Assembly: GCF_900129615.1 (NCBI RefSeq)
Contig: NZ_FQWI01000002.1
Location: 248,001 to 312,000 of the forward strand
Direction of reading: 5' to 3'
DNA length: 64,000 nt
Source of the DNA: Pectobacterium carotovorum
GTDB taxonomy: Bacteria; Pseudomonadota; Gammaproteobacteria; Enterobacterales; Enterobacteriaceae
Part shown: positions 1-64,000 of the stretch, piece by piece
Layout of the letters: every line of letters starts with the position of its first letter
Numbering within the stretch: the first letter of the stretch is position 1
Notes under the pieces: model-generated
Told to the model about the DNA's origin: nothing
What the model saw: the letters and a program-made list of their open reading frames with translations, nothing else
Databases searched by the model: none
Translations under genes and position numbers: made by a program

Positions 1-280
1 TGTCGCTCTGCATTCCAGGGAGCCAGTGTGATAGAAATGCGTTTAACTCAATGGCTTTTGCGGTGAATCCAGCCCATTCATCATTAGCACACAGTGTGGC
101 AAAACTTTCCTCCGGCCAGAAGGGAATCGCCATTTTCTGATCGGATATCGTTGTTGCCCATCCCTCATTAAATAATCCCCAGACAATTTCAAAATCCGTA
201 ATCTTACGGATAAAGTAATCACACCTTTCTTGTGAGTCTAAACGATAAATATTTTCAATTTTTTTAGGGTGCGCTCTCAC
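1..280 (-). CDS. DUF2750 domain protein (3' end outside window)
   Basis: Reading the minus strand from a GTG at 280 gives an open frame of about 93 codons running off the window start. A GGAG ribosome binding site sits 7 nt upstream of the GTG, and an in-frame TGA lies a little further upstream. The protein contains CDYFIRKITDFEIVWGL, the run GWATT, IPFWPE, and near the visible end KAIELNAFLSHWLPGM. That pattern (YFIRK..DFE.VWGL, FWP, KAIEL..FL..WLPG) is the one I know from the DUF2750 family of small cytoplasmic proteins of unknown role. The C-terminus is not visible, so the full length is unknown. Neighbouring rhaT is on the same strand but its transcription should stop at a hairpin between them. 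Confidence 0.75.
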   Translation of the reverse strand, partial: MRAHPKKIENIYRLDSQERCDYFIRKITDFEIVWGLFNEGWATTISDQKMAIPFWPEESFATLCANDEWAGFTAKAIELNAFLSHWLPGMQSD

Positions 281-347
281 CAGAGATCTCCAGTTTTCTG
301 TTTTTCATGCTAATCAATCTTTATCTTAATATCCTCATCGGAATGCC

Positions 348-386
348 ATCGCGTTCGGTACTCGCTTTGGTGGCACCGAACGCGAT
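348..386 (-). terminator. Hairpin downstream of rhaT
   Basis: A perfect 12-bp inverted repeat (ATCGCGTTCGGT at 348-359, ACCGAACGCGAT at 375-386) begins 11 bp beyond the rhaT stop. No clear T-run follows in the rhaT direction, so it may act as a weak terminator or as a 3' stabilising hairpin. Confidence 0.5.
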
Positions 387-396
387 GATAAGGCGC

Positions 397-1431
397 TTAC
401 ACGGCCATTCCTAGTCCGACGATATTCGCCGCCAGAATAATGACCATGCAGCCGAGAACCAGCACGCGTACTGGCTTCTGACCAACGGCTTTCCACTCTT
501 TAAACAGCAGACCGACGATGCCGCCGCACAGTACGTAGAAACTCATGTGCAGCATCCAACTGATGTAGGTGTAATCAGCCGGAATGTTGGCGTGTCCCCA
601 GGCGTAGAAGAAGAACTGCAAATACCACATGACGCCGCCCAGAATGGCGAAGAGCGCGTTGGCAATCAGTAATGGTTTGGCCTGTGCCAGATCGGCTTTT
701 AATGAAATCCCTTTGCAGGTTGCCAGACGAATGAAGCAGAAGCCTAGATTGACGATGGCACCACCGCCCATAATCACTACGTAGCTGGGGAGTGCGACAT
801 ACAGCGCATTGATCCCCAGCGTTTGTGCTGCGGTGTGCATGGGTTTCGCGGCATCCATCGCAAAGGACATGCCTGCGGAGAAGATGCCGCACATCACGGC
901 CAGAAGCAGCCCTTTTTTCAGGTTGAATTCCTCGGCACGAATACCGAGTGCACGCTCTTTCAGTAAACCGGCGTAGCTAACAATGGCGACGCCGATGACT
1001 GCGACCAGCACGCCCAGTAGCGTCATGCGTCCGCCCGCCGAACCAAACAGAATGGAGAACTTGCCTTGCAGGACGGGTGTCATCAGCGTACCGATAATCA
1101 GCGTTACGCCGATGGCGATACCGATGCCCATCGACATGCCAAGGTAGCGCATTGTCAGGCCGTAGTTGATATTGCCGATGCCCCACATCGCGCCGAAGAG
1201 AAAAACGGGGAGTAGGGTCGCCATATCGAACGAACCGTAATAACGCCAAAAATCAGGCAGTAACCACCAGCTGATGCTCCAGGGCAGGATAATCCACGAG
1301 AAAAATCCGCCCAGTGACCACATGGTTTCCCACGACCAGTTTTTGACTTGCTTAAACGGTGCATAGAAACAGGCCGCGCTGGCCGCACCGATGAAATGCC
1401 AGAAAATTCCAAGGAAAATAGGATCGCTCAT
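397..1431 (-). CDS. rhaT: L-rhamnose:H+ symporter RhaT
   Basis: The 344-residue protein is the size of enterobacterial RhaT and is almost entirely hydrophobic, with about ten predicted membrane segments. The N-terminus ([20 protein letters not shown]) and the segments [20 protein letters not shown] and [16 protein letters not shown] match the family as I know it. RhaT imports L-rhamnose (and L-lyxose) across the inner membrane with protons. Here it is not beside the rhaBAD/rhaRS catabolic genes, which must lie elsewhere. The upstream gap (1432-1756) probably carries its promoter; I could not confidently mark RhaS or CRP sites there. Rhamnose is a component of plant pectin, which fits a plant-associated host. 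Confidence 0.93.
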
Positions 1432-1756
1432 GCGTAACCCCTTGTTTTACTTTGTGGTAAGCCTGTATTCGGCTCTGAATGTAGAGTGCAGTGTATGATT
1501 GCTGCCAGACCTGCTGGCGCTAGACAGTGTAGGAAGGTGAAAAAGGGTGAACCTTCAGATGCGTGCCACGAGCAGCAGGAGGACGGCATCGGTTTGAAGG
1601 TGAGTGCAGGCCGGATCACAAAACGCGGAAATCATCGCTGAGGGCACGACAGGGCAGAGCATTCTGTAAATGGTGCATTCTGCTCAAGAATTGATTAACA
1701 CCACAGCAGGACTTTTCGCTATTATTTCCCTCTTTTCCACCTGCATATAGTGAGTT
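1432..1756. other. Divergent intergenic region, rhaT / YqhA-family gene
   Basis: This 325-bp gap between divergently transcribed genes should hold both promoters. I see no convincing ORF, strong hairpin or repeat. A short minus-strand ORF covers 1428-1619 but has no recognisable content. Confidence 0.5.
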
Positions 1757-2263
1757 ATGGAACGTTTTATTGAGAATCTGATGTACTCATCGCGCTGGCT
1801 GCTTGCCCCTGTTTATCTCGGGCTATCGCTGGGTTTGCTGGTGCTGGCGATCAAATTTTTCCAGGAGGTGTTCCACGTCCTGCCCAATATCCTGGATATC
1901 GCTGAAGCAGATTTGGTGCTGGTGCTGCTGTCACTGATCGATATGACGCTGGTCGGCGGATTGCTGGTGATGGTGATGCTGTCCGGTTACGAGAACTTTG
2001 TCTCGGCGCTGGATATTTCCAAAGGCAGAGAAAAGCTGAACTGGCTCGGTAAGATGGACTCCGGCTCGCTGAAAAATAAAGTTGCCGCCTCGATTGTCGC
2101 TATCTCGTCGATCCATCTGCTGCGCGTGTTCATGGATGCCCGTAATATCCCGGATAACAAGCTGATGTGGTACGTGATTATCCATTTGACGTTTGTGCTG
2201 TCTGCACTTGTCATGGGGTATCTGGATCGCATGTCGCGTTACGAAAAAAGTAAAACGGCATAA
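1757..2263 (+). CDS. yqhA: YqhA-family inner-membrane protein (TIGR00645)
   Basis: A 168-residue protein with about four hydrophobic segments: around residues 12-35, 50-75, 108-125 and 138-158. The start [20 protein letters not shown] and the motif [19 protein letters not shown] are characteristic of the YqhA/UPF0114 family, small inner-membrane proteins of unknown function. The length is normal for the family (E. coli YqhA has 164 residues). It appears to be a single-gene unit, with 94 bp separating it from the next gene. I infer no function beyond membrane location. Confidence 0.9.
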
Positions 2264-2357
2264 TCAACGCCGCACGGTTTGCGTAGCCAGATGAAAGAAC
2301 AGATCCTATTGTTAACGAAGTGATTTTATCAACACGCTTTGTTTAACGGAGGATATT

Positions 2358-3395
2358 ATGCCGCAAACCGATCAAATTAACCGCCGTGTGGTTCTGGCTC
2401 AGCGCCCGCACGGTGCGCCAACACAAGAGACTTTCCGTCTGGAACCGCAGCCTGTCCCACAGGTCGATTCAGGGCATATCCTGCTGCGTACGGTGTTCCT
2501 TTCCCTTGATCCTTATATGCGTGGCCGCATGAGCGACGCCCCTTCTTATGCCAAACCTGTCGAACTGAATGACGTGATGGTCGGCGGGACAATCAGCCGC
2601 GTGGTGGCGTCAAAACATCCAGATTATCAGACTGGCGATTGGGTGCTGTCTTTCAGCGGCTGGCAGGATTATGCGATTTCTGACGGCAAAGGATTAACGA
2701 ATCTGGGTCAGTCGCCGACGAATCCTTCCTACGCGTTGGGTGTGCTGGGTATGCCCGGCTTCACCGCGTATATGGGGCTGACGGATATCGGCCAGCCTAA
2801 AGCGGGTGAAACGCTGGTCGTGGCCGCCGCGACTGGCCCGGTCGGCGCGACGGTTGGACAGCTTGGGAAATTGAAAGGCTGTCGGGTGGTTGGCGTGGCG
2901 GGTGGCGCAGAGAAATGTCGCTACGCGGTTGAGGTGTTGGGGTTTGATGCTTGCCTCGACCACCGGGCGGATGATTTTGCAGAACAGCTGAAACAAGCCT
3001 GCCCGCAGGGAATCGATATCTACTTTGAAAACGTCGGCGGAAAAGTCTTTGACGCTGTGCTGCCGCTGCTGAATACCTCAGCGCGTATTCCGGTGTGCGG
3101 ATTAGTCTCTGGCTACAACGCCACAGGGCTACCGGATGGACCGGATCGCTTACCGCTGCTGATGGGGACGATCCTGAAGAAACGTATTCGGATGCAGGGA
3201 TTCATTATCTTTGATGATTATGGTCATCGCTTCGATGAGTTCTGGAAGGATGTGTCGCCGTGGGTGGAGGAAGGTAAGATCAAATATCGCGAAGAGATCG
3301 TCGACGGGTTGGAAAACGCTCCTGAAGCCTTTATCGGCCTGCTGCATGGCCGAAACTTCGGTAAGTTAGTGGTCAGAGTCGGGCCCGACGCCTGA
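2358..3395 (+). CDS. curA: NADP-dependent zinc-independent oxidoreductase, CurA/YncB type
   Basis: The 345-residue protein belongs to the medium-chain dehydrogenase/reductase superfamily, in the leukotriene B4 12-hydroxydehydrogenase/curcumin reductase branch. The N-terminal catalytic domain contains LSLDPYMRGRMS. The Rossmann part has AAATGPVGATVGQLGKLKGC for NADPH binding, and IDIYFENVGG follows. No structural zinc-binding cysteine cluster is seen, as expected for this branch. Family members reduce activated carbon-carbon double bonds of alpha,beta-unsaturated carbonyls; the physiological substrate is unknown. The ATG is preceded by a good GGAGG ribosome binding site (2348-2352). It is a single-gene unit closed by a strong terminator. 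Confidence 0.9.
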   Translation: MPQTDQINRRVVLAQRPHGAPTQETFRLEPQPVPQVDSGHILLRTVFLSLDPYMRGRMSDAPSYAKPVELNDVMVGGTISRVVASKHPDYQTGDWVLSFSGWQDYAISDGKGLTNLGQSPTNPSYALGVLGMPGFTAYMGLTDIGQPKAGETLVVAAATGPVGATVGQLGKLKGCRVVGVAGGAEKCRYAVEVLGFDACLDHRADDFAEQLKQACPQGIDIYFENVGGKVFDAVLPLLNTSARIPVCGLVSGYNATGLPDGPDRLPLLMGTILKKRIRMQGFIIFDDYGHRFDEFWKDVSPWVEEGKIKYREEIVDGLENAPEAFIGLLHGRNFGKLVVRVGPDA

Positions 3396-3403
3396 TACAC
3401 TGG

Positions 3404-3428
3404 ACTCGCCGCTGCGGCGGCGAGTTTT
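3404..3428 (+). terminator. Rho-independent terminator of curA
   Basis: A GC-rich inverted repeat (ACTCGCCGC at 3404-3412, GCGGCGAGT at 3417-3425) is followed by a TTTT run, 9 bp after the curA stop. Confidence 0.8.
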
Positions 3429-3445
3429 GCACTCGACAGAGTATG

Positions 3446-3748
3446 TTACCAGTACGGGCAGATAGTCACGCGCGTATAGAAACTGACTGAGTAATACATG
3501 AGAATAACAAGGTAAGTTATTATTCTTGGTGGCGTCTGTTTGACTAAAAGAAAAGGGATAGACAAAGGGATGATAATGAAATTTGAAAAACTATCAGCAT
3601 AGCTTCTCGGGTTTTCACAAAAGTTTTTAAGTGAGCTGTCACCAAATAGCCATTCATATTCGACTGATGAAAAAGCATGAATTAAAAAAAGACATAGGAC
3701 AGAATAAGCATAAAAATAGATATTATATATGTGCTTTTTACTAATCAT
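3446..3748 (-). CDS. Small membrane protein, DUF2645-like (intact paralog)
   Basis: A 100-residue protein with three hydrophobic stretches: about residues 10-27, 55-70 and 74-92. Motifs include LCLFLIHAFSSVEYEWL, a cysteine before NPRSYAD, IIIPLSIPFLL and FYTRVTICPYW. It resembles the E. coli YjeO/DUF2645 family of small inner-membrane proteins, from memory and without a search. An AAGGAA ribosome binding site lies about 9 nt before the ATG. A diverged copy follows immediately upstream on the same strand, so this is a tandem duplication. AT content is clearly higher than in the flanking core genes, which suggests an acquired segment. With an Hcp stub just upstream, an immunity-type role is conceivable but not shown. 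Confidence 0.6.
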   Translation of the reverse strand: MISKKHIYNIYFYAYSVLCLFLIHAFSSVEYEWLFGDSSLKNFCENPRSYADSFSNFIIIPLSIPFLLVKQTPPRIITYLVILMYYSVSFYTRVTICPYW

Positions 3749-3821
3749 GCTTTCAAATTCCTTTTTTAATTTTTCTTTCGTATTTTTTATTTATTTAATC
3801 CGTCTGTTTCATAGAGGTAGT

Positions 3822-4140
3822 CTAATTTGGACAAAGACTTATTCGCGTATAAAAACGGTATGAATGATACCCGAGGATGATAAGATAAGTAATGACTCTG
3901 GGTAGGCTTCTTTTAAAAATAAAAAAAGGGATAGATAAAGGAACGATAATGAAACTGAAAAAGCCATCAGCATCGGCTTCTGGCACTTCACAGAAATCTG
4001 CAACTGAGTCGCCATCTATCATCCATTCATATTCGATGGTAGAAAAAGCATTGATTAAAAAAAGGCATAAAGCGGCATAGGCATAAAGCGGCATAGGCAT
4101 AAAAGTAGATGTTGTAGATATAGCTGATTTTTCTTAACAT
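3822..4140 (-). pseudogene. Paralog of the 3446-3748 membrane gene, frameshifted by a 16-bp tandem duplication
   Basis: Reading from an ATG at 4140 gives MLRKISYIYNIYFYAYAALC, which aligns with the start of the neighbouring paralog (MISKKHIYNIYFYAYSVLC). The frame then shifts and soon stops. The rest of the gene, from LFLINAFSTIEYEW to RFYTRISLCPN, continues in another frame down to 3822. Removing one copy of the duplicated 16-bp unit restores a single reading frame that matches the paralog throughout. An internal ATG at 4100 could start a shortened 92-residue version, but it lacks the native N-terminus and has no evident ribosome binding site. The gene is therefore broken, or switchable if the duplication slips back. 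Confidence 0.75.
4063..4103. repeat. 16-bp tandem duplication (2 copies plus 9 bp)
   Basis: The unit AGGCATAAAGCGGCAT occurs at 4063-4078 and again at 4079-4094, followed by its first 9 bases at 4095-4103. Sixteen is not a multiple of three, so the extra copy shifts the reading frame of the surrounding minus-strand gene. Confidence 0.9.
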
Positions 4141-4246
4141 TTTTTAATTGCCCGATTTATAATTCCTTTTGGGATGGGTTCTAAGCCAAAGGCAGATCAA
4201 ACGCGAATGTAATTATTTTTAAGCCACAACGCTATTCACTCATTCA

Positions 4247-4675
4247 TTAGCGTTGTTCCTTGGATAAATCCAACATTAGACATTCGACTTCTTTCATTGT
4301 TACCCTATCTTTCTCTTTTATTCTAATGATTTGAAAGTATTCATCGAATGATGGATAATTACCTAAGGAAAAATCATCAACTAATGGGACTCCAGTACTG
4401 TTAACATAATCGAGCAACTTATTGTAAGCTTCATTAATGTTATCTAGATCACATAAATATATCGTACTTATCTGAGGTTTTGCTTCATCACTTGGTTCAT
4501 AAGAAAAATAATAATTCTTTGACAGCCTCGGCACATCTCTGATTTCTTTATAGGTTAATGCATAGTACTTAAAAATGTCTTTTTCCGTATAAACGGTATA
4601 AGGAACGATGATAAGCCATCCCCCAAAAAACAGCAGGGAAGATAATGAAATGAAGATGGTTAAGATCGTTTTCAT
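4247..4675 (-). CDS. Unknown small protein with N-terminal membrane/signal segment
   Basis: I do not recognise this 142-residue protein. It starts with a hydrophobic stretch (about residues 4-28), either an uncleaved membrane anchor or a signal peptide. A polar domain follows, rich in Tyr, Asp, Glu and Lys, with two cysteines (in YLCDLD and VECLMLD). Its start codon overlaps the stop of the truncated Hcp-like ORF upstream (ATGA), so translation is probably coupled to it. The base composition is AT-rich like the two small membrane genes downstream. Position directly after an hcp remnant would fit a type VI effector-immunity cassette leftover, but nothing in the sequence proves this. Confidence 0.55.
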   Translation of the reverse strand: MKTILTIFISLSSLLFFGGWLIIVPYTVYTEKDIFKYYALTYKEIRDVPRLSKNYYFSYEPSDEAKPQISTIYLCDLDNINEAYNKLLDYVNSTGVPLVDDFSLGNYPSFDEYFQIIRIKEKDRVTMKEVECLMLDLSKEQR

Positions 4676-4800
4676 ACGATGAAAACGGCTTTCTTGTGAC
4701 CAGATATATGTTTATTTCCTACAGAATCGATACTTAAACACCCTTCAGATATCAGTCCCTGAATTTTTCCGGTGATCTTCATGAAAATAGAATTAGCCAT
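4672..4800 (-). pseudogene. hcp: N-terminal fragment of an Hcp-family (type VI secretion tube) gene
   Basis: A 42-codon ORF begins with MANSIFMKITGKIQGLISEG and continues CLSIDSVGNKHISGHK. This resembles the start of Hcp proteins of the type MAN-I-L-GK-QGLIS-GC-S-DSIGN--Q-GHED. Homology stops after about residue 36 and the frame ends at residue 42, against about 160 residues for intact Hcp. An AGGGAG ribosome binding site lies 8 nt before the ATG. The stop overlaps the start of the next gene (ATGA), so an internal deletion seems to have joined the hcp start to sequence just upstream of that gene. No other type VI genes are in the window, so it was an orphan hcp copy. Confidence 0.7.
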
Positions 4801-5107
4801 TCGTGTAACTCCCTGTTAAAAAAATCCTTGTTGGGAACGTTATAACGTAAATCTTTATTGAACAAAAGAAGAACTCGACTATTTAATAATAAATATGATT
4901 TCTGTCAGAAAGATATTCTTTCCAAAATTCTATAATTGATTGTTTTTAATGGTAAATGCTTATGCGGGATAAGATTTTTTATTATCCTGCTAATTGTTTT
5001 TTGAGTGATGGGTTTATTGTGTAAATAAAAAAGAGCAGTAGCTAAAATAATAATGGATATGGTTGAAGAAGTTAGTGCTTTAATTAAGAAGAAAGCGTTA
5101 TTGATAA
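4801..5107. other. AT-rich intergenic region without a recognisable gene
   Basis: About 300 bp of AT-rich sequence upstream of the hcp stub. It should contain the promoter of the small-gene island. I see no convincing ORF, repeat or RNA gene. Confidence 0.5.
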
Positions 5108-5127
5108 CTCGCCGCTTAAGCGGCGAG
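5108..5127 (-). terminator. Terminator hairpin of the ygfB-pepP-ubiH-ubiI transcript
   Basis: A perfect 8-bp GC-rich inverted repeat (CTCGCCGC, loop TTAA, GCGGCGAG) lies 23 bp beyond the ubiI stop. The T-run is weak in the minus direction. Confidence 0.6.
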
Positions 5128-5150
5128 CTTTATTATCTATTCTGGTTTTA

Positions 5151-6362
5151 TTATTTTCCGACGCTAAGCCAGTCTGGTAGATCGTGTAATCCCATTGCCT
5201 GACGAACCAGCGTGGGTTTAATGCCGGGCAATTTATCCGCCAGCACCAGACCGACATCGCGCAGCAGCTTTTTCGCCGGATTGTCACCGTCAAACAGTTC
5301 ACGGAACCCCTGCATGCTGGCGAGCATCACCGCGGCACTATGTTTGCGGCGACGTTCATAGCGTCGCAGATAAAGGTGTTGGCCGATGTCTTTTCCCTGC
5401 GCCTGTAAGCGCTTCACTTCCGCAATCAGTTCGGCGACATCCATGAAGCCCAGATTGACACCTTGCCCTGCCAGCGGATGAATGGTGTGCGCTGCGTCGC
5501 CGACCAGTACCAGCCGGTGTGCCGCAAAACTGCGGGCGTAGCGCCCAGTCAGTGGGAAAGTCTGGCGCTCGCTTTCCAGCTCACACAGCCCCAGGCGCAT
5601 ATCAAACGCCATCGCGACCTGACGATTGAACTCGTCGGCAGGCAAGCTCCGCATCGCCTGAGTCTGCTCCGGAGAAAGCGACCAGACAATCGAGCAAAGG
5701 TGCGGATCGTCCAGCGGCAAGAACGCCAGAATACCGTCGCCGTGAAACGTCTGACGCGCAACGGACTGATGGGGATGTTCAGTACGAATGTTGGCGACCA
5801 GCGCGTGATGGCCGTAGTCCCAAAAGGTCAGCGGAATATCCGCATGCTGACGCAGCCACGAATGGGCGCCGTCCGCAGCGACGACCAGCCGGGCGGTCAG
5901 CATGCTGTCGTCCTGCAACGTAATGAAGGCTTCGTTCTCGCCCCAGGCAACCTGTTTTAACGATGCTGGGGAGAGCAGGGTGATATCGCTTAACTGAGAG
6001 GCGCGTTGCCACAGTACCTGCTGAATCACCGGATTTTCAATGATATGCCCAAGATGGGAAAAGCCGAATTCTTCGCCGCTAAAGCTGATTTTACCGAAGC
6101 TGTCTTTGTCCCACACCTGCATATCGTTGTAAGGACTAACGCGTTGCGCCACGAGATTTTCCCAGACGCCGATATGGCGCAGGAGGCATTCGCTGGCGGC
6201 ATTAATGGCGGAGACGCGCAGGGCATGGTCTTTCCCAAGCGGCTGAGGTTCGGCCGCCTGTTTCTCCAGCACGGCGATACGCAGGCCGCTGCCCTGTAAG
6301 CCGCAGGCTAGCGCCAGACCGACCATACCGCCACCGGCAATAACCACGTCGAATGATTGCAT
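5151..6362 (-). CDS. ubiI: FAD-dependent ubiquinone biosynthesis hydroxylase UbiI
   Basis: The 403-residue flavoprotein starts with the dinucleotide-binding motif VVIAGGGMVGLALACGL (residues 5-21). It carries the second FAD motif VGDAAHTIHPLAGQGVNLGF around residues 285-305, typical of the UbiH/UbiF/UbiI aromatic hydroxylases. In E. coli UbiI (formerly VisC) hydroxylates C5 of 2-polyprenylphenol in aerobic ubiquinone biosynthesis as part of the soluble Ubi complex. It is the last gene of the ygfB-pepP-ubiH-ubiI unit and begins 27 bp after ubiH. That gene order, rather than sequence alone, decides UbiI over UbiF. Confidence 0.92.
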   Translation of the reverse strand: MQSFDVVIAGGGMVGLALACGLQGSGLRIAVLEKQAAEPQPLGKDHALRVSAINAASECLLRHIGVWENLVAQRVSPYNDMQVWDKDSFGKISFSGEEFGFSHLGHIIENPVIQQVLWQRASQLSDITLLSPASLKQVAWGENEAFITLQDDSMLTARLVVAADGAHSWLRQHADIPLTFWDYGHHALVANIRTEHPHQSVARQTFHGDGILAFLPLDDPHLCSIVWSLSPEQTQAMRSLPADEFNRQVAMAFDMRLGLCELESERQTFPLTGRYARSFAAHRLVLVGDAAHTIHPLAGQGVNLGFMDVAELIAEVKRLQAQGKDIGQHLYLRRYERRRKHSAAVMLASMQGFRELFDGDNPAKKLLRDVGLVLADKLPGIKPTLVRQAMGLHDLPDWLSVGK

Positions 6363-6389
6363 TTCCGTATTTCCTGTTGGCGAGCTTAA

Positions 6390-7568
6390 TTAACGTTCTA
6401 CCCAGCCCAGCGTGCGACGAGCAAAGGCGTCGCGCATTAGCGGTAGGTTATTCATGGCGATCAGTCCCAGATTGCGGCTGACGGTCAGTGCGGCATAGCG
6501 GTTGGCGAATAGCCTGACCAGTCCATCGGTGATCGCCACCGTGGCGTGTTGGTCGGGCTCGCGCCGCTGTTGGTAGCGGCTGAGTGCGCTGTACTGGCCG
6601 ATATCCTGCTGTTTTTTCGCTGCATCGACGACCGTTTCTGCCAGCGACATGACATCGCGAATCCCCAGATTAAAGCCCTGTCCGGCAATCGGGTGTAGCG
6701 TTTGCGCGGCGTTACCCACCAGCGCCAGCCGATGGCTAATATGCTGGCTGGCCGTGAGTAAGCGCAGCGGGTAGCTGTGGCGTTCGCCGATGTGGGTGAA
6801 TTGTCCCAGACGCCAGCCAAAAGCCTGTTGTAGCTGCTGACGAAAGTCGGCTTCGCTCCAGCCATCGACCTCATGTTGACGGTGTTTATTATGGCACCAG
6901 ACGAGTGAACTGCGACCGTTACTCATCGGCAAGAGCGCCAGCGGGCCGTGCGGAGTAAACCGCTCGAACGCGCGGCCGCGATGGGGTTCGGCGGTTGTTA
7001 CATTGGCGATCGTCGCAATCTGATCATAATCATGCTGCTGCCACTGAATGCCGCAGGACTGCGACAGCATGGAACGTGAGCCATCGGCGGCGACCAGCAG
7101 TTGGCCTGTTAGCTCGGTGCCGTCGTCCAGCGTTAGCGTCGCATTATCCTGCGTCCGCGTGACGGCAACGACTTTGGCCGGGCAATGCAGACGCACGCCC
7201 GGAGCCTGTTGCAGCAGGGAAAACAGGCGTTGTCCGACGTCGTGCAGCTCAACCACATGGCCTAATGCCTGAACGTGATAGTCCGAGGCCTTCAGATTCA
7301 CCACGCTGGCATGTCCGCGTTCGCTGACGTGAATATCGGTTATCGCCGTTGCGTTACCCGATAGCGCTTGCCAGATGCCTAACGCCGCTAGCTGCTGGCG
7401 TGTGCCATCAGACAGCGCGAGGGCGCGTGCGTCAAAACCCGGATGTTCCTTGTCGAGTGGCGAGTGCGCCTCGATAAGATCGACCGGGATTGCGCCCTGC
7501 GAAAGCCGCGATATCGCTAGCGCCAGCGTTGCGCCTGCCATCCCGCCACCGACAATCATGACCGCCAT
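6390..7568 (-). CDS. ubiH: FAD-dependent 2-octaprenyl-6-methoxyphenol hydroxylase UbiH
   Basis: A 392-residue flavin monooxygenase with MIVGGGMAGATLALAISR at residues 4-21 and VGNAAQTLHPIAGQGFNLGI in the C-terminal half. The length and both FAD motifs fit UbiH, which hydroxylates C1 of the ring in aerobic ubiquinone synthesis. The Asn in VGNAAQTLHP, where most of the family has Asp, is the usual UbiH variant as I remember it and distinguishes it from ubiI next door. It lies 45 bp after pepP and 27 bp before ubiI on the same strand, consistent with one transcript. Confidence 0.93.
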   Translation of the reverse strand: MAVMIVGGGMAGATLALAISRLSQGAIPVDLIEAHSPLDKEHPGFDARALALSDGTRQQLAALGIWQALSGNATAITDIHVSERGHASVVNLKASDYHVQALGHVVELHDVGQRLFSLLQQAPGVRLHCPAKVVAVTRTQDNATLTLDDGTELTGQLLVAADGSRSMLSQSCGIQWQQHDYDQIATIANVTTAEPHRGRAFERFTPHGPLALLPMSNGRSSLVWCHNKHRQHEVDGWSEADFRQQLQQAFGWRLGQFTHIGERHSYPLRLLTASQHISHRLALVGNAAQTLHPIAGQGFNLGIRDVMSLAETVVDAAKKQQDIGQYSALSRYQQRREPDQHATVAITDGLVRLFANRYAALTVSRNLGLIAMNNLPLMRDAFARRTLGWVER

Positions 7569-7613
7569 GCTGTTGTCCTTTGCAATTATGCCGTTGCCCT
7601 TTGAAAGCGTTGC

Positions 7614-8939
7614 TTAGCGTTGCTTATCATGCTGCTGCGCCATGAGCGCTTCGATGGCATCAGCGTCTTTGATTACGCCAGCCGTCAGGTTTTCATTGCC
7701 GTTTTCGGTGATCACGATGTTATCTTCGATACGTACGCCGATTCCCCGATACTGCTGCGGCACTTTGGCATCAGGTGCGATGTAAAGACCCGGCTCAATG
7801 GTCAGTACCATACCCGGTTCAAGCGGACGGCCCCGATCGGTGGTGCCGTAATTTCCAACGTCGTGCACGTCCAGACCCAGCCAGTGGCTGAGGCCGTGCA
7901 TGAAGAACTGGCGATGTGCCTGCTCGGCAATCAGCTCTTCCACTTCACCTTTCAGCACGCCGAGCTTGATAAGCCCGCTGACCATGATGCGCACCACTTC
8001 TTCGTTCACTTCACGGATGCTGCGACCTGGGCCAAACAGTTCCAGCGCACGCAGCTGTGAGCGCAGCACGATGTCGTAAATGGCACGCTGCGGCGCAGTA
8101 AATTTGCCGTTGACGGGGAAGGTGCGGGTAATGTCGCCAGCATAGCTTTTGTATTCACAGCCGGCGTCAATCAGCACCAGATCGCCGTCACGCATTTGCG
8201 TTTCATTTTCGGTGTAATGCAGGATGCAGGCGTTGTCACCGCTGCCGACGATGGTGTTGTAAGAAGGATAACGCGCACCGTGACGGGTAAATTCGTGGTG
8301 AATTTCGCCTTCAAGCTGATATTCATACATGCCGGGACGGCATTTTTGCATGGCGCGGGTGTGGGCCAGCGCGGTAATTTCACAGGCGCGGCGCATCACG
8401 CTAATTTCTTCCGGTGATTTAAACAGGCGCATCTCATGCACCCACGGGCGCCAGTCTGTCAGCGTAGCAGGGGCAGCAAAGCCCTGACGGGAGCCGTTGC
8501 GCAAGGTGTCTAGCGCGGCGAAGACCAGCTTGTCGGCATAATCGTACTGCCCTTGCGCGTGGTACACCACGTCCAGCCCATTCAATAAAAGATGCAGCTG
8601 TGCGCCGATTTCGCCAAACGGCAGCGCGCGGTCAACGCCGAGTTTAGCTGGCGCCGCTTCCTGACCGAGGCGACGACCAAACCAGATTTCGGCTGTCAGA
8701 TCGCGTACGCGGTTGAAGATCACGCTGTGATGATGTTTGGCATCGCTTTTTACCAGCAGCAGAACGGCTTCTGGTTCGTTGAATCCCGTGAAATACCAGA
8801 AATCGCTATTTTGACGATAAGGATAGTCACTGTCGGCATTGCGCTGCGCTTCCGGCGCGGCAAAAATAATCGCCGCGCTGCCCGGTGCCATTTTTTCCAA
8901 CAGACCCTGACGACGACGAAGAAATTCTTGTGGATTCAT
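7614..8939 (-). CDS. pepP: Xaa-Pro aminopeptidase PepP
   Basis: PepP (aminopeptidase P II) removes N-terminal residues before proline using two metal ions. The frame extends upstream to 9083, but the real start is the ATG at 8939 (MNPQEFLRRRQGLLEKM). This gives 441 residues, the E. coli length, and the extra N-terminal 48 codons overlap the start of ygfB's downstream region and look non-coding. The pita-bread catalytic domain shows VLIDAGCEYKSYAGDITRTF (metal-binding Asp), HGLSHWLGLDVHD (His), and MVLTIEPGLYI with IEDNIVITENGNENLT (Glu ligands). It stands second in the operon after ygfB. Confidence 0.94.
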   Translation of the reverse strand: MNPQEFLRRRQGLLEKMAPGSAAIIFAAPEAQRNADSDYPYRQNSDFWYFTGFNEPEAVLLLVKSDAKHHHSVIFNRVRDLTAEIWFGRRLGQEAAPAKLGVDRALPFGEIGAQLHLLLNGLDVVYHAQGQYDYADKLVFAALDTLRNGSRQGFAAPATLTDWRPWVHEMRLFKSPEEISVMRRACEITALAHTRAMQKCRPGMYEYQLEGEIHHEFTRHGARYPSYNTIVGSGDNACILHYTENETQMRDGDLVLIDAGCEYKSYAGDITRTFPVNGKFTAPQRAIYDIVLRSQLRALELFGPGRSIREVNEEVVRIMVSGLIKLGVLKGEVEELIAEQAHRQFFMHGLSHWLGLDVHDVGNYGTTDRGRPLEPGMVLTIEPGLYIAPDAKVPQQYRGIGVRIEDNIVITENGNENLTAGVIKDADAIEALMAQQHDKQR

Positions 8940-9013
8940 CACCTGCTCCTGAAAATAGTCCGTGCGGTTGCCTTTCCCTTCCGCTCTGAATGAGGCATGC
9001 CTTTCTACGTTAT

Positions 9014-9601
9014 TTAGTGCAGCGTTGGCTTTTGCTGCTCGGGCGCAGTCACAACGCGTTGGCTGGTAAATTCGGTATGACACAAAATGGCAGAAACGCG
9101 AACATACTCAATCACTTCTTCCAGTGATTGCTCCAGCTCTTCCTGGTCTTCATCTTCGTCGTAGCCCAGCTGTGCGATGTTGCGTAAATCTTCGATAGCT
9201 TCTTTCAGCTCGCCTTTGGCTTTGTTCAACTGTGGCTGAGCCACGCCCAGCCCGAGCAGGAAGTGGTTGACCCAGCCTGCCAGCGCGTCGGCGCGATCGA
9301 AAACGCTCACGTCATCCTGCGAGTCGTCCGGCAGGAAAAGCTGGAACAGAAAGCCGTCATCTTCCAGCGCTTCACGCGTGGCCTGATACAGCTCCTGAAG
9401 CGGCTGCGACAGCGTTTGGGTAAACGCCATGCCTTCGTTAGTCAGTTCAAAAACCAGCGTTCTCCAACTGTCGTCATGGTTTCCACCACACAGCATCCCA
9501 CTGATCAAACCGTGCATTTCTGCTGCGGTCAGCGCGACCTGCTGTTGGTGAAGCAGTTGGTCAAGGCCTTCATAGGCAGGAAACGTATTCTCTATAGACA
9601 T
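9014..9601 (-). CDS. ygfB: YgfB/UPF0149 family protein
   Basis: An acidic 195-residue protein with the family features [12 protein letters not shown], the segment [11 protein letters not shown], and a C-terminal stretch rich in Glu/Asp ([17 protein letters not shown]). UPF0149 proteins such as E. coli YgfB are small alpha-helical cytoplasmic proteins. A YgfB homologue in Pseudomonas aeruginosa has been reported to modulate transcriptional regulation linked to beta-lactam resistance; the role in enterobacteria is unclear. It is the first gene of the ygfB-pepP-ubiH-ubiI unit and is divergent from zapA, the arrangement found in E. coli. Confidence 0.93.
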
Positions 9602-9793
9602 GCGGATTCGTCATCGTTGGCTGGATTGGTTCGTGCTATGCTACCACCAAGCTCCCTTTCGATTCCAGAAAGGGCTTGTATCTTAGATCTCGGCTATATA
9701 TAGTTGCGCCCGCTTTAACGAGCCCGATGTAACGGGTAATGCTCATGCTATGTGGCACGCGGGCGTAAGAACGACAAAAGGCAGGAAGGTGGT

Positions 9794-10123
9794 ATGTCTG
9801 CACAACCAGTAGATATTCAAATTTTTGGCCGTTCGTTAAGAGTGAATTGCCCGCCAGAACAACAGGATGCGTTGAATCAGGCGGCGGAAGATCTTAACCA
9901 GCGGTTGCAAGATCTTAAAGTTCGCACTAGAGTCACAAACACTGAGCAACTGGTGTTTATTGCCGCTCTGAATGTGTGTCATGAATTGGCGCAGGAGCGG
10001 GGTAAGACGCGTGATTATGCATCGAATATGGAACAGCGTATTCGTATGTTGCAGCAGACGATCGAACAGGCGTTGCTGGAGCAAGGCAAGATCACTGAAC
10101 GTCAGGGTGCACAATTTGAATAA
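9794..10123 (+). CDS. zapA: Cell division protein ZapA
   Basis: ZapA binds FtsZ at midcell and bundles its filaments. The ATG at 9794 ([19 protein letters not shown]) gives the family length of 109 residues; an ATG 42 bp upstream would add an unsupported extension. An AGGAAGG ribosome binding site immediately precedes 9794. The N-terminal FtsZ-binding head includes [19 protein letters not shown], and the C-terminal half is a coiled coil ([20 protein letters not shown]). It is followed by the 6S RNA gene and ygfA, as in E. coli. Confidence 0.95.
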
Positions 10124-10197
10124 CGTCGTATTTTGACAAAAGTACGGTGTTTTTACGCGAGAAGACGTGCTAAGGTTTATCGCGAGTAACGAATAAA

Positions 10198-10381
10198 ATT
10201 TCTCTGAGATGTTTGTCAGCGGGCCAGTCCCCTGAGCCGATATTTCATACCAACAGAATGTAATGCTCTGCGGTTGGTGAGCACGCTCGGTTCGTCCGAG
10301 AAGCCTTAAGACTGCGACGTTATGTTCACCTTGAACCAAGGGTTCAAGGGTTACAGCCTGCGGCGGCATCTCGGAGATTCC
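10198..10381 (+). ncRNA. ssrS: 6S RNA (SsrS), regulator of sigma-70 RNA polymerase
   Basis: The segment starts ATTTCTCTGAGATGTTTG and ends GGCATCTCGGAGATTCC; these ends pair to form the closing stem. Internal blocks match E. coli 6S RNA closely: GCGGGCCAGTCCCCTGAGCC, TTGGTGAGCACGCTCGG, CCGAGAAGCCTTAAGACTGC and CTTGAACCAAGGGTTCAAGG. The length of about 184 nt is standard. 6S RNA mimics an open promoter and sequesters the sigma-70 holoenzyme in stationary phase. Its position between zapA and ygfA is the conserved enterobacterial one, and ygfA is usually co-transcribed with it. The ends are inferred from the E. coli RNA. Confidence 0.96.
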
Positions 10382-10420
10382 CTTTCTTTTATCATTTTTG
10401 ACCCGTGGCGAACGCAGCCC

Positions 10421-11068
10421 ATGTCATCTTCTGATTCATTTTCATCGGCACTTCCCGATACTTCACTCTCTTCTACGGCAACATCGCGTCAGCAGATTCG
10501 TCAGGCTGTGCGTCAGCAGCGTCGTTTACTGACGTCAGCGCAGCAGTCGCGCTTTGCGCAGCAGGCGAGTGAGCGCGTCATGGCGCACCCGAAAATCATA
10601 CGGGCAGATAGCGTCGCGGTATTTCTGTCATTTGATGGCGAGCTGGATACTTCTCCGTTGATTCAACAGCTGTGGCAGCAGGAGAAACGCGTTTATTTGC
10701 CGGTTCTGCATCCGTTTCGTACCGGGCATCTGCTGTTCCTGCGCTATGCACCGGACACCGAACTGGTGCGTAATCGTCTGAAAATTATGGAGCCGCGTCT
10801 GGATGTGCGTCAGGTGCTGCCGTTACCGCAGTTGGACGTCCTGCTGACGCCGCTGGTGGCGTTTGATCATCAGGGGCAGCGGCTGGGTATGGGGGGCGGG
10901 TTTTACGACCGTACGTTGCAGTATCGCAACTATACATCTCGCGGGCCTTATCCGATCGGCCTGGCCCACGATTGTCAGCAGGTTGACGCACTGCCAGTGG
11001 AAAGTTGGGATATTCCGCTGCCGGAAATTATTACCCCCTCCTGCCATTGGCAGTGGAACTCACGCTAG
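10421..11068 (+). CDS. ygfA: 5-formyltetrahydrofolate cyclo-ligase YgfA
   Basis: The enzyme converts 5-formyl-THF to 5,10-methenyl-THF with ATP. I choose the ATG at 10421 (MSSSDSF, 215 residues), because an upstream frame to 10322 runs through the 6S RNA and encodes nothing conserved. An ATG further in could also serve, since family members start near RQQIRQAVRQQRRLL. Conserved blocks are VFLSFDGELDTSPLI and, near the C-terminus, LGMGGGFYDRTL, the glycine-rich substrate/ATP-binding motif. The gene lies directly after 6S RNA and its stop overlaps the convergent nadR stop by 4 bp. Confidence 0.9.
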   Translation: MSSSDSFSSALPDTSLSSTATSRQQIRQAVRQQRRLLTSAQQSRFAQQASERVMAHPKIIRADSVAVFLSFDGELDTSPLIQQLWQQEKRVYLPVLHPFRTGHLLFLRYAPDTELVRNRLKIMEPRLDVRQVLPLPQLDVLLTPLVAFDHQGQRLGMGGGFYDRTLQYRNYTSRGPYPIGLAHDCQQVDALPVESWDIPLPEIITPSCHWQWNSR

Positions 11069-12318
11069 CTTTTGAGCGCTTCAGGCGAGCGATCGTGGCC
11101 TAACATCTGCTGTACCAATTCCACACAGTGTAGGAAGCGCGAATCGTAGTCCGACTCTTTGATGTAAACGTACGGAATATTATTGTTAGCCAGCATCGTT
11201 TTCAGCAGATCCTGAAACTCCGAGCGGGCGGTGGCGCTGCCTAAGCTACGCAACCCATCGGCGACCCACGGCGTGTTGTTTTCCAGCAAGATCACCAGAT
11301 CGAAACGGTATTCATCGATCAGCGCCTGAACGAACGGGTGCTCACGGCCCTCGTATTTCTTGCAGAACGCCTGCGTGGTGACAAAGTCGGTATCGATGAA
11401 AGCCACTTTATTGGCATATTTCACTGCAAAATCAATGTACTGTGCCTGACCCAGCGCGATCTTATCGTAGTCGGAATATTGCAGCGCCATCTCGTCGCCG
11501 CCCAAATGGGAGAACACGTAATCGCGACCATATTCCCAGGCGCTGGTGGTGTTGAAGATATTCGCCAGCTTGTTCACCAGCGTGGACTTACCGCTGGATT
11601 CGCCGCCAAGAATGGCAACGGTACGCACAAAGAACGGCTTCACCTCGGTCGGGATATAGTCCCAGTAGCGGAAAGGATCGTGGCGAATCTGCGAACCGCT
11701 GATGTTCATAAAGGAGCGCTGCGGGTCGATCAGGACGGCCTCAATGCCCAGTTGCTCACGGTATTGCGCGGCATCCTGTTCTTCGCTGGTGTAGACGAAA
11801 TTCGGCGTGATGCTTTTTTCCTGCATAAACGCCTGAATCCCTTTGCTCCACACATCCCAGCCGTGCGGGTAAGGCTCCATTCCTTGCTCATTGAAGGCGT
11901 GAATATGAATATTTTTCTGATATTTAAAGGTCTGTAAGAGCCAGCGCAAGCGGTCGCTGACGGTTGGCTGCTGTGACATCGAGCTGTTCTCAAACAGCAG
12001 GCGGTCGCGCGGTTCGTCGTAACCTAAAATCACATGCAGTTCATCGACCTGGCTACAGGCTCTCTGAATCAGATAAATGTGGCCGGTGTGTAGCGGATAG
12101 AACTTGCCGAAGACAACACCAATGCTCTTTTCGTAGCGCGGGAATTCCAGTTCAAGAAAGCGATGCAGCGCTTCCAGTTTCTGGGCGCTAGGGCTTTTGA
12201 TTTTGGCATTAAGTAATTGACTGAGATAGCCTTTGGTCATATCGGTTGCGTCGGCAACCTGCTGTAGGGTGCAACCCTTCTGCCGGATGGCGGATTTCAG
12301 ATAATCAAATGATGACAT
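11065..12318 (-). CDS. nadR: NadR: NAD repressor, NMN adenylyltransferase and ribosylnicotinamide kinase
   Basis: This 417-residue trifunctional protein controls and carries out NAD salvage. Residues 1-60 form a helix-turn-helix (LQQVADATDMTKGYLSQLLN). Residues 65-225 are the nucleotidyltransferase, with GKFYPLHTGH at 71-80 and ISGSQIR at 206-212. Residues 230-417 are the kinase, with the P-loop GGESSGKST at 238-246. The length is normal. A perfect NadR-type palindrome lies 14 bp upstream of the start, pointing to autoregulation. Gene order serB-radA-nadR is the enterobacterial one. Confidence 0.96.
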   Translation of the reverse strand: MSSFDYLKSAIRQKGCTLQQVADATDMTKGYLSQLLNAKIKSPSAQKLEALHRFLELEFPRYEKSIGVVFGKFYPLHTGHIYLIQRACSQVDELHVILGYDEPRDRLLFENSSMSQQPTVSDRLRWLLQTFKYQKNIHIHAFNEQGMEPYPHGWDVWSKGIQAFMQEKSITPNFVYTSEEQDAAQYREQLGIEAVLIDPQRSFMNISGSQIRHDPFRYWDYIPTEVKPFFVRTVAILGGESSGKSTLVNKLANIFNTTSAWEYGRDYVFSHLGGDEMALQYSDYDKIALGQAQYIDFAVKYANKVAFIDTDFVTTQAFCKKYEGREHPFVQALIDEYRFDLVILLENNTPWVADGLRSLGSATARSEFQDLLKTMLANNNIPYVYIKESDYDSRFLHCVELVQQMLGHDRSPEALKS

Positions 12319-12331
12319 GGTGCAGCACTCT

Positions 12332-12349
12332 TGTTTAGCTTACTAAACA
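12332..12349. promoter_or_regulatory. NadR operator upstream of nadR
   Basis: TGTTTA-GCTTAC-TAAACA is an exact match to the NadR palindrome TGTTTA-N6-TAAACA known from nadA, nadB and pncB promoters. It lies 14 bp before the nadR start codon. A second half site (TGTTTA, 12391-12396) lies about 40 bp further upstream. Confidence 0.75.
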
Positions 12350-12435
12350 AAATACCACAGAACAGGGCAACATCCGCTACTCTTTCCCCTTGTTTAGCTC
12401 AGGATGGAAGGGGCGGATGGCTTTCTGTGGTCCGT

Positions 12436-13818
12436 TTAGAGATCGTCGAGGATCGCCAGCGCGTCGGCTAGCTTTTTCACGCCGAACACCTGCATGCTGG
12501 CAGGGGCTTTCTTCGGCATATTGGCATGAGGAACGATGGCGCGTTTGAAACCGTGTTTGGCGGCTTCGGTAATCCGCTCTTGTCCGCTGGGAACCGGGCG
12601 GATTTCGCCAGCCAGACCGACTTCACCGAAGATGACCAGATCTTGTGGCAGCGGGCGGTCGCGGAAGCTGGAGACCAGCGATAGCAGCAGCGCCAGGTCG
12701 GCACTGGTTTCGGTGACTTTCACGCCGCCGACGACATTCACAAATACATCCTGATCCGACATCTGCAAGCCGCCGTGGCGATGCAGCACCGCCAGCAGGA
12801 TGGCTAAGCGGTTTTGCTCCAGCCCGACCGCAACGCGGCGCGGGTTGGCCATCATCGATTGATCCACCAGCGCCTGAATTTCGACCAGCAGCGGACGTGT
12901 GCCTTCCCACACCACCATGACCGAACTGCCGGACGTGATTTCGTCCCCGCGGCTGAGGAAAATCGCCGACGGATTGCTGATCTCGCGTAGACCTTGTTCC
13001 GTCATCGCGAACACGCCCAGCTCGTTAACGGCGCCGAAACGGTTTTTATGGCTGCGCAGCGTGCGGAAGCGGGAATCGGCATCGCCATCCAGCAGCACGG
13101 AGCAGTCGATGCAGTGTTCCAAGACTTTTGGCCCGGCGAGCGAACCGTCTTTGGTGACATGGCCGACCATGACGATAGCAACGCCGCGCGTTTTGGCGAA
13201 GCGCGTTAGGTAGGCGGCGGTTTCACGTACCTGCGCCACGCTGCCGGGAGACGATTGAATATCGGCGAGATGCATGACCTGAATGGAGTCGATCACCATC
13301 AGCTTTGGCTGTTCCTGCTCGGCAATCAGGCAAATCTGTTCGATGCTGGTTTCCGACAGCATGTTGAGATTTTGGGTCGGCAGATTGAGGCGATGTGCCC
13401 GCATTGCCACCTGCTGTAGTGATTCTTCACCGGTGACGTACAGGGTTTTCATGTTCTCTGACAGCTTGCAGAGCGTTTGCAGCAGCAGGGTACTTTTACC
13501 TGCGCCGGGGTTACCGCCGATCAGAATGGCGCTGCCCGGAACGACGCCGCCGCCCAGAACGCGGTCAAACTCCTGAAAGCCGGTAGAAAAGCGAGGCAGC
13601 GCTTCAAGACTGATTTCCGAGAGCTTTTGTACCCGGCTGACGCCAGCGCTTTCGCCCGCATAGCCGGTGAGACGGTCGGAACGTGATACTGACGCCGAGG
13701 CCAGACGGACTTCGGTAATGGTGTTCCAGGCATGGCAGGCGCTGCACTGTCCTTGCCAGCGCGGGTAATCAGCCCCGCATTCATTACATACAAACGCCCG
13801 TTTGACGGCTTTTGCCAC
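12436..13818 (-). CDS. radA: DNA repair protein RadA (Sms)
   Basis: RadA is a RecA-like ATPase that helps process recombination intermediates by driving branch migration. The 460-residue protein has the N-terminal C4 zinc finger (CNECGADYPRWQGQCSACHAW shortened: Cys-x2-Cys ... Cys-x2-Cys at residues 11-31). The Walker A motif GGNPGAGKST lies near residue 100. The RadA-specific KNRFGAVNELG motif is at about 255-265, and a Lon-protease-like C-terminal domain follows. The start overlaps no other gene; serB ends 17 bp upstream, so the two are probably co-transcribed. Confidence 0.96.
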   Translation of the reverse strand: MAKAVKRAFVCNECGADYPRWQGQCSACHAWNTITEVRLASASVSRSDRLTGYAGESAGVSRVQKLSEISLEALPRFSTGFQEFDRVLGGGVVPGSAILIGGNPGAGKSTLLLQTLCKLSENMKTLYVTGEESLQQVAMRAHRLNLPTQNLNMLSETSIEQICLIAEQEQPKLMVIDSIQVMHLADIQSSPGSVAQVRETAAYLTRFAKTRGVAIVMVGHVTKDGSLAGPKVLEHCIDCSVLLDGDADSRFRTLRSHKNRFGAVNELGVFAMTEQGLREISNPSAIFLSRGDEITSGSSVMVVWEGTRPLLVEIQALVDQSMMANPRRVAVGLEQNRLAILLAVLHRHGGLQMSDQDVFVNVVGGVKVTETSADLALLLSLVSSFRDRPLPQDLVIFGEVGLAGEIRPVPSGQERITEAAKHGFKRAIVPHANMPKKAPASMQVFGVKKLADALAILDDL

Positions 13819-13835
13819 GTCTCACCTCCCACTGA

Positions 13836-14813
13836 TTAACGCTTTTCGTGTCTCATGCTGCCGCTGAGGATGCATAGTACACCAGTCAGGTCGGCATGAC
13901 GGATGGTCACCGCAGATTGCTCATTGACCTTCGGTTTGGCGTGATAGGCAATGCCTAAGCTGGCTGCCTTGATCATCGGCAGATCGTTTGCGCCGTCGCC
14001 AATCGCAACGGTCTGATGCATTGGGATTTCCAGCTTTTCCGCCAGCTGTTGCAGCGTGGTCGCTTTATATTTTGAATCGACAATGGTGCCGATGACGTCG
14101 CCGGTCAGCTTGCCGTCTTGCATGCCTAACTCGTTGGCAACGGCGGCGACCAGACCTAACTCATCACGTAAATAATCAGCAAAGTAGGTAAACCCGCCCG
14201 ATGCAATCGCGACGTGCCAGCCTGCTTCCTGAAGCTGACTAACCATATTACGCAGGCCCGGCATCAGCGGCAGGTTTTTACGCACCGTCTGTAAGATATT
14301 GGCGTCGGCACCTTTTAATGTCCCTACGCGCTGGCGCAGGCTGTCAGCGAAATCCAGCTCGCCGCGCATCGCACGTTCGGTGACTTCAGCCACCAGCTCG
14401 CCTGTGCCCGCCAGTTTGGCGATTTCATCAATACATTCGATCTGAATCGCGGTGGAATCCATGTCCATCACCAGTAAACCCGGCGAACGTAGCGTCGGCG
14501 CGTTACGCATGGCCGCGACATCGATACCCAGTTCGTGAGCCAGCTTGGTTGCGCGTGGCGTCAGCGTGCCTGCCAAACGCACGACCTGATAATCGCCCAC
14601 GTTCCAGGCACTCACGATCACCATCGCGCTCCCCAGCTTACGCTGGTAGCGGGAAATCAGGTTCTTATCGAGGACGTCGCTGTAAATCAGCCAGCCGGTG
14701 TCGCCAGCGCGGTAGTCAAGCGGCATCACTTCGTCACCGCTCAGTGATAATGGCAGTCCCGGCCAACAGTTGATCTCATCAGGGAGGTCACGATAGGTCA
14801 GACTATTCGACAT
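13836..14813 (-). CDS. serB: Phosphoserine phosphatase SerB
   Basis: SerB catalyses the last step of L-serine synthesis. The frame is open to 14909, but the ATG at 14813 (MSNSLTYRDLPDEINCW) matches the E. coli start and gives 325 residues. The HAD-fold catalytic motif is VMDMDSTAIQIECIDEIA, with the nucleophile in DMDST. Later HAD motifs are AIASGGFTYFADYL and VAIGDGANDLPMI. An N-terminal ACT-like region precedes the HAD domain. The gene is divergent from ytjB and is followed by radA, as in E. coli. Confidence 0.95.
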   Translation of the reverse strand: MSNSLTYRDLPDEINCWPGLPLSLSGDEVMPLDYRAGDTGWLIYSDVLDKNLISRYQRKLGSAMVIVSAWNVGDYQVVRLAGTLTPRATKLAHELGIDVAAMRNAPTLRSPGLLVMDMDSTAIQIECIDEIAKLAGTGELVAEVTERAMRGELDFADSLRQRVGTLKGADANILQTVRKNLPLMPGLRNMVSQLQEAGWHVAIASGGFTYFADYLRDELGLVAAVANELGMQDGKLTGDVIGTIVDSKYKATTLQQLAEKLEIPMHQTVAIGDGANDLPMIKAASLGIAYHAKPKVNEQSAVTIRHADLTGVLCILSGSMRHEKR

Positions 14814-14969
14814 GGGATAAATCCTCTGCTTGCAGTAGTGCGATAAAGTCGTGCGATAAAGAAGGATGCGGCGTCGACCAAACATATCCCTCCAAAAACT
14901 GGGCAACAAGCTATCCTATCGTCGGCGCTTCTGGCAACATGAAAGTATCCAAATCGTGTAAGGATTATC

Positions 14970-15668
14970 ATGGTTCGCGCCCGGGTGAAATTTCGTCTAC
15001 ACCGCACGGCAATTGTGCTGATTTGCCTCGCTCTGCTAGTGGTATTAATGCAAGGTGCGTCTTATTTCAGTTTGAGCCACCAGATGGCACGATCTGAACA
15101 GGTTGAAGATCTGGCGCGAACGCTCTCCAGACAGGTGGCTTACAGCCTTTCTCCGCTGATGGGTAGCGTGGATGATAATAGTCAAAAAATTAATACCATC
15201 CTCAAACAGCTTACCGATCACAGTCGTATTCTGGATGCTGGCGTGTATCAGCAGGACGGCTCGCTGGTGGCGCATATCGGTGAGCAGGTGCAACTGAGAG
15301 ACCGGCTGGCGCTGGACGGCAATCGGGTCGGTAGCTACTTTAACCATCAACTGGTGCAGCCAATTGAGGGAAAAGAAGGGCCTATCGGTTTCCTGCGTAT
15401 TACTTTAGATACCCATGTGCTGGCGACCGAAGCCAGACAGGTAGATAACACCACCAATATTCTGCGTCTGATGATTTTGCTTTCACTGGCTATCGGCATC
15501 ATTCTGACTCGTACGCTCTTGCAGAATCGTCGAACTCGCTGGCAGCAGTCGCCTTACCTTCTCACGGCCAGTACGCCAGTGAAAGAAGAAGGGGATGAGG
15601 TAGAAAGCGACACGCAGCCGGACAGCGGCGCGGTAGTGAAAAAAGACGGGGAAGAGAAAAGTCTCTGA
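14970..15668 (+). CDS. ytjB: YtjB/Smp membrane protein
   Basis: A 232-residue protein with an N-terminal membrane segment (IVLICLALLVVLMQGASYF) and a second one near residues 165-180 (LRLMILLSLAIGIILTRTLL). They flank a periplasmic domain of about 130 residues with ILDAGVYQQDGSLVAHIGE. It closely resembles E. coli YtjB (Smp), the gene divergent from serB. The topology suggests a sensor-like or scaffold protein, but no function is established that I can support. The cytoplasmic C-terminal tail is acidic and probably disordered. Confidence 0.9.
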   Translation: MVRARVKFRLHRTAIVLICLALLVVLMQGASYFSLSHQMARSEQVEDLARTLSRQVAYSLSPLMGSVDDNSQKINTILKQLTDHSRILDAGVYQQDGSLVAHIGEQVQLRDRLALDGNRVGSYFNHQLVQPIEGKEGPIGFLRITLDTHVLATEARQVDNTTNILRLMILLSLAIGIILTRTLLQNRRTRWQQSPYLLTASTPVKEEGDEVESDTQPDSGAVVKKDGEEKSL

Positions 15669-15722
15669 CATGCGGGCGGGCACCCCGTACAAACGGTCTG
15701 TTTGTACGGAGGGCGTAGCGAG

Positions 15723-16637
15723 TTACTTCAATGCTAGTTGAAATTCCAACCAGTGGCTCTGGAATTGATTGAGTATCGAGGTGTATTCGCTTTTGGTGTA
15801 GCGATCGGATGCAGTAACGGCAATATAGTTACGAAAATGGCTGAATATGGCGCCGTTGTCGCTTGATGCAGCCAGAGAAAAGATTTGCTGGCGTTGAATC
15901 TGCGTTGCTGATGTGCCTTCCGCGTTTTTTTGTAGTTCCAAAAAGGTGGAATTCGCCTTATCGGTGTCTCCCGCGTCTACACTGCGCTGATACTCATCTT
16001 GCAGAATATTTTTTTCCAGATTACTCAGCGCATCAGACTGGTACGTGATGAAGTCCTGAATATCTTTATCGGCTTTCTGGTGAGCGCTGCTATCCACATA
16101 GCGGTTTTTCAGTTCTTCCAGTTTTGCGGCTTTTAGCGTGATTTCGATACTATCGGTGGTATAGCTCCACGTTGTCACATTAGACGGTTTTGACAGGGCC
16201 TGATTAACCAGACCGACAAACTCTTCTTTACTGATGCCGCTGTCTTCTTTGAGGTGATTTGACCAGAGTTCAATGGCCATTTCGTTCGTGCCGATGTTAT
16301 CAACGGATAGCTTGACGTCGGCAGGGTTGACGGCCGGCGCATTCTTTATTTTCTCATGTTCACGTTCGGTAAGGGTGCGAAAATCGTTCGACGCCTTTTC
16401 TTCTATTTTCTTCATTTCCTCGGCAGACATATTTTTCCAGACGGCAAGGGTAGCTTGGCCTTCTTCAGAGATTGTTGTATTGCCTGGGGAGATAACGGCC
16501 TTTCCGGTTGTCGGATCGATAATGGGGGTGGGAACGTTATAAGCGTCATCCGTTGTAGCCGTTTTTGTTGATGGTGATGTCGCGGTGCTTTGGGCCTGAG
16601 AATTGCTATAACCCGTATTATTTACAGACAAGCTCAT
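15723..16637 (-). CDS. Unknown 304-residue protein, possibly secreted
   Basis: I do not recognise this protein. The first 45 residues are rich in Ser, Thr, Asn and Gln (MSLSVNNTGYSNSQAQ and onward) and look disordered. The remainder is predicted mostly helical and acidic, without cysteines, membrane segments or a Sec signal. A polar Ser/Thr-rich N-terminus without a Sec signal is common in type III secretion substrates of plant pathogens, but that is only a compositional resemblance. It stands alone between ytjB (convergent) and prfC (divergent). An AAGGAGAGAG-type ribosome binding site precedes the ATG. Confidence 0.55.
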   Translation of the reverse strand: MSLSVNNTGYSNSQAQSTATSPSTKTATTDDAYNVPTPIIDPTTGKAVISPGNTTISEEGQATLAVWKNMSAEEMKKIEEKASNDFRTLTEREHEKIKNAPAVNPADVKLSVDNIGTNEMAIELWSNHLKEDSGISKEEFVGLVNQALSKPSNVTTWSYTTDSIEITLKAAKLEELKNRYVDSSAHQKADKDIQDFITYQSDALSNLEKNILQDEYQRSVDAGDTDKANSTFLELQKNAEGTSATQIQRQQIFSLAASSDNGAIFSHFRNYIAVTASDRYTKSEYTSILNQFQSHWLEFQLALK

Positions 16638-16930
16638 ACTCTCTCCTTAAGTGCGATCGAATGGTTAAATGTTGACCTGAAGGTTATCGGCAAGGATAGA
16701 TGGTAACTTTATAAATGGTTTATTCCGTTATTATTACTTGTGATGTGGCGCTGAGGTTTGGCAAGTAAAGACGCTGCTTTGCTGTTTATGCCATCACCGA
16801 TTGTGTCTGCACGTTAAATCAGGGAAAATGCTCGGCTACAGTTTATTTCCGCTTTGCCTGACGATCTGACATCGGTGTGTTGTTGACTTGATGCTGACGC
16901 CGGGTGGCTAACAAAAGAAACCTGAAAATC

Positions 16931-18520
16931 ATGTCTCCAAGTGAATACGCCCGCGAAGTCTCCAAAAGAAGAACGTTCGCTATCATTTCTCACCCCGATG
17001 CCGGTAAAACCACGATTACCGAAAAGGTCCTGCTGTTCGGACAGGCGATCCAGACTGCCGGTACGGTAAAAGGGCGTGGTTCGAACCAGCATGCGAAATC
17101 CGACTGGATGGAGATGGAAAAGCAGCGTGGTATCTCCATCACCACGTCCGTGATGCAGTTTCCCTACCGCGAATGTCTGGTTAACCTGCTGGATACCCCA
17201 GGGCACGAAGACTTCTCCGAAGATACCTATCGTACGCTGACGGCGGTGGACTGCTGCCTGATGGTGATCGATGCCGCAAAAGGGGTCGAAGATCGTACGC
17301 GTAAGCTGATGGAAGTCACTCGGCTGCGCGACACCCCGATTCTGACGTTCATGAACAAACTTGACCGTGACATCCGCGATCCGATGGAAGTGCTGGATGA
17401 AGTCGAGAGCGAACTTAAGATCGCCTGTGCGCCAATTACCTGGCCGATTGGCTGTGGCAAATTGTTCAAAGGCGTTTACCACCTTTATAAAGACGAAACC
17501 TATCTGTATCAGACTGGTAAAGGCCATACGATTCAGGAAGTGCGCATCGTTAAAGGGCTGGATAACCCGGAACTGGATACCGCCGTTGGCGAAGAGCTGG
17601 CCGCGCAGCTGCGTGAAGAGCTGGAGCTGGTGCAAGGCGCATCGCACGAATTTGAGCTGGATGCATTTCTGGCAGGTGAACTGACGCCAGTCTTCTTTGG
17701 TACGGCGCTGGGTAACTTCGGCGTTGACCACATGCTGGATGGCTTAGTCGCCTGGGCACCTGCGCCGATGCCGCGTAAAACGGATACCCGTGAAGTGACG
17801 GCGGCGGAAGAGAAATTCACCGGCTTTGTGTTCAAGATTCAGGCCAACATGGACCCGAAACACCGTGACCGCGTGGCGTTTATGCGCGTGGTGTCCGGAA
17901 GATATGAAAAGAGCATGAAGCTGCGTCAGGTTCGTACGGGCAAAGACGTGGTGATTTCAGACGCGCTGACCTTTATGGCGGGCGACCGTTCCCATATTGA
18001 AGAAGCCTACCCCGGCGATATCATCGGGTTACACAACCACGGCACTATCCAGATTGGCGATACGTTTACGCAGGGTGAAGACATGAAATTCACCGGTATC
18101 CCCAACTTTGCGCCGGAACTGTTCCGTCGTATCCGCCTGCGTGACCCGCTCAAGCAGAAACAGCTGCTTAAAGGGCTGGTACAGCTGTCCGAGGAAGGCG
18201 CGGTGCAGGTCTTCCGTCCATTGACCAACAACGATCTTATCGTGGGTGCCGTCGGTGTGCTGCAGTTTGATGTGGTCGTTGCCCGTCTGAAAACGGAATA
18301 CAACGTTGAGGCGATTTACGAGTCGGTGAACGTTTCTACCGCGCGCTGGGTTGAGTGCAGCGATGTGAAGAAATTCGAAGAGTTTAAGCGTAAGAACGAA
18401 CTGCATCTGGCATTGGATGGCGGTGATAATCTGGCCTATGTGGCACCGACGATGGTGAACCTGAACCTGACTCGGGAACGCTATCCAGAAGTGACGTTCC
18501 ACCAAACGCGCGAGCATTAA
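16931..18520 (+). CDS. prfC: Peptide chain release factor 3 (RF3)
   Basis: RF3 is the GTPase that recycles RF1/RF2 from the ribosome after termination. The ATG at 16931 ([20 protein letters not shown]) gives 529 residues, equal to E. coli RF3; the frame's upstream start at 16904 adds nine unsupported residues. G-domain motifs are SHPDAGKTT (G1), the region [19 protein letters not shown] (switch I), [16 protein letters not shown] (G3) and TFMNKLDRD (G4). It is followed by a rho-independent terminator, then osmY, as in E. coli. Confidence 0.97.
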
Positions 18521-18602
18521 TTTTGATCGATGGCGCCACGGTTTCATGAAAATCATCGTGACTGTGGCGTTTAAATCGTGACCACATTGTTAAAATAATC
18601 AT

Positions 18603-18653
18603 CACCCGGTTATGCTTGGCTTTAGGCCAAAAGTGCCGGGTGTTTTTATTTTT
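18603..18653 (+). terminator. Rho-independent terminator of prfC
   Basis: Inverted repeat CACCCGG (18603-18609) / CCGGGTG (18636-18642), with an inner TTGGC/GCCAA stem, is followed by TTTTTATTTTT. Confidence 0.85.
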
Positions 18654-19020
18654 AAATGTATTTAAAAACAATGTATTACCCGAGCTTTTTCCCTGCTGTT
18701 ATTTCTCGCTTCAGTGCAACAGACAAATCTGAATTGCTGCACATATTCCCTTGCTCCCCTGTGATTTTCCATTCTGTAGGCTATAGTTAACAGCGTGTTA
18801 ACTGATTTAGCTTGTTCAACTGTTAGTGCAATTTAAGTTGGTTCATTATTTTGATTTGTTTCGTCTTTGCAATTCAATACTCTGATTTTTTATGCAAGTA
18901 GAGGGAATCATCGGAGTATTGATAACGTCATTATCACCTTGATTTGCTGATGACGGTGCAGGCGTTAACGTGACCCAAATCGGTTCGGGTTTATAGAAGA
19001 GCATAAGAAGGAAGACATCG
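18654..19020. other. osmY upstream region
   Basis: This 367-bp AT-rich gap upstream of osmY should carry its stress-responsive promoter. I see no ORF worth calling; a short minus-strand ORF at 18846-19136 runs over the osmY start and is a shadow. Confidence 0.5.
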
Positions 19021-19629
19021 ATGAAAAAGACCAAATTGACACAATCGCTGATCGTAGTTGCTCTGGGTTCGATTCTGGCTGGCGGTGCCATGGCTGAAGA
19101 AACGTTAGGGCAGAAAGTAGAGCGTATCGCGGACACAACTGGTGCAAAAATCGATAGCTCCGCTAATAAAGCCTCTGGCTACGTCAGTGACAGCGCTATC
19201 ACAGCAAAAGTGAAGAGTGCGTTGTTGGAAGACAAATCGATCACCAGCAGCGATATTTCCGTTGAAACATCAAATGGCGTCGTCACGCTGAGTGGCTTTG
19301 TCGGTAGTCAGGAATTGAGCACCCGCGCGGTAGAAATCACTACGCAGGTTGAGGGCGTCCAGTCTGTCAGCGATAAACTGCAGGTGAAAGATAATCAATC
19401 ACAATCGGTTGGCGCGTATGCAGATGATGCCGTGATTACCAGCACCATTAAGGCCAAACTGCTGGCGGATGACATTGTTCCGTCCCGTAAAGTGAAAGTC
19501 GAAACGCAGGCTGGCGTCGTGCAACTGAGCGGCGGGGTGGATAATAAAGCGCAGTCCGACCGTGCTGAGAGTATTGCGAAGGCCGTCGACGGTGTGAAAA
19601 GCGTCAAGAACGACCTGACAGTTAAATAA
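19021..19629 (+). CDS. osmY: Periplasmic osmotic-stress protein OsmY
   Basis: A 202-residue precursor with a Sec signal peptide (about residues 1-28, ending GGAMA). Two BON domains follow: about residues 60-125 (ITAKVKSALLEDKSI ... VVTLSGFVGS) and 140-202 (VITSTIKAKLLADD ... VVQLSGGVDN). BON domains are thought to contact phospholipid membranes. E. coli OsmY is induced by RpoS and high osmolarity and acts as a periplasmic chaperone. AGAAGGAAGAC precedes the ATG as ribosome binding site. Its place after prfC and before ytjA is conserved. Confidence 0.95.
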   Translation: MKKTKLTQSLIVVALGSILAGGAMAEETLGQKVERIADTTGAKIDSSANKASGYVSDSAITAKVKSALLEDKSITSSDISVETSNGVVTLSGFVGSQELSTRAVEITTQVEGVQSVSDKLQVKDNQSQSVGAYADDAVITSTIKAKLLADDIVPSRKVKVETQAGVVQLSGGVDNKAQSDRAESIAKAVDGVKSVKNDLTVK

Positions 19630-19640
19630 CCCTTTGATAC

Positions 19641-19668
19641 AGGGTTATCCACAATGGTGGATAACCCT
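19641..19668 (+). terminator. Hairpin downstream of osmY
   Basis: A perfect 12-bp inverted repeat (AGGGTTATCCAC / GTGGATAACCCT, loop AATG) lies 11 bp after the osmY stop. There is no T-run, so termination is likely but not certain. Confidence 0.55.
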
Positions 19669-19774
19669 ACCTAATCCGCATAATAAAACACCACCTGTGG
19701 ATACGCAGTCAGGACGCAAGAATCGCGTCAGGATGACCACCATGATTTTTCATTTTGTCTGGTAAGGAGAGCGT

Positions 19775-19936
19775 ATGTTTCGTTGGGGCATTATATTTTT
19801 AGTCATCGCACTCATTGCTGCAGCACTGGGTTTCGGCGGGTTGGCCGGCACAGCAGCTGGCGCGGCAAAAATCGTCTTTGTAGTCGGTATTATTCTGTTT
19901 CTGGTTAGCTTGTTCACGGGTCGGAAACGGCCGTAG
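19775..19936 (+). CDS. ytjA: Small membrane protein YtjA (DUF1328)
   Basis: A 53-residue protein, [20 protein letters not shown] then a glycine/alanine-rich segment, [17 protein letters not shown] and a basic end RKRP. Two membrane helices and this start are diagnostic of the DUF1328/YtjA family of small inner-membrane proteins, often stress-induced. A strong AAGGAGAG ribosome binding site lies 5 nt before the ATG. In E. coli ytjA also follows osmY, where yjjU comes next; here a CsbD-like gene takes that place. Confidence 0.92.
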
Positions 19937-20074
19937 CACAGCGAATTCTTTCATTCTTTCTCTATAGAAAGAAATGTCATACAGAGCACACAGCCGCGCC
20001 ACGCGGCTGTCATATTTTACCGGCACACTGTTCACGTATTTGCTGCATTTCGACAGTTTATCAGGAGGTTTATG

Positions 20075-20263
20075 ATGAATAGCGATATCGTTGTTGGCAA
20101 ATGGAAACAGTGGAAAGGGAATTTCCTCGCGCTGTGGGCCGATTGGTTTGACAGCGACTGCGCCTGGGTGGAAGGGAGTAACGATTACCTGTCCGGTGTC
20201 TTGCAAGAGGGTTACGGAAAAGCGCACGAAGAGGTATCCTCAGAGAAAACTACGTTACACTGA
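20075..20263 (+). CDS. CsbD-like small stress protein
   Basis: A 62-residue protein whose pattern GKWKQWKGNFLALWADW, then EGSNDYLSGVLQEGYG, follows the CsbD family (as in E. coli YjbJ: GNWKQFKGKVKEQWGK and EGKRDQLVGKIQERYG). These are abundant, hydrophilic, helical general-stress proteins of unknown mechanism. Two adjacent ATGs occur at 20072 and 20075; the AGGAGG ribosome binding site at 20063-20068 is better spaced for 20075. It follows osmY and ytjA, both stress-linked, in the same direction. Confidence 0.8.
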   Translation: MNSDIVVGKWKQWKGNFLALWADWFDSDCAWVEGSNDYLSGVLQEGYGKAHEEVSSEKTTLH

Positions 20264-20377
20264 GGCCTCACCGCAACGACAAGTCCGATTCTGCCATGAG
20301 GCTTTGGCAGGATAGTTCTTGGGCGTAGATTAGGTCGCCTCATCTTGACGGACCTAATTTTGACGGAGAGAAGCGAC

Positions 20378-21175
20378 GTGCCCGCTGAACGATACCGTTT
20401 TATCGATACCCACTGCCATTTTGATTTTCCCTTATTCTATGATGACGCACCGGAAAGCTTGCGTCTGGCGCAAGACGCTGGGGTTGATCGCATCATCATT
20501 CCTGCCGTGGCTTCTCAGCATTTTGAGCGCGTATTGACGCTCTCTCGCACCTACTCACCGCTCTACGCCGCACTGGGTCTTCACCCGCTTTATATCGCCG
20601 AGCATCAGGAGAGCGACCTGCTCCGTCTGGAAGACGAACTGCGCCAGTTGCCCGCTAAACTGGTGGCAGTGGGGGAGATTGGGTTGGATCTCTATATGCC
20701 GGAACCGCAGTTTGAGCGGCAGCTTACTTTCCTTGAGGCTCAGCTTCGGCTGGCGAAAAAATACGATCTCCCGACGATCCTGCACTCGCGACGCAGCCAC
20801 GACAGGCTGGCGCAATTACTGCGCCGTATCGATGTGCCGCGTACCGGCGTGGTTCACGGGTTTGCGGGCAGTCTGGCACAGGCGCAGGCCTTTATCCGGC
20901 TGGGCTATTACATCGGTGTAGGGGGAACCATAACCTATGACCGAGCGAATAAAACGCGTCAGGCAATCGCGCAGCTGCCGTTAGATCGGCTGCTGCTGGA
21001 AACTGACGCACCCGACATGCCGATGAGTGGCTATCAGGGGCAGCCAAACCGACCTGAACGTATTTCGTGCGCGTTTCAAACGCTGTGTGAGCTACGTGCA
21101 GAATCGCCTGAAGAGATTGCCGAGGCGTTGTGGCAGAATTCATTCAGGCTGTTTGGACGGCTGACCCCGATGTAA
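20378..21175 (+). CDS. yjjV: TatD-family metal-dependent hydrolase YjjV
   Basis: A TIM-barrel metallohydrolase of the TatD DNase family. Metal ligands are visible in FIDTHCHFDFP (His-x-His), VAVGEIGLDLY (Glu), ILHSRRSHDRL and GVVHGFAG (His), and LLLETDAPDMP (Asp). The frame is open from a TTG at 20345, but the GTG at 20378 has a GGAGAG ribosome binding site and gives 265 residues, near the E. coli length. The sequence LLLETDAPDMPMSGYQGQPN is typical of YjjV rather than TatD or YcfH. The exact substrate in vivo is not established. Confidence 0.92.
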   Translation: MPAERYRFIDTHCHFDFPLFYDDAPESLRLAQDAGVDRIIIPAVASQHFERVLTLSRTYSPLYAALGLHPLYIAEHQESDLLRLEDELRQLPAKLVAVGEIGLDLYMPEPQFERQLTFLEAQLRLAKKYDLPTILHSRRSHDRLAQLLRRIDVPRTGVVHGFAGSLAQAQAFIRLGYYIGVGGTITYDRANKTRQAIAQLPLDRLLLETDAPDMPMSGYQGQPNRPERISCAFQTLCELRAESPEEIAEALWQNSFRLFGRLTPM

Positions 21176-21222
21176 CGCTGAGAGTGTTACGACGCTACCC
21201 GTTACACCACTACCATTCCCCC

Positions 21223-21250
21223 AAGTGGAAGAATCTTTGCTTCCACTTTT
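21223..21250 (+). terminator. Rho-independent terminator of yjjV
   Basis: Inverted repeat AAGTGGAAG (21223-21231) / CTTCCACTT (21240-21248) is followed by a short T-run. Confidence 0.75.
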
Positions 21251-21313
21251 CTGTTATTTCTGTGCAACAACAAGCAGAACAGTCATTTTGATTTCATATA
21301 CCAACCATAAAAT

Positions 21314-21329
21314 TGTGATGAAGATCACT
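21314..21329. promoter_or_regulatory. CRP-binding site upstream of the nucleoside transporter
   Basis: TGTGATGAAGATCACT matches the CRP consensus TGTGA-N6-TCACA in nine of ten positions. A second half site (TGTGA, 21366-21370) lies about 52 bp downstream. Paired CRP sites around a CytR site are known at nucleoside transporter promoters, so CRP control, possibly with CytR, is likely here. Confidence 0.7.
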
Positions 21330-21490
21330 TTTCAGTGTTTTTGACTGTTCGATGTTGTATGTATTTGTGACATAAATTAGCGACCTTCACGGGCCTGTCT
21401 TTATAATCGGCCCGCCAGCGCGTGTTTACCGTTCTGGTGACCCGATTTTTATTATGCTCTCACTTTTTCACGCGTTATAGGGAACTACAC

Positions 21491-22768
21491 ATGCAACTCG
21501 TTATGAGTCTCATCGGCATGATTGTTCTGATACTGTGCGCGGTTATGCTGTCCAATAACCGTAAAGCTATCAGATTGCGCACCGTAGCCGGTGCTTTCAT
21601 TCTTCAGATCGGTATCGGTGCGCTGGTGCTGTATGTACCAGTAGGCCGCAAGATTCTGGAAGGTTTGACGGGCGGTGTAGCAAACGTTATCGCCTACGGA
21701 AATCAAGGCGTTTCGTTCATGTTTGGCGGTCTGGTCTCCGACAAAATGTTCGAAGTATTTGGCGGGGGTGGCTTTGTTTTCGCACTCCGCGTCTTGCCGA
21801 TTATCGTCTTTTTCTCTTCTCTGATCGCCGTGTTGTACTACATGGGCATTATGCAGATCGTCATCAAGGTACTCGGTGGCGGATTGCAGAAACTGTTGGG
21901 CACCTCCCGTACTGAATCGCTCTCTGCGACGGCCAATATCTTTGTCGGCCAAACGGAAGCGCCGCTGGTGGTCCGTCCGTATATTGCCAACATGACGCAG
22001 TCAGAACTGTTTGCCGTGATGTGTGGTGGGTTGGCCTCAATTGCCGGAGCGGTGATGGCAGGCTATGCCCAGATGGGCGTGCCGTTGGAATACCTGATTG
22101 CAGCGTCCTTCATGGCTGCTCCGGGCGGGTTACTGTTCGCGAAACTGATGGTGCCGGAAACGGAAAAAACGCACGACCATGATGAGATGGTTGGCTTTGT
22201 CGATGAAGACGATCGCCCAGCTAACGTCATCGATGCGGCGGCAAGCGGTGCGGCGTCCGGTATGCAGCTGGCGCTGAATGTCGGTGCGATGCTGCTGGCG
22301 TTTATCGCCTTGATCGCCGTGTTGAACGGTATTCTGGGCGGCATTGGCGGCTGGTTTGACTACCCGCAGCTGTCACTGGAGCTGATTCTGGGCTGGTGCT
22401 TTGCACCTGTTGCGTTCCTGATTGGTATTCCGTGGAGTGAGGCAACCGTGGCGGGTTCGTTCATTGGGCAGAAACTGATCGTCAACGAGTTCGTTGCTTA
22501 CCTGAATTTCAGTGAATATCTGAAAGCGGATGAGGTGGTGCAGGCCGCTGGTTTGCAGGTTCTGTCGGATCATACCAAAGCTGTGATTTCGTTCGCGCTG
22601 TGCGGCTTTGCTAACCTTTCGTCTATTGCTATCCTTATTGGAGGTTTGGGCAGTATGGCACCGACTCGGCGCCAGGATATTGCCCGCTTTGGTTTGAAAG
22701 CGGTTGCGGCAGGTACGCTTTCTAACCTGATGAGCGCCTGCATCGCAGGGTTCTTCCTGGCCCTGTAA
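21491..22768 (+). CDS. Concentrative nucleoside transporter (NupC/YeiM family)
   Basis: A 425-residue membrane protein importing nucleosides with protons. I use the ATG at 21491 ([20 protein letters not shown]); the frame's upstream start adds 23 unsupported residues. CNT motifs include [33 protein letters not shown] (the conserved GQTEAPL), and [18 protein letters not shown]. Ten or so hydrophobic segments follow a Nucleos_tra2_N / gate / C layout. It could be a nupX, nupC or yeiM-type member; I cannot distinguish them here. A hairpin follows the stop. Confidence 0.9.
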
Positions 22769-22800
22769 ATGTAACCAGGCATTCTTGCAGTAGCGAGATG

Positions 22801-22822
22801 ATGGGCGGCGAAAGTCGCCCAT
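22801..22822 (+). terminator. Terminator hairpin of the nucleoside transporter gene
   Basis: ATGGGCG (22801-22807) and CGCCCAT (22816-22822) pair, 32 bp after the stop, followed by a T-rich stretch. Confidence 0.6.
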
Positions 22823-22917
22823 TGTTCGTTTAAGTCCCTACGTTTTTCAGGGTTTAAACGTGGCTTGCGCAGCATTTACCGAATGCGGGTGCGATATGCT
22901 TGCCTGAGTGGAGCAAC

Positions 22918-23634
22918 ATGCTTTCTGCTTTTATTGATGATGTTGAATGGATTTCTTTTCCACGGGCAACGGACGGTGCCGCCTACCCAGGTATTACTGC
23001 ACGCTGCCATTTCCATTTGTCTGCCTACGACGACGCGCTTTTTGCCGAGGCGAACATTCCTTTTTCCGACGCGCTAGAGCGCGCCGTACCGAAACGACGC
23101 GCCGAATTTCTGGCTGGGCGCTGTGTTGCCAAACATGTGTTGAACAAGCTGGATCACCCTGATTTTGTTCTGCATAGCGGAGAAGACCGCTCGCCGCAGT
23201 GGCCAGGAAATATTGCCGGTTCGCTGAGCCATAACAAAGACAGCGTACTCTGCGCCGCCCATTTACGTAGCGATGCGCTATCGTGCGTGGGTGTGGATAT
23301 CGAAGGATTTATGTCCGACGAGCGTGCGCAGTCGCTGTGGCCCGGCATCATTGGCGATGAAGAGTTCCAGTGGTTTCAGGAGCGGGATGAGGCATTTAGC
23401 TGCTTGCTGACGATCAGCTTCTCGGCGAAAGAGAGCCTGTTCAAGGCGCTTTACCCGCAGGTTCGGCACTATTTCGATTTTCTGGATGCCCGGCTGGTGG
23501 CGCTGGATATCACCAAACGCGAGTTCGAGCTGGAACTGCTGACCGATCTGACGCCAACGTTTTACGCCGGACGCCGTTTTAAAGGCGCGTATCTGCTGAG
23601 AGAGTACGACGTCACCACGTTTCTCTGCTGCTAA
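22918..23634 (+). CDS. entD: 4'-phosphopantetheinyl transferase, EntD type
   Basis: This enzyme attaches the phosphopantetheine arm to carrier domains of siderophore synthases, here the EntB aryl carrier and the NRPS thiolation domains. The Sfp/EntD motifs are present: GSLSHNKD, CVGVDIEGFMSD (Mg-binding Asp/Glu) and FSAKESLFKALYP. The ATG at 22918 has a GGAG ribosome binding site and gives 238 residues, the EntD size range; a TTG at 22900 is less likely. It converges with the receptor gene and belongs functionally to the catechol siderophore island, though it is outside the main operon. No Fur-box-like sequence is obvious upstream. Confidence 0.88.
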   Translation: MLSAFIDDVEWISFPRATDGAAYPGITARCHFHLSAYDDALFAEANIPFSDALERAVPKRRAEFLAGRCVAKHVLNKLDHPDFVLHSGEDRSPQWPGNIAGSLSHNKDSVLCAAHLRSDALSCVGVDIEGFMSDERAQSLWPGIIGDEEFQWFQERDEAFSCLLTISFSAKESLFKALYPQVRHYFDFLDARLVALDITKREFELELLTDLTPTFYAGRRFKGAYLLREYDVTTFLCC

Positions 23635-23656
23635 AAAAGCCCGCGAATAGCGGGCT
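23633..23656 (-). terminator. Rho-independent terminator of the siderophore receptor
   Basis: AGCCCGC (23638-23644) and GCGGGCT (23650-23656) form a stem. In the minus direction it is followed by six Ts (the complement of 23633-23638). It may also serve entD from the other side. Confidence 0.8.
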
Positions 23657-23683
23657 GAGGTTGCTGATCAGAACTTATCGGTA

Positions 23684-25657
23684 TCAGAACTTATAGCTCA
23701 CGCCACCGTACACCGTACGTCCAGACAGGAAGTAGTCATTGTCAGTGGCAATATAGTCGCGTTTTTCGTTGGTCAGGTTAGTGACGCCCAATTTCAGATC
23801 CACGTTTTTAATCGGAGTATAGGTCGCGCCAATATCCACGGTGTTGAAGCCTCTGGTTTTAAGGACTTCCTTATCACGCAAATATTGGTTGCCCGTGTAC
23901 TGATAGGACACATAAGTTGAGAGATTATCCAGTGCCTGCCAGTTCAACTGCGTGTTAACCGTATTTTTCGGGGTTTGCTTCAGGCGCTTTCTGGTGGTGC
24001 GATCTTCAGCATCGACAACCGTCCAGTTGGTGGTCCAGTTCAGATCATCAGTCAGATCGACCCAGAATGAGGTTTCAATCCCCTGAATACGTGCTTTACT
24101 CACGTTGTAATAAGTAAGATTGACTGGAGGCGTAGACCTGACACCATTCCAAGCCTCAGCTTGGATCATATCCTTGATATCATTATTAAATAAGGTAACG
24201 CCTCCACCGAAGCGTTCAGCTTCATAGGCAGTACCGATTTCATAGCTGATAGAGGTTTCTGCTTTGAGGTCTGGATTGCCTATGCGTCGGCAGAATATGC
24301 GGCAGTCCGCTTTGGAATAGCCTTTGGTGAACTGAGCTAGCGTAGGCGCTTTAAAGGCCTTATTCACGCCGCCTTTGATCACCCAGTTGTCGGTTAAACT
24401 ATAAGTGGCGTAGGCGCGTGGGCTGAATTCTGTTCCATAGACTTCATGGTGGTCGACACGGCCACCAAACGTGAGGGCTAAATCCGCGAGTTTGAACTCA
24501 TCTTGTAGGAAAAGAGCACTCTGGTTGACGTCTACTTTACCGCCTTTCATGTTCATGCTGTGTTCCAGCGACGTGATGCGGTATTCGCCGCCGCCAGTTA
24601 GCAGATGGTCGCCCAAGTAACCGGAGATTTGTCCATCAACTGTCTGATTATTCTGGGTAATATCGGCTATACTCTCATTAAGCTGAGAGTTGTCCATTAA
24701 GTCGATGTTTTCGTAGTAATAACGTAGCCGCGTATCAACATTGTCCCAGCTACCGTTATGCGTGAGTCCCAGAGCGAGGCGATCGATTTTTTGTGTATTA
24801 TGAGCAGTGGTACCAAAGTTATTCCAGTCGACGAAACGGTCATCTTTGGTATAAGTCGCATCAAAATCCAGACTCTGCTGGGAATCGATCAACCACGTCA
24901 GGTTACCCAGCACGCTGTAGTTATCGCGTTTTTCCAAGGCATCTGAGTTACGATTCTTAGATTGTTCGGTACGCCAGGCATCGCGCTTGCCACCATCAAC
25001 AATCAAACTACCCAGCAACGTATTTTCTATTAATGGCCCGCTGACGTAGCCATTCAGGCGATTATTGTCCCCGCCGGAGCCTTCGGTTGGTGCCTGAAAG
25101 TTATAGCCGATCTCACCGGCCACTTTCTCCCCCGGCTGGCGCAGAATCACGTTTACCACACCGCCCAGCGCGTCGGCACCGTACAAGGAAGACATTGGGC
25201 CGCGAATGACTTCGATACGTTCAATCGCCGACATAGGAATGGAGCTAAGATCGAAATCATTCCCCATGTCGGTCGCAAGTGATTCTTGGGAGTTGATACG
25301 GCGACCATTCACCAGTAGCAGCGTGTAGTCTGCACGCATACCACGGATTTTGATCTCGTTACGGCCGTAGGTCGATGACGGGTTGATATTAATGCCCGGC
25401 AGCTTTTTCACCGCGTCGGTAACGTTATTCACCGACATCTTTTCCAGTTCGGAGCGAGTGATGACAGAAACGCTGGCGGGGGCGCTCAACGTGGTGTGTT
25501 TCGTCTGTGTCGCTGTCACGACGATTTTTTCATCTGCCGCGTTTTCTGCCTGTGCAAGCGCAGGTAACGTTAGTAACCCGGTCACCAGCAGGGCGTGATA
25601 CACCTTGCTGTGTGGGAAATGATGATGTGAAAAACGACTTTCCGGTTTTAGCTGCAT
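23684..25657 (-). CDS. TonB-dependent catechol siderophore receptor
   Basis: This is an outer-membrane gated porin of the FepA/CirA/Fct class. With the ATG at 25657 (MQLKPESRF) it has about 657 residues, with a signal peptide ending LTLPALAQA. The TonB box is near EKIVVTATQ. The plug domain has IKIRGMRADYTLLLVNGRR and IEVIRGPMSSLYGADALGG. The beta-barrel ends in the typical aromatic terminus VSYKF. The start is not firmly fixed: the frame extends to 25729, and ribosome binding sites are weak for all candidates. The MFS gene upstream is on the same strand with a Fur box before it, so both are probably iron-repressed. The likely ligand is the product of the adjacent synthase. Confidence 0.88.
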   Translation of the reverse strand: MQLKPESRFSHHHFPHSKVYHALLVTGLLTLPALAQAENAADEKIVVTATQTKHTTLSAPASVSVITRSELEKMSVNNVTDAVKKLPGININPSSTYGRNEIKIRGMRADYTLLLVNGRRINSQESLATDMGNDFDLSSIPMSAIERIEVIRGPMSSLYGADALGGVVNVILRQPGEKVAGEIGYNFQAPTEGSGGDNNRLNGYVSGPLIENTLLGSLIVDGGKRDAWRTEQSKNRNSDALEKRDNYSVLGNLTWLIDSQQSLDFDATYTKDDRFVDWNNFGTTAHNTQKIDRLALGLTHNGSWDNVDTRLRYYYENIDLMDNSQLNESIADITQNNQTVDGQISGYLGDHLLTGGGEYRITSLEHSMNMKGGKVDVNQSALFLQDEFKLADLALTFGGRVDHHEVYGTEFSPRAYATYSLTDNWVIKGGVNKAFKAPTLAQFTKGYSKADCRIFCRRIGNPDLKAETSISYEIGTAYEAERFGGGVTLFNNDIKDMIQAEAWNGVRSTPPVNLTYYNVSKARIQGIETSFWVDLTDDLNWTTNWTVVDAEDRTTRKRLKQTPKNTVNTQLNWQALDNLSTYVSYQYTGNQYLRDKEVLKTRGFNTVDIGATYTPIKNVDLKLGVTNLTNEKRDYIATDNDYFLSGRTVYGGVSYKF

Positions 25658-25744
25658 GTCAAAGACCCCATCAAAGAGTGGAAAAAATATCCCCGTAAAC
25701 GTGCTGTGTTGCATGTATTGCCGACCCATTCGTGCGTGATCGGT

Positions 25745-27028
25745 TTATTGCCCTGTAGCCTGTGCAGGTTGGCGTGCGGCCATCTTTCGGCTGCGTTCAG
25801 CCAACTGCGGAATTAAGCGCATGGTCAGCAGCATGGCGGCCAGCGCAAATACGGTGCTGGCGATGGCGAGCTGCGAGAATCCGTCAATTTTTCCCTCGGC
25901 AGAGGTGCTCAGATAAGCGGCAGAAGCGACGCTGGCAAGCCCGGATGCCACGTTGGCTGCGGTTCCCTGATAGGACATGAACGCGGCGCGCTGATGCGGT
26001 AGCGGAATACCGGCGGTAATTGCCAGCGTGCTGCTGGAGCGGGCGGCGCTGAGCGCCATGAACAGGGTGAACACCAGATACAGGGAAAGTGAAAAAGGCA
26101 GAACGAAACCGCAGAGAATCACAGCCGCCAGCAGCAGCGTCGTGACGATAATCGTCCGGCTGGCATATCCCCGATCCAACAGATTGCCGCACAGCTGCAT
26201 GGTCACCATGCTGGCCAGCCCGCCGCAGAGATAGAGCAGGGAAATATCATCCCGCGGGAAGGCCAGATTGAACTGAAAGTAGTTGGAAAAGTGGGGAATC
26301 AGCAGGAAATGACCGAACATTTGCAGCGAAATTACCGTCAGCCCCAGCAGGAAAAGGGGAAATGCCAACAGGTCATGTAATACCGACGTGGGTGCCGCCG
26401 TGGGGGAATTACCTTGCTGAACCCGATGCGTTGGCGGCATGGAAGGAAATAGCCACAGCACCAACAACACCAGCAACAGGCCGCCGAGGCCGAAAGTATA
26501 AAATGGCGCTTGCCAGTTAATACGGTGAGCCAATTCCAGTGACAGCGGCATGATGACAATCGCCGCGAGCGAAAAGCTCATGCCGACATAGGCAAGCTGC
26601 TTTCCGCGCTCGTTGGCCGGCACAATATCGACAACCGCAGCCATCAAGACACCGGATGCCGGCCCGGCAACGCAGCCCGCCAGAATAAACAGCAGCAAAA
26701 GATCGGTTTGGCTGGTGGAAAACATGCAGGCTGCCGTCAGGCCAAAGCGTAGCGTCAGCAGCACAATCAGAGCATGTTTACGGTTAAATCTATCCAGATA
26801 AGGGGCGGCGAGGAAGCCGACGATGGCGGAAGCGAACGTTGCGCCGCCGCTAATGTAGCCGATGTTTTTGGCATCCATAGACAGGGCGCTGACGAAATCG
26901 GGGCCTAGCGGCATCACCATCATCAAGCTACCGAGGGAAAGCATGTTAATGAGCAGCGCCAGATGCACAACGGATCGGGTGTGCGGGCGGTACATGCTTT
27001 CATCCATGACAGGCTCACATTTAGACAT
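25745..27028 (-). CDS. MFS transporter, candidate siderophore exporter
   Basis: A 427-residue major facilitator protein with about twelve membrane segments. The loop motif after helix 2 is seen as LDRFNRKHALIVLL, and a helix 5-type region shows GMSFSLAAIVIMPL. It lies first in the receptor transcript and is divergent from the catechol synthase operon. A Fur-box-like site is located 55 bp upstream of its start. By analogy with EntS, which exports enterobactin, it probably exports the finished siderophore across the inner membrane; uptake of the iron complex is an alternative. The downstream receptor gene follows after an 87-bp gap. Confidence 0.8.
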   Translation of the reverse strand: MSKCEPVMDESMYRPHTRSVVHLALLINMLSLGSLMMVMPLGPDFVSALSMDAKNIGYISGGATFASAIVGFLAAPYLDRFNRKHALIVLLTLRFGLTAACMFSTSQTDLLLLFILAGCVAGPASGVLMAAVVDIVPANERGKQLAYVGMSFSLAAIVIMPLSLELAHRINWQAPFYTFGLGGLLLVLLVLWLFPSMPPTHRVQQGNSPTAAPTSVLHDLLAFPLFLLGLTVISLQMFGHFLLIPHFSNYFQFNLAFPRDDISLLYLCGGLASMVTMQLCGNLLDRGYASRTIIVTTLLLAAVILCGFVLPFSLSLYLVFTLFMALSAARSSSTLAITAGIPLPHQRAAFMSYQGTAANVASGLASVASAAYLSTSAEGKIDGFSQLAIASTVFALAAMLLTMRLIPQLAERSRKMAARQPAQATGQ

Positions 27029-27082
27029 AATTAGTAAAATATTTGCGCAGTCTAGCGCAGCTTAATTTTTCTGACAATGAAT

Positions 27083-27101
27083 GATAAGTATTTTCATTAT
27101 C
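27083..27101. promoter_or_regulatory. Fur box of the MFS-receptor transcript
   Basis: GATAAGTATTTTCATTATC agrees with the 19-bp Fur consensus GATAATGATAATCATTATC at 15 positions by hand count. Confidence 0.75.
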
Positions 27102-27284
27102 ATCTGTGATGTGGGTTTTATAATCAATACATTCCTGTTGCTAACCATTATCCATTATGAAACATGCACAAAAAAATTGATTAACATCAATATAACCCCT
27201 AATTAATGGGCGTGAATAACCATTCTGTGGAAGGATTGACCGAACACGTTACTTCAGTGTAATTTAACTGCGCTTAATATAAAT

Positions 27285-27303
27285 GATAATGATTTTAATA
27301 ATC
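27285..27303. promoter_or_regulatory. Fur box of the siderophore synthase operon
   Basis: GATAATGATTTTAATAATC agrees with the Fur consensus at 15 of 19 positions and extends into ATT on the right. It lies 35 bp before the entC start. Confidence 0.75.
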
Positions 27304-27338
27304 ATTGGTATTTAATTTGCGGGCGCAGGAGCTGTCTT

Positions 27339-28535
27339 GTGGATACACTGATTACAAAAACTGAAGCATTTAGCGGGCTAACCTATTCGGAACAGACCGC
27401 TTTTTTATATGCATCGGAGCACCGAAGCCTGTCTACTTCAGGCTTATTTGAACGTATTTCGTCCCCTGTTTGTGTTCCTGGCTCGCACGATGACAGGCTT
27501 AGCCCTGCAATCGCGCAGGCATTCCAGCGAGCGCGTCAGGCAGGGCAGTCGCTGCCTATTGTTGTGGGGGCGATTCCCTTTGATACCACGCAACCATCTT
27601 GTCTCTATATCCCTGATAGTTATACCGTTACGACAAAATCTGAACTCGTCAGCCGCGCCCGTAAGCACACGGCTGTGAGCCCTACCGCACTAACGTTAAA
27701 CAGCGTCCCAGACGAATGTCAGTTCAAGTCCATCGTGGCAGAGGCCGTTGAGCGGTTCCGCCGTGGTGAACTGAGCAAAGCGGTGCTGTCACGCGTTTTG
27801 GACATTGAGCTGACGAGCCCCGTTAAGGCGCAAACGATCCTCAATAACCTGATGGTGCAGAACGCGGGTGGCTATCACTTCTCACTGCCGCTGCCGGATG
27901 GTTCGGTATTGCTGGGCGCGAGCCCGGAACTGCTGGTGCGCAAGCAGGGGAACGTCATTGTCTCTAATCCGCTGGCGGGATCGGCGCGACGGATGAACGA
28001 TGAGCATCTGGATTACCTGAACAGCCAGCGCCTGCTGAAATCGGGTAAAGACAAGCACGAGCATAAGCTGGTGGTGGATGACATCCGCCAACGCCTGATG
28101 CCGCTGTGCTCGGCGTTAACCATTCCATCGGCCCCTTCGTTGATGCACACCGCCTCCATGTGGCACCTGTCTACCGCTATCCGCGGTGAACTGGCGAACC
28201 CGGAGATGACGGCGCTTCAGGTCGCCTGCCAGCTCCATCCTACCCCCGCACTGTGCGGCTTCCCCACGCAGGAAGCGCGTCAGCTGATCGCCGAGCTGGA
28301 ACCGCACGATCGCGGCGTATTCAGCGGCATCGTCGGCTGGTGTGATGCCAACGGCGATGGTGAATGGGCGATAGCGATTCGCTGCGGCACCATTAAACAC
28401 AACAAAGTCCGCCTGTTTGCCGGTGCGGGCATTGTTGAGGCGTCCGTCCCCGAGGATGAATGGGCTGAAACCGCCGCCAAATTAAACACGATGCTGAATG
28501 CGTTTGGGCTTAACTCAGGTGTGGATGGACTATGA
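27339..28535 (+). CDS. entC: Isochorismate synthase EntC (CbsC)
   Basis: First enzyme of 2,3-dihydroxybenzoate synthesis, converting chorismate to isochorismate. The 398-residue length is normal. Conserved motifs of the chorismate-binding family are [61 protein letters not shown] and [11 protein letters not shown]. The start is a GTG with AGGAG 6 nt upstream. It is the first gene of the operon, and its stop overlaps the entE start (ATGA). In Dickeya the equivalent chrysobactin gene is cbsC. Confidence 0.95.
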
Positions 28536-30157
28536 GCATTGAATTTACGCCCTGGCCAGAGGAACTGGCACAGCGTTATCGCGACAAGGGGTACTGGGTT
28601 GGCCTGCCGCTAACGGATGCCTGGGAACGTCATCTGGCGACGCAGCCTGACGCTGTTGCGGTAGTGTGCGGCGAGCGCCAGTGGAGCTATCGGGAGCTGG
28701 ATCGACAGTCTTCCGCACTGGCATCGCGCCTGACGGAAAGCGGCTTGCGCTGTGGCGACACGGCGCTGGTGCAGTTGCCGAATGTGGCCGAGTTCTACCT
28801 GACCTTTTTTGCGTTGCTGAAAATGGGCGTCGCACCGGTTAACGCACTGTTCAGCCATAACAAGCTGGAGCTGCTGTCGTACGCCACGCAGATCGAACCG
28901 CGTTTGCTGATCGCCTCGGCTGAACATTCGCTGTTTGGCAACGGTGAATTTCTGGATCGGCTACAGACGCAGGTTCCCCGCCTACAAACGGTGGTGATGC
29001 TCGGCGACAGCCCGCTGGGGCACAGTCTGACGGACTGGCTGCAACCGTACGCGTCGACCAGCCAGTATCAGCCTTCTGCGTCGGGGCAGGTGGCTTTCTT
29101 CCAGCTTTCTGGCGGCAGTACCGGCACGCCGAAGCTGATTCCCCGCACCCATGATGATTATTACTACAGCGTGCGCCGCAGCGTGGAAATCTGCGAGCTG
29201 ACGCCACAAACTCGCTATCTGTGCGCGTTGCCTGCGCCACACAACTTCCCGTTAAGTTCGCCCGGTTCGCTTGGCGTGTTCTACGCCGGTGGACGCGTCG
29301 TGCTGGCACCGGATCCGGGGGCGATGACCTGTTTCCCGCTGATCGAACGCCATCAGATCGATATTACCTCGCTGGTGCCGCCCGCCGCCGCGCTGTGGAT
29401 TCAGGCAGCCGAACAGTTCGGTGGCGCGCTGCGTAGCTTGAAGATCTTGCAGGTAGGCGGCGCGAAGCTGAGTGAAACCGTCGCCCGCCGTATTCCGGCG
29501 GTGCTGGGCTGTCAGCTACAGCAGGTGCTCGGCATGGCGGAAGGGCTGGTGAACTACACCCGACTGGACGATAGCGACGAGCACACTTTCACCACGCAGG
29601 GCTATCCGATGAGCCCAGACGATGAAGTGAAAGTGTTGGATATCGACGGCAATCCGGTGCCGAGAGGCGAAGCGGGTCTGCTGGCGACGCGTGGTCCGTA
29701 TACCTTCCGCGGTTATTACCGCAGCCCGGAACACAACGCCCGCGCCTTCGACAGCGAAGGCTTCTACCACTCGGGCGATGTGGTGCAGATGACCGAAGAT
29801 GGCTATTTGCGCGTGGTCGGGCGGGAAAAAGATCAGATTAACCGCGGTGGTGAAAAGATTGCCGCGGAAGAGATCGAAAACCTTCTGCTCAAGCATGATG
29901 GCATTCTCCATGCTGCGCTGGTGTCCATGCCCGATCCGATTATGGGCGAAAAGAGCTGCGCTTTTCTGGTGGTCAGCGATCCCTCGCTGAAAGCCATCAC
30001 GTTAAGAAAATATCTTCGTAATCAGGGTATTGCTGAATTCAAACTGCCGGACCGCTTCGAGATGATCGACACCTTGCCCGTTACACCTGTCGGCAAGATT
30101 GATAAGAAATCACTCCGTCAGCGCATCCAGACCCAACTTAGCACTCAAAATAAATAA
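28532..30157 (+). CDS. entE: 2,3-dihydroxybenzoate-AMP ligase EntE (CbsE)
   Basis: Stand-alone adenylation enzyme that activates DHB with ATP and loads it on the aryl carrier domain of EntB. The 541 residues match the family length. Motifs include [17 protein letters not shown] (A3), [32 protein letters not shown] (A5 region typical of DHB/salicylate ligases), [10 protein letters not shown] and [14 protein letters not shown], with the catalytic Lys in [10 protein letters not shown]. It overlaps entC by 4 bp and is followed 10 bp later by entB. Confidence 0.96.
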
Positions 30158-30167
30158 GGATTTTGTG

Positions 30168-31043
30168 ATGGCAATCCCTTCTATTGCTTCTTATCCCCTG
30201 CCGCGCGCAGAGGATTTCCCTGAGAACAAGGTTTCCTGGGCGTTTGAGCCTGAACGCGCGGTGCTGCTGATTCATGACATGCAGGACTATTTCGTGAATT
30301 TCTATGGTGCGGACAGCCCGCTGGCGCAGCAACTGATTGAGAACATTGTGGCGTTGCGAACCTACTGCAAAGCACAGGGGATTCCGGTGGTGTATACCGC
30401 GCAGCCGAATGCACAAAGTGCGGCCGACCGGGCGCTGCTGAACGACATGTGGGGCGCAGGGCTGAATAACCATCCTGAAAAGCAGCGTGTCGTGAGTGCG
30501 CTGGCACCGGATGAGCACGACACGGTGCTGGTGAAGTGGCGCTACAGCGCCTTCCACCGTTCGCCGCTGGAACCGATGATGAAAGAGATGGGCAAAGATC
30601 AGCTGATCATCTGCGGCGTTTACGGACATATCGGCTGCATGATTACCGCAACGGATGCCTTCATGCGTGACATCAAGCCGTTCATGGTCGGCGATGCGGT
30701 GGCGGATTTCTCACTTCAGGAACACCAGATGGCGCTGAAATATGTGGCGACGCGCGCCGGACGGGTGGTTAGCACGGCAGAACTCACAGGAGCAAAAATG
30801 GCACAGGCACTGACGAAACAAGGACTGAGAGCGCACCTGCTGACCTTGATCGACGAAGAAGAAGATCAGTTCGATGAAGATGAAAACCTGATCGACTACG
30901 GTTTGGATTCGGTGCGCATGATGGCGCTGCTGACCGAATGGCGCAATCAGGGCGTCACGCTGAGCTTTGTCGATCTGGCGCGTAACCCTAGCCTGAATGC
31001 CTGGTGGGCGCTGATCGAAAAACAGCAGGGAGCCGCATCATGA
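30168..31043 (+). CDS. entB: Isochorismatase with aryl carrier domain EntB (CbsB)
   Basis: Bifunctional 291-residue protein. Residues 1-205 are the isochorismatase, with AVLLIHDMQDYFVNFY (catalytic Asp) and LIICGVYGHIGCMITATDAF (catalytic Cys region). Residues 215-291 are the aryl carrier, with the phosphopantetheine serine in DYGLDSVRMM. The start at 30168 (MAIPSIASYPLPRAEDFP) has an AAGGA ribosome binding site; upstream frame to 30099 overlaps entE and is spurious. The carrier presents DHB to the condensation domain of NRPS1, whose start overlaps the entB stop (ATGA). Confidence 0.96.
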   Translation: MAIPSIASYPLPRAEDFPENKVSWAFEPERAVLLIHDMQDYFVNFYGADSPLAQQLIENIVALRTYCKAQGIPVVYTAQPNAQSAADRALLNDMWGAGLNNHPEKQRVVSALAPDEHDTVLVKWRYSAFHRSPLEPMMKEMGKDQLIICGVYGHIGCMITATDAFMRDIKPFMVGDAVADFSLQEHQMALKYVATRAGRVVSTAELTGAKMAQALTKQGLRAHLLTLIDEEEDQFDEDENLIDYGLDSVRMMALLTEWRNQGVTLSFVDLARNPSLNAWWALIEKQQGAAS

Positions 31044-34000
31044 AGCCGTTGAGCGTTGCGCAGCGCGGGCTGTGGCTGGGTCATGCCTTGAACGATGATA
31101 AAGCGACGTTCAACACGGCGGAGTGCATCGCGTTTGATGGCAAAGTCGATATTGAAGCCATGCTAAGCGCGATCCGTCAGGCAGTCATGGAGTGCGAGTG
31201 CCTGTACTGCCAGTTTGTTGAAATTGCAGGTGAACAGGCCGAGCAGCCGGAAATCGGCTTTGTGGCTTCACAGCGGCCAGTGCCGATCGGCGTGCTGCCG
31301 ATTATTGAACTGTTGCCTGCGCCGATGACGGATGAAGAGCAGACAATACGCCAGTGGGCGCGTGAGGAAATCGCCCAGCCGCTGGATCTGCTGAACGGAT
31401 TACCCTGCCGCTTTGCGCTGCTGTGCGGTGAAAAGCGTGATTTTCTCTATAGCTGCGTTCACCACATTGCGCTGGACGGCTTTGGCACCACGATGCTGTT
31501 TCAACGCATCGCCCAGATCTATACCGCGCTGACGGCGGGGCAACCCGTGGCGGTGGCGGAGTTCGGCCCGTTCAGCGAGATACTGGAAGAAGAGCAGCAG
31601 CGTGATGCCAGCGGGCAGACGGTGCAGGCGCGTGATTTCTGGCTAGAAACGCTGAACGCAATGCCGGAACCGGCCAGCTTCAGCGAGAAGAAAGCCCCGA
31701 TCGCGGCGCGTTTTTTACGCCAAAGCAGCGTGTTGCCGACGGATATCTGGCAGCCGCTGACGGCGCTGTGTGAAGGCAACAAAATCAGCTGGCCGGATTT
31801 GTTTTTGGCGATGCTGGCGACGCACCTCAAGCTGGTGTCCGGCAGCGACAGGCTGACGTTCGGCATGATGGTGATGAATCGTATCGGTTCCGCCTCGCTG
31901 ACGGTGCCGAGCATGCAGATGAATATCGTGCCGCTGTGCATTCAGGTGGATGAGCAGGCGGACTTTGTCACACTGGCGCAGCAGGTTGCTCGCACCAAAC
32001 GCACGCTGCGTCGTCACCAGCATTATCGCTATGAACATTTACGGCGCGATCTGAATCGCGTCGGCGGCGAACAGCGCCTCTTCGGTCCGCTGATCAATAT
32101 CATGCCGTTTGATCATCCACTCAATTACGGATCTTTGTCATCCAGTACCCTGAATCTCAGTGCCGGGCCAGTCGAAGATCTGACGATCGAGATCCATTTC
32201 AAACCGGATGGCACACCGGTGCTGGATTTTGATGCTAACCCAGCCTGTTACAGCGCGGAAGCGCTTGCCAGCCTGCAAGAAACGCTGTTCACGCTGCTTC
32301 AACGCTGGCTGGTACAACCGCAGCAAACCAGTGGCGAGTTGCTGGGACGCTGGCTGCGCGAAGAACGCGAATTGGCGCTGATCACCAGCCGCGAGCCTGA
32401 GCCGTTTGCCGAACCGGTTCTGACGGCGATCGCCAAACAGGCGCGTAAAAACCCGAACCATCCGGCGCTGACGCAGCGCGATCGGCAGTACAGCTACCAG
32501 CAATTGCTGGATCTGAGCGGTCAGGCTGCCGCGGCACTGCATGAGCGCGGCGTTCAGCCCGGCGAACGCATCGGCATCATGCTGAACCGTAGCCCTGAAA
32601 CCATCATTTGCCTGCTGGCCGTGATGCAGTGCGGTGCGGTGTATGTGCCGCTCGATCCTGAACAGCCGCGTGAACGTCAGCAGCACATCATCCAGATTGC
32701 CGATCTGCATACGATCGTCACGCAGGCGGATTATCAACATCGGCTGGCGTCGGTCTTTTCCGGCGAGATCGTTCTGGCGGGGCATCTTCTGTCATCCAAC
32801 GCACAGGCCGCCGCGCTGCCGCCTGTGGAAGCGAGAGACGGGCAGATTGCCTATGTCATGTTCACATCGGGATCGACCGGATTGCCGAAAGGCGTGGAGA
32901 TCGGCGTCAGCGCATTGGATCACTTCACGGCGGCTGCACGTCAGCGCTACGGCCTGCGTGCGGCGGATCGCATGCTGCAATTTGCCCCGTTCAATTTTGA
33001 TGCCAGCATCGAAGAAATTTTTGCCACGCTGACCAGCGGTGCGACGCTGGTGCTGCGCACTGACGAGATGCTGGAATCGATTCCGACCTTTGTCGAACAG
33101 GTAGAAGAACAGGCGATTACGCTACTCGATCTGCCAACTGCATTCTGGAATGAATGGGTGGTGGGGCTGAAAACCGGCACGCTGACCATGCCTTCCGCAC
33201 TGCGCGCCATCATCATCGGCGGTGAAGCGGTGTACCCCGAACAGCTGGCACAGTGGCAGCGTCATGCACCGAACACGCTGCGCTTAATCAACACCTATGG
33301 CCCAACCGAAACCACGGTAGTCGCGACCAGTTGCGATCTGCAAACGCAGTCTGCCGATGTGGCGCAGCTTCCTATCGGTCTGCCGCTGGCGGGCGTCAAC
33401 GCGCTGATTTTGGCGGCGGGCGATCGCCCCGCGGCGGAAGGAGAACTGGTGCTGCTGGGGCCAACGCTGGCGGCGGGTTATATCGGTACAGAACACACGG
33501 CGTTTACGCAAATAGCCGTGGGCGATCAGGATCTTCCGGCTTACCGCACCGGCGACAGAGTTCGGCTGGAAAAAGGACAGCTGTTGTACCTCGGGCGTAT
33601 GGATAACGAATTTAAAATCAGCGGCTACCGGATCCAGCCAGGGGAGGTCGAAGCTCATCTGCTGGCACAGCCGGACGTTGATGAAGCCTGCGTGCAGGGC
33701 ATTGTTTACCCTAACGGCGTGCGGCGTCTGGTGGCGTTTGTCGCCACGAAAGCGGGCGAGATCGATGCACGTGCGCTGAAGCAGCGTCTGGGCAGCGTGT
33801 TGCCGCCGGCGATGATCCCGACCGATTACCGTGCCTTCCGCCAGTTGCCGAAAACCGGTTCCAACAAGGTTGATCGCAAGCGCTTGCTGGCGGAATACCG
33901 CGACGAGGCACCTGTTCAAGCGTTAGCCAGCGAAACCGAGAACCGGGTCAGCGCAATCTGGCAGCAGATCCTCGGCGTGTCGGGGATCCAATCGCGGGAC

Positions 34001-34183
34001 AACTTCTTCGAACTGGGCGGACAGTCGTTGCAGACCATCCAGATCGTCAACCGTCTGGCCGCCGAATTTTCCGTCAGCATCAAGGTGTCTGATGTGTTCG
34101 ATCATCCCCAGCTCAGCGACTTCTGCCGCTATCTGGACGACAGGCTGTCACAGGATGAAAACAGCGTGGAAATGGTGTGGTAG
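31040..34183 (+). CDS. NRPS1: condensation-adenylation-thiolation module, predicted lysine
   Basis: A 1047-residue single-module synthetase. The condensation domain (about 1-430) has an intact HHIALDG at 141-147. The adenylation domain (about 450-910) has VMFTSGSTGLPKG, INTYGPTETTVVAT, YRTGDRVRL and KISGYRIQPGE. The thiolation domain has ELGGQSLQT with the modified Ser at 996. There is no epimerase or thioesterase. Aligning by eye to GrsA gives the ten-residue code D-A-E-D-I-G-T-V-V-K, close to known lysine and beta-lysine codes (for example DAESIGS-V-C-K in bacitracin synthetase). I infer formation of DHB-Lys from EntB-bound DHB, as in the chrysobactin pathway. Coupled to entB by a 4-bp overlap. 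Confidence 0.9.
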   Translation: MKPLSVAQRGLWLGHALNDDKATFNTAECIAFDGKVDIEAMLSAIRQAVMECECLYCQFVEIAGEQAEQPEIGFVASQRPVPIGVLPIIELLPAPMTDEEQTIRQWAREEIAQPLDLLNGLPCRFALLCGEKRDFLYSCVHHIALDGFGTTMLFQRIAQIYTALTAGQPVAVAEFGPFSEILEEEQQRDASGQTVQARDFWLETLNAMPEPASFSEKKAPIAARFLRQSSVLPTDIWQPLTALCEGNKISWPDLFLAMLATHLKLVSGSDRLTFGMMVMNRIGSASLTVPSMQMNIVPLCIQVDEQADFVTLAQQVARTKRTLRRHQHYRYEHLRRDLNRVGGEQRLFGPLINIMPFDHPLNYGSLSSSTLNLSAGPVEDLTIEIHFKPDGTPVLDFDANPACYSAEALASLQETLFTLLQRWLVQPQQTSGELLGRWLREERELALITSREPEPFAEPVLTAIAKQARKNPNHPALTQRDRQYSYQQLLDLSGQAAAALHERGVQPGERIGIMLNRSPETIICLLAVMQCGAVYVPLDPEQPRERQQHIIQIADLHTIVTQADYQHRLASVFSGEIVLAGHLLSSNAQAAALPPVEARDGQIAYVMFTSGSTGLPKGVEIGVSALDHFTAAARQRYGLRAADRMLQFAPFNFDASIEEIFATLTSGATLVLRTDEMLESIPTFVEQVEEQAITLLDLPTAFWNEWVVGLKTGTLTMPSALRAIIIGGEAVYPEQLAQWQRHAPNTLRLINTYGPTETTVVATSCDLQTQSADVAQLPIGLPLAGVNALILAAGDRPAAEGELVLLGPTLAAGYIGTEHTAFTQIAVGDQDLPAYRTGDRVRLEKGQLLYLGRMDNEFKISGYRIQPGEVEAHLLAQPDVDEACVQGIVYPNGVRRLVAFVATKAGEIDARALKQRLGSVLPPAMIPTDYRAFRQLPKTGSNKVDRKRLLAEYRDEAPVQALASETENRVSAIWQQILGVSGIQSRDNFFELGGQSLQTIQIVNRLAAEFSVSIKVSDVFDHPQLSDFCRYLDDRLSQDENSVEMVW

Positions 34184-34191
34184 GGAAAATG

Positions 34192-34959
34192 ATGAACAAG
34201 GCACAACCTCTTCAGTTTGATTTCAGCGGCAAGACCGTCTGGGTAACCGGGGCGGCGAGTGGCATTGGCGAAAGCATTGCCCGCCAGTTTGTCGCGCTGG
34301 GCGCGAACGTGATCGGCTTCGATCGCGCATTCCGACATGACGATCATCCGTTTAGCTGCGTGACGCTGGATATCAGCGAACCGGACAGCGTGGCGGCGGT
34401 CTGTCGCCAGCAGTTGGCGGAAACCGGGCTCGACGTTCTGGTTAATGCTGCAGGGATTCTGCGTCTGGGTGACATTGATGCGCTGAGCGTGGACGACTGG
34501 CACCAGTGCATTAACGTCAACGCTTCTGGCGCGTTTTACCTGCTGAACGCACTGGTACCGCATTTCAAGCAGCAGCGTCGCGGCGCGATTGTCTGCGTCG
34601 GCTCCAATGCCGCGCATGTTCCCCGCATGCAAATGGCGGCGTACTGCGCGTCAAAAGCGGCACTTACCAGCCTGTCTCACTGTGCGGGTCTGGAGTTAGC
34701 GCCTTACGGCGTGCGCTGCAATCTGGTGTCACCGGGCTCGACGGATACGCCGATGCAGCGCGGCATGTGGCACAGTGCGGGTGCCGAGCAGCGCACTATC
34801 GCGGGCTTTCCTGACCAGTACAAACTGGGAATTCCTCTGGGCAAGATCGCTCAGCCGGAAGAGATCGCCAATACCGTGGTTTTTCTGGCTTCCGATCTGG
34901 CCAGCCACATCACCATGCAGGACGTGGTGGTGGATGGCGGGGCAACGCTGACGGCCTGA
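34192..34959 (+). CDS. entA: 2,3-dihydro-2,3-dihydroxybenzoate dehydrogenase EntA (CbsA)
   Basis: Short-chain dehydrogenase completing DHB synthesis. About 255 residues from the ATG at 34192; the adjacent ATG at 34189 has poorer spacing from the AGGGA ribosome binding site. It shows the NAD motif VWVTGAASGIGESIARQF, LVNAAGILRLGDID, and the catalytic Ser/Tyr/Lys set in VCVGSNAAHVPRMQMAAYCA followed by SKAAL. The phrase LVNAAGILR-G is characteristic of EntA-type enzymes. It lies between NRPS1 and NRPS2, an insertion of a tailoring gene between synthetase genes that is unlike the entCEBA order of E. coli. Confidence 0.95.
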   Translation: MNKAQPLQFDFSGKTVWVTGAASGIGESIARQFVALGANVIGFDRAFRHDDHPFSCVTLDISEPDSVAAVCRQQLAETGLDVLVNAAGILRLGDIDALSVDDWHQCINVNASGAFYLLNALVPHFKQQRRGAIVCVGSNAAHVPRMQMAAYCASKAALTSLSHCAGLELAPYGVRCNLVSPGSTDTPMQRGMWHSAGAEQRTIAGFPDQYKLGIPLGKIAQPEEIANTVVFLASDLASHITMQDVVVDGGATLTA

Positions 34960-34981
34960 TTTGCTGAGAGAGTGATAAGTC

Positions 34982-37900
34982 ATGAAAGATATCGTAACGC
35001 TGTTAAAACAGTTGGAACGGCAGGGCGTTCGTCTGGCGTTGAATGCACAGGGGCAGCTGATTTCGCAGTCCAACAAAGACGCGATCACGGCAGAGATTGG
35101 GCGCACGATTAAGGAAAACAAAGACGCCATTGTGCGTTGCCTGACGGCGCAGCAGGCGTTTGAGCGCCCCATCACGCCGCAAAATGCGACGTCTGGCCCG
35201 CTATCGTCATCGCAAAGCGGACTGTGGTTTATCGAGCAGTACGAAGAGCAATCACACCTTTACAATATGCCGGTTTATTTTCGTCTGACCGGCACGCTGG
35301 ATGTGGCTGCGCTGGAGTTTGCTTTTGACGCACTGGCGCAGCGTCATGCCAGCTTACGCACCCGTTTTGTGGTCAATGAACAAGGCAAGGGTGAACAGCG
35401 TATCGATGCCTATCAACCGTTTGTGATACAGCATGATGACTTCTCACTGTTGCCGGAAGCCGAGCGGGAAGGGCGCTTGCAGCAGCAGGTGAAAGCGGAA
35501 ATTAGCCGTCCGTTCGATCTTACGGCGGGCGATCTCACCCGCGTGCGGCTAGTGAAGATGAGCGAACGGATGCATGTTCTGATGATCACCCAGCACCATA
35601 TTATTTCCGATGGCTGGTCGGTGAAGAATATGTTCGCGGACTTCAAACCGGCTTTTCTTGCTTGTCAAAATCGCCAGCCTCATCCCGTCGAACCGACCCA
35701 GCTTAACTACATCGATTACGCACACTGGTTTAATTCCGCCTCGTTTCTGGATTACCACAATGAATTCAAACCGTTCTGGGTTGAGCGTCTGACGGGAATC
35801 CCCGAAGTGCATAGCCTGCCGCTGGATAAACCGCGTCCGGCGCATCAGAACAGTGGTGGGGAGGTGATCTTCTCCGCGATCAACAACGATCTGTGGGATA
35901 AATTTAAACGCCTGTGCCAGCGCTATAACACGTCTAATTTCATTGGCCTGCATGCGGTGTTCTCCCTGATGCTGGCGCGCATCAGCGGCGAGAAAGATAT
36001 CGTGATTGGTTCGCCGCTGGCCTACCGTGAGCGGCCGGATATCGAAGATGTCGTCGGCTTCTTCGTGAACACCATCGTGCTGCGCACCCAGTTGCAGGAC
36101 AACCAGAGTTTCGTCGATTACCTGCAATACTGCCGCGAGCAGGATCTGTCGGCTTTCGATCATCAACTCTACCGTTTTGAAGCATTAAGCGAGGCGATCG
36201 GCTCCGATCGCACCACTGCGATCAACCCGATCTTCCAGGTGATGCTGGTTTATCAGGCCAAAGTAGATTTCAACGATCTGATCCCCGGCTGTGATGCGGC
36301 GGAAGAAACCTCACCCGTGCTGCCTGCCAAGACCGATATTTCGGTCAAGGTGACGGAGCTGATGGGCGAGGTGCGGCTGGACTGGCTGTTTGCCACTGCG
36401 CTGTTTGAGCGCCAGACGATCCAGTATTACGCCGACCGCTTTATCAGGCTGATTGAGGCCGTGGTTGAGGCGCCGGAAACCGATGTCTGGCACCTGCCGC
36501 TGATGGAAGCGGAGCGGTTTGCTGCCGTGCTGGCGGAAAGTCAGCAACTGCCGCGTAGCTATCCGCAGCCGCAGTTGACGGTAACCGATGTGATTGAAGC
36601 GATGGCACTGCGCGCTCCACAGCAGCTGGCGATTGCTTTTGATGGTGAACAGCGCACTGACACGCTGACGTACGCTGAACTGAACAGGCAGGCGAATCAG
36701 CTGGCGCATTGGCTGCACCGTCAGGGGCTGGGCGAACAGTCGCTGGTTGGCGTGCTTGCGAAACGCGATCGCTATTTTGTCATTGCGCTGCTGGCCGTCT
36801 GGAAAGCGGGTGCTGCCTATGTGCCGCTGGATCCTGACTATCCGCCGGAGCGGCTGCGCCACATCATTACCGATGCCAATCTTGCTGTCATTCTCGGCGG
36901 CGATGGGCAGCAGCTGGCGCAGTGGTCCGCCGAACGGTGCATCGATCTGACCGATCCTACGGTTGTCGCGCAGTGGCACGATCTACCGGGCGATGAAGCG
37001 CCAGCCATTCCGCGCCATGCACAGCAACTGGCACAGGTGATCTACACCTCGGGATCGACCGGTTTGCCGAAGGGCGTCATGATCGAACACGGTTCGCTGA
37101 TCAATCTGCTGGACGATCATCGCGATCGCATCGCGTTCACGCCGCAAAGCACCATGTTCAACTGCATGTCGCTCTCGTTTGACGCCGGTAACATGACGAC
37201 GCTGCTGCCGCTGAGCAGCGGTGGCACGCTGGCGTTTGGCGAACCCAACGATCGGGCGATTGTGCAGGCCGAACAGGCGGGCGCGACGCATCTGATCCTG
37301 CCGACGGCGCTGATGTCGATTCTCGATCCACAGCAGGTTAATGGCATTCAGGCGATTGGCATGGGTGGAGAAGCCTGCCCGAACGCGGTGGTGGAAAACT
37401 GGGCCGATAAGGTGGCGCTGTACAACATGTACGGGCCGACGGAGTGTACCGTCACGGCGTTGAGCACCCGTCTGCGCAAAGGCCAGCCTGTCACTATCGG
37501 TAAACCGCTTACTCATATTCAGGCGCTGATTCTGGATGCGGCCGGGCAACTGTGTCCAGCGGGCGTACCCGGAGAGCTGTGTCTTGCGGGGCTTGGGCTG
37601 GCGCGTGGCTACCTCAACCAGCCACAAATGACGGCCAGCTGCTTTGAACACATCACGCTGAATGACGTGAATAATGCTGAACACGGCACGGCGACGCTAC
37701 GCATTTATCGCACGGGCGACAAGGCCAGACTGCTGAACAACGGCGACTATGAATACTGTGGCCGTATTGATGAGCAGATCAAGCTGCGCGGTTACCGCAT
37801 TGAACCGGGTGAAATCGAGGCACAGCTGGCGACAGTATGCCCGTCGCTGAAGCAGGTTAAAGTTATTGTGGCGCAGGTGGGGAACCGTCCGGCGCTGGTC

Positions 37901-40900
37901 GCCTATGGCACGGTGAAAGCCGGTAGCAGCACGCCGGAACCCGCCGCCGTGCTGATTGATGTCGCGAAGCATCTGCCAGAATACATGGTGCCGTTCCGAC
38001 TGATTCTGCTAGAAGACATGCCGCTGACGCCGAACGGCAAGCTCGATACGAAACAGCTGCCGCCGGTGCTGGAAGCCAGCGAGGGCGACGGGGAAGCCGA
38101 TAATCCGCTGGAAGCCGATGTACTGGCGATTTGGCGCAGCGTGCTGAATACGCCGTTGGGCGTTGAAGATGATTTCTTCCGCTTAGGCGGCGATTCCATT
38201 CTCAGTATCCAACTGACCACTCGTCTGCGCAGCGCGGGCTATGTCTGCACGGTGAAGGACGTTTTCGAAGCGAAGAGCGTGCGGCGTTTGTGCCGCGTGC
38301 TGGCGCAGAATAACCGTGGCACAGGCATTGTCGCGGAGCAAGGCTCGCTGGAAGGCGAATTCGCGCTGCTGCCGATTCAGCGCTGGTTTATGGAACAGCC
38401 GCTGGCACGTCCAGAACACTGGAATCAGGCGGCGATGATCCAACTGCCGGACGTGGATACCGAACGACTTACCACGCTGTTGCAGGCGTTGATGGCGCAG
38501 CATGACGCGCTGCGTCTGGCTTGTGATGCCGACGGGCAACGCTATCTGACGGAGGTGCCTTGCCCGGTTGTGTCGACGCTGGATTATCACCAGCTTGGTG
38601 ACGACGGCCTGCAACAGGCGTTTACCGCGTTGCAGAGTGAATTCGATCCCGCGCAGGGAAGAACGATGGGGTGTGCGCTGGTGCGGCACCATCCGCAGGC
38701 GGACACGGCGGTGTTCCTCGCTTTCCACCATCTGGTGATTGACGCTGTATCCTGGCGCATTCTGGTCGACGATCTGGAACGGCTGTACCTCGGTGAAGCG
38801 CTGGCGCCGAAAACGTCGAGCTATCGCCAGTGGGGCACGGCGTTGCATCACTATGCTACGCAGCATGCGGAACAACTGGCGTACTGGCAGGCGCAGGAAA
38901 ATGGCGTGGATCAGGCAGCGTTGCTGGCGGCGAAAGATCCGCAGGGCCAGGCCAGCGCCGCTATTCTGACGTTGGACGCCGAAACCACGGGCCAACTGGT
39001 AAGCGAGGCGAATCGTGCCTTTAATACCGAAGTCAGCGATTTGCTGCTGGCGGCGCTAACCCGCACGTTAAACGATCTCGGCTGGGGCGACAAAGCGCGC
39101 ATCATGCTGGAAGGGCACGGCCGCGAAGCGATTGATCCGACGCTGGATGTCAGCCGCACGGTGGGGTGGTTTACCAGCACCTATCCGGTGTGCCTGCAAG
39201 ATAAGCCTGACTGGGCTTCCCTGATTAAATCCAGCAAGGAACAGCTGCGTCAGGTGCCGGATAAAGGCGTTGGGTTTAACCCGTTGCGCTACCATCATCC
39301 GCAGGGCAGTGCGCTAACGCTGTCTCCGATTGTGTTCAACTATCTCGGGCTGTCGGTTCAGGCCGCTGGCACATGGCGTCCGGTGGACATCGCGCCGGGC
39401 TGCTGTGTGTCTCCAGAGAATAAACCGGCGGAGGTGATCAGTCTCCACGGTGGTATTGCAGACGGGCAGTTAACGCTGCGTCAGGTGGGGTGCCTCAACC
39501 AGCGCGATAGTGAACGTCTGATGGTGCGACTGACGGAGAATCTGCGGGCGCTGACGGCAGCCTGTCTGGCACAGTTGCACCACGGCACGGCCTTTACCCC
39601 CAGCGATTTCCCGGCGGTTGCGCTGAGCCAGACGCAACTTGATAGCCTGTCGCAGCGTTATGACATCGACACCTTGTTGCCGCTGTCATCGCTCCAGCAG
39701 TCGATGTTGTATCACCGTCTACGCTGTCCACAGGATGATGCCTATCATTTGCAAACGCCGATTCGCTATGCGCAGGTGCTGGATGTGGAAGGCTATCGTC
39801 AGGCCTGGCAGCGTCAGATTCAGCGTTTCCCTGCGCTGCGTGCCGCGTTGGAAAGCGAATGTGCCAGCGTGCAGGTGATTGTGAAGCAGGCCGATCTGCC
39901 TTTCTACTATCAGGATGTGGCGCAGGAGGCCGATCCACTGGCGGTCATCGAGCGCTATCGCCAGCAGGATTTACGTTCAGGATTTGACTTGTCGCAGCCG
40001 CCGCTGTTGCGCATTGCCTGTTTCCGTTTGGGCGAACAGGACTATCGGGTACTGCTGAGCTGTCACCATAGCGTGATTGATGGCTGGAGCGGCCCGCAGC
40101 TACTGGGCGCGGTACACCGCGATTATCAGACATTAATGCACGGCGAAACATCCGCGATTCAGTCGGATCGTGCTTATGTGGATCATGCGTGGCACGCCGT
40201 GGCGCAGCAGCCTGCCGTCGATGCCTTCTGGCAGCAGCGTCAGCCGCTGCTGGCGCAGACGAACGATGTGGCGATGCTGTTTGCGGCGACGGGGAAACGT
40301 GCCGATCTCAGCCAGCATCTGACGCAGGTTGAACCGCAGGTCACTGGCGTGAGCCTGAACGAGCAGGATCAGGCGGCACTCATTGCCTTTGCCCGTGAGG
40401 TGGGCGTCACGCATAGCATTATTGCGCAATATGCCTGGCACCGGCTGCTGGCTCGCTCGACTGGCGATGCGGTCAGTATTGTCGGAAACGTACTGTCGGG
40501 CAGGGAAAGCCCGGTGGAGGACGTGGCGAGTAGCGTGGGTCTGTACATCAACAGCCTGCCGCTGGCGTTGAGCTGGCAGCAGCCGGTATCGCTGCAACAG
40601 CATCTGGTGCAGTTGCAGAATGAGCTGATGGCGATGAATCAGCATGCTACGCAGTCGCTGATTGCCCTGACGGCTGGACGCCCGCGTCTGTTCAACAGCC
40701 TGTTTATTTATGAAAACTATCCTGGCGCGAAAGCGGATCAGGGCCAACGTGCTGACGATCCGCATAGGTTATCCCCCGAATTCTCCGCCGCCTATGAAAA
40801 AGTCGAGATGCCGCTGAATCTGGTGGTGCGTGAGCAGGCGGGCTGCATGCTGCTGCGCTTCGAGTTTGACGCCGATGTGCTGGACAGTGCGCAGGCGCGC

Positions 40901-41299
40901 CGGGTGCTGATGCGCTGGCATGACGAAGTGGTGGCGTTGGTGAATAGCTCACCGCAGCAGCCAGCCGAGATCGTTGGACATAATAAGGTGGTAGATGCGG
41001 CGATGCGGCAGGCTGTCACGCCGGATAGCCGTGCAGGCTCGCCTGATACGCCGTCAGCCCTGTCGCTGCTGCGCGTGTGGGCGCAGACGCTGCATCTCAA
41101 TGAATCCGGCCTCTGGTCGCAGACGCTGTGTGAAAGTGGTGTCGATTCGCTCCAGCGTATCGCGCTGGCACAGGCATTAAGCCGTGCGTTAGCACAGCCA
41201 GTGAGCGTGGCGTTATTACAACGCTATCCTTCACCGCAGGCGCTGAGCGGGTATCTGGCACAGTCGAGGGTTACCGCCAATGAGGAAACGCTGTCATGA
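34982..41299 (+). CDS. NRPS2: docking-C-A-T-E-C-T synthetase lacking a final adenylation domain and thioesterase
   Basis: 2105 residues. Residues 1-55 (MKDIVTLLKQLERQGVRLAL) look like a TubC-type N-terminal docking domain. C1 has HHIISDG at 205. A1 has QVIYTSGSTGLPKGV and NMYGPTECTVTAL; its hand-read code D-A-M-I-G-G-M-V-T-K matches no code I know. T1 has RLGGDSI with Ser 1072. The E domain (about 1115-1520) has HHLVIDAVSW at 1249, EGHGRE, RTVGWFT, GVGFNPLRY and FNYLG, all intact. C2 has HHSVIDG at 1695. The protein ends in a carrier with ESGVDSLQRIAL (Ser 2056) but no adenylation domain for it. That carrier is probably loaded by NRPS3, whose start overlaps this stop (ATGA). Confidence 0.9.
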   Translation: MKDIVTLLKQLERQGVRLALNAQGQLISQSNKDAITAEIGRTIKENKDAIVRCLTAQQAFERPITPQNATSGPLSSSQSGLWFIEQYEEQSHLYNMPVYFRLTGTLDVAALEFAFDALAQRHASLRTRFVVNEQGKGEQRIDAYQPFVIQHDDFSLLPEAEREGRLQQQVKAEISRPFDLTAGDLTRVRLVKMSERMHVLMITQHHIISDGWSVKNMFADFKPAFLACQNRQPHPVEPTQLNYIDYAHWFNSASFLDYHNEFKPFWVERLTGIPEVHSLPLDKPRPAHQNSGGEVIFSAINNDLWDKFKRLCQRYNTSNFIGLHAVFSLMLARISGEKDIVIGSPLAYRERPDIEDVVGFFVNTIVLRTQLQDNQSFVDYLQYCREQDLSAFDHQLYRFEALSEAIGSDRTTAINPIFQVMLVYQAKVDFNDLIPGCDAAEETSPVLPAKTDISVKVTELMGEVRLDWLFATALFERQTIQYYADRFIRLIEAVVEAPETDVWHLPLMEAERFAAVLAESQQLPRSYPQPQLTVTDVIEAMALRAPQQLAIAFDGEQRTDTLTYAELNRQANQLAHWLHRQGLGEQSLVGVLAKRDRYFVIALLAVWKAGAAYVPLDPDYPPERLRHIITDANLAVILGGDGQQLAQWSAERCIDLTDPTVVAQWHDLPGDEAPAIPRHAQQLAQVIYTSGSTGLPKGVMIEHGSLINLLDDHRDRIAFTPQSTMFNCMSLSFDAGNMTTLLPLSSGGTLAFGEPNDRAIVQAEQAGATHLILPTALMSILDPQQVNGIQAIGMGGEACPNAVVENWADKVALYNMYGPTECTVTALSTRLRKGQPVTIGKPLTHIQALILDAAGQLCPAGVPGELCLAGLGLARGYLNQPQMTASCFEHITLNDVNNAEHGTATLRIYRTGDKARLLNNGDYEYCGRIDEQIKLRGYRIEPGEIEAQLATVCPSLKQVKVIVAQVGNRPALVAYGTVKAGSSTPEPAAVLIDVAKHLPEYMVPFRLILLEDMPLTPNGKLDTKQLPPVLEASEGDGEADNPLEADVLAIWRSVLNTPLGVEDDFFRLGGDSILSIQLTTRLRSAGYVCTVKDVFEAKSVRRLCRVLAQNNRGTGIVAEQGSLEGEFALLPIQRWFMEQPLARPEHWNQAAMIQLPDVDTERLTTLLQALMAQHDALRLACDADGQRYLTEVPCPVVSTLDYHQLGDDGLQQAFTALQSEFDPAQGRTMGCALVRHHPQADTAVFLAFHHLVIDAVSWRILVDDLERLYLGEALAPKTSSYRQWGTALHHYATQHAEQLAYWQAQENGVDQAALLAAKDPQGQASAAILTLDAETTGQLVSEANRAFNTEVSDLLLAALTRTLNDLGWGDKARIMLEGHGREAIDPTLDVSRTVGWFTSTYPVCLQDKPDWASLIKSSKEQLRQVPDKGVGFNPLRYHHPQGSALTLSPIVFNYLGLSVQAAGTWRPVDIAPGCCVSPENKPAEVISLHGGIADGQLTLRQVGCLNQRDSERLMVRLTENLRALTAACLAQLHHGTAFTPSDFPAVALSQTQLDSLSQRYDIDTLLPLSSLQQSMLYHRLRCPQDDAYHLQTPIRYAQVLDVEGYRQAWQRQIQRFPALRAALESECASVQVIVKQADLPFYYQDVAQEADPLAVIERYRQQDLRSGFDLSQPPLLRIACFRLGEQDYRVLLSCHHSVIDGWSGPQLLGAVHRDYQTLMHGETSAIQSDRAYVDHAWHAVAQQPAVDAFWQQRQPLLAQTNDVAMLFAATGKRADLSQHLTQVEPQVTGVSLNEQDQAALIAFAREVGVTHSIIAQYAWHRLLARSTGDAVSIVGNVLSGRESPVEDVASSVGLYINSLPLALSWQQPVSLQQHLVQLQNELMAMNQHATQSLIALTAGRPRLFNSLFIYENYPGAKADQGQRADDPHRLSPEFSAAYEKVEMPLNLVVREQAGCMLLRFEFDADVLDSAQARRVLMRWHDEVVALVNSSPQQPAEIVGHNKVVDAAMRQAVTPDSRAGSPDTPSALSLLRVWAQTLHLNESGLWSQTLCESGVDSLQRIALAQALSRALAQPVSVALLQRYPSPQALSGYLAQSRVTANEETLS

Positions 41300-43410
41300 C
41301 AGGGAACGATGAAGCAGTGGAGAACCCGCTGGCGGATATCCAACAGCCCACGGCTTTCGGGCAGCGGGTGGGTGCCGCGCACGGTGAACAGCGGTACAGC
41401 AGTGAACTTATTAAGCACTATCCCGCGTCGCTGGTGAGCGCGGCGTGGAGCTGGCTACTGTACAAATACAGCGGTGAAGAGCAGGTGTGTGCCGCGCTCG
41501 TCATGGCCGATCGTCCTGATAACGTAAGGCCGCTGATCGCGCATTTTCAACAGCGTGATCGTCTCGTCAGCGAGTGGATCGCAGCGGTGGGATCGTCGTG
41601 CGATCCGCAGTCTGCGTCAGAGCTTCTGGCAGCAGACATCCAGCATGCGCTGTTTAGCAGTCTGCTGATTGTGGGGGAGATGGCATCGTTACCCGTGGTA
41701 GTACAAAAAGCGGCGCAAAACGTAGCGCTGATCGTACAGGTTCAAAACGATCGGGTCATTCTGACCGCACCTGACGGACAGTTCGATAATCGCCAGCTAC
41801 AGCGCATTGCTCGCCATCTCACGCAGCTACTTGATGGCCTGCTGGCATCGCGCTGGGAACGGCTGACGCAGATCCGCCTCAGCCCGCGGGTAGCACCGTT
41901 ACCGCACCGAGCCACGACGCATGCTCTGCACGATGAACTGCTGGCGCGCCTGACTCAGGAAGCGCGTCAGGATTGCGTGGCGATCGCCTTTCAGGAGCGC
42001 GACATTCGCTATCGGGAACTGCTGCAACGCGTGGCGCTGATTCAACAGGCACTGGCTGCACAGGGTGTGACTGCGGGTCAGCGTGTGGGGCTGCACCTTA
42101 GTCGCCAGCCTGACACCGTCGCGGCGCTGCTGGCCTGCCTGTTTTCTCAGGTGACGTTTGTGCCGCTGGAGCCGGATTTTCCGGGGGAGCGTCTACAGGC
42201 GATTCAGCAGGAGGCGGCGTTGGCAGCGGTCTTGCAGGACGGCTATACCGGCGGTTCGCTGGCGTTTGACTGCCCGATACTGAACCTCTGCGATTTACCG
42301 TATGCCGCCAGTGATTCCACGGCGAGCGTACAGCTGGCGCGGGCCGGTGGACCGGAAACGGCGGCTTACATGATGTTTACCTCCGGTTCGACAGGGAAAC
42401 CAAAAGGCGTTGTGATTGGTCAGCGGGCTCTGCAAACCTTTATTCATGCCAGTGTAGAGCGGTTGGCGTTAACGGATAAAGCCAACTGGCTGCTGATTAC
42501 CACGCTGGCGTTTGATATCTCCATGCTGGAAGTGTTTGCGCCGCTGTGGGTTGGCGGCGTGCAGCACCTGACCACGCATGAGGAATACAAAGATCCGCAG
42601 GCGGTCGCGGCGTATTTGCAGGCTCGGCCGGAAATCAACGTATTGCAGGCGACGCCCGCGTTTTGGCGCATGATGTTCAAAGCGGGCTGGCAGGGTAAAC
42701 CCGATCTGGTCGCGCTGTGCGGCGGTGAAGCGCTGGATCTGCGACTGGCACAGCGTCTGGTTAGCCGTTGCAGGACGCTGTGGAATTGCTATGGGCCAAC
42801 CGAAGCGACAATTTGGTCGCAGATGGCGCAGATCGACGGGGCCGCGTTGGAGAACCAGCACACGGTCGCGCTGGGCAATACGCTGGCGGGCTATCAGCAT
42901 TTGGTGATCGATGACGATCGCCATCCGTTAGAGGAAGGGATGGTCGGCGAACTGTGCATTCTCGGCGAAGCGCTGAGTAGCGGATACTGGCAACGTGACG
43001 ATCTGACGCAGGATCGTTTTATTCAGCAGGTGGAATCTGGGCAGAGAATGTATCGCACTGGCGATAAAGTCCGGCTACTGGCGGACGATCGTTATCAGTA
43101 TCTGGGTCGCTTCGACGATCAGGTAAAATTACGGGGATTTCGCATCGAATTAGGAGAGATCGAGGCGCAATTGAAACGGATCGAACAGGTACAGGATGCG
43201 GCCGTTAAGCTTCAGGGGGAAGGGGATGACGCAGTGCTGGTCGGCTACGTTGAGTATAAACCCGGCTCGGAGATGACCAAACTGGCGCTGCGCAAACAGC
43301 TGCATCAGTTCTTACCGGCTTACATGGTGCCAGGGCGCATTGTGGTGCTTGATAAGCTGCCGAAAACCGGCAGCGGCAAGGTCGATCGCAAGCGCCTGAC
43401 GGGCGTCTGA
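41296..43410 (+). CDS. NRPS3: stand-alone adenylation protein with condensation-lobe remnant, predicted glycine
   Basis: 704 residues. Residues 1-210 resemble the C-terminal lobe of a condensation domain (LVSAAWSWLLYKYSGEEQVC; LDGLL before the A domain) without an HHxxxDG active site. Residues 215-704 are a complete adenylation domain: MMFTSGSTGKPKGVV, WNCYGPTEATIWSQ, YRTGDKVRLL, QVKLRGFRIELGEIEAQL and KTGSGKVDRKRL at the very end. No carrier or thioesterase follows. The hand-read code D-I-L-Q-L-G-C-I-W-K is nearly the known glycine code DILQLGLIWK. I infer that it loads Gly in trans onto the terminal carrier of NRPS2. It is the last gene of the operon. Confidence 0.88.
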   Translation: MTGNDEAVENPLADIQQPTAFGQRVGAAHGEQRYSSELIKHYPASLVSAAWSWLLYKYSGEEQVCAALVMADRPDNVRPLIAHFQQRDRLVSEWIAAVGSSCDPQSASELLAADIQHALFSSLLIVGEMASLPVVVQKAAQNVALIVQVQNDRVILTAPDGQFDNRQLQRIARHLTQLLDGLLASRWERLTQIRLSPRVAPLPHRATTHALHDELLARLTQEARQDCVAIAFQERDIRYRELLQRVALIQQALAAQGVTAGQRVGLHLSRQPDTVAALLACLFSQVTFVPLEPDFPGERLQAIQQEAALAAVLQDGYTGGSLAFDCPILNLCDLPYAASDSTASVQLARAGGPETAAYMMFTSGSTGKPKGVVIGQRALQTFIHASVERLALTDKANWLLITTLAFDISMLEVFAPLWVGGVQHLTTHEEYKDPQAVAAYLQARPEINVLQATPAFWRMMFKAGWQGKPDLVALCGGEALDLRLAQRLVSRCRTLWNCYGPTEATIWSQMAQIDGAALENQHTVALGNTLAGYQHLVIDDDRHPLEEGMVGELCILGEALSSGYWQRDDLTQDRFIQQVESGQRMYRTGDKVRLLADDRYQYLGRFDDQVKLRGFRIELGEIEAQLKRIEQVQDAAVKLQGEGDDAVLVGYVEYKPGSEMTKLALRKQLHQFLPAYMVPGRIVVLDKLPKTGSGKVDRKRLTGV

Positions 43411-43413
43411 CAG

Positions 43414-43442
43414 TAGGAGGGGCAGCGCTGCTGCCCCTCCTA
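43414..43442. terminator. Bidirectional terminator between NRPS3 and the TolC-type gene
   Basis: A 13-bp perfect inverted repeat, TAGGAGGGGCAGC (43414-43426) / GCTGCCCCTCCTA (43430-43442), sits 4 bp after the NRPS3 stop between convergent genes. Its core differs by one base from the hairpin at 59561-59579. Confidence 0.8.
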
Positions 43443-43483
43443 ATCGCGTAAACATGATATTTCAGGCACGACAATAGTGCGTA

Positions 43484-44992
43484 TCAGAACGATTGCAATG
43501 TACTGATTTTGCCCTGTTGCCAGTTGGTGTCAGATTGACGCAGTGCCTGACTGATATCTGCAAGGCTGTTGGACGGGAGGGTTTTCGGTAGCAAATCCAG
43601 TCCGATCGTTGAGAATATCTGGCCGTAGGTATTGCGTAGTTCTGCATAGGCCAGATCTTGACGCAAACTGGCGTTGAGTGCGTTCAGCTCACCTTGAATC
43701 AACTGTAGTTCACCGATGCTGTTAGCCTTATAGCGGTTTCTCAGCTGTTCGACGATTTTAGTGTCAAGATTGCGTAATTCCGAACTGGTTTTATATTGTC
43801 GCTGCGCCTCATTGAAGTTGGCTCGGGCGATGTATAACTGTGCCATGATTGCCAGTGACATCGCTTGGCGCTGCATTTCCGACACGGACTCGTTAGCCTG
43901 AGCGGCTTTACGCGCGGCTGGGCCGGACAGCAGATTGAACAGGTTCCAGGTGGCTTTCACGCCGACGTCAGCCCAGCTGTTGTTGACCAGAAAAGAGTTG
44001 CTGTCATAGTGGCCACCTGCGCTGATTTCCACGCCGGGCAGCATACGCAGCAGCGCTTTACGGGTTTCAGCGGCATGAATTCGTACCTGATAATCCTGCT
44101 CGCGCAGTTCTGGGCGACTGACCAGCGCCGCTTCTTCCAGCACCTTCACATCGACATTCAGCTGCGGTACGGTTTCGTCACCGCTTTGTGGCAACGCAAG
44201 TTTGTAGGCCGTATCCAATGGCAGGTTCATCAAGGTTGCCAGCTCAGTCTTGGCTAGCGACAGTGCGCGACGCTGTTCCTCCAATTGGCGTGTGGCGTCG
44301 ATCAGCGCGCGTTGGTAACTAAGGACTTCAATCGGGTCACCAATCTGCTGTGACGACATGTGTTCGCTCGCGTCGCGCGCAGCGTTGACACGGACGATCA
44401 GGCCATCAATCTGCCCCAACAACCGTTCAGCTGCCACGGCGCGCCAGTAGGCGGAGCGTACGTCTTGCTGGATGGTGTGCACGACTTTGCGTTTACGCTC
44501 TTCGGCAATCCAGCGCTGATCTGATTTTTGCTGGGCGGTCACGTAGCTGACGCCAAAGTCGAGCACGTTCCACACCATAGTCAGATCGGCTACATCTCGG
44601 TCGCGCTCCTGTGAGGTGGAAGGGGCTAATGATTGTGCACCAGTAGCAATATTCGTACTACTGGAGGCGCTGGTATTGCTGCGACCAACGTAGCCCGCTG
44701 ATGCCGCCAGTTTCGGCAACATATCGTAGCGTGCTAGCTCCACCTGCTGCTGGCTCAGCGCATATTCCATCACTTTTAAGCGTGATTCGAGGTTATATTT
44801 CAGCGCACGTGCCATGGCATCATACAGCGTGATCGGTGCCGTGACGGGCTCCTGCTGGCTGAACATGGCGACTCGGTCTTGCTGGCTGCGTTGTCCGCTT
44901 TCGACCTTGCTGATCGGCTGGGTGGTCACGGCACAGCCGCTGGCGGCTAGCACGATGGCGCTAAGGCTAAATAGTTTCCGACCCTTTAACAC
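43484..44992 (-). CDS. TolC-family outer-membrane lipoprotein (export channel)
   Basis: Outer-membrane factor with two OEP repeats. I choose the GTG at 44992: a GAGGAG ribosome binding site lies about 7 nt upstream, and the product begins with a lipoprotein signal whose lipobox LAASGC puts the lipidated Cys at residue 20. This gives about 502 residues; the frame extends to 45169 but that part overlaps the adhesin gene. Long helical stretches follow (YALSQQQVELARYDMLPKLA; ALSLAKTELATLMNLPLDTAY), typical of the channel's coiled coils. With three HlyD-type adaptors upstream on the same strand it probably forms the outer-membrane exit of one export apparatus. Confidence 0.87.
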   Translation of the reverse strand: MLKGRKLFSLSAIVLAASGCAVTTQPISKVESGQRSQQDRVAMFSQQEPVTAPITLYDAMARALKYNLESRLKVMEYALSQQQVELARYDMLPKLAASAGYVGRSNTSASSSTNIATGAQSLAPSTSQERDRDVADLTMVWNVLDFGVSYVTAQQKSDQRWIAEERKRKVVHTIQQDVRSAYWRAVAAERLLGQIDGLIVRVNAARDASEHMSSQQIGDPIEVLSYQRALIDATRQLEEQRRALSLAKTELATLMNLPLDTAYKLALPQSGDETVPQLNVDVKVLEEAALVSRPELREQDYQVRIHAAETRKALLRMLPGVEISAGGHYDSNSFLVNNSWADVGVKATWNLFNLLSGPAARKAAQANESVSEMQRQAMSLAIMAQLYIARANFNEAQRQYKTSSELRNLDTKIVEQLRNRYKANSIGELQLIQGELNALNASLRQDLAYAELRNTYGQIFSTIGLDLLPKTLPSNSLADISQALRQSDTNWQQGKISTLQSF

Positions 44993-45098
44993 GATTCCGC
45001 TCCTCGTCATTATCATCATTACCAATGTTATTCTTATGATGGTTCTAGTTGTTCTTGCGATCGTCTTGCGTATCGCAGTTGCTGCGCTGCCACGCAGG

Positions 45099-48000
45099 TT
45101 ATCCCTGCTGCTGACCACTTTCCTGCAATGCTTGCTCAATAGCCGCAAGACGTTGCTGTTTCGAATCACCTATCTGTTGTAATTGCTGATGCAGCGAGGG
45201 CGTAAATGCCACCGAGCGCCCAGTGCCGTCATCAGTGCTATTCATTGCGTTACTCGCCCCATCGAGCGGAATATCCCTCCAACTGCCACCGGAGAAGACC
45301 TCCATTGGCTTCAGTGAAGGCAGATAGATCCCTGAGAACGTGCTAGCCAGCGATGAGGTGCCGCCTAAAGCGGGATCTTTGCTGAAGCTGGGGAAGGAAC
45401 CTAGTGTGCTGTCGAAGTTAATGCCAATGCCGCTGGCGGCTCCACGTCCGAAAGTGCCCGCCACCTGACTCGTTGGGAGGGTGCCTCCTTCGGTGTTCTG
45501 GCGTCCGGTAGCAAAAATGGCAGACATCACTGACTGCGGTGCACCGTCATTACCCACGGTGAAACTGCCGAGCGACGGATTGGCGATCAGACCATCCAAT
45601 GCCGGCAGTGCTATCGTGGCATCCTGCGTAAACAGCTGGCGTGTATCGCTGGCTGACGGCGTCCGGCCAAGACCGTCGTTGGCTTTGAACTCAGGATCGC
45701 TGCTTACAAAACTGCTCGTCACCGTCAGGCCAAAGCTGGTGCTGATGGACGTATTACTGCCGTCGGTGGCTGTCACCCTGATCACCAAGGTACCGACATC
45801 CGCATTGCCTGGTGTACCGGAGAAGGTGCCGATGGTCGGATCGAAGCGCAGCCAGCTTGGCAGCGGCGACCCGTTGGCGAGGGTGGCGCTTAGCGTCAGC
45901 GTGTCACCATCGGGATCGCTAAAGGTGCTGTCAGGCACGGTAAAGTTGAAGCCACCCCCCTGAGTCACGTTTTGCGGCGGGATTGGCGTGGCGACCACGG
46001 GTGCGTCGTTGGCGTTAGTTACCGTCAGGCCAAAGCTGGTGCTGATGGACGTATTACTGCCGTCGGTGGCTGTCACCCTGATCACCAAGGTACCGACATC
46101 TGCATTGCCCGGTGTACCGGAGAAGGTGCCGATGGTCGGATCGAAGCGCAGCCAGTTCGGCAGCGGTGACCCGTTGGCGAGGGTGGCGCTCAGCGTCAGC
46201 GTGTCACCATCGGGATCGCTAAAGGTGCCGTCAGGCACGGTAAAGTTGAAGCCACCCCCCTGAGTCACGTTTTGCGGCGGGATTGGCGTGGCGACCACGG
46301 GGGCGTCGTTGGCGTTAGTTACCGTCAGGCCAAAGCTCGTACTGATGGACGTGTTACTGCCGTCGGTGGCTGTCACCCTGATCACCAAGGTACCGACATC
46401 TGCATTGCCCGGCGTACCGGAGAAGGTGCCAATGGTCGGATCGAAGCGCAGCCAGCTCGGCAGCGGTGACCCGTTGGCGAGGGTGGCGCTCAGCGTCAGC
46501 GTGTCACCATCGGGATCGCTAAAGGTGCCGTCAGGCACGGTAAAGTTGAAGCCACCCCCCTGAGCCACGTTTTGCGGCGGGATTGGCGTGGCGACCACGG
46601 GTGCATCGTTGACGTTAGTTACCGTCAGGCCAAAGCTGGTACTGATGGACGTATTACTGCCATCGGTGGCCGTTACCCTGATCACCAAGGTACCGACATC
46701 CGCGTTGCCCGGTGTACCGGAGAAGGTGCCGATGGTCGGATCGAAGCGCAGCCAGCTCGGCAGCGGTGACCCGTTGGCGAGGGTGGCGCTTAGCGTCAGC
46801 GTGTCACCATCGGGATCGCTAAAGGTGCCGTCAGGCACGGTAAAGTTGAAGCCACCCCCCTGAGCCACGTTTTGCGGCGGGATTGGCGTGGAGACCACGG
46901 GTGTATCGTTAACGTTGGTAACGGTCAGGCCAAAGGTGGTGCTGACTGAAGTGTTGCTGCCGTCGGTGGCGGTGACCTTGATGGTCAGGCTGCCCACATC
47001 CCCATTGGCCGGTGTGCCGGAGAAGGTACCAGTCGCCGGGTTAAACGACAGCCAGGCTGGCAGCGCGGTGCCGTCCGCCAGCGTGGCACTGAGCGTCAGG
47101 GTATCGCCATCCGGATCGGTAAAGGTGCCTGCCGGGATGGTGACATTCAGGCTGCCACCTTGTGCAATGCTCTGCGCGGCAATCGTGCCGGAGACCACCG
47201 GGGCATCGTTCACATTGGTGACGCTCAGGCCAAAGGTGGTGCTGACCGAGGCGCTGCTGCCGTCGGTGGCGGTGACCTTGATGGTCAGGTTACCCACATC
47301 ACCGTTACCCGGTGTACCGGAGAAGGTGCCGGTAGCGGGGTTAAACGACAGCCAGGATGGCAGTGCGGTGCCGTCCGCCAGCGTGGCACTGAGCGTCAGC
47401 GTATCGCCATCCGGATCGGTAAAGGTGCCCGCTGGGATGGTGATATTCAGACTGCCACCTTGTGCAATATTCTGCGGCGGGATCGTGCCGGAAACCACTG
47501 GGGCATCGTTCACATTGGTGACGGTCAGGCCAAAGGTGGTGCTGACCGAGGCGTTGCTGCCGTCGGTGGCGGTGACCTTGATGGTCAGGCTACCCACATC
47601 CCCATTGGCCGGTGTGCCGGAGAAGGTGCCGGTAGCTGGATTAAACGACAGCCAGGATGGCAGTGTGGTGCCGTCCGCCAGCGTGGCACTGAGCGTCAGA
47701 GTATCGCCATCCGGATCGGTAAAGGTGCCTGCCGGGATGGTGACATTCAGGTTGCCACCTTGTGCAATGCTCTGCGCGGCAATCGTGCCGGAGACCACCG
47801 GGGCTTCATTAACGGTGGTGACCGTCAAACTAAAGGTGGTGCTGACTGAGGCGCTGCTGCCGTCGGTGGCGGTGACTTTGATGGTCAGGTTGCCAATATC
47901 ACCACTGGCGGGGGTGCCAGAGAAGGTGCCAGTGGCCGGGTTAAACGACAGCCAGGCTGGTAGCGCGGTGCCGTCCGCCAGCGTGGCACTGAGCGTCAGG

Positions 48001-51000
48001 GTATCGCCATCCGGATCGGTAAAGGTGCCGGCGGGTACGGTGAAACTCAGGCTGCCATCCTGCGCGACACTTTGCGCGGGGATCGGCGTGGCGACGACAG
48101 GCGCATCGTTAACGTTGGTGACGGTCAGGCCAAAGGTAGTGCTGACCGAAGCGTTGCTGCCGTCGGTGGCGGTGACCTTGATGGTCAGGCTGCCCACATC
48201 CCCATTGGCCGGTGTGCCGGAGAAGGTGCCGGTAGCTGGGTTAAACGACAGCCATGCTGGCAGCGCCGTGCCGTCCGCCAGCGTGGCGCTGAGCGTCAGG
48301 GTATCGCCATCCGGATCGGTAAAGGTGCCGGCTGGCACCGTGACACTCAGACTGCCGCCTTGCGCAATGCTCTGCGCGGCAATCGTGCCGGAGACCACCG
48401 GGGCATCGTTCACATTGGTGACGGTCAGACCAAAGGTGGTGCTGACCGAGGCACTGCTGCCGTCGGTGGCGGTGACTTTGATGGTCAGGCTGCCCACATC
48501 CCCATTGGCCGGTGTGCCAGAGAAGGTGCCGGTAGCTGGGTTAAACGACAGCCAGGCTGGTAGCGCGGTGCCGTCCGCCAGCGTGGCGCTGAGCGTCAGG
48601 GTATCGCCATCGGGATCGGTAAAGGTGCCGGCGGGCACGGTGAAACTCAGGCTGCCATCCTGCGCGACACTTTGCGCGGGGATAGGCGTGGCGACGACAG
48701 GTACATCGTTGACGTTGGTGACGGTCAGGCCAAAGGTGGTGCTGACCGAAGCGCTGCTGCCGTCGGTGGCGGTAACCTTGATAGTCAGGCTGCCCACATC
48801 CCCATTGGCCGGTGTGCCAGAGAAGGTGCCGGTAGCTGGGTTAAACGACAGCCAGGCTGGCAACGCGGTGCCGTCCGCCAGCGTAGCGCTGAGGGTCAGG
48901 GTATCGCCATCGGGATCGGTAAAGGTGCCTGCGGGCACGGTGAAACTCAGGCTGCCATCCTGCGCGACACTTTGCGCGGGGATCGGCGTGGCGACGACAG
49001 GCGCATCGTTGACGTTGGTGACGGTCAGGCCAAAGGTGGTGCTGACGGAAGCGTTGCTGCCGTCGGTGGCGGTGACCTTGATGGTCAGGCTGCCCACATC
49101 CCCATTGGCCGGTGTGCCGGAGAAAGTGCCGGTGGTTGGGTTAAACGACAGCCAGGCGGGCAGCGCCGTGCCGTCCGCCAGCGTGGCACTGAGCGTCAGC
49201 GTATCACCATCCGGATCGGTAAAGGTACCCGCAGGTACGGTGACATTCAGACTGCCGCCTTGCGCGATGCTCTGCGCGGCAATCGTGCCGGACACTACCG
49301 GAGACGCATTGTTACTCGCAGTCAATGTCAAGGTAGAGGTTGCGGTGCTACTGGCATCATCATTGGCCGTTACCGATACGGTCCGATTTCCTGCCGTTGG
49401 CGTAGCGGCTACGTTGGCATACACAATGGCACGTAGCGCGATCTGGAAGGCTTCCTGCGTCGCACCGCCTGTCAGCGTCAGCGTCTGGCTACCATTACCA
49501 GTTACGTTGATGCCGGCGGCATGGGCTGCGAGCAATGCCTGCTGTGAAAGGGATAAGGACTCACTGCTACCGTCTGTCGTTCCTGCCAAATTGAGCGTCA
49601 GCGTCCAGAGGCGGGAGTCCCCGTCGGTTTGACTCAGGGTTGCTAAGGCATCCGTCACAGAAATACCCGCAGCGGCGGAGGCTACGGGTACCGTCGTGGA
49701 GTAATTATTGCCTGTGGTGGTGCCATTCAAATCGACCTGCGGGGCGGTACCCGCAGCAAACTGCGATTCATAAGCGCCAATATCAACAGCACCTTGCCGT
49801 ACCCGATCCAAGCCGCGTACATCTGTCTCACCCGTAATATAGAAACGGTTGCCTTGATTAATCGCATTGCTGGCCGTGGCAGCCAGTCGCGGATCGGATG
49901 ACGATACCTGATTCACGCTGCCACTCAGGATGTTGTTACCGCCGTACAAGGTGTAGCTGCCACCGGCGGGTTGTCCCGTTGGGGTGTAGGCTACAATATC
50001 CTGGCTGGTGCCGGTAATGATGGAATTGCGCACGCTGGCGGCCCAACTGAGGGCATTATTGATAAATTCGAAGACGATGCCGTTGTCCTGCCCGGTAATG
50101 GTGGTGTTGATCAGGCTGATGTGGGTGCTGGTGGGGTTACCCTGATTCCCGGTTAACCACAACCCACTGATACCGAAGGTGCTGCCTGCCGGGTTAATAC
50201 CAGTATTGTTGGTGATGGCGGAATTGGTGATCGACAGGGACACTGTTTGCTGGGTACGGGACACAAACAGTCTGATCACCCCTTCATTCAAATTGCCAAT
50301 CATCAGGTTGTCGTGAATATTCACCCGGTCAAAATCGAAGTTGTAGCTGCCGGGGGCAATGTTAAACAGGTCGAAGACGCCATTGCCGAACATGGTGTCA
50401 CGGTTGCCTGAAATATCCACGTTGTACAGCCGGAAGTTGACATCGCTGGCACTGTAGCTGATCCCAAACACGCCGCCGGTGTCGGTACTGTAATCGGTGG
50501 TGAAATTGGTCAGTGTCAGGTTTTGGATGGCCAGGGTGATCGACCCGGTAACGATTTGAAAACCGGAATAGCCGCCACCGTTCAGGGTGAAACTCTGACC
50601 GTCAATCAGCATGCTGTCGGTCGGCGACAGAAGGGAACTGGCCAGCGTCACGTCGGTTTGGAACACAATACGGTCAATACCCGCCGTGTTATTTGCCCAA
50701 TACAGGGCTTCACGCAGACTGAGCCCGCCGCCGTCATTGGCATCCTCTTGCACCGAACTGCCGAAAGTTGCATTGTCGCCGATATCATCCCCGGCGGTGA
50801 CAAACAAGGCGCTGTTGCTGGTAAGCACGTTGACGTTTGAGGTCAGACTGAGTGCTGTGCTGTTGTTACTGCTGCCGTTGTCGCTGACGGCGCTTAGGGT
50901 GACTGCACGCGTAGCCGCGGTGGCGGTGGCGCTGGTATTGCCATAGCGCAAGCCATCCACCAGCCCGGCTATCTCACTGTTACTGGCGCTCATGCCGCTC

Positions 51001-53669
51001 AATTGCAGCGTGACGGTGTTACCGGAGCGTGTCACGCTGTAGCTGCCGATACCGGCCAGGGTGCCGGAATTGTTGGCGCTCAGGCTGATGTTATTGCCGC
51101 CAACGTTGATAAATTCGCCGCTGTCGGTGGCATTGGAAACCGTCAACGTTAGCGAACTAAAGGTCTGGCCGCTGTCGTTGGTATTGGCGCTGACACCGCT
51201 GAACAGATCAATCGAACCCGCCATACCGCCGATAAATACCGGGTTGCTGCCAGTGGCGCTGAGTGTCGGCGCTGTGCCCGCGCTGGCCGTGGTGGCATCA
51301 ACCTTAACTACACTGACCGTATTATTACCTGCACTGTCCCTCGCCACCACATACACATCATACGCAGTGCTGGCGGCAAGGCCGGCCAAGGTAAAGCTAA
51401 AGTTGAATGGCGAAGAACCCAGCACCTGGCTGCCGGAGGCGGTGGCGTTGCTGCCTGTAGCGGTTTGCCCAGCGATCACTTGCGTCGCGGTTGGAGCACT
51501 GGCACCGTCAGCCACCACCACATAATACACATTGCCAGTTTCAGTGAGGCTGCCGCTCAGGTTAAAACCGCCCGCGGTGGCGTTGGAGACGCTGGGTGAC
51601 TGGTCAAACGTGGGGGCGATATCATCCACCACCACCAATGACACCACTTTGTCATAGGTAGCGGCACCGTCAGATACCTGTAGGCGTACCGAGTAGGTAC
51701 CCGCTGCCATGCCAGTGGCGTTGACTGCTTTTAGGGTGTTGCCGCTAATGGTGAACAGCGCGTTATCGGTACTGCCGCTGCCACTCACCAGACTGTAGGT
51801 AAACACCGAGGAATCCACATCGGTCGCCGTCAGGGTGGCAACAGTGCCGTTGCTACCGAGCGATTGCGCAAAGGTGGTGGCAGAGAGCGTAATATCGGTC
51901 GGTGCATCGTTCACCGGTACCACGGTGATGGCGCTGCTGATATTCGGCGCAATGGTATTGTTGCTGGCGCCGGAATCGGTCAGTTGCGTCAGCGTCACCG
52001 TGCGTATGGCATTGCCGGGGTTGTCGCTGCTGTTGCCATACGTCATGCCGGACAACAGGCTGCCCATGTCGCTGTTACTCAGCGTTGCACCCGTGATGCT
52101 GACCGTAGCAATCCCGCCGCTCAGGCTAACGCTTGCAGAGCCATAGCCACTGCCGAGCGAGACACTGTTACCGTTGCTCAGTGCCACATTGATGCCGTGA
52201 AGGGTCAGGTATTCGGTGCTGCCTGCCACATTGCTGACGGTGAATGCCGCACTGGTGAAGGTTTGCCCGGCGTCATGGGTGTCGACGCTGACACCAGTAA
52301 ACACGCCGACAGCCGTGCCGTTTTCGGTGTAGGTGGGGTTGGCCCCGGTGGCGGTGACGCTGGGAACGTTATCGGTGGAAGCGACGAGAGCTGCGGTGAC
52401 GATATTATCCCATGTAACGGTACCGCTACCCATTGTTGCTGTTGTTAATCTCACCTCATCAATATTTTGAAACGCATTGGAGAGTGTCGCCGTCTGGAAT
52501 GCGGTAGTGAGGGTGATAGTTTGCGTTGCACCTGCCACCGCGCTACCGTCTTTATACCCAGTGATGGTGAACGTTGATGCGTAACTGCCCAGCCCTCTAA
52601 GATCAATGCTCGATAGTTTGAATTCGCTGCCATCCGTCGATTTAACCGCAAAATAGTTAAGATCTCCCCCAGGAGCAACAATCGTATTCAGGACCTGATT
52701 ACCGCTTATCGCAACAGTTTGAAGTGTTACTCTGTCAGTACTGGAAGCAATGTAGGTAAAGCCGTTGTTGATATCATCATAAGATTGGAGACCAGGCTGG
52801 CTGCTGACAAATGTAGACGAGCCTGAAAATTGCGAGAATGTGTTGGTGCCGAGAGTCGGAGAAGCGAGTAAGTTATTGTACTCTCGCGTTATTTCACCCA
52901 GTGCAGCATTGTTCGTTTCTATGCTACCAACCGTTGTTTCCAGTTGCCAGTTTCCCCCTTTGGCTATAGCGCCAGTCAAATCATCCGAGGCTGCAATATC
53001 TGCCTGAGTGAGCTGTGAGAGTAAAGAGACAAAACTTTTTCCTGTGTCTTGTGCAATATCACAGCCATAGAGCAGCAGATCGCCATCCTGTGTTAACGCT
53101 GTGCCGAGTTTAGCCAGGTCGGCCGAACGAGCCTCCGCCGTAGCGCTATCAAGCGTCAGATTACCAAGGCGAACCTGTCCTTCATTGCCATGGCTCAATA
53201 TATGGATCGCGTCGTAACCCTCGTGGGTTTCAGCCCATGCTGCCAACTGGCTCAGGCCGTCTTTGCTGCTGTCCAATAAAAATACATCAACCCCAGTGGG
53301 GACACTATTGACCAGTGTTTGGTAATCCGTTAGCGCCGTATCAATAAATACCGCTTCTTTACGTATTGTTTCGCCTGCAACCGCCTGTACAACGACGTCA
53401 GTCGTGATGTCATGAGTGGCACTATTCTGATCGGATGATGTGCTGTTCTCCGATGCGGTCTCAGCAGAATGGTTTGCAGTCTGTGCAGGATGAGAAGAGG
53501 CTGTGGCGTCACTCGAATTACCGGTTTCAGCCTGAGTAGCCGTTGCGGCTATTGCACCGTCAAATAAGACGCGGGATTCAAGGACACAACCAAGAGGAGT
53601 GGAATAATCCTGCTCAATGTGGTCAGTTGGATGGTCACTTTTTTTACTGAATAATTGGCGCCACAGCAT
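45099..53669 (-). CDS. Giant DUF4347 / cadherin-like repeat surface protein
   Basis: 2856 residues, no Sec signal. Residues 30-39 (LESRVLFDGA) match the LEPRxLFDGA-type N-terminal motif of large exported proteins. Residues about 105-265 are a DUF4347 domain (HILSHGNEG, LLLYGCDIAQ, ASDDLTGAIAKGGNW). Residues 270-860 hold beta-sandwich and cadherin-like segments. About 1000-1340 contain LSLREALYWANN, a beta-helix-like region and DIGAYESQF. About 1450-2650 are twelve 100-residue putative Ig/CADG repeats with DPDGDTLTLSATL and GTFSGTP. The C-terminal 200 residues are unrelated, Gly/Ser-rich then Gln-rich (LQQLQQ-type). Probably a cell-surface or released adhesin exported by the adjacent TolC/HlyD proteins. 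A GGAG ribosome binding site precedes the ATG. Confidence 0.88.
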   Translation of the reverse strand: MLWRQLFSKKSDHPTDHIEQDYSTPLGCVLESRVLFDGAIAATATQAETGNSSDATASSHPAQTANHSAETASENSTSSDQNSATHDITTDVVVQAVAGETIRKEAVFIDTALTDYQTLVNSVPTGVDVFLLDSSKDGLSQLAAWAETHEGYDAIHILSHGNEGQVRLGNLTLDSATAEARSADLAKLGTALTQDGDLLLYGCDIAQDTGKSFVSLLSQLTQADIAASDDLTGAIAKGGNWQLETTVGSIETNNAALGEITREYNNLLASPTLGTNTFSQFSGSSTFVSSQPGLQSYDDINNGFTYIASSTDRVTLQTVAISGNQVLNTIVAPGGDLNYFAVKSTDGSEFKLSSIDLRGLGSYASTFTITGYKDGSAVAGATQTITLTTAFQTATLSNAFQNIDEVRLTTATMGSGTVTWDNIVTAALVASTDNVPSVTATGANPTYTENGTAVGVFTGVSVDTHDAGQTFTSAAFTVSNVAGSTEYLTLHGINVALSNGNSVSLGSGYGSASVSLSGGIATVSITGATLSNSDMGSLLSGMTYGNSSDNPGNAIRTVTLTQLTDSGASNNTIAPNISSAITVVPVNDAPTDITLSATTFAQSLGSNGTVATLTATDVDSSVFTYSLVSGSGSTDNALFTISGNTLKAVNATGMAAGTYSVRLQVSDGAATYDKVVSLVVVDDIAPTFDQSPSVSNATAGGFNLSGSLTETGNVYYVVVADGASAPTATQVIAGQTATGSNATASGSQVLGSSPFNFSFTLAGLAASTAYDVYVVARDSAGNNTVSVVKVDATTASAGTAPTLSATGSNPVFIGGMAGSIDLFSGVSANTNDSGQTFSSLTLTVSNATDSGEFINVGGNNISLSANNSGTLAGIGSYSVTRSGNTVTLQLSGMSASNSEIAGLVDGLRYGNTSATATAATRAVTLSAVSDNGSSNNSTALSLTSNVNVLTSNSALFVTAGDDIGDNATFGSSVQEDANDGGGLSLREALYWANNTAGIDRIVFQTDVTLASSLLSPTDSMLIDGQSFTLNGGGYSGFQIVTGSITLAIQNLTLTNFTTDYSTDTGGVFGISYSASDVNFRLYNVDISGNRDTMFGNGVFDLFNIAPGSYNFDFDRVNIHDNLMIGNLNEGVIRLFVSRTQQTVSLSITNSAITNNTGINPAGSTFGISGLWLTGNQGNPTSTHISLINTTITGQDNGIVFEFINNALSWAASVRNSIITGTSQDIVAYTPTGQPAGGSYTLYGGNNILSGSVNQVSSSDPRLAATASNAINQGNRFYITGETDVRGLDRVRQGAVDIGAYESQFAAGTAPQVDLNGTTTGNNYSTTVPVASAAAGISVTDALATLSQTDGDSRLWTLTLNLAGTTDGSSESLSLSQQALLAAHAAGINVTGNGSQTLTLTGGATQEAFQIALRAIVYANVAATPTAGNRTVSVTANDDASSTATSTLTLTASNNASPVVSGTIAAQSIAQGGSLNVTVPAGTFTDPDGDTLTLSATLADGTALPAWLSFNPTTGTFSGTPANGDVGSLTIKVTATDGSNASVSTTFGLTVTNVNDAPVVATPIPAQSVAQDGSLSFTVPAGTFTDPDGDTLTLSATLADGTALPAWLSFNPATGTFSGTPANGDVGSLTIKVTATDGSSASVSTTFGLTVTNVNDVPVVATPIPAQSVAQDGSLSFTVPAGTFTDPDGDTLTLSATLADGTALPAWLSFNPATGTFSGTPANGDVGSLTIKVTATDGSSASVSTTFGLTVTNVNDAPVVSGTIAAQSIAQGGSLSVTVPAGTFTDPDGDTLTLSATLADGTALPAWLSFNPATGTFSGTPANGDVGSLTIKVTATDGSNASVSTTFGLTVTNVNDAPVVATPIPAQSVAQDGSLSFTVPAGTFTDPDGDTLTLSATLADGTALPAWLSFNPATGTFSGTPASGDIGNLTIKVTATDGSSASVSTTFSLTVTTVNEAPVVSGTIAAQSIAQGGNLNVTIPAGTFTDPDGDTLTLSATLADGTTLPSWLSFNPATGTFSGTPANGDVGSLTIKVTATDGSNASVSTTFGLTVTNVNDAPVVSGTIPPQNIAQGGSLNITIPAGTFTDPDGDTLTLSATLADGTALPSWLSFNPATGTFSGTPGNGDVGNLTIKVTATDGSSASVSTTFGLSVTNVNDAPVVSGTIAAQSIAQGGSLNVTIPAGTFTDPDGDTLTLSATLADGTALPAWLSFNPATGTFSGTPANGDVGSLTIKVTATDGSNTSVSTTFGLTVTNVNDTPVVSTPIPPQNVAQGGGFNFTVPDGTFSDPDGDTLTLSATLANGSPLPSWLRFDPTIGTFSGTPGNADVGTLVIRVTATDGSNTSISTSFGLTVTNVNDAPVVATPIPPQNVAQGGGFNFTVPDGTFSDPDGDTLTLSATLANGSPLPSWLRFDPTIGTFSGTPGNADVGTLVIRVTATDGSNTSISTSFGLTVTNANDAPVVATPIPPQNVTQGGGFNFTVPDGTFSDPDGDTLTLSATLANGSPLPNWLRFDPTIGTFSGTPGNADVGTLVIRVTATDGSNTSISTSFGLTVTNANDAPVVATPIPPQNVTQGGGFNFTVPDSTFSDPDGDTLTLSATLANGSPLPSWLRFDPTIGTFSGTPGNADVGTLVIRVTATDGSNTSISTSFGLTVTSSFVSSDPEFKANDGLGRTPSASDTRQLFTQDATIALPALDGLIANPSLGSFTVGNDGAPQSVMSAIFATGRQNTEGGTLPTSQVAGTFGRGAASGIGINFDSTLGSFPSFSKDPALGGTSSLASTFSGIYLPSLKPMEVFSGGSWRDIPLDGASNAMNSTDDGTGRSVAFTPSLHQQLQQIGDSKQQRLAAIEQALQESGQQQG
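45721..49320 (-). repeat. Twelve tandem 300-bp coding repeats
   Basis: The block beginning ACCGTCAGGCCAAAG (or close) recurs exactly every 300 bp at 45721, 46021, 46321 and so on to 49021. Each encodes one 100-residue Ig-like domain. Two subfamilies are visible: four near-identical units at 45721-46920 (protein DPTIGTFSGTPGNADVG) and eight at 46921-49320 (NPATGTFSGTPANGDVG). Confidence 0.95.
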
Positions 53670-53843
53670 AAGACATACTCCAGAGTGGTGTTAGTACGTA
53701 TAATTTTTCTACAGCTAATATCGGGAAGTCATCACTAAATACGGACTATCAGTACGCTTGCCATTGTGCGTACAAACAGACCACTCCTATGCCCATCATT
53801 AGATTACATATTACGCTTTTAATTTCACAATCTTACAAATGTT

Positions 53844-53870
53844 GCGCTTCCCTGAAAATGAGGGAAGCGC
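53844..53870 (-). terminator. Hairpin between the collar-domain gene and the adhesin gene
   Basis: Perfect 10-bp inverted repeat GCGCTTCCCT (53844-53853) / AGGGAAGCGC (53861-53870), just after the collar gene stop. There is no long T-run, so it may only reduce read-through. Confidence 0.6.
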
Positions 53871-53877
53871 GTGGTTA

Positions 53878-54618
53878 TTAGTTTGGATTTACAGGAAAAA
53901 TGCCTATAGCCGCTATGCACGCCGTTAGCCCCACACTGGGGTTACGAACGCTGAAAGGTGTGCCGCCAATATTAGGGGAAATGGCTATGCCTGTTAGGTT
54001 AGTTACACTAAACGGGGCGGAAAATGGCTTCAACGTCGTGGTGGGTGAGGCATTACTATAAATTTTAGCTGGTGAGTCAGCCCCGCCAACAGCACTTAAA
54101 TCAAACGAAGGAGACGTTGTCGCCAATGATGTCGTGTTGTCTGGTACGTTAGTCGTTGCCGCACCGTTTACCACAGGAATAGCGATAGAAGCCGTGCCGC
54201 TAGCGCTTCCAGAAGAGGCAACGGTAGCCGGATGTATGTGTGGGGCAACATTACTTGTCGTCAATGAGACATTCTCTGCCCCAAATACTTGTGCACGAGT
54301 GACATTGGCTAATCCTGGCCCTTGTCCAGTCCCTACCGGTACTCGCCCACGCATGTCGGGGAGCGCAAAGTTACCTTGCTGTAGAGAACCTCCCCAAATA
54401 TTTCCGATCAAGGCATAAAGCGCCTGATATTGATTGATCGTCACCGTTTGTCCATTTGCAGGAAGATATCCCTCTGGGCAATAACTGGTGACCATATAAC
54501 AAATAGAGCCAATGTAAGGCTCGGTACTGCATGCAGATGCGGTAGCTGATTGCGATAGGCCTACAGCTAAAACAGTCGCGATCGCAGATTTGGCAAACAG
54601 ACGCTGAACGCATTTCAT
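53878..54618 (-). CDS. Secreted phage tail collar-domain protein
   Basis: 246 residues from the ATG at 54618 (MKCVQRLFAK), which has an AAGGAGAG ribosome binding site. A Sec signal peptide ends near SQSATASA. The mature start contains CPEGYLPANGQTVTI, YQALYALIGNIWGG and FALPDMRGRVPVGTGQG, the signature of the phage tail collar domain (PF07484) also found in 'microcystin-dependent' proteins. The rest is Ser/Thr/Ala-rich and ends with a hydrophobic CIAAIGIFPVNPN. A collar domain on a Sec-exported chromosomal protein with no phage genes nearby suggests a surface fibre rather than a prophage part. It is on the same strand as the adhesin and may be a partner of it. Confidence 0.82.
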   Translation of the reverse strand: MKCVQRLFAKSAIATVLAVGLSQSATASACSTEPYIGSICYMVTSYCPEGYLPANGQTVTINQYQALYALIGNIWGGSLQQGNFALPDMRGRVPVGTGQGPGLANVTRAQVFGAENVSLTTSNVAPHIHPATVASSGSASGTASIAIPVVNGAATTNVPDNTTSLATTSPSFDLSAVGGADSPAKIYSNASPTTTLKPFSAPFSVTNLTGIAISPNIGGTPFSVRNPSVGLTACIAAIGIFPVNPN

Positions 54619-55044
54619 AAACATCTCTCCTTGGAATGGGGACAGTTCCACGCTGGGTGAAATATATTTGATGATTTTGATGCTTGGTCTTGTGATGCCT
54701 AACTTCACTTGCTAAGTAACATGTAATTTTATGTAAACAATAAAAACAAAATTACATATAAAAAGTGAAACTAGCAATAGGCTTTTACGTAGGCCGATAA
54801 GAAAAAGATTTGTTTTTTTAAATTATTGATTTTTAATAAAATTAATTTGGTTTGATTTGGGCTTGTCAAAGGAGGGATGTGCTGAAATTGCTGCGATATG
54901 TGTATGTTGTCAATGTAATACAAAACCAGAGAGAAATTTATTTGTTAATAAAATGTAGTGTATGTTCGGCACGATAGGGACGTGAAAACGTTAGGTAATC
55001 TTATTAACTGATGAAATCAGAAAAGGTGTAACGCTTTTCTACAG
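54619..55044. other. AT-rich intergenic region
   Basis: About 425 bp of strongly AT-rich sequence upstream of the collar-domain gene. It should hold that gene's promoter. I see no ORF or RNA gene. Confidence 0.5.
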
Positions 55045-55071
55045 AATCTGGAGCATGCTCTGCTCCAGATT
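55045..55071 (-). terminator. Hairpin downstream of the M50-HlyD gene
   Basis: Perfect 11-bp inverted repeat AATCTGGAGCA (55045-55055) / TGCTCCAGATT (55061-55071), 40 bp after the stop. No T-run follows in the minus direction. Confidence 0.55.
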
Positions 55072-55111
55072 CCCACAGAGGTAGGTGTATATGTTGAGGA
55101 TAACCAACCCG

Positions 55112-57220
55112 CTAAAAACCACTTTCCCTGATACCCAATGCTGCTACCCGACGCCACACCGTACCAAGAATAGATTCCTTTTCTCCTTCCAGAATGACGC
55201 TTCCCCGTAGAGGCTGTTGCAGCGGTAGGAATTGCTCTTCCTGTACTATGAAACGAACGCGGTACTGTGCCTGCACTGGTTGAGGATTGTGGTCGCGGTC
55301 GCGTCGTACGGCAATCGGGCCGTGGCGATCGGAAGCGAGCATTTCTTGTTGCAGGTAAGCGCTGCCCGTGGGAGCAATGTCATGAAGCGTGACGTCAAGA
55401 CGTGGGAAAGCGGGATCGTCGGCAAGGAAGATGCCCTGTATGCCCTCTTGAGTACGCATGAGGGATTCTTCGGGTATATAGCCAATCACCCGTCCCTGCG
55501 TGGGTTCCACCACGCGTAATAATGGCGTATCCGCCGTTAGCCAGCGTCCTGCTGTCATATCACGAGCCAGATCGCGTACTACACCTGCTTGCGGTGCTCG
55601 AATCGTTAAGCGTTGACGCTGTGCTGCCAACCCACGATAGCGTGCCAGCGCCTCAGCTAACTGCCAATCCATGACCTGAATTTCACTCGCCGTTTCCTGT
55701 CGTGCCGCTCCACGCTGTCGTTGCTGTTGTAACTGGGCGATACGCTGACGCTCAATATCGAGACGATAATCCAGATCGACTGACGTCAGCTCCAGCAGAA
55801 TGTCTCCGGCATCTACCCGCTGACCATCTGTAACGTGTAGCCGGTTAACCTGCGCCGGAACCGGACTGTAGAGGGTACTGACCTTCTCGGATTCCAATAC
55901 GGCAGGAATGTGGATGCTGCCACCCCATGGATAGAGCAAGATAAACAAGAGGGTCGAGCACAGCAGGGCGCTGCGCAAAAAAGCGATGGGGTGTATTGAT
56001 TTGCGCATTGACCACCAGGCATAGGCTTCTTTGGCTATCGGTAGCGCGATAAACCAGACGATTTCAACCAGCATTAAACCAATGCCGATCACCTTGATAA
56101 AAAAGTGGTAAACCACCAGCGCGATGCCAAAGAACAGGAAAAAGCGCCATATCCAAGAGGCATAGCCCCATACCAGCAGTTTGCGTTGCAGGGAGGGAGA
56201 GAGGTTTTCCGGCGCAGGGTGACCATGACCGAACAGACTTTCCCGCAACCGCCAGCGGCAGAGGGCATAAGCACGTTCTTGCAGATTCTCTACGCGCCAG
56301 AAATCGCTAAGTAAAAAGTAGCCATCGAAGCGCATCAAAGGGTTAAGGTTTACGACCAACGTGGTCAGCCACGTCGCGCTGGAAAGCATAAAGGCTGCCG
56401 TTCGTGCCGGGCCATCTGGCAGTAATGCCCAGGCCAATAGCGCAATGACCGCCAACATCAGTTCGGCCAGAATACCGCCCGCGCCGATCAGCAAACGTGC
56501 CTGACGATCCTTCAGTTTCCAGGCGTCGGTAGTGTCAGTATAAAACAAGGGAAATAACACGATAAAGGCAACGCCCATGCTTTGCACACGGCAGCCCGCC
56601 CGTTTGGCCATGAAGGCATGGCCTAGCTCATGGATAAATTTGGCGAACACCAGAGAGACACCGAACACGGCCATACCGGAAAGGCTGAAGAGGTGTGGAA
56701 ACGAATGGGTGTAACGTACCCAGTCTCGACTGACTAAAAATAAGCCCAGCAGCAGGATTAATGGAAAGACCCAAATCAGAAAGGGCGCGCCATAGCGCTG
56801 TAGCCACGGCCAACAGCGGTTGAGTACCGGATCGGGTCGCCACAGAGGAATGCGGAAAAAAAGATACTGGTGCAACACACTTTTCCACAAACTGGTGCGC
56901 ATCGCCTGAGCTTTGCCCAGATAGCGCTGACGTTGTTCCGCATCACTAGCCGCGACTAAATCATGCTGGCGCAGGAACTGCAGTAGTTTCTCCAATTCTT
57001 TCACTCTCAGCGGCAGGCCGGGCTCACTGTTGGCGGCGGCCAATATTTGCTGCGGCTGGCGCAATGGCCAATGCCGCAGCAGGCGGATAGCCGAGGGAGT
57101 CAGGGTAAAATAACGCCCTGTTATAGGATCGGACAGCACCCACTGCGGGGCTCCGTTGATGCCAGGAGCCGATTCTACCAATTGAAGATCGGCGCGCAGG
57201 GGAGGCAGATGCGGATTCAT
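55112..57220 (-). CDS. M50 metalloprotease-HlyD adaptor fusion
   Basis: 702 residues. An N-terminal segment (WVLSDPITGRYFTLTPSAIR, residues 27-46) resembles PqqD/RRE-type peptide-binding modules. Residues 145-430 are a multi-span membrane region with the M50 (site-2 protease) zinc motif HELGH at 197-201 and NLNPLMRFDG at 291-300. Residues about 440-600 form an HlyD-type lipoyl/coiled-coil hairpin (VNRLHVTDGQRVDAGDILLE; LTIRAPQAGVVRDL). Such proteins are annotated as 'putative peptide zinc metalloproteases' (COG1994, for example B. subtilis YydH). Its start overlaps the stop of the preceding HlyD gene (ATGA). I infer a combined processing and export component for the nearby secreted proteins. 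Confidence 0.85.
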   Translation of the reverse strand: MNPHLPPLRADLQLVESAPGINGAPQWVLSDPITGRYFTLTPSAIRLLRHWPLRQPQQILAAANSEPGLPLRVKELEKLLQFLRQHDLVAASDAEQRQRYLGKAQAMRTSLWKSVLHQYLFFRIPLWRPDPVLNRCWPWLQRYGAPFLIWVFPLILLLGLFLVSRDWVRYTHSFPHLFSLSGMAVFGVSLVFAKFIHELGHAFMAKRAGCRVQSMGVAFIVLFPLFYTDTTDAWKLKDRQARLLIGAGGILAELMLAVIALLAWALLPDGPARTAAFMLSSATWLTTLVVNLNPLMRFDGYFLLSDFWRVENLQERAYALCRWRLRESLFGHGHPAPENLSPSLQRKLLVWGYASWIWRFFLFFGIALVVYHFFIKVIGIGLMLVEIVWFIALPIAKEAYAWWSMRKSIHPIAFLRSALLCSTLLFILLYPWGGSIHIPAVLESEKVSTLYSPVPAQVNRLHVTDGQRVDAGDILLELTSVDLDYRLDIERQRIAQLQQQRQRGAARQETASEIQVMDWQLAEALARYRGLAAQRQRLTIRAPQAGVVRDLARDMTAGRWLTADTPLLRVVEPTQGRVIGYIPEESLMRTQEGIQGIFLADDPAFPRLDVTLHDIAPTGSAYLQQEMLASDRHGPIAVRRDRDHNPQPVQAQYRVRFIVQEEQFLPLQQPLRGSVILEGEKESILGTVWRRVAALGIRESGF

Positions 57221-58542
57221 AGTCCAATCGCCTGACGGATCACTGCTAGCGGGCGACGGAACAAATAAACGGCAAGGGGAACATAGTCGCCGGAAATTTT
57301 TGCCGTGCCGCGCAGGCCGATACGTGGCGGTGTGTCAGTGAAACGTGCATCCAGACGGTAGGCTAGATTGCCGGCTGGTGTCTGTTCCGACTCATAGGCG
57401 ATACGTTCTAACAATGCGGCGTGTGGCGTCAGTGGATCGCTGTCCAGAAACAGTGTAATGGGTGCCTCTTGCTGCAACTGGATGGCGTCGCCCACGTCCA
57501 ACTCGATGCGTAACGCGGTGAGAGCGGGGTCTGCCAGCTCCATCAAACGTTCGCCGGTGCGTACCGGCTTCCCCATCCAGCGCGTTGCATCGGCAAATAC
57601 CGCAATGCCATCCCGTTCGGCGCGGATTTCTGCGCGACTCAGCAAGGCATTGGCGTAATCGCGTTCCGCTCGTTTTTGTGCCACCTGAGCGGCGAGAAAG
57701 TCGAGCCTGGCTTTGGAGTCCGCATCCTGAAACGCACGTTGAGAACTCGCACGATGCTCCGCTTCGGCGACATTCAATGCACGTTCGGCCACATCTGCCT
57801 GAGCTTTCAAGGTTGTACTGTCAAAGCGAACCAACACGTCTCCTTGACGTACACTCTGGTTCGGTAACACGGTAAAGGATTGGATCACGCCGTCCAGTGG
57901 GGCGGCGACGACACGGCCTTGATGAGGAATAACCTCGGCGGGAGCCAACACGGATTGGCGCACCGGAATGAACAGGCAAGCGAGCAGTAGCAGCGCAGGT
58001 ACGACGATTTTCCACCGAGCCCGGCGACGCCAACGGGTCGTTTGCGGTTCGAGAGCCAGCCAGGCGTGGCTAAAAGCCCCGCTGAGTTGCTCCGCCAGTA
58101 CCTGATCGGTACTCTGCCATGGTTGCTCTCTTGCATACCAAATACCACCGAAGGGGTTCCCTTGACGATCGTTGAGGGGAGACCATAGTGCCTCGGGGGC
58201 AGACAGCGCCTGCCAATCTTTACGGCTTTGTTCATCAAGCTGTGAGGCTTGAATCACTCTGCATTGCGCCAATGCTTTCTCATCGACGGATGATAACTGC
58301 GTACAGGCTCGTTCAACAAAGGCGACAAAGGGAGCATGGGGTGCAGGTTGAGTGACGCCGGTTACGGCGCGCACCTTACCGTTAATCACAAGGGCGGCAT
58401 GGCGAAAACTGAATAGCGGCTGGCTGTCGTTGACGATGCAGTAAGCTAGCTCTTCTATGCTGTTGGCTGCCCGTGCTTGCTGCTCGAGGTCAAGGAAGCG
58501 GGCAAACGTAGCGGTGCTGACAGACGTTGGCGTAGTACTCAC
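57217..58542 (-). CDS. Membrane-anchored HlyD-family adaptor with N-terminal GAF-like domain
   Basis: 441 residues from a GTG that overlaps the preceding gene's stop (GTGA). Residues about 15-165 are a soluble cytoplasmic domain of GAF-like character (FLDLEQQARAANSIEELAYC; NPFGGIWYAREQPW). One membrane helix follows (IVVPALLLLACLFIPV, about 178-195). The periplasmic part is HlyD-type: VVAAPLDGVIQSFTVLPNQS and VRQGDVLVRFDSTTLKAQAD form the lipoyl half-motifs with a helical hairpin between. The cytoplasmic domain is unusual for a simple adaptor and could sense a signal or contact the protease partner encoded next. Middle gene of the three-gene operon. Confidence 0.85.
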   Translation of the reverse strand: MSTTPTSVSTATFARFLDLEQQARAANSIEELAYCIVNDSQPLFSFRHAALVINGKVRAVTGVTQPAPHAPFVAFVERACTQLSSVDEKALAQCRVIQASQLDEQSRKDWQALSAPEALWSPLNDRQGNPFGGIWYAREQPWQSTDQVLAEQLSGAFSHAWLALEPQTTRWRRRARWKIVVPALLLLACLFIPVRQSVLAPAEVIPHQGRVVAAPLDGVIQSFTVLPNQSVRQGDVLVRFDSTTLKAQADVAERALNVAEAEHRASSQRAFQDADSKARLDFLAAQVAQKRAERDYANALLSRAEIRAERDGIAVFADATRWMGKPVRTGERLMELADPALTALRIELDVGDAIQLQQEAPITLFLDSDPLTPHAALLERIAYESEQTPAGNLAYRLDARFTDTPPRIGLRGTAKISGDYVPLAVYLFRRPLAVIRQAIGL

Positions 58543-59411
58543 CTCGCCTCCGAAAACTGTGCCGTTCCGCTCATACCGGCCATCAAGGTATTGTCCGCGT
58601 GGGCCAGCGTACCAATCAGGCCTAGGGTTTGACTGCTCTCATCAATACGTGCGCCAAGCCGTGTGACCTTGGCTTGCAACGGTTTTCCGGTTTCATCCGG
58701 CGTGAAGGTAAAGACTAATCCGGGTTTGAGCACCGACAGAAGTCGTGATGGTACTAGCAAGTTGATCTCTAGATGGCGGTTATTCACCACGTCCAGCAGT
58801 GGAGCACCTTGCGCCACACTCTCAAAGGCTTGCACACGGCGTTTTACCACCTGACCGTCGAAGGGGGCGGTGATGCGACAACGATTGACCTGAATTTGGT
58901 AAACCTGGCTTTCTGCCTGAGCTTGTGCAAAGTGCGCGGCTGATAACGATACCGCGTGTCTCCCCACTGATTTCATCTGTGCCAACTGCTGATTTTGGCT
59001 CAGCTCCGCTTCTGCGGCTCGTGTGGCAGCAGAAGCCGCAGCCAATTGAGCTTGGTAAATGGAACAGTCAAACCGCACCAACAGATCGCCTTTCTTGAAG
59101 GATTCCCCTTCCCTAAACGGTATTTCCACAATACGTCCGGCCAATTCGCTGGACAGTGTGGCTTGTTCCACCGCTATCAGAATACCGCGAGCCTGATTGT
59201 CAGTAGACGTGAGAGATGATGTGTCATGAGAGGGCATTGCCAAGAGTGGGTCGCTCGTTTGTGCATGGGCCGCAAACGCGAATAAGGAAAGTGCCAGCAA
59301 TTGAAAAGCGTGGCGAAATATTACGTTACTGAAACCATCCACACTGACCTGCCTTATTTGTTGAGGTGTGTGCCACGTCAGAAAAGATAAAGGGACTTTC
59401 TGAATTTTCAC
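58539..59411 (-). CDS. Periplasmic HlyD/RND-type adaptor
   Basis: Up to 290 residues. The signal sequence (FQLLALSLFAFAAHAQT) begins about 30 residues in, so translation may instead start at a GTG at 59342. The mature protein has two half-lipoyl motifs, FREGESFKKGDLLVRFDCS and RITAPFDGQVVKRRVQAFES, around a short helical hairpin, then a beta-barrel (LEINLLVPSRLL). This is the periplasmic adaptor (membrane fusion) fold seen in RND and some ABC exporters. It is the first gene of the operon; its stop overlaps the next start (GTGA). No inner-membrane RND pump or ABC ATPase is encoded nearby. Confidence 0.85.
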   Translation of the reverse strand: MKIQKVPLSFLTWHTPQQIRQVSVDGFSNVIFRHAFQLLALSLFAFAAHAQTSDPLLAMPSHDTSSLTSTDNQARGILIAVEQATLSSELAGRIVEIPFREGESFKKGDLLVRFDCSIYQAQLAAASAATRAAEAELSQNQQLAQMKSVGRHAVSLSAAHFAQAQAESQVYQIQVNRCRITAPFDGQVVKRRVQAFESVAQGAPLLDVVNNRHLEINLLVPSRLLSVLKPGLVFTFTPDETGKPLQAKVTRLGARIDESSQTLGLIGTLAHADNTLMAGMSGTAQFSEAR

Positions 59412-59560
59412 TTATTAATGGTGCTTATTTTGGGGAATATAATGGTACAAAATGCGCTGAATTGACAACTGCAATAGAGGGCTGTTCTGGTCTCAGTTTG
59501 TCGTTTTAGCCCATGTCTGTGCGATTTGAAGCTCGATAGATATTAACACCTGAAATAACA

Positions 59561-59579
59561 GGGGCAGCGGTGCTGCCCC
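59561..59579 (-). terminator. Terminator hairpin of the DUF4034 gene
   Basis: GGGGCAGC (59561-59568) and GCTGCCCC (59572-59579) pair. It differs by one base from the core of the hairpin at 43419-43437, at the other end of the export cluster. Confidence 0.65.
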
Positions 59580-59632
59580 AATAATACTATGCCGCGATTT
59601 CCCCATGATGAAACGGGAAAACCGGTCGTGGC

Positions 59633-61714
59633 TTACTGGTGCTCCTGACGGGCGTCATCGCCAAACGTGATCGCTCGTCCACGCGCATCCATTTGCGCTT
59701 TATCGCGGCTGAAGCCCATTTTGGCGCGAACGCCGCCCAGCATGCCGCTCCGTTGATAGATTTCGTTCGCCCGATCGCGGTTGTACTGGCTATCGGGGCT
59801 GATTTCCAGCGCGCGGTCGATCCACACTTTGGCCAGATAGCTATTCTGGGTGACGCCCGCCCCGTTACGGAAAGCATACGCGTAATAACCTGCCGCATAG
59901 TCGCAGTTGGCATCATCTTCATCGTTCCATAATTCAGGCAGGACGACATCCACACAGATCGCCTGATCTTCCGCAATGTTGCTAAACAGCAGCAGCGTGC
60001 TCAGTTCCCTTGCTGCTCGTGTCCATACCGTTCTCCCCACGTTGGGGCGATGCAGGACGCCGAACATCAGTTCGCGTGCGCGCTGGTACTGCTCTGGCGA
60101 TAGCGTTTCATTATCTCTGATCAGGCAATAGGCAATGTTGTACTGGCAAATCTCGCTGCCGGCATCTGCCGCGCGTTCCTGCCAGTAGTCTGATTTTTCC
60201 TGATCTTCGTAAGGCGAAGGATCGCGGCCGTTACGGCGGGAAAGATGGCCGGAGTATAAATCCGACAGCGCAGCCATTGAGGAGGCTTCCCCCCAGTCAG
60301 CGGCTTCATGCAGCAGGAATACGCCCGCTTCTTCAGAAACATACTCGAACAGGTTTGTGGCTGCTTGACCAAAATTTGTATCTGATTTCATTACACGGCA
60401 ACGGGCAAGCAACGCATCGCTATCAAATTGGCCTTTTGAGATACCGTAGAAGCCAAATTTACTGGCGAGCGCCGCGATGGTGGTTTCATAGTGCGCATCG
60501 CCCCAGTATTGGCAGCGTTCCAGCCATTTCGGCATTAAACCGAAACTATCTTGAATGTGGGCGAAATCCAGACAGCTGATTAACGTGGCGAATGCATCGC
60601 CTTCGGGATCGGATTCTGGAGAATCAACCTGCCACGCTTCAACCATCAGGTCGTAGGCCAGTTGCATATCCGCTGTATTCCAGCGAATGCCGTTTTCATC
60701 CTCGATACGTGCATAGTGGCTGAGGAACCAGGCGTACTGGCGTAAAACACGTGCGCGGGTTTCTGGAAAAAGCTCCAGACTAAGCAGCCAGTCGAACGTT
60801 TCCCGACAGTATGTGATGCTTTCGGTATCGCCCACGTCTGGAATGAGTGCGGCATAGCCAAGGTAGTCCCAACACTGCGTCACACGCAGGCTGTTACGTT
60901 CCAGCTCTGTCAGCACTTCACACTGTGGCCCATCAATAAATTGTGTCATGAGCTCATGGCTGCCGCCCCAGCGTGGGTACAGGAAGTAAACGCACTCTTT
61001 GCGTACTTCTACATCCTGTGGACGAACGGCTAAGGTGACACGCAGCCAGTAGTGCATGGGCTCTTCCCATTCGTGTTCCTCTCTGGCCGGCAGTGATGCG
61101 GGCAGAGCAACAGGAAGCTCAACAAGCGCTTGTGCGCCTTCATTACGCAAGTGCTGTAGACCCGCTTCCCACAACTCGGGTTCCACCTGCGCCTGACGCT
61201 GTGCGTAGGTCAGTGGTTCACCACCTTGTAGTAATACGCCCAGCCATTGCGGTTCCCCTAAATAGCAGGTCAAACGAAACAGGCGGGAAAAGGCCAGCGC
61301 AGGCCGTTGATGTAAAGCACTGGCGCGTAGGTAGGCCGAGACGCCCAGATCGCGAGCCAGTTCCGCGCCCATCCAGCGATCGTCTTCTACATATTGCCCG
61401 CCGTTTGAGGTACGAATCCGCGCAGCGGCGTTCTCCCAATATTGCCCTGTCAGATAAGTGGCGTGATAGCTCTCTGGGCATGCGGCAACCCATGCCTGCA
61501 AGTGTGACAGGGTATCAGCATCAGATACCGCTGGGTCAAAGAGCGAATTAACGTGCCAAAGATAGGTATAAGGCAGGTTGGGGCCATCCAGCCAAATCTG
61601 GTGTTCTTGCTCCAGCAGGGTATCGAGTGCATCGAATTGATGCGTCGCGAACATCTCGCGCAGCTGCGTGCGGCGCTTAACCAATGCGGTGAGTGATTTA
61701 GAAATTAATGTCAT
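59633..61714 (-). CDS. DUF4034-type protein with C-terminal Sel1-like repeats
   Basis: 693 residues, acidic, no signal peptide or membrane segment. The N-terminus (FATHQFDALDTLLEQEHQIW; YLTGQYWENAAARIR; MGAELARDLGVSAYLRASAL) resembles DUF4034, a cytoplasmic helical domain of unknown role. The C-terminal third shows Sel1/TPR-type repeats (ASSMAALSDLYSGH; YNIAYCLIRDNE; YAYAFRNGAGVTQNSYLAKVW). Trp-rich throughout. Such proteins often scaffold protein interactions; some sit near toxin or type VI loci, but I see no such neighbour here. It is a single gene with its own terminator, so a link with the export cluster downstream is unproven. Confidence 0.75.
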   Translation of the reverse strand: MTLISKSLTALVKRRTQLREMFATHQFDALDTLLEQEHQIWLDGPNLPYTYLWHVNSLFDPAVSDADTLSHLQAWVAACPESYHATYLTGQYWENAAARIRTSNGGQYVEDDRWMGAELARDLGVSAYLRASALHQRPALAFSRLFRLTCYLGEPQWLGVLLQGGEPLTYAQRQAQVEPELWEAGLQHLRNEGAQALVELPVALPASLPAREEHEWEEPMHYWLRVTLAVRPQDVEVRKECVYFLYPRWGGSHELMTQFIDGPQCEVLTELERNSLRVTQCWDYLGYAALIPDVGDTESITYCRETFDWLLSLELFPETRARVLRQYAWFLSHYARIEDENGIRWNTADMQLAYDLMVEAWQVDSPESDPEGDAFATLISCLDFAHIQDSFGLMPKWLERCQYWGDAHYETTIAALASKFGFYGISKGQFDSDALLARCRVMKSDTNFGQAATNLFEYVSEEAGVFLLHEAADWGEASSMAALSDLYSGHLSRRNGRDPSPYEDQEKSDYWQERAADAGSEICQYNIAYCLIRDNETLSPEQYQRARELMFGVLHRPNVGRTVWTRAARELSTLLLFSNIAEDQAICVDVVLPELWNDEDDANCDYAAGYYAYAFRNGAGVTQNSYLAKVWIDRALEISPDSQYNRDRANEIYQRSGMLGGVRAKMGFSRDKAQMDARGRAITFGDDARQEHQ

Positions 61715-61733
61715 AGCGTAAATTCTTGGCCTG

Positions 61734-62426
61734 TTGTTGAGTCATCACGCCGACAACATCGCGCTTTATCAGCAGCATGTGCAGGCAGGATTTCGGGGGT
61801 CACCGTGTTGTATCTACTTGATAATGATTACAGTTATACCAACAAATCGGTGCGCAGACATAGATATTTACATAAATGTAAATAACCGTTTAAAACGGTG
61901 TAAATGGGGACGGGAACGGCACCTCACACACCTGTATGCGCCGGAAAAAGGCTTCCGCGACGCCGAGCAGCAGGCGCTCTCGATCTATGACATCAGCGAA
62001 CGGCAGCGACGTGCGCTGGTGCGCACCGAGTGGGGGATAGTCTGGCAACATCCGCAGGCGGGATTACGCCCCACGGTGTTTGCGGGCGGCAACATCGGTG
62101 AGCGGCTCATGGCAATCGGCAATCGACACTATGGCGATATTCGCCGCAAAGCGGCGCAGTGGATGGAAAACGTCGAGCTGCCAGAAAACTGTCTGGACGA
62201 TTTGCCAACCACCTTTTCCGGCGGTGAACAGCAGCGCATCAATATTGCCCGCGGGCTTATCGGCGACTACCCGATTCTGCTGCTAGACGAACCGACGGCT
62301 TCGCTGGATGCCAAAAACCGACTGGCTGTCACACAGCTCATCAACAATGCGAAGGACAAAGGGTGTGCCATCGTCGGCATCTTTCACGATGCCGATAGCT
62401 TCCAATGCTCAGGAGACCGCAAATGA
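61734..62426 (+). pseudogene. PhnK/PhnL chimera, remnant of C-P lyase ABC ATPase genes
   Basis: The recognisable part starts near 61923 with [14 protein letters not shown], the start of PhnK. It jumps directly to the segment [20 protein letters not shown], so the whole Walker A region is deleted. PhnK similarity continues through [20 protein letters not shown] to [10 protein letters not shown]. From the ABC signature on the sequence becomes PhnL-like: [42 protein letters not shown]. The last residues diverge from PhnL. The frame is open for 230 codons, but the first 60 are unrelated and there is no P-loop. The simplest reading is recombination between phnK and phnL at the shared signature motif, plus an internal deletion. 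Confidence 0.82.
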
Positions 62427-62751
62427 TCATTAATAACGTCAACATGGTGCTCTCACGGGAAATTATTCATGGCTCACTGGAAGTGCGCAACGGCGTGATC
62501 CATCACATCAGCGATAGGCCCAGCCGTCATCCCGGTGCGCTGGATGGCGAACAGGTCTGGCTCCTGCCGGTGCTTGTCGAGCTACACACGGATAATCTCG
62601 ATAAGTGTTTTACACCGCGCCCCGGCGTTAACTGGTGGGTTCACGCCGCTGCATTGAAGAAGGGCGGCGAGCCGACCTGCTGCTCGTCAAACGGCACGCG
62701 CCGCAAATGAAGCTGATGCGTGTGTGGCGTCAGGGCGTCCGGGTATTCTGA
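62423..62751 (+). pseudogene. phnM: phnM with large internal deletion
   Basis: Starts as PhnM ([36 protein letters not shown]) for about 80 codons. The frame then runs into unrelated residues. In the next frame the last 30 codons of PhnM are intact (EGRRADLLLVKRH, then VWRQGVRVF and TGA at 62749-62751). About 800 bp of the roughly 1.1-kb gene is missing and the junction (near 62650) is out of frame. The active-site metal ligands beyond the first are lost, so the phosphonate hydrolase activity of C-P lyase is gone. Confidence 0.85.
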
Positions 62752-62753
62752 TC

Positions 62754-63323
62754 ATGACGAAACTCATCTACCTCATTGGCCCTTCCGGTGCAGGCAAAGA
62801 CAGCCTGCTGCGGGCGATTCGTCAACTTGCACTGCCACGCCTGCTGGTGGCGCACCGATACATTACCCGTCCCGCTGAAATACAAGGCGAGAACCATATT
62901 GCACTGACGCCGGAGGAGTTTGCGATTCGTCAGCAGCTTGGCCTCTTTGCGCTCCATTGGCAGGCGCATCAGTGCCACTATGGCATAGGGATAGAGATTG
63001 ATGACTGGCTACAGCGAGGGAATGACGTCATCGTGAATGGCTCACGGGCTTACCTGACTCAGGCGCGTGAACGCTATGGCAACACGCTGTTTCCGATATG
63101 CCTGACCGTCTCTGCATCGGCACTGCGAGAGCGGTTACGCGCCAGAGGACGGGAAAGTGAACAGCAGATCGCTACGCGTTTGCAGCGTGCTGAAGAAGAG
63201 CAAAGCCGCTTAGCAAACGACTGTGTTTTATTGAATAACGACGGCGATCTGCAAGGCACCTTATCCACCTTTCAGTCGCTGCTGTCGTTCGACAGCACTT
63301 GTGCGACGCGCAGCGAACAATAG
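62754..63323 (+). CDS. phnN: Ribose 1,5-bisphosphate phosphokinase PhnN
   Basis: 189 residues, normal length, from the ATG at 62754 just 2 bp after the phnM stop. The P-loop LIGPSGAGKDSLL is at residues 7-19, followed by HRYITRPAEIQGENHIALTP and FALHWQAHQCHYGIG, matching PhnN and its guanylate-kinase-like fold. The enzyme makes PRPP from ribose 1,5-bisphosphate, the salvage end of C-P lyase metabolism and an alternative PRPP route. It remains intact although the upstream phn genes are wrecked. Confidence 0.93.
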   Translation: MTKLIYLIGPSGAGKDSLLRAIRQLALPRLLVAHRYITRPAEIQGENHIALTPEEFAIRQQLGLFALHWQAHQCHYGIGIEIDDWLQRGNDVIVNGSRAYLTQARERYGNTLFPICLTVSASALRERLRARGRESEQQIATRLQRAEEEQSRLANDCVLLNNDGDLQGTLSTFQSLLSFDSTCATRSEQ

Positions 63324-63361
63324 GCCGAGTGGTAATCGCACCGAAGAGCAGGAGGAAACCG

Positions 63362-64000
63362 ATGGCAGCAAATAGTGACGGGAGCGTTTTTCACTTTCTG
63401 GGAACCGGTGGCGCGCAGCAGGTTCCCGCCTTTGGCTGTGAATGTGAGGTCTGCCAGCAGGCGCAACGCGATGAAAAAAAACGGCGTCGTGCCTGCTGCG
63501 CGGCAATCACCACAAAAGACCACATCATTCTGATTGATGCCGGATTGTCTGAGCTAGCGCCGTATCTGCTTCCCTATCCGATCCGGCATATTCTGCTGAC
63601 CCACTATCACATGGATCACGTTCAGGGATTATTTCCCCTGCGCTGGGGCTACGGCGAGCCCATTCCGGTCTTTGGCCCCCCAGACGAAGCGGGCTGCGAC
63701 GAGCTCTTTAAGCACCCAGGGATCCTGCATTTTCAACCGCACCTGATGCCTTTCCAACCCTTCGAACTGGACGGCATCAGGATCACGCCGGTTCCCTTAA
63801 TCCATTCTAAATTAACCTACGGTTACCTCATCCAGACGCCGATGCATACGCTGGCCTACCTGACCGACACCATCGGACTACCGCCCGAAACCGCCGCGTT
63901 TCTCTCATCCCACACGCTGGACTATGCGATTGTCGATTGCAGCCACCCTCCCCAGACGACGCCTCCGCGCAACCACAATGACATCACCTGTGCGCTGGAG
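63362..64000 (+). CDS. phnP: Phosphoribosyl cyclic phosphodiesterase PhnP (3' end outside window)
   Basis: An open frame from the ATG at 63362 (AGGAGG ribosome binding site) to the window end, 213 codons of an expected 250 or so. It shows FLGTGGAQQVPAFGCECEVC, the metallo-beta-lactamase motif LLTHYHMDHVQGLFPLRWG, FGPPDEAGCDELFKHPGIL, and LAYLTDTIGLP. These match PhnP, which opens the cyclic phosphoribose product of C-P lyase. Cysteines near the N-terminus (CECEVC) would bind the structural zinc. phnO, which lies between phnN and phnP in E. coli, is absent. Confidence 0.93.
   Translation, partial: MAANSDGSVFHFLGTGGAQQVPAFGCECEVCQQAQRDEKKRRRACCAAITTKDHIILIDAGLSELAPYLLPYPIRHILLTHYHMDHVQGLFPLRWGYGEPIPVFGPPDEAGCDELFKHPGILHFQPHLMPFQPFELDGIRITPVPLIHSKLTYGYLIQTPMHTLAYLTDTIGLPPETAAFLSSHTLDYAIVDCSHPPQTTPPRNHNDITCALE

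Follow-up and report, generated by a model that had tools for sequence, protein, structure and literature searches.

LEPR-tagged giant proteins share genomes with a cassette of three HlyD-type adaptors, an M50 protease and a TolC lipoprotein: a possible dedicated export system

A fusion of an M50 protease to an HlyD-type adaptor (M50-HlyD) and giant proteins marked at the N-terminus by a LEPR tag share genomes almost one to one. The fusion is part of a gene cassette in a 64,000-nucleotide stretch of DNA from the plant-associated Pectobacterium carotovorum, which we call the window and whose numbering is used throughout. Over many lineages, our survey links the LEPR tag to a single conserved set of genes, and it speaks against a type I ABC pump. 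Our leading explanation, at about even odds, is that the cassette serves as a dedicated system for the surface export of LEPR-tagged giants, one that would combine TolC and three HlyD-type adaptors with the Sec motor and use no ABC transporter.

Genes of the cassette

The initial annotation described a TolC lipoprotein, a 2856-aa giant, a collar protein and an overlapping operon of HlyD, GAF-HlyD and M50-HlyD genes. This gene set is real, all of it lies on the minus strand, and, as was also stated there, a type I ABC gene is absent from 43484-59411. The first gene of the operon (58539..59411) encodes an HlyD/RND-type periplasmic adaptor of 290 aa (Pfam HlyD_3, 3.9e-15; NCBIfam RND_mfp, 132 bits, above the cut-off of 94.9). 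The second (57217..58542) encodes a 441-aa adaptor, GAF-HlyD, whose N-terminus has the GAF fold (residues 8-168; 58039..58521) and is followed by a presumed transmembrane helix and then the adaptor. The third, for M50-HlyD (702 aa; 55112..57220), joins an M50 intramembrane metalloprotease to an adaptor half (residues 433-689; 55154..55924). Outside the operon are an accessory tail-collar-domain protein (276 aa; 53878..54708; Pfam Collar, 2.6e-20) that has relatives at 39 of 80 named loci, the 2856-aa giant repeat protein as presumed substrate (45099..53669), in which Pfam finds DUF4347 and Ig/cadherin-like repeats, and a TolC-family outer-membrane lipoprotein (43484..45169; Pfam OEP, 1.2e-37) with a likely start at about 45010 and a lipobox at Cys79. 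An HlyD-type adaptor and a TolC-family channel are thus both present, and the best model for the adaptor is RND_mfp, not type_I_hlyD. The genome, of the Pectobacterium type, holds two full cassettes including that of the window.

The M50 portion of M50-HlyD exceeds the Pfam cut-off for Peptidase M50 (5e-10) and contains both an HExxH motif and a second Asp motif. The first is the zinc motif HELGH (H197, E198, H201; 56618..56632), and the other is RFDGY (D299; 56318..56332), which we take to be the second active-site motif of M50. Across all 41 M50-HlyD sequences compared, these active-site residues do not vary (H, E and H in the former; R297, D299, G300 and Y301 in the latter), which fits a working protease. 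The N-terminal domain (residues 26-88; 56957..57145) may be PqqD-like. Positions 1-66 of the 67 in the Pfam PqqD profile align to the window protein in a weak match (E 0.096), and among 24 homologues four match the profile at E ≤ 10, the best at 0.0091. As read from the AF2 model of the whole protein, the domain consists of three strands and three helices; a search for a relative of it among solved structures found none. With Foldseek and VIA, the matches listed for the M50-HlyD model were taken up by the adaptor half; no PqqD or site-2-protease fold appears among the matches listed, which speaks against neither. The adaptor halves fold like MacA/MexA, and M50-HlyD alone among the cassette proteins has, by its model, a membrane part rich in long helices.

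LEPR-tagged proteins and M50-HlyD share genomes

The tag on the presumed substrates is LEPR-x-L/M-F-D at the N-terminus of the giants, a segment that is no classical Sec signal. In the window giant it reads LESRVLFD (residues 30-37; 53559..53582), matching our A6 tag model at 5.2e-14 with the window sequence itself one row of that model. NCBI's LEPR-XLL model, NF012209, does not list the window giant at E ≤ 0.01; the genome has two NF012209 matches at E ≤ 1, one of them among the matches listed. A second giant of the same genome carries the tag and exceeds the NF012209 cut-off (17.3 bits against 17), and DUF4347 was not found in it when that domain of the window giant was used as a phmmer query. 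The substrate class had initially been drawn as DUF4347/cadherin-like giants. Because this second giant is tagged yet has no detected DUF4347, the LEPR tag defines the class better, and we rejected DUF4347 as the defining feature. Counts from the named loci, with DUF4347 in 51/80 and the tag in 52/80, are not decisive on their own because many loci are cut by contig ends. Separately, a LEPR match lies in an open frame that runs to 19,427 codons.

We surveyed a sample of 398 genomes of the phylum, calling a cassette where M50-HlyD matched at E ≤ 1e-100; loci are also present in Pseudomonas and, outside this phylum, in Nitrospira. M50-HlyD was widespread (77/398), and the tag occurred in 73 of the 77 cassette genomes versus 4 of the 321 others. 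The association held at 67/71 versus 4/321 without the six genomes known to supply rows of the tag model, and at 86/89 versus 6/309 when both M50-HlyD subfamilies and the independent NCBI model were added. Approached from the tag, NF012209 exceeded its curated cut-off in 86 genomes, of which 72 had M50-HlyD and 14 did not; the fusion was present in 65 of 68 such genomes with an open frame of at least 600 aa and in 46 of 48 at E < 0.003. NF012209 was also found in every one of the 12 genomes assigned the divergent M50-HlyD subfamily alone, one of which (G291) carries a caveat. The earlier suggestion is supported that the block is of its own kind, in that it is a conserved unit and not a type I system minus its pump.

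A second feature lies at the other end of some giants. The C-terminal motif [FL]xxQ[LIVF], which in the window giant is LHQQL (residues 2826-2830; 45180..45194), occurred in 24 of 32 giants, compared with a mean of 3.95 and a maximum of 10 after shuffling. Later sets gave 5/9 (shuffled 0.98, maximum 4) and 8/16 (1.6, maximum 6). It is missing from 8/32, 4/9 and 8/16 giants in the three sets and so marks one class of them. A single motif for all C-termini was rejected, as some tails look by eye membrane-helix-like or TPQYGA-like.

Motor, mechanism and alternative readings

Evidence on the motor comes from a sister subfamily of the cassette. There, a SecA-like ATPase adjoins M50-HlyD in 10 of 12 loci, one of the matches being weak, versus none of 142 other stretches. 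The sister loci L220 and L229 are without SecA, and L228 has only a weak match of 96 bits. Three of these SecA-like proteins were identified; they match SecA_DEAD at 4.6e-81 to 4.2e-100 and have intact ATP-binding motifs (TGEGKS/T and DEAD), and at 660-673 aa they score below every listed NCBIfam SecA/SecA2 cut-off. Counted over whole genomes, 13 of 16 sister-type genomes have a second SecA, which in each lies no more than 1.5 kb from the M50-HlyD match; none of the 24 genomes that have the window's type and none of the 16 without a cassette has one. In the genome of the window there is a single SecA. Since the window's type has no linked SecA and only one SecA in the genome, the assignment of SecA as its motor is carried over from the sister type. 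This weighs against the Sec-driven export reading, as do the sister loci without a SecA or with a weak match, the unlikeness of the LEPR segment to a classical Sec signal, the giants without the C-terminal motif, the 14 genomes with NF012209 but no M50-HlyD, and an enrichment of LssB in cassette genomes that an ABC in trans would equally predict. Export by the cassette is likewise something that we infer.

With slightly less confidence, we propose a new Gram-negative secretion system in which SecA threads LEPR giants through an M50-containing gate in the inner membrane into a tube of three unlike HlyD adaptors and TolC, the tag being cut en route. In the leading explanation, the LEPR segment would be recognized by the perhaps PqqD-like N-terminal domain in the cytoplasm or by the membrane part of M50-HlyD. 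SecA, a dedicated one in the sister type and the single housekeeping one in the window's type, would push the chain through the inner membrane, where the M50 site could cut the LEPR segment. A mixed tube across the periplasm, reaching the TolC lipoprotein, may be made of HlyD, GAF-HlyD and the adaptor half of M50-HlyD. The conserved C-terminal F-x-x-Q-L tail, which one class of giants has, might be a further signal that governs release or retention, and the cytoplasmic GAF domain could gate export.

Alternatively, the giant could cross by another route, with the cassette holding it in the envelope and the M50 protease cutting it loose, as LapD and LapG do for LapA-type adhesins. Such regulated release would suit the cassette's own TolC, its GAF sensor domain and its protease, and two type I loci with large neighbors exist in the same genome. 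Yet eight of the 77 cassette genomes, all among the 17 without LssB, have no detected canonical type I system to export the giant, as judged by LssB (E ≤ 1e-140), type_I_hlyD (E ≤ 1e-20) and HlyB above its cut-off; HlyB matches below the cut-off occur in seven of these eight, likewise in 12 of 14 control genomes, and PrtD was searched for in five of the eight and not found. The sister type, where a dedicated SecA adjoins M50-HlyD, also points to export, and we consider the release reading unlikely.

It is more doubtful still that an unlinked type I ABC transporter docks in trans on the adaptors and TolC of the cassette. LssB transporters are enriched in cassette genomes (60/77 versus 123/321, uncorrected for kinship), two of them are encoded in the window's own genome, and the conserved C-terminal tail resembles those of type I substrates. 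However, the LEPR tag does not go with type I ABC transporters: only 1 of 123 genomes with LssB but no cassette has it, as against 15 of the 17 cassette genomes that lack LssB. Of the 154 stretches examined, only 4 hold a transporter of this type at 200 bits or more. The two ABC genes of the window's genome lie, by eye, in complete type I loci, each equipped with a TolC, an HlyD and a large protein. A strict requirement for an unlinked type I transporter, which the initial annotation had named as evidence against its reading, is contradicted by the eight genomes without a detected canonical system; with the tag following the cassette and not LssB, we rejected such a transporter as the rule.

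The initial annotation offered two sources of energy, either M50-HlyD in place of the pump or energy from elsewhere, and the latter is the better option because the sister operon carries a SecA-like ATPase. That M50-HlyD is itself the inner-membrane translocase has in its favor good conservation and the many long membrane helices of its model, but no ATPase or other nucleotide-binding domain was found in the protein, its invariant motifs are those of an M50 protease, and the sister type adds SecA; we rejected M50-HlyD as a pump and hold this role to be very improbable. Least credible of all is that the cassette handles another cargo, such as a peptide, the cargo of its daptide-protease relatives, with the giant a mere neighbor: the NCBIfam daptide protease model NF041824 does match 41 of 41 M50-HlyD sequences (best 6.3e-52; the window protein at 145 bits, below the curated cut-off of 300), but across the 398 genomes the cassette and LEPR giants coincide nearly one to one, which opposes it.

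Comparison with known systems

We found no paper joining DUF4347 with HlyD, M50 with HlyD and TolC, PqqD with M50 and HlyD, or any three of HlyD, M50, GAF and DUF4347, and no machine for LEPR-tagged giants, whose tag was known by name only; subscription papers and preprints were outside the scope of the searches. In the part of PMC8277102 that was covered, nothing relevant on M50, metalloprotease, GAF or ABC-less export was found. In passages of PMC10868602, a giant Vibrio protein combines LEPR-XLL and RTX, and HlyD is absent from those passages.

With type I secretion (LapA/LapBCE and the LssB-type ABC), the cassette shares an HlyD-type adaptor, a TolC-family channel, a giant repeat protein and, in one class of giants, a conserved C-terminal tail. 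Unlike type I secretion, it has no linked ABC ATPase and by its distribution requires none. It has three adaptors, of which one is joined to an M50 protease and another to GAF; its giants bear an N-terminal LEPR tag, and a Pfam scan of the window giant shows no RTX family. The cassette resembles MacAB-TolC and RND tripartite pumps in the MacA/MexA fold of the adaptor halves but has no pump gene. The intramembrane metalloproteases of RiPP maturation (daptide and YydH-LiaK) share the M50 core, and the daptide model is the best NCBIfam match of M50-HlyD and also spans its N-terminal domain from residue 25; M50-HlyD differs in scoring below their cut-offs, in its fusion to HlyD and in its presumed giant substrate.

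The accessory Sec system (SecA2/SecY2) of Gram-positive bacteria exports serine-rich-repeat adhesins. The sister type is like it in having a dedicated SecA-like motor, a giant surface protein and an unusual N-terminus, whereas the cassette differs in its TolC/HlyD conduit and M50 protease and, in the window's type, in lacking a second SecA. If the sister SecA is the motor, TolC conduits would not be limited to ABC, RND and MFS pumps. Finally, the LEPR-XLL domain of NF012209 is likewise an N-terminal tag of giant proteins, for which the model title gives only a name and which is here tied to M50-HlyD. If our proposal is correct, this domain gains its machine, and a Sec motor and a TolC conduit would be joined in one step.

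The cassette and its genomic surroundings

The six genes that the initial annotation had assigned to the minus strand of the window at 43484..59411 (a TolC lipoprotein, a giant protein, a collar protein and an operon of HlyD, GAF-HlyD and M50-HlyD) were borne out both in position and, by a family search of the proteins, in family, and the interval is, as had been claimed, without any ABC transporter of the type I secretion (T1SS) kind. The operon (59411-55112), with two 4-base overlaps, encodes an RND-type adaptor (HlyD), a GAF-HlyD in which a GAF fold precedes a presumed membrane helix followed by an adaptor, and a 702-aa M50-HlyD whose M50 core is joined to an N-terminal domain and to a MacA/MexA-like half. 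Because H197, E198, H201, N291, P294, R297, D299, G300 and Y301 of M50-HlyD are invariant among 41 homologues, its sequence leads us to expect an active protease. Directly upstream of the operon lies a DUF4034 protein of 693 aa (59633-61714; 1.5e-114), and a related frame also flanks the P. aroidearum locus (L060). The host genome (25 contigs, the window on contig C12) is near Pectobacterium, with the window's M50-HlyD 97% identical to its counterpart in P. aroidearum L6.

The window also carries a catecholate siderophore cluster at 23684-43410, comprising a CirA-like TonB receptor, an MxcK-like MFS exporter, an isochorismate synthase, a 2,3-dihydroxybenzoate-AMP ligase and dehydrogenase (both over their cut-offs) and large frames at 31004-43410 that are partly NRPS-like by eye. 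The C-P lyase genes at 61734-64000, a PhnK/PhnL-like ATPase frame far under both cut-offs followed by PhnN and PhnP over theirs, look like a partly deleted phosphonate operon.

A second cassette of the same genome (C12:546552-562612) has a giant of 3258 aa, TolC lipoprotein, HlyD, GAF-HlyD and M50-HlyD in a row. The two M50-HlyD proteins are 40% identical, and the two giants are alike by eye near the N-terminus (LESRVLFDGA and LEPRMMFDAA) and near the C-terminus (PSLHQQL and TAFTEQL). Type I ABC loci with large neighbouring proteins also occur in this genome (L029, 1-12553; L030, 11248-19998); by eye, both LssB genes lie within complete T1SS loci that have their own TolC, HlyD and large protein. 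With two ABC type I loci and two LEPR cassettes, the strain may therefore have four systems for giant proteins.

Distribution of M50-HlyD and the LEPR tag

Among 398 genomes sampled from the phylum, with two candidates scored per genome, M50-HlyD was found in 93 at E <= 1e-10 and in 77 at E <= 1e-100. The latter define the window's type, although G004 and G077 match in part only. Dropping four genomes with partial matches at E above 1e-20 (G122, G177, G290, G336) left 89, of which the remaining 12, best matched by a divergent M50-HlyD subfamily (24-28% identical), represent a sister type. For one of these, G291, the label "only sister" is doubtful because a partial match of the window's type is also present there (41% over residues 5-248). 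Several LEPR giants taken at first to be unlinked (in G041, G101 and G026) adjoin further cassette genes, and some genomes therefore have more cassettes than the two candidates scored per genome could show.

The best 80 of 583 named loci were mostly from Pseudomonas, along with Azospirillum, Nitrospira, Methylococcaceae and others. HlyD was recognized in 74 of these 80, GAF-HlyD in 78, DUF4347 in 51, TolC in 36 and the LEPR tag, within frames of at least 400 aa, in 52, counts to be read knowing that many loci stop at contig ends or within the giant. In Nitrospira(les) and Nitrosospira (L119, L123, L126, L129, L132), a LEPR giant lies downstream of M50-HlyD. The HlyD, M50-HlyD, collar, giant and TolC genes of a Candidatus Symbiopectobacterium cassette (L102) are broken into several frames, which is decay in a symbiont.

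The distribution shows, and we hold it as nearly certain, that the LEPR tag, an N-terminal LEPR-x-L/M-F-D segment of the giants, is coupled to the cassette. An 18-row model of the region (A6), applied at E <= 0.01, matched 77 of the 398 genomes; tag and window's-type cassette occurred together in 73, cassette alone in four (G004, G059, G203, G271), tag alone in four (G155, G189, G241, G302) and neither in 317 (Fisher p = 1.4e-69). With kinship handled at genus level, the tag was present in 33/35 genera with the cassette vs 3/177 without. Leaving out the six genomes that supplied seven A6 rows gave 67, 4, 4 and 317, the remaining rows being named loci whose genomes may also belong to the sample. 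Among the four genomes with tag alone, three have weak matches (E above 0.004). The match of the fourth, G189, is strong in a genome that is 57% complete; the cassette occurs in nine genomes of its genus and is absent from its congener G181.

As an independent check on the same genomes, the NCBI LEPR-XLL model NF012209 passed its curated cut-off in 86, and 72 of these belong to the 89 M50-HlyD genomes. On open frames of at least 600 aa, 65 of 68 genomes had M50-HlyD (exceptions G028, G189, G212); at E < 0.003, a limit set after viewing the list, 46 of 48 did (exceptions G212, on a 2514-aa frame, and G279, on a 64-aa frame). All 12 sister genomes had a match, that of G291 on a 144-aa frame. By A6 or NF012209 (E < 0.003), the tag was present in 86/89 M50-HlyD genomes vs 6/309 others. 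One LEPR-XLL match (30.1 bits; G061:C115:112865-112924) lies inside an open frame of 19427 codons.

When frames of at least 700 aa were picked by N-terminal tag alone, giving 32 distinct C-termini with a few false or broken frames kept, [FL]xxQ[LIVF] occurred within the last 60 residues of 24, compared with a shuffled mean of 3.95 (maximum 10 in 500) and an internal-window mean of 1.7 (maximum 5), the motif having first been spotted by eye in some of these same sequences. Two later sets gave 5/9 (shuffled 0.98, maximum 4) and, with near relatives kept in, 8/16 (shuffled 1.6, maximum 6), where the matches of L203 and L209 sit in a different, TPQYGA-like tail. Other giants have different ends, and the motif is therefore a class feature. 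The tail of the L119 giant, for instance, looks by eye like a membrane helix.

Type I ABC transporters

T1SS-type ABC transporters reached at least 200 bits in 2 of the best 80 of 583 named loci. They were found in four of 154 stretches (L060-L199, L220-L231, the window and the second own locus, some of which adjoin), namely L089, L177 (opposite strand), L086 and L171 (both cut by the stretch end), and none reached 35 bits in L200-L219.

An LssB-type ABC acting in trans would predict enrichment of LssB in cassette genomes. LssB (E <= 1e-140; 183/398 genomes, two candidates scored per genome) is indeed commoner with the cassette (60/77 vs 123/321 without, p = 3e-10), but the tag occurs in only one of the 123 LssB genomes without a cassette (G189) and in 15 of the 17 cassette genomes without LssB. 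Eight of these 17 (G004, G023, G064, G088, G176, G203, G213, G298; completeness 82-100%) also have no type_I_hlyD adaptor at E <= 1e-20; the other nine have it, over cut-off in eight. In these eight genomes without the adaptor, HlyB never reaches its cut-off (weaker matches in 7/8 vs 12/14 controls), and PrtD was found in 0/5 of them, with 5/6 others positive in the same test. Four of these adaptor-less genomes (G023, G064, G213, G298; completeness 99-100%) carry a whole cassette with LEPR giant. We consider it very probable that the cassette is something other than an ABC type I system.

SecA relatives and a candidate export mechanism

GAF-HlyD and M50-HlyD were present in all twelve sister-type loci examined, from 12 of the 16 genomes having that type, with TolC and HlyD recognized in some. 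In ten, a SecA relative lies beside M50-HlyD, adjoining it in nine and, in L223, coming after a single small gene. The match of L228, one of the ten, is weak (96 bits), and no SecA relative was found at L220 or L229. Three of these proteins (660-673 aa) match SecA_DEAD at 4.6e-81, 4.2e-100 and 2.4e-99, along with preprotein-crosslinking and P-loop domains; the scaffold/wing domain was not among the matches listed. They retain intact Walker A (TGEGKS/T) and DEAD motifs and fall short of the NCBIfam cut-offs for SecA and SecA2. No SecA relative was found in the other 142 stretches (L060-L199, the window and the second own locus). In a whole-genome count over 56 genomes of our choice out of 398, a second SecA was present in 13 of 16 sister-type genomes (not in G010, G186 or G332; additional copies in G014), in every case with one copy no more than 1.5 kb from where M50-HlyD matches, and in 0/24 genomes of the window's type, its own included, and 0/16 without the cassette. 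By coordinates, LEPR giants adjoin sister operons in several genomes, e.g., G159, G287, G014, G010 and G332.

Most likely, the cassette is an export system for LEPR-tagged substrates. The tag would mark the substrates and be acted on by the M50 protease, the three adaptors and TolC would build a tube, and SecA would be the motor, dedicated in the sister type and housekeeping in the window's type. For the window's type, we give a SecA motor about an even chance. What the N-terminal domain, the GAF domain, the C-terminal tail and the collar protein do is a matter of guesswork. No description of such a system was found in the literature searched, and we label it categorically new; since subscription papers and preprints fell outside that search, the label could fall to a paper there. 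Compared with known systems, the cassette lacks the feature that defines type I secretion, and it differs from accessory Sec in that the window's type is without the second SecA that accessory Sec has.
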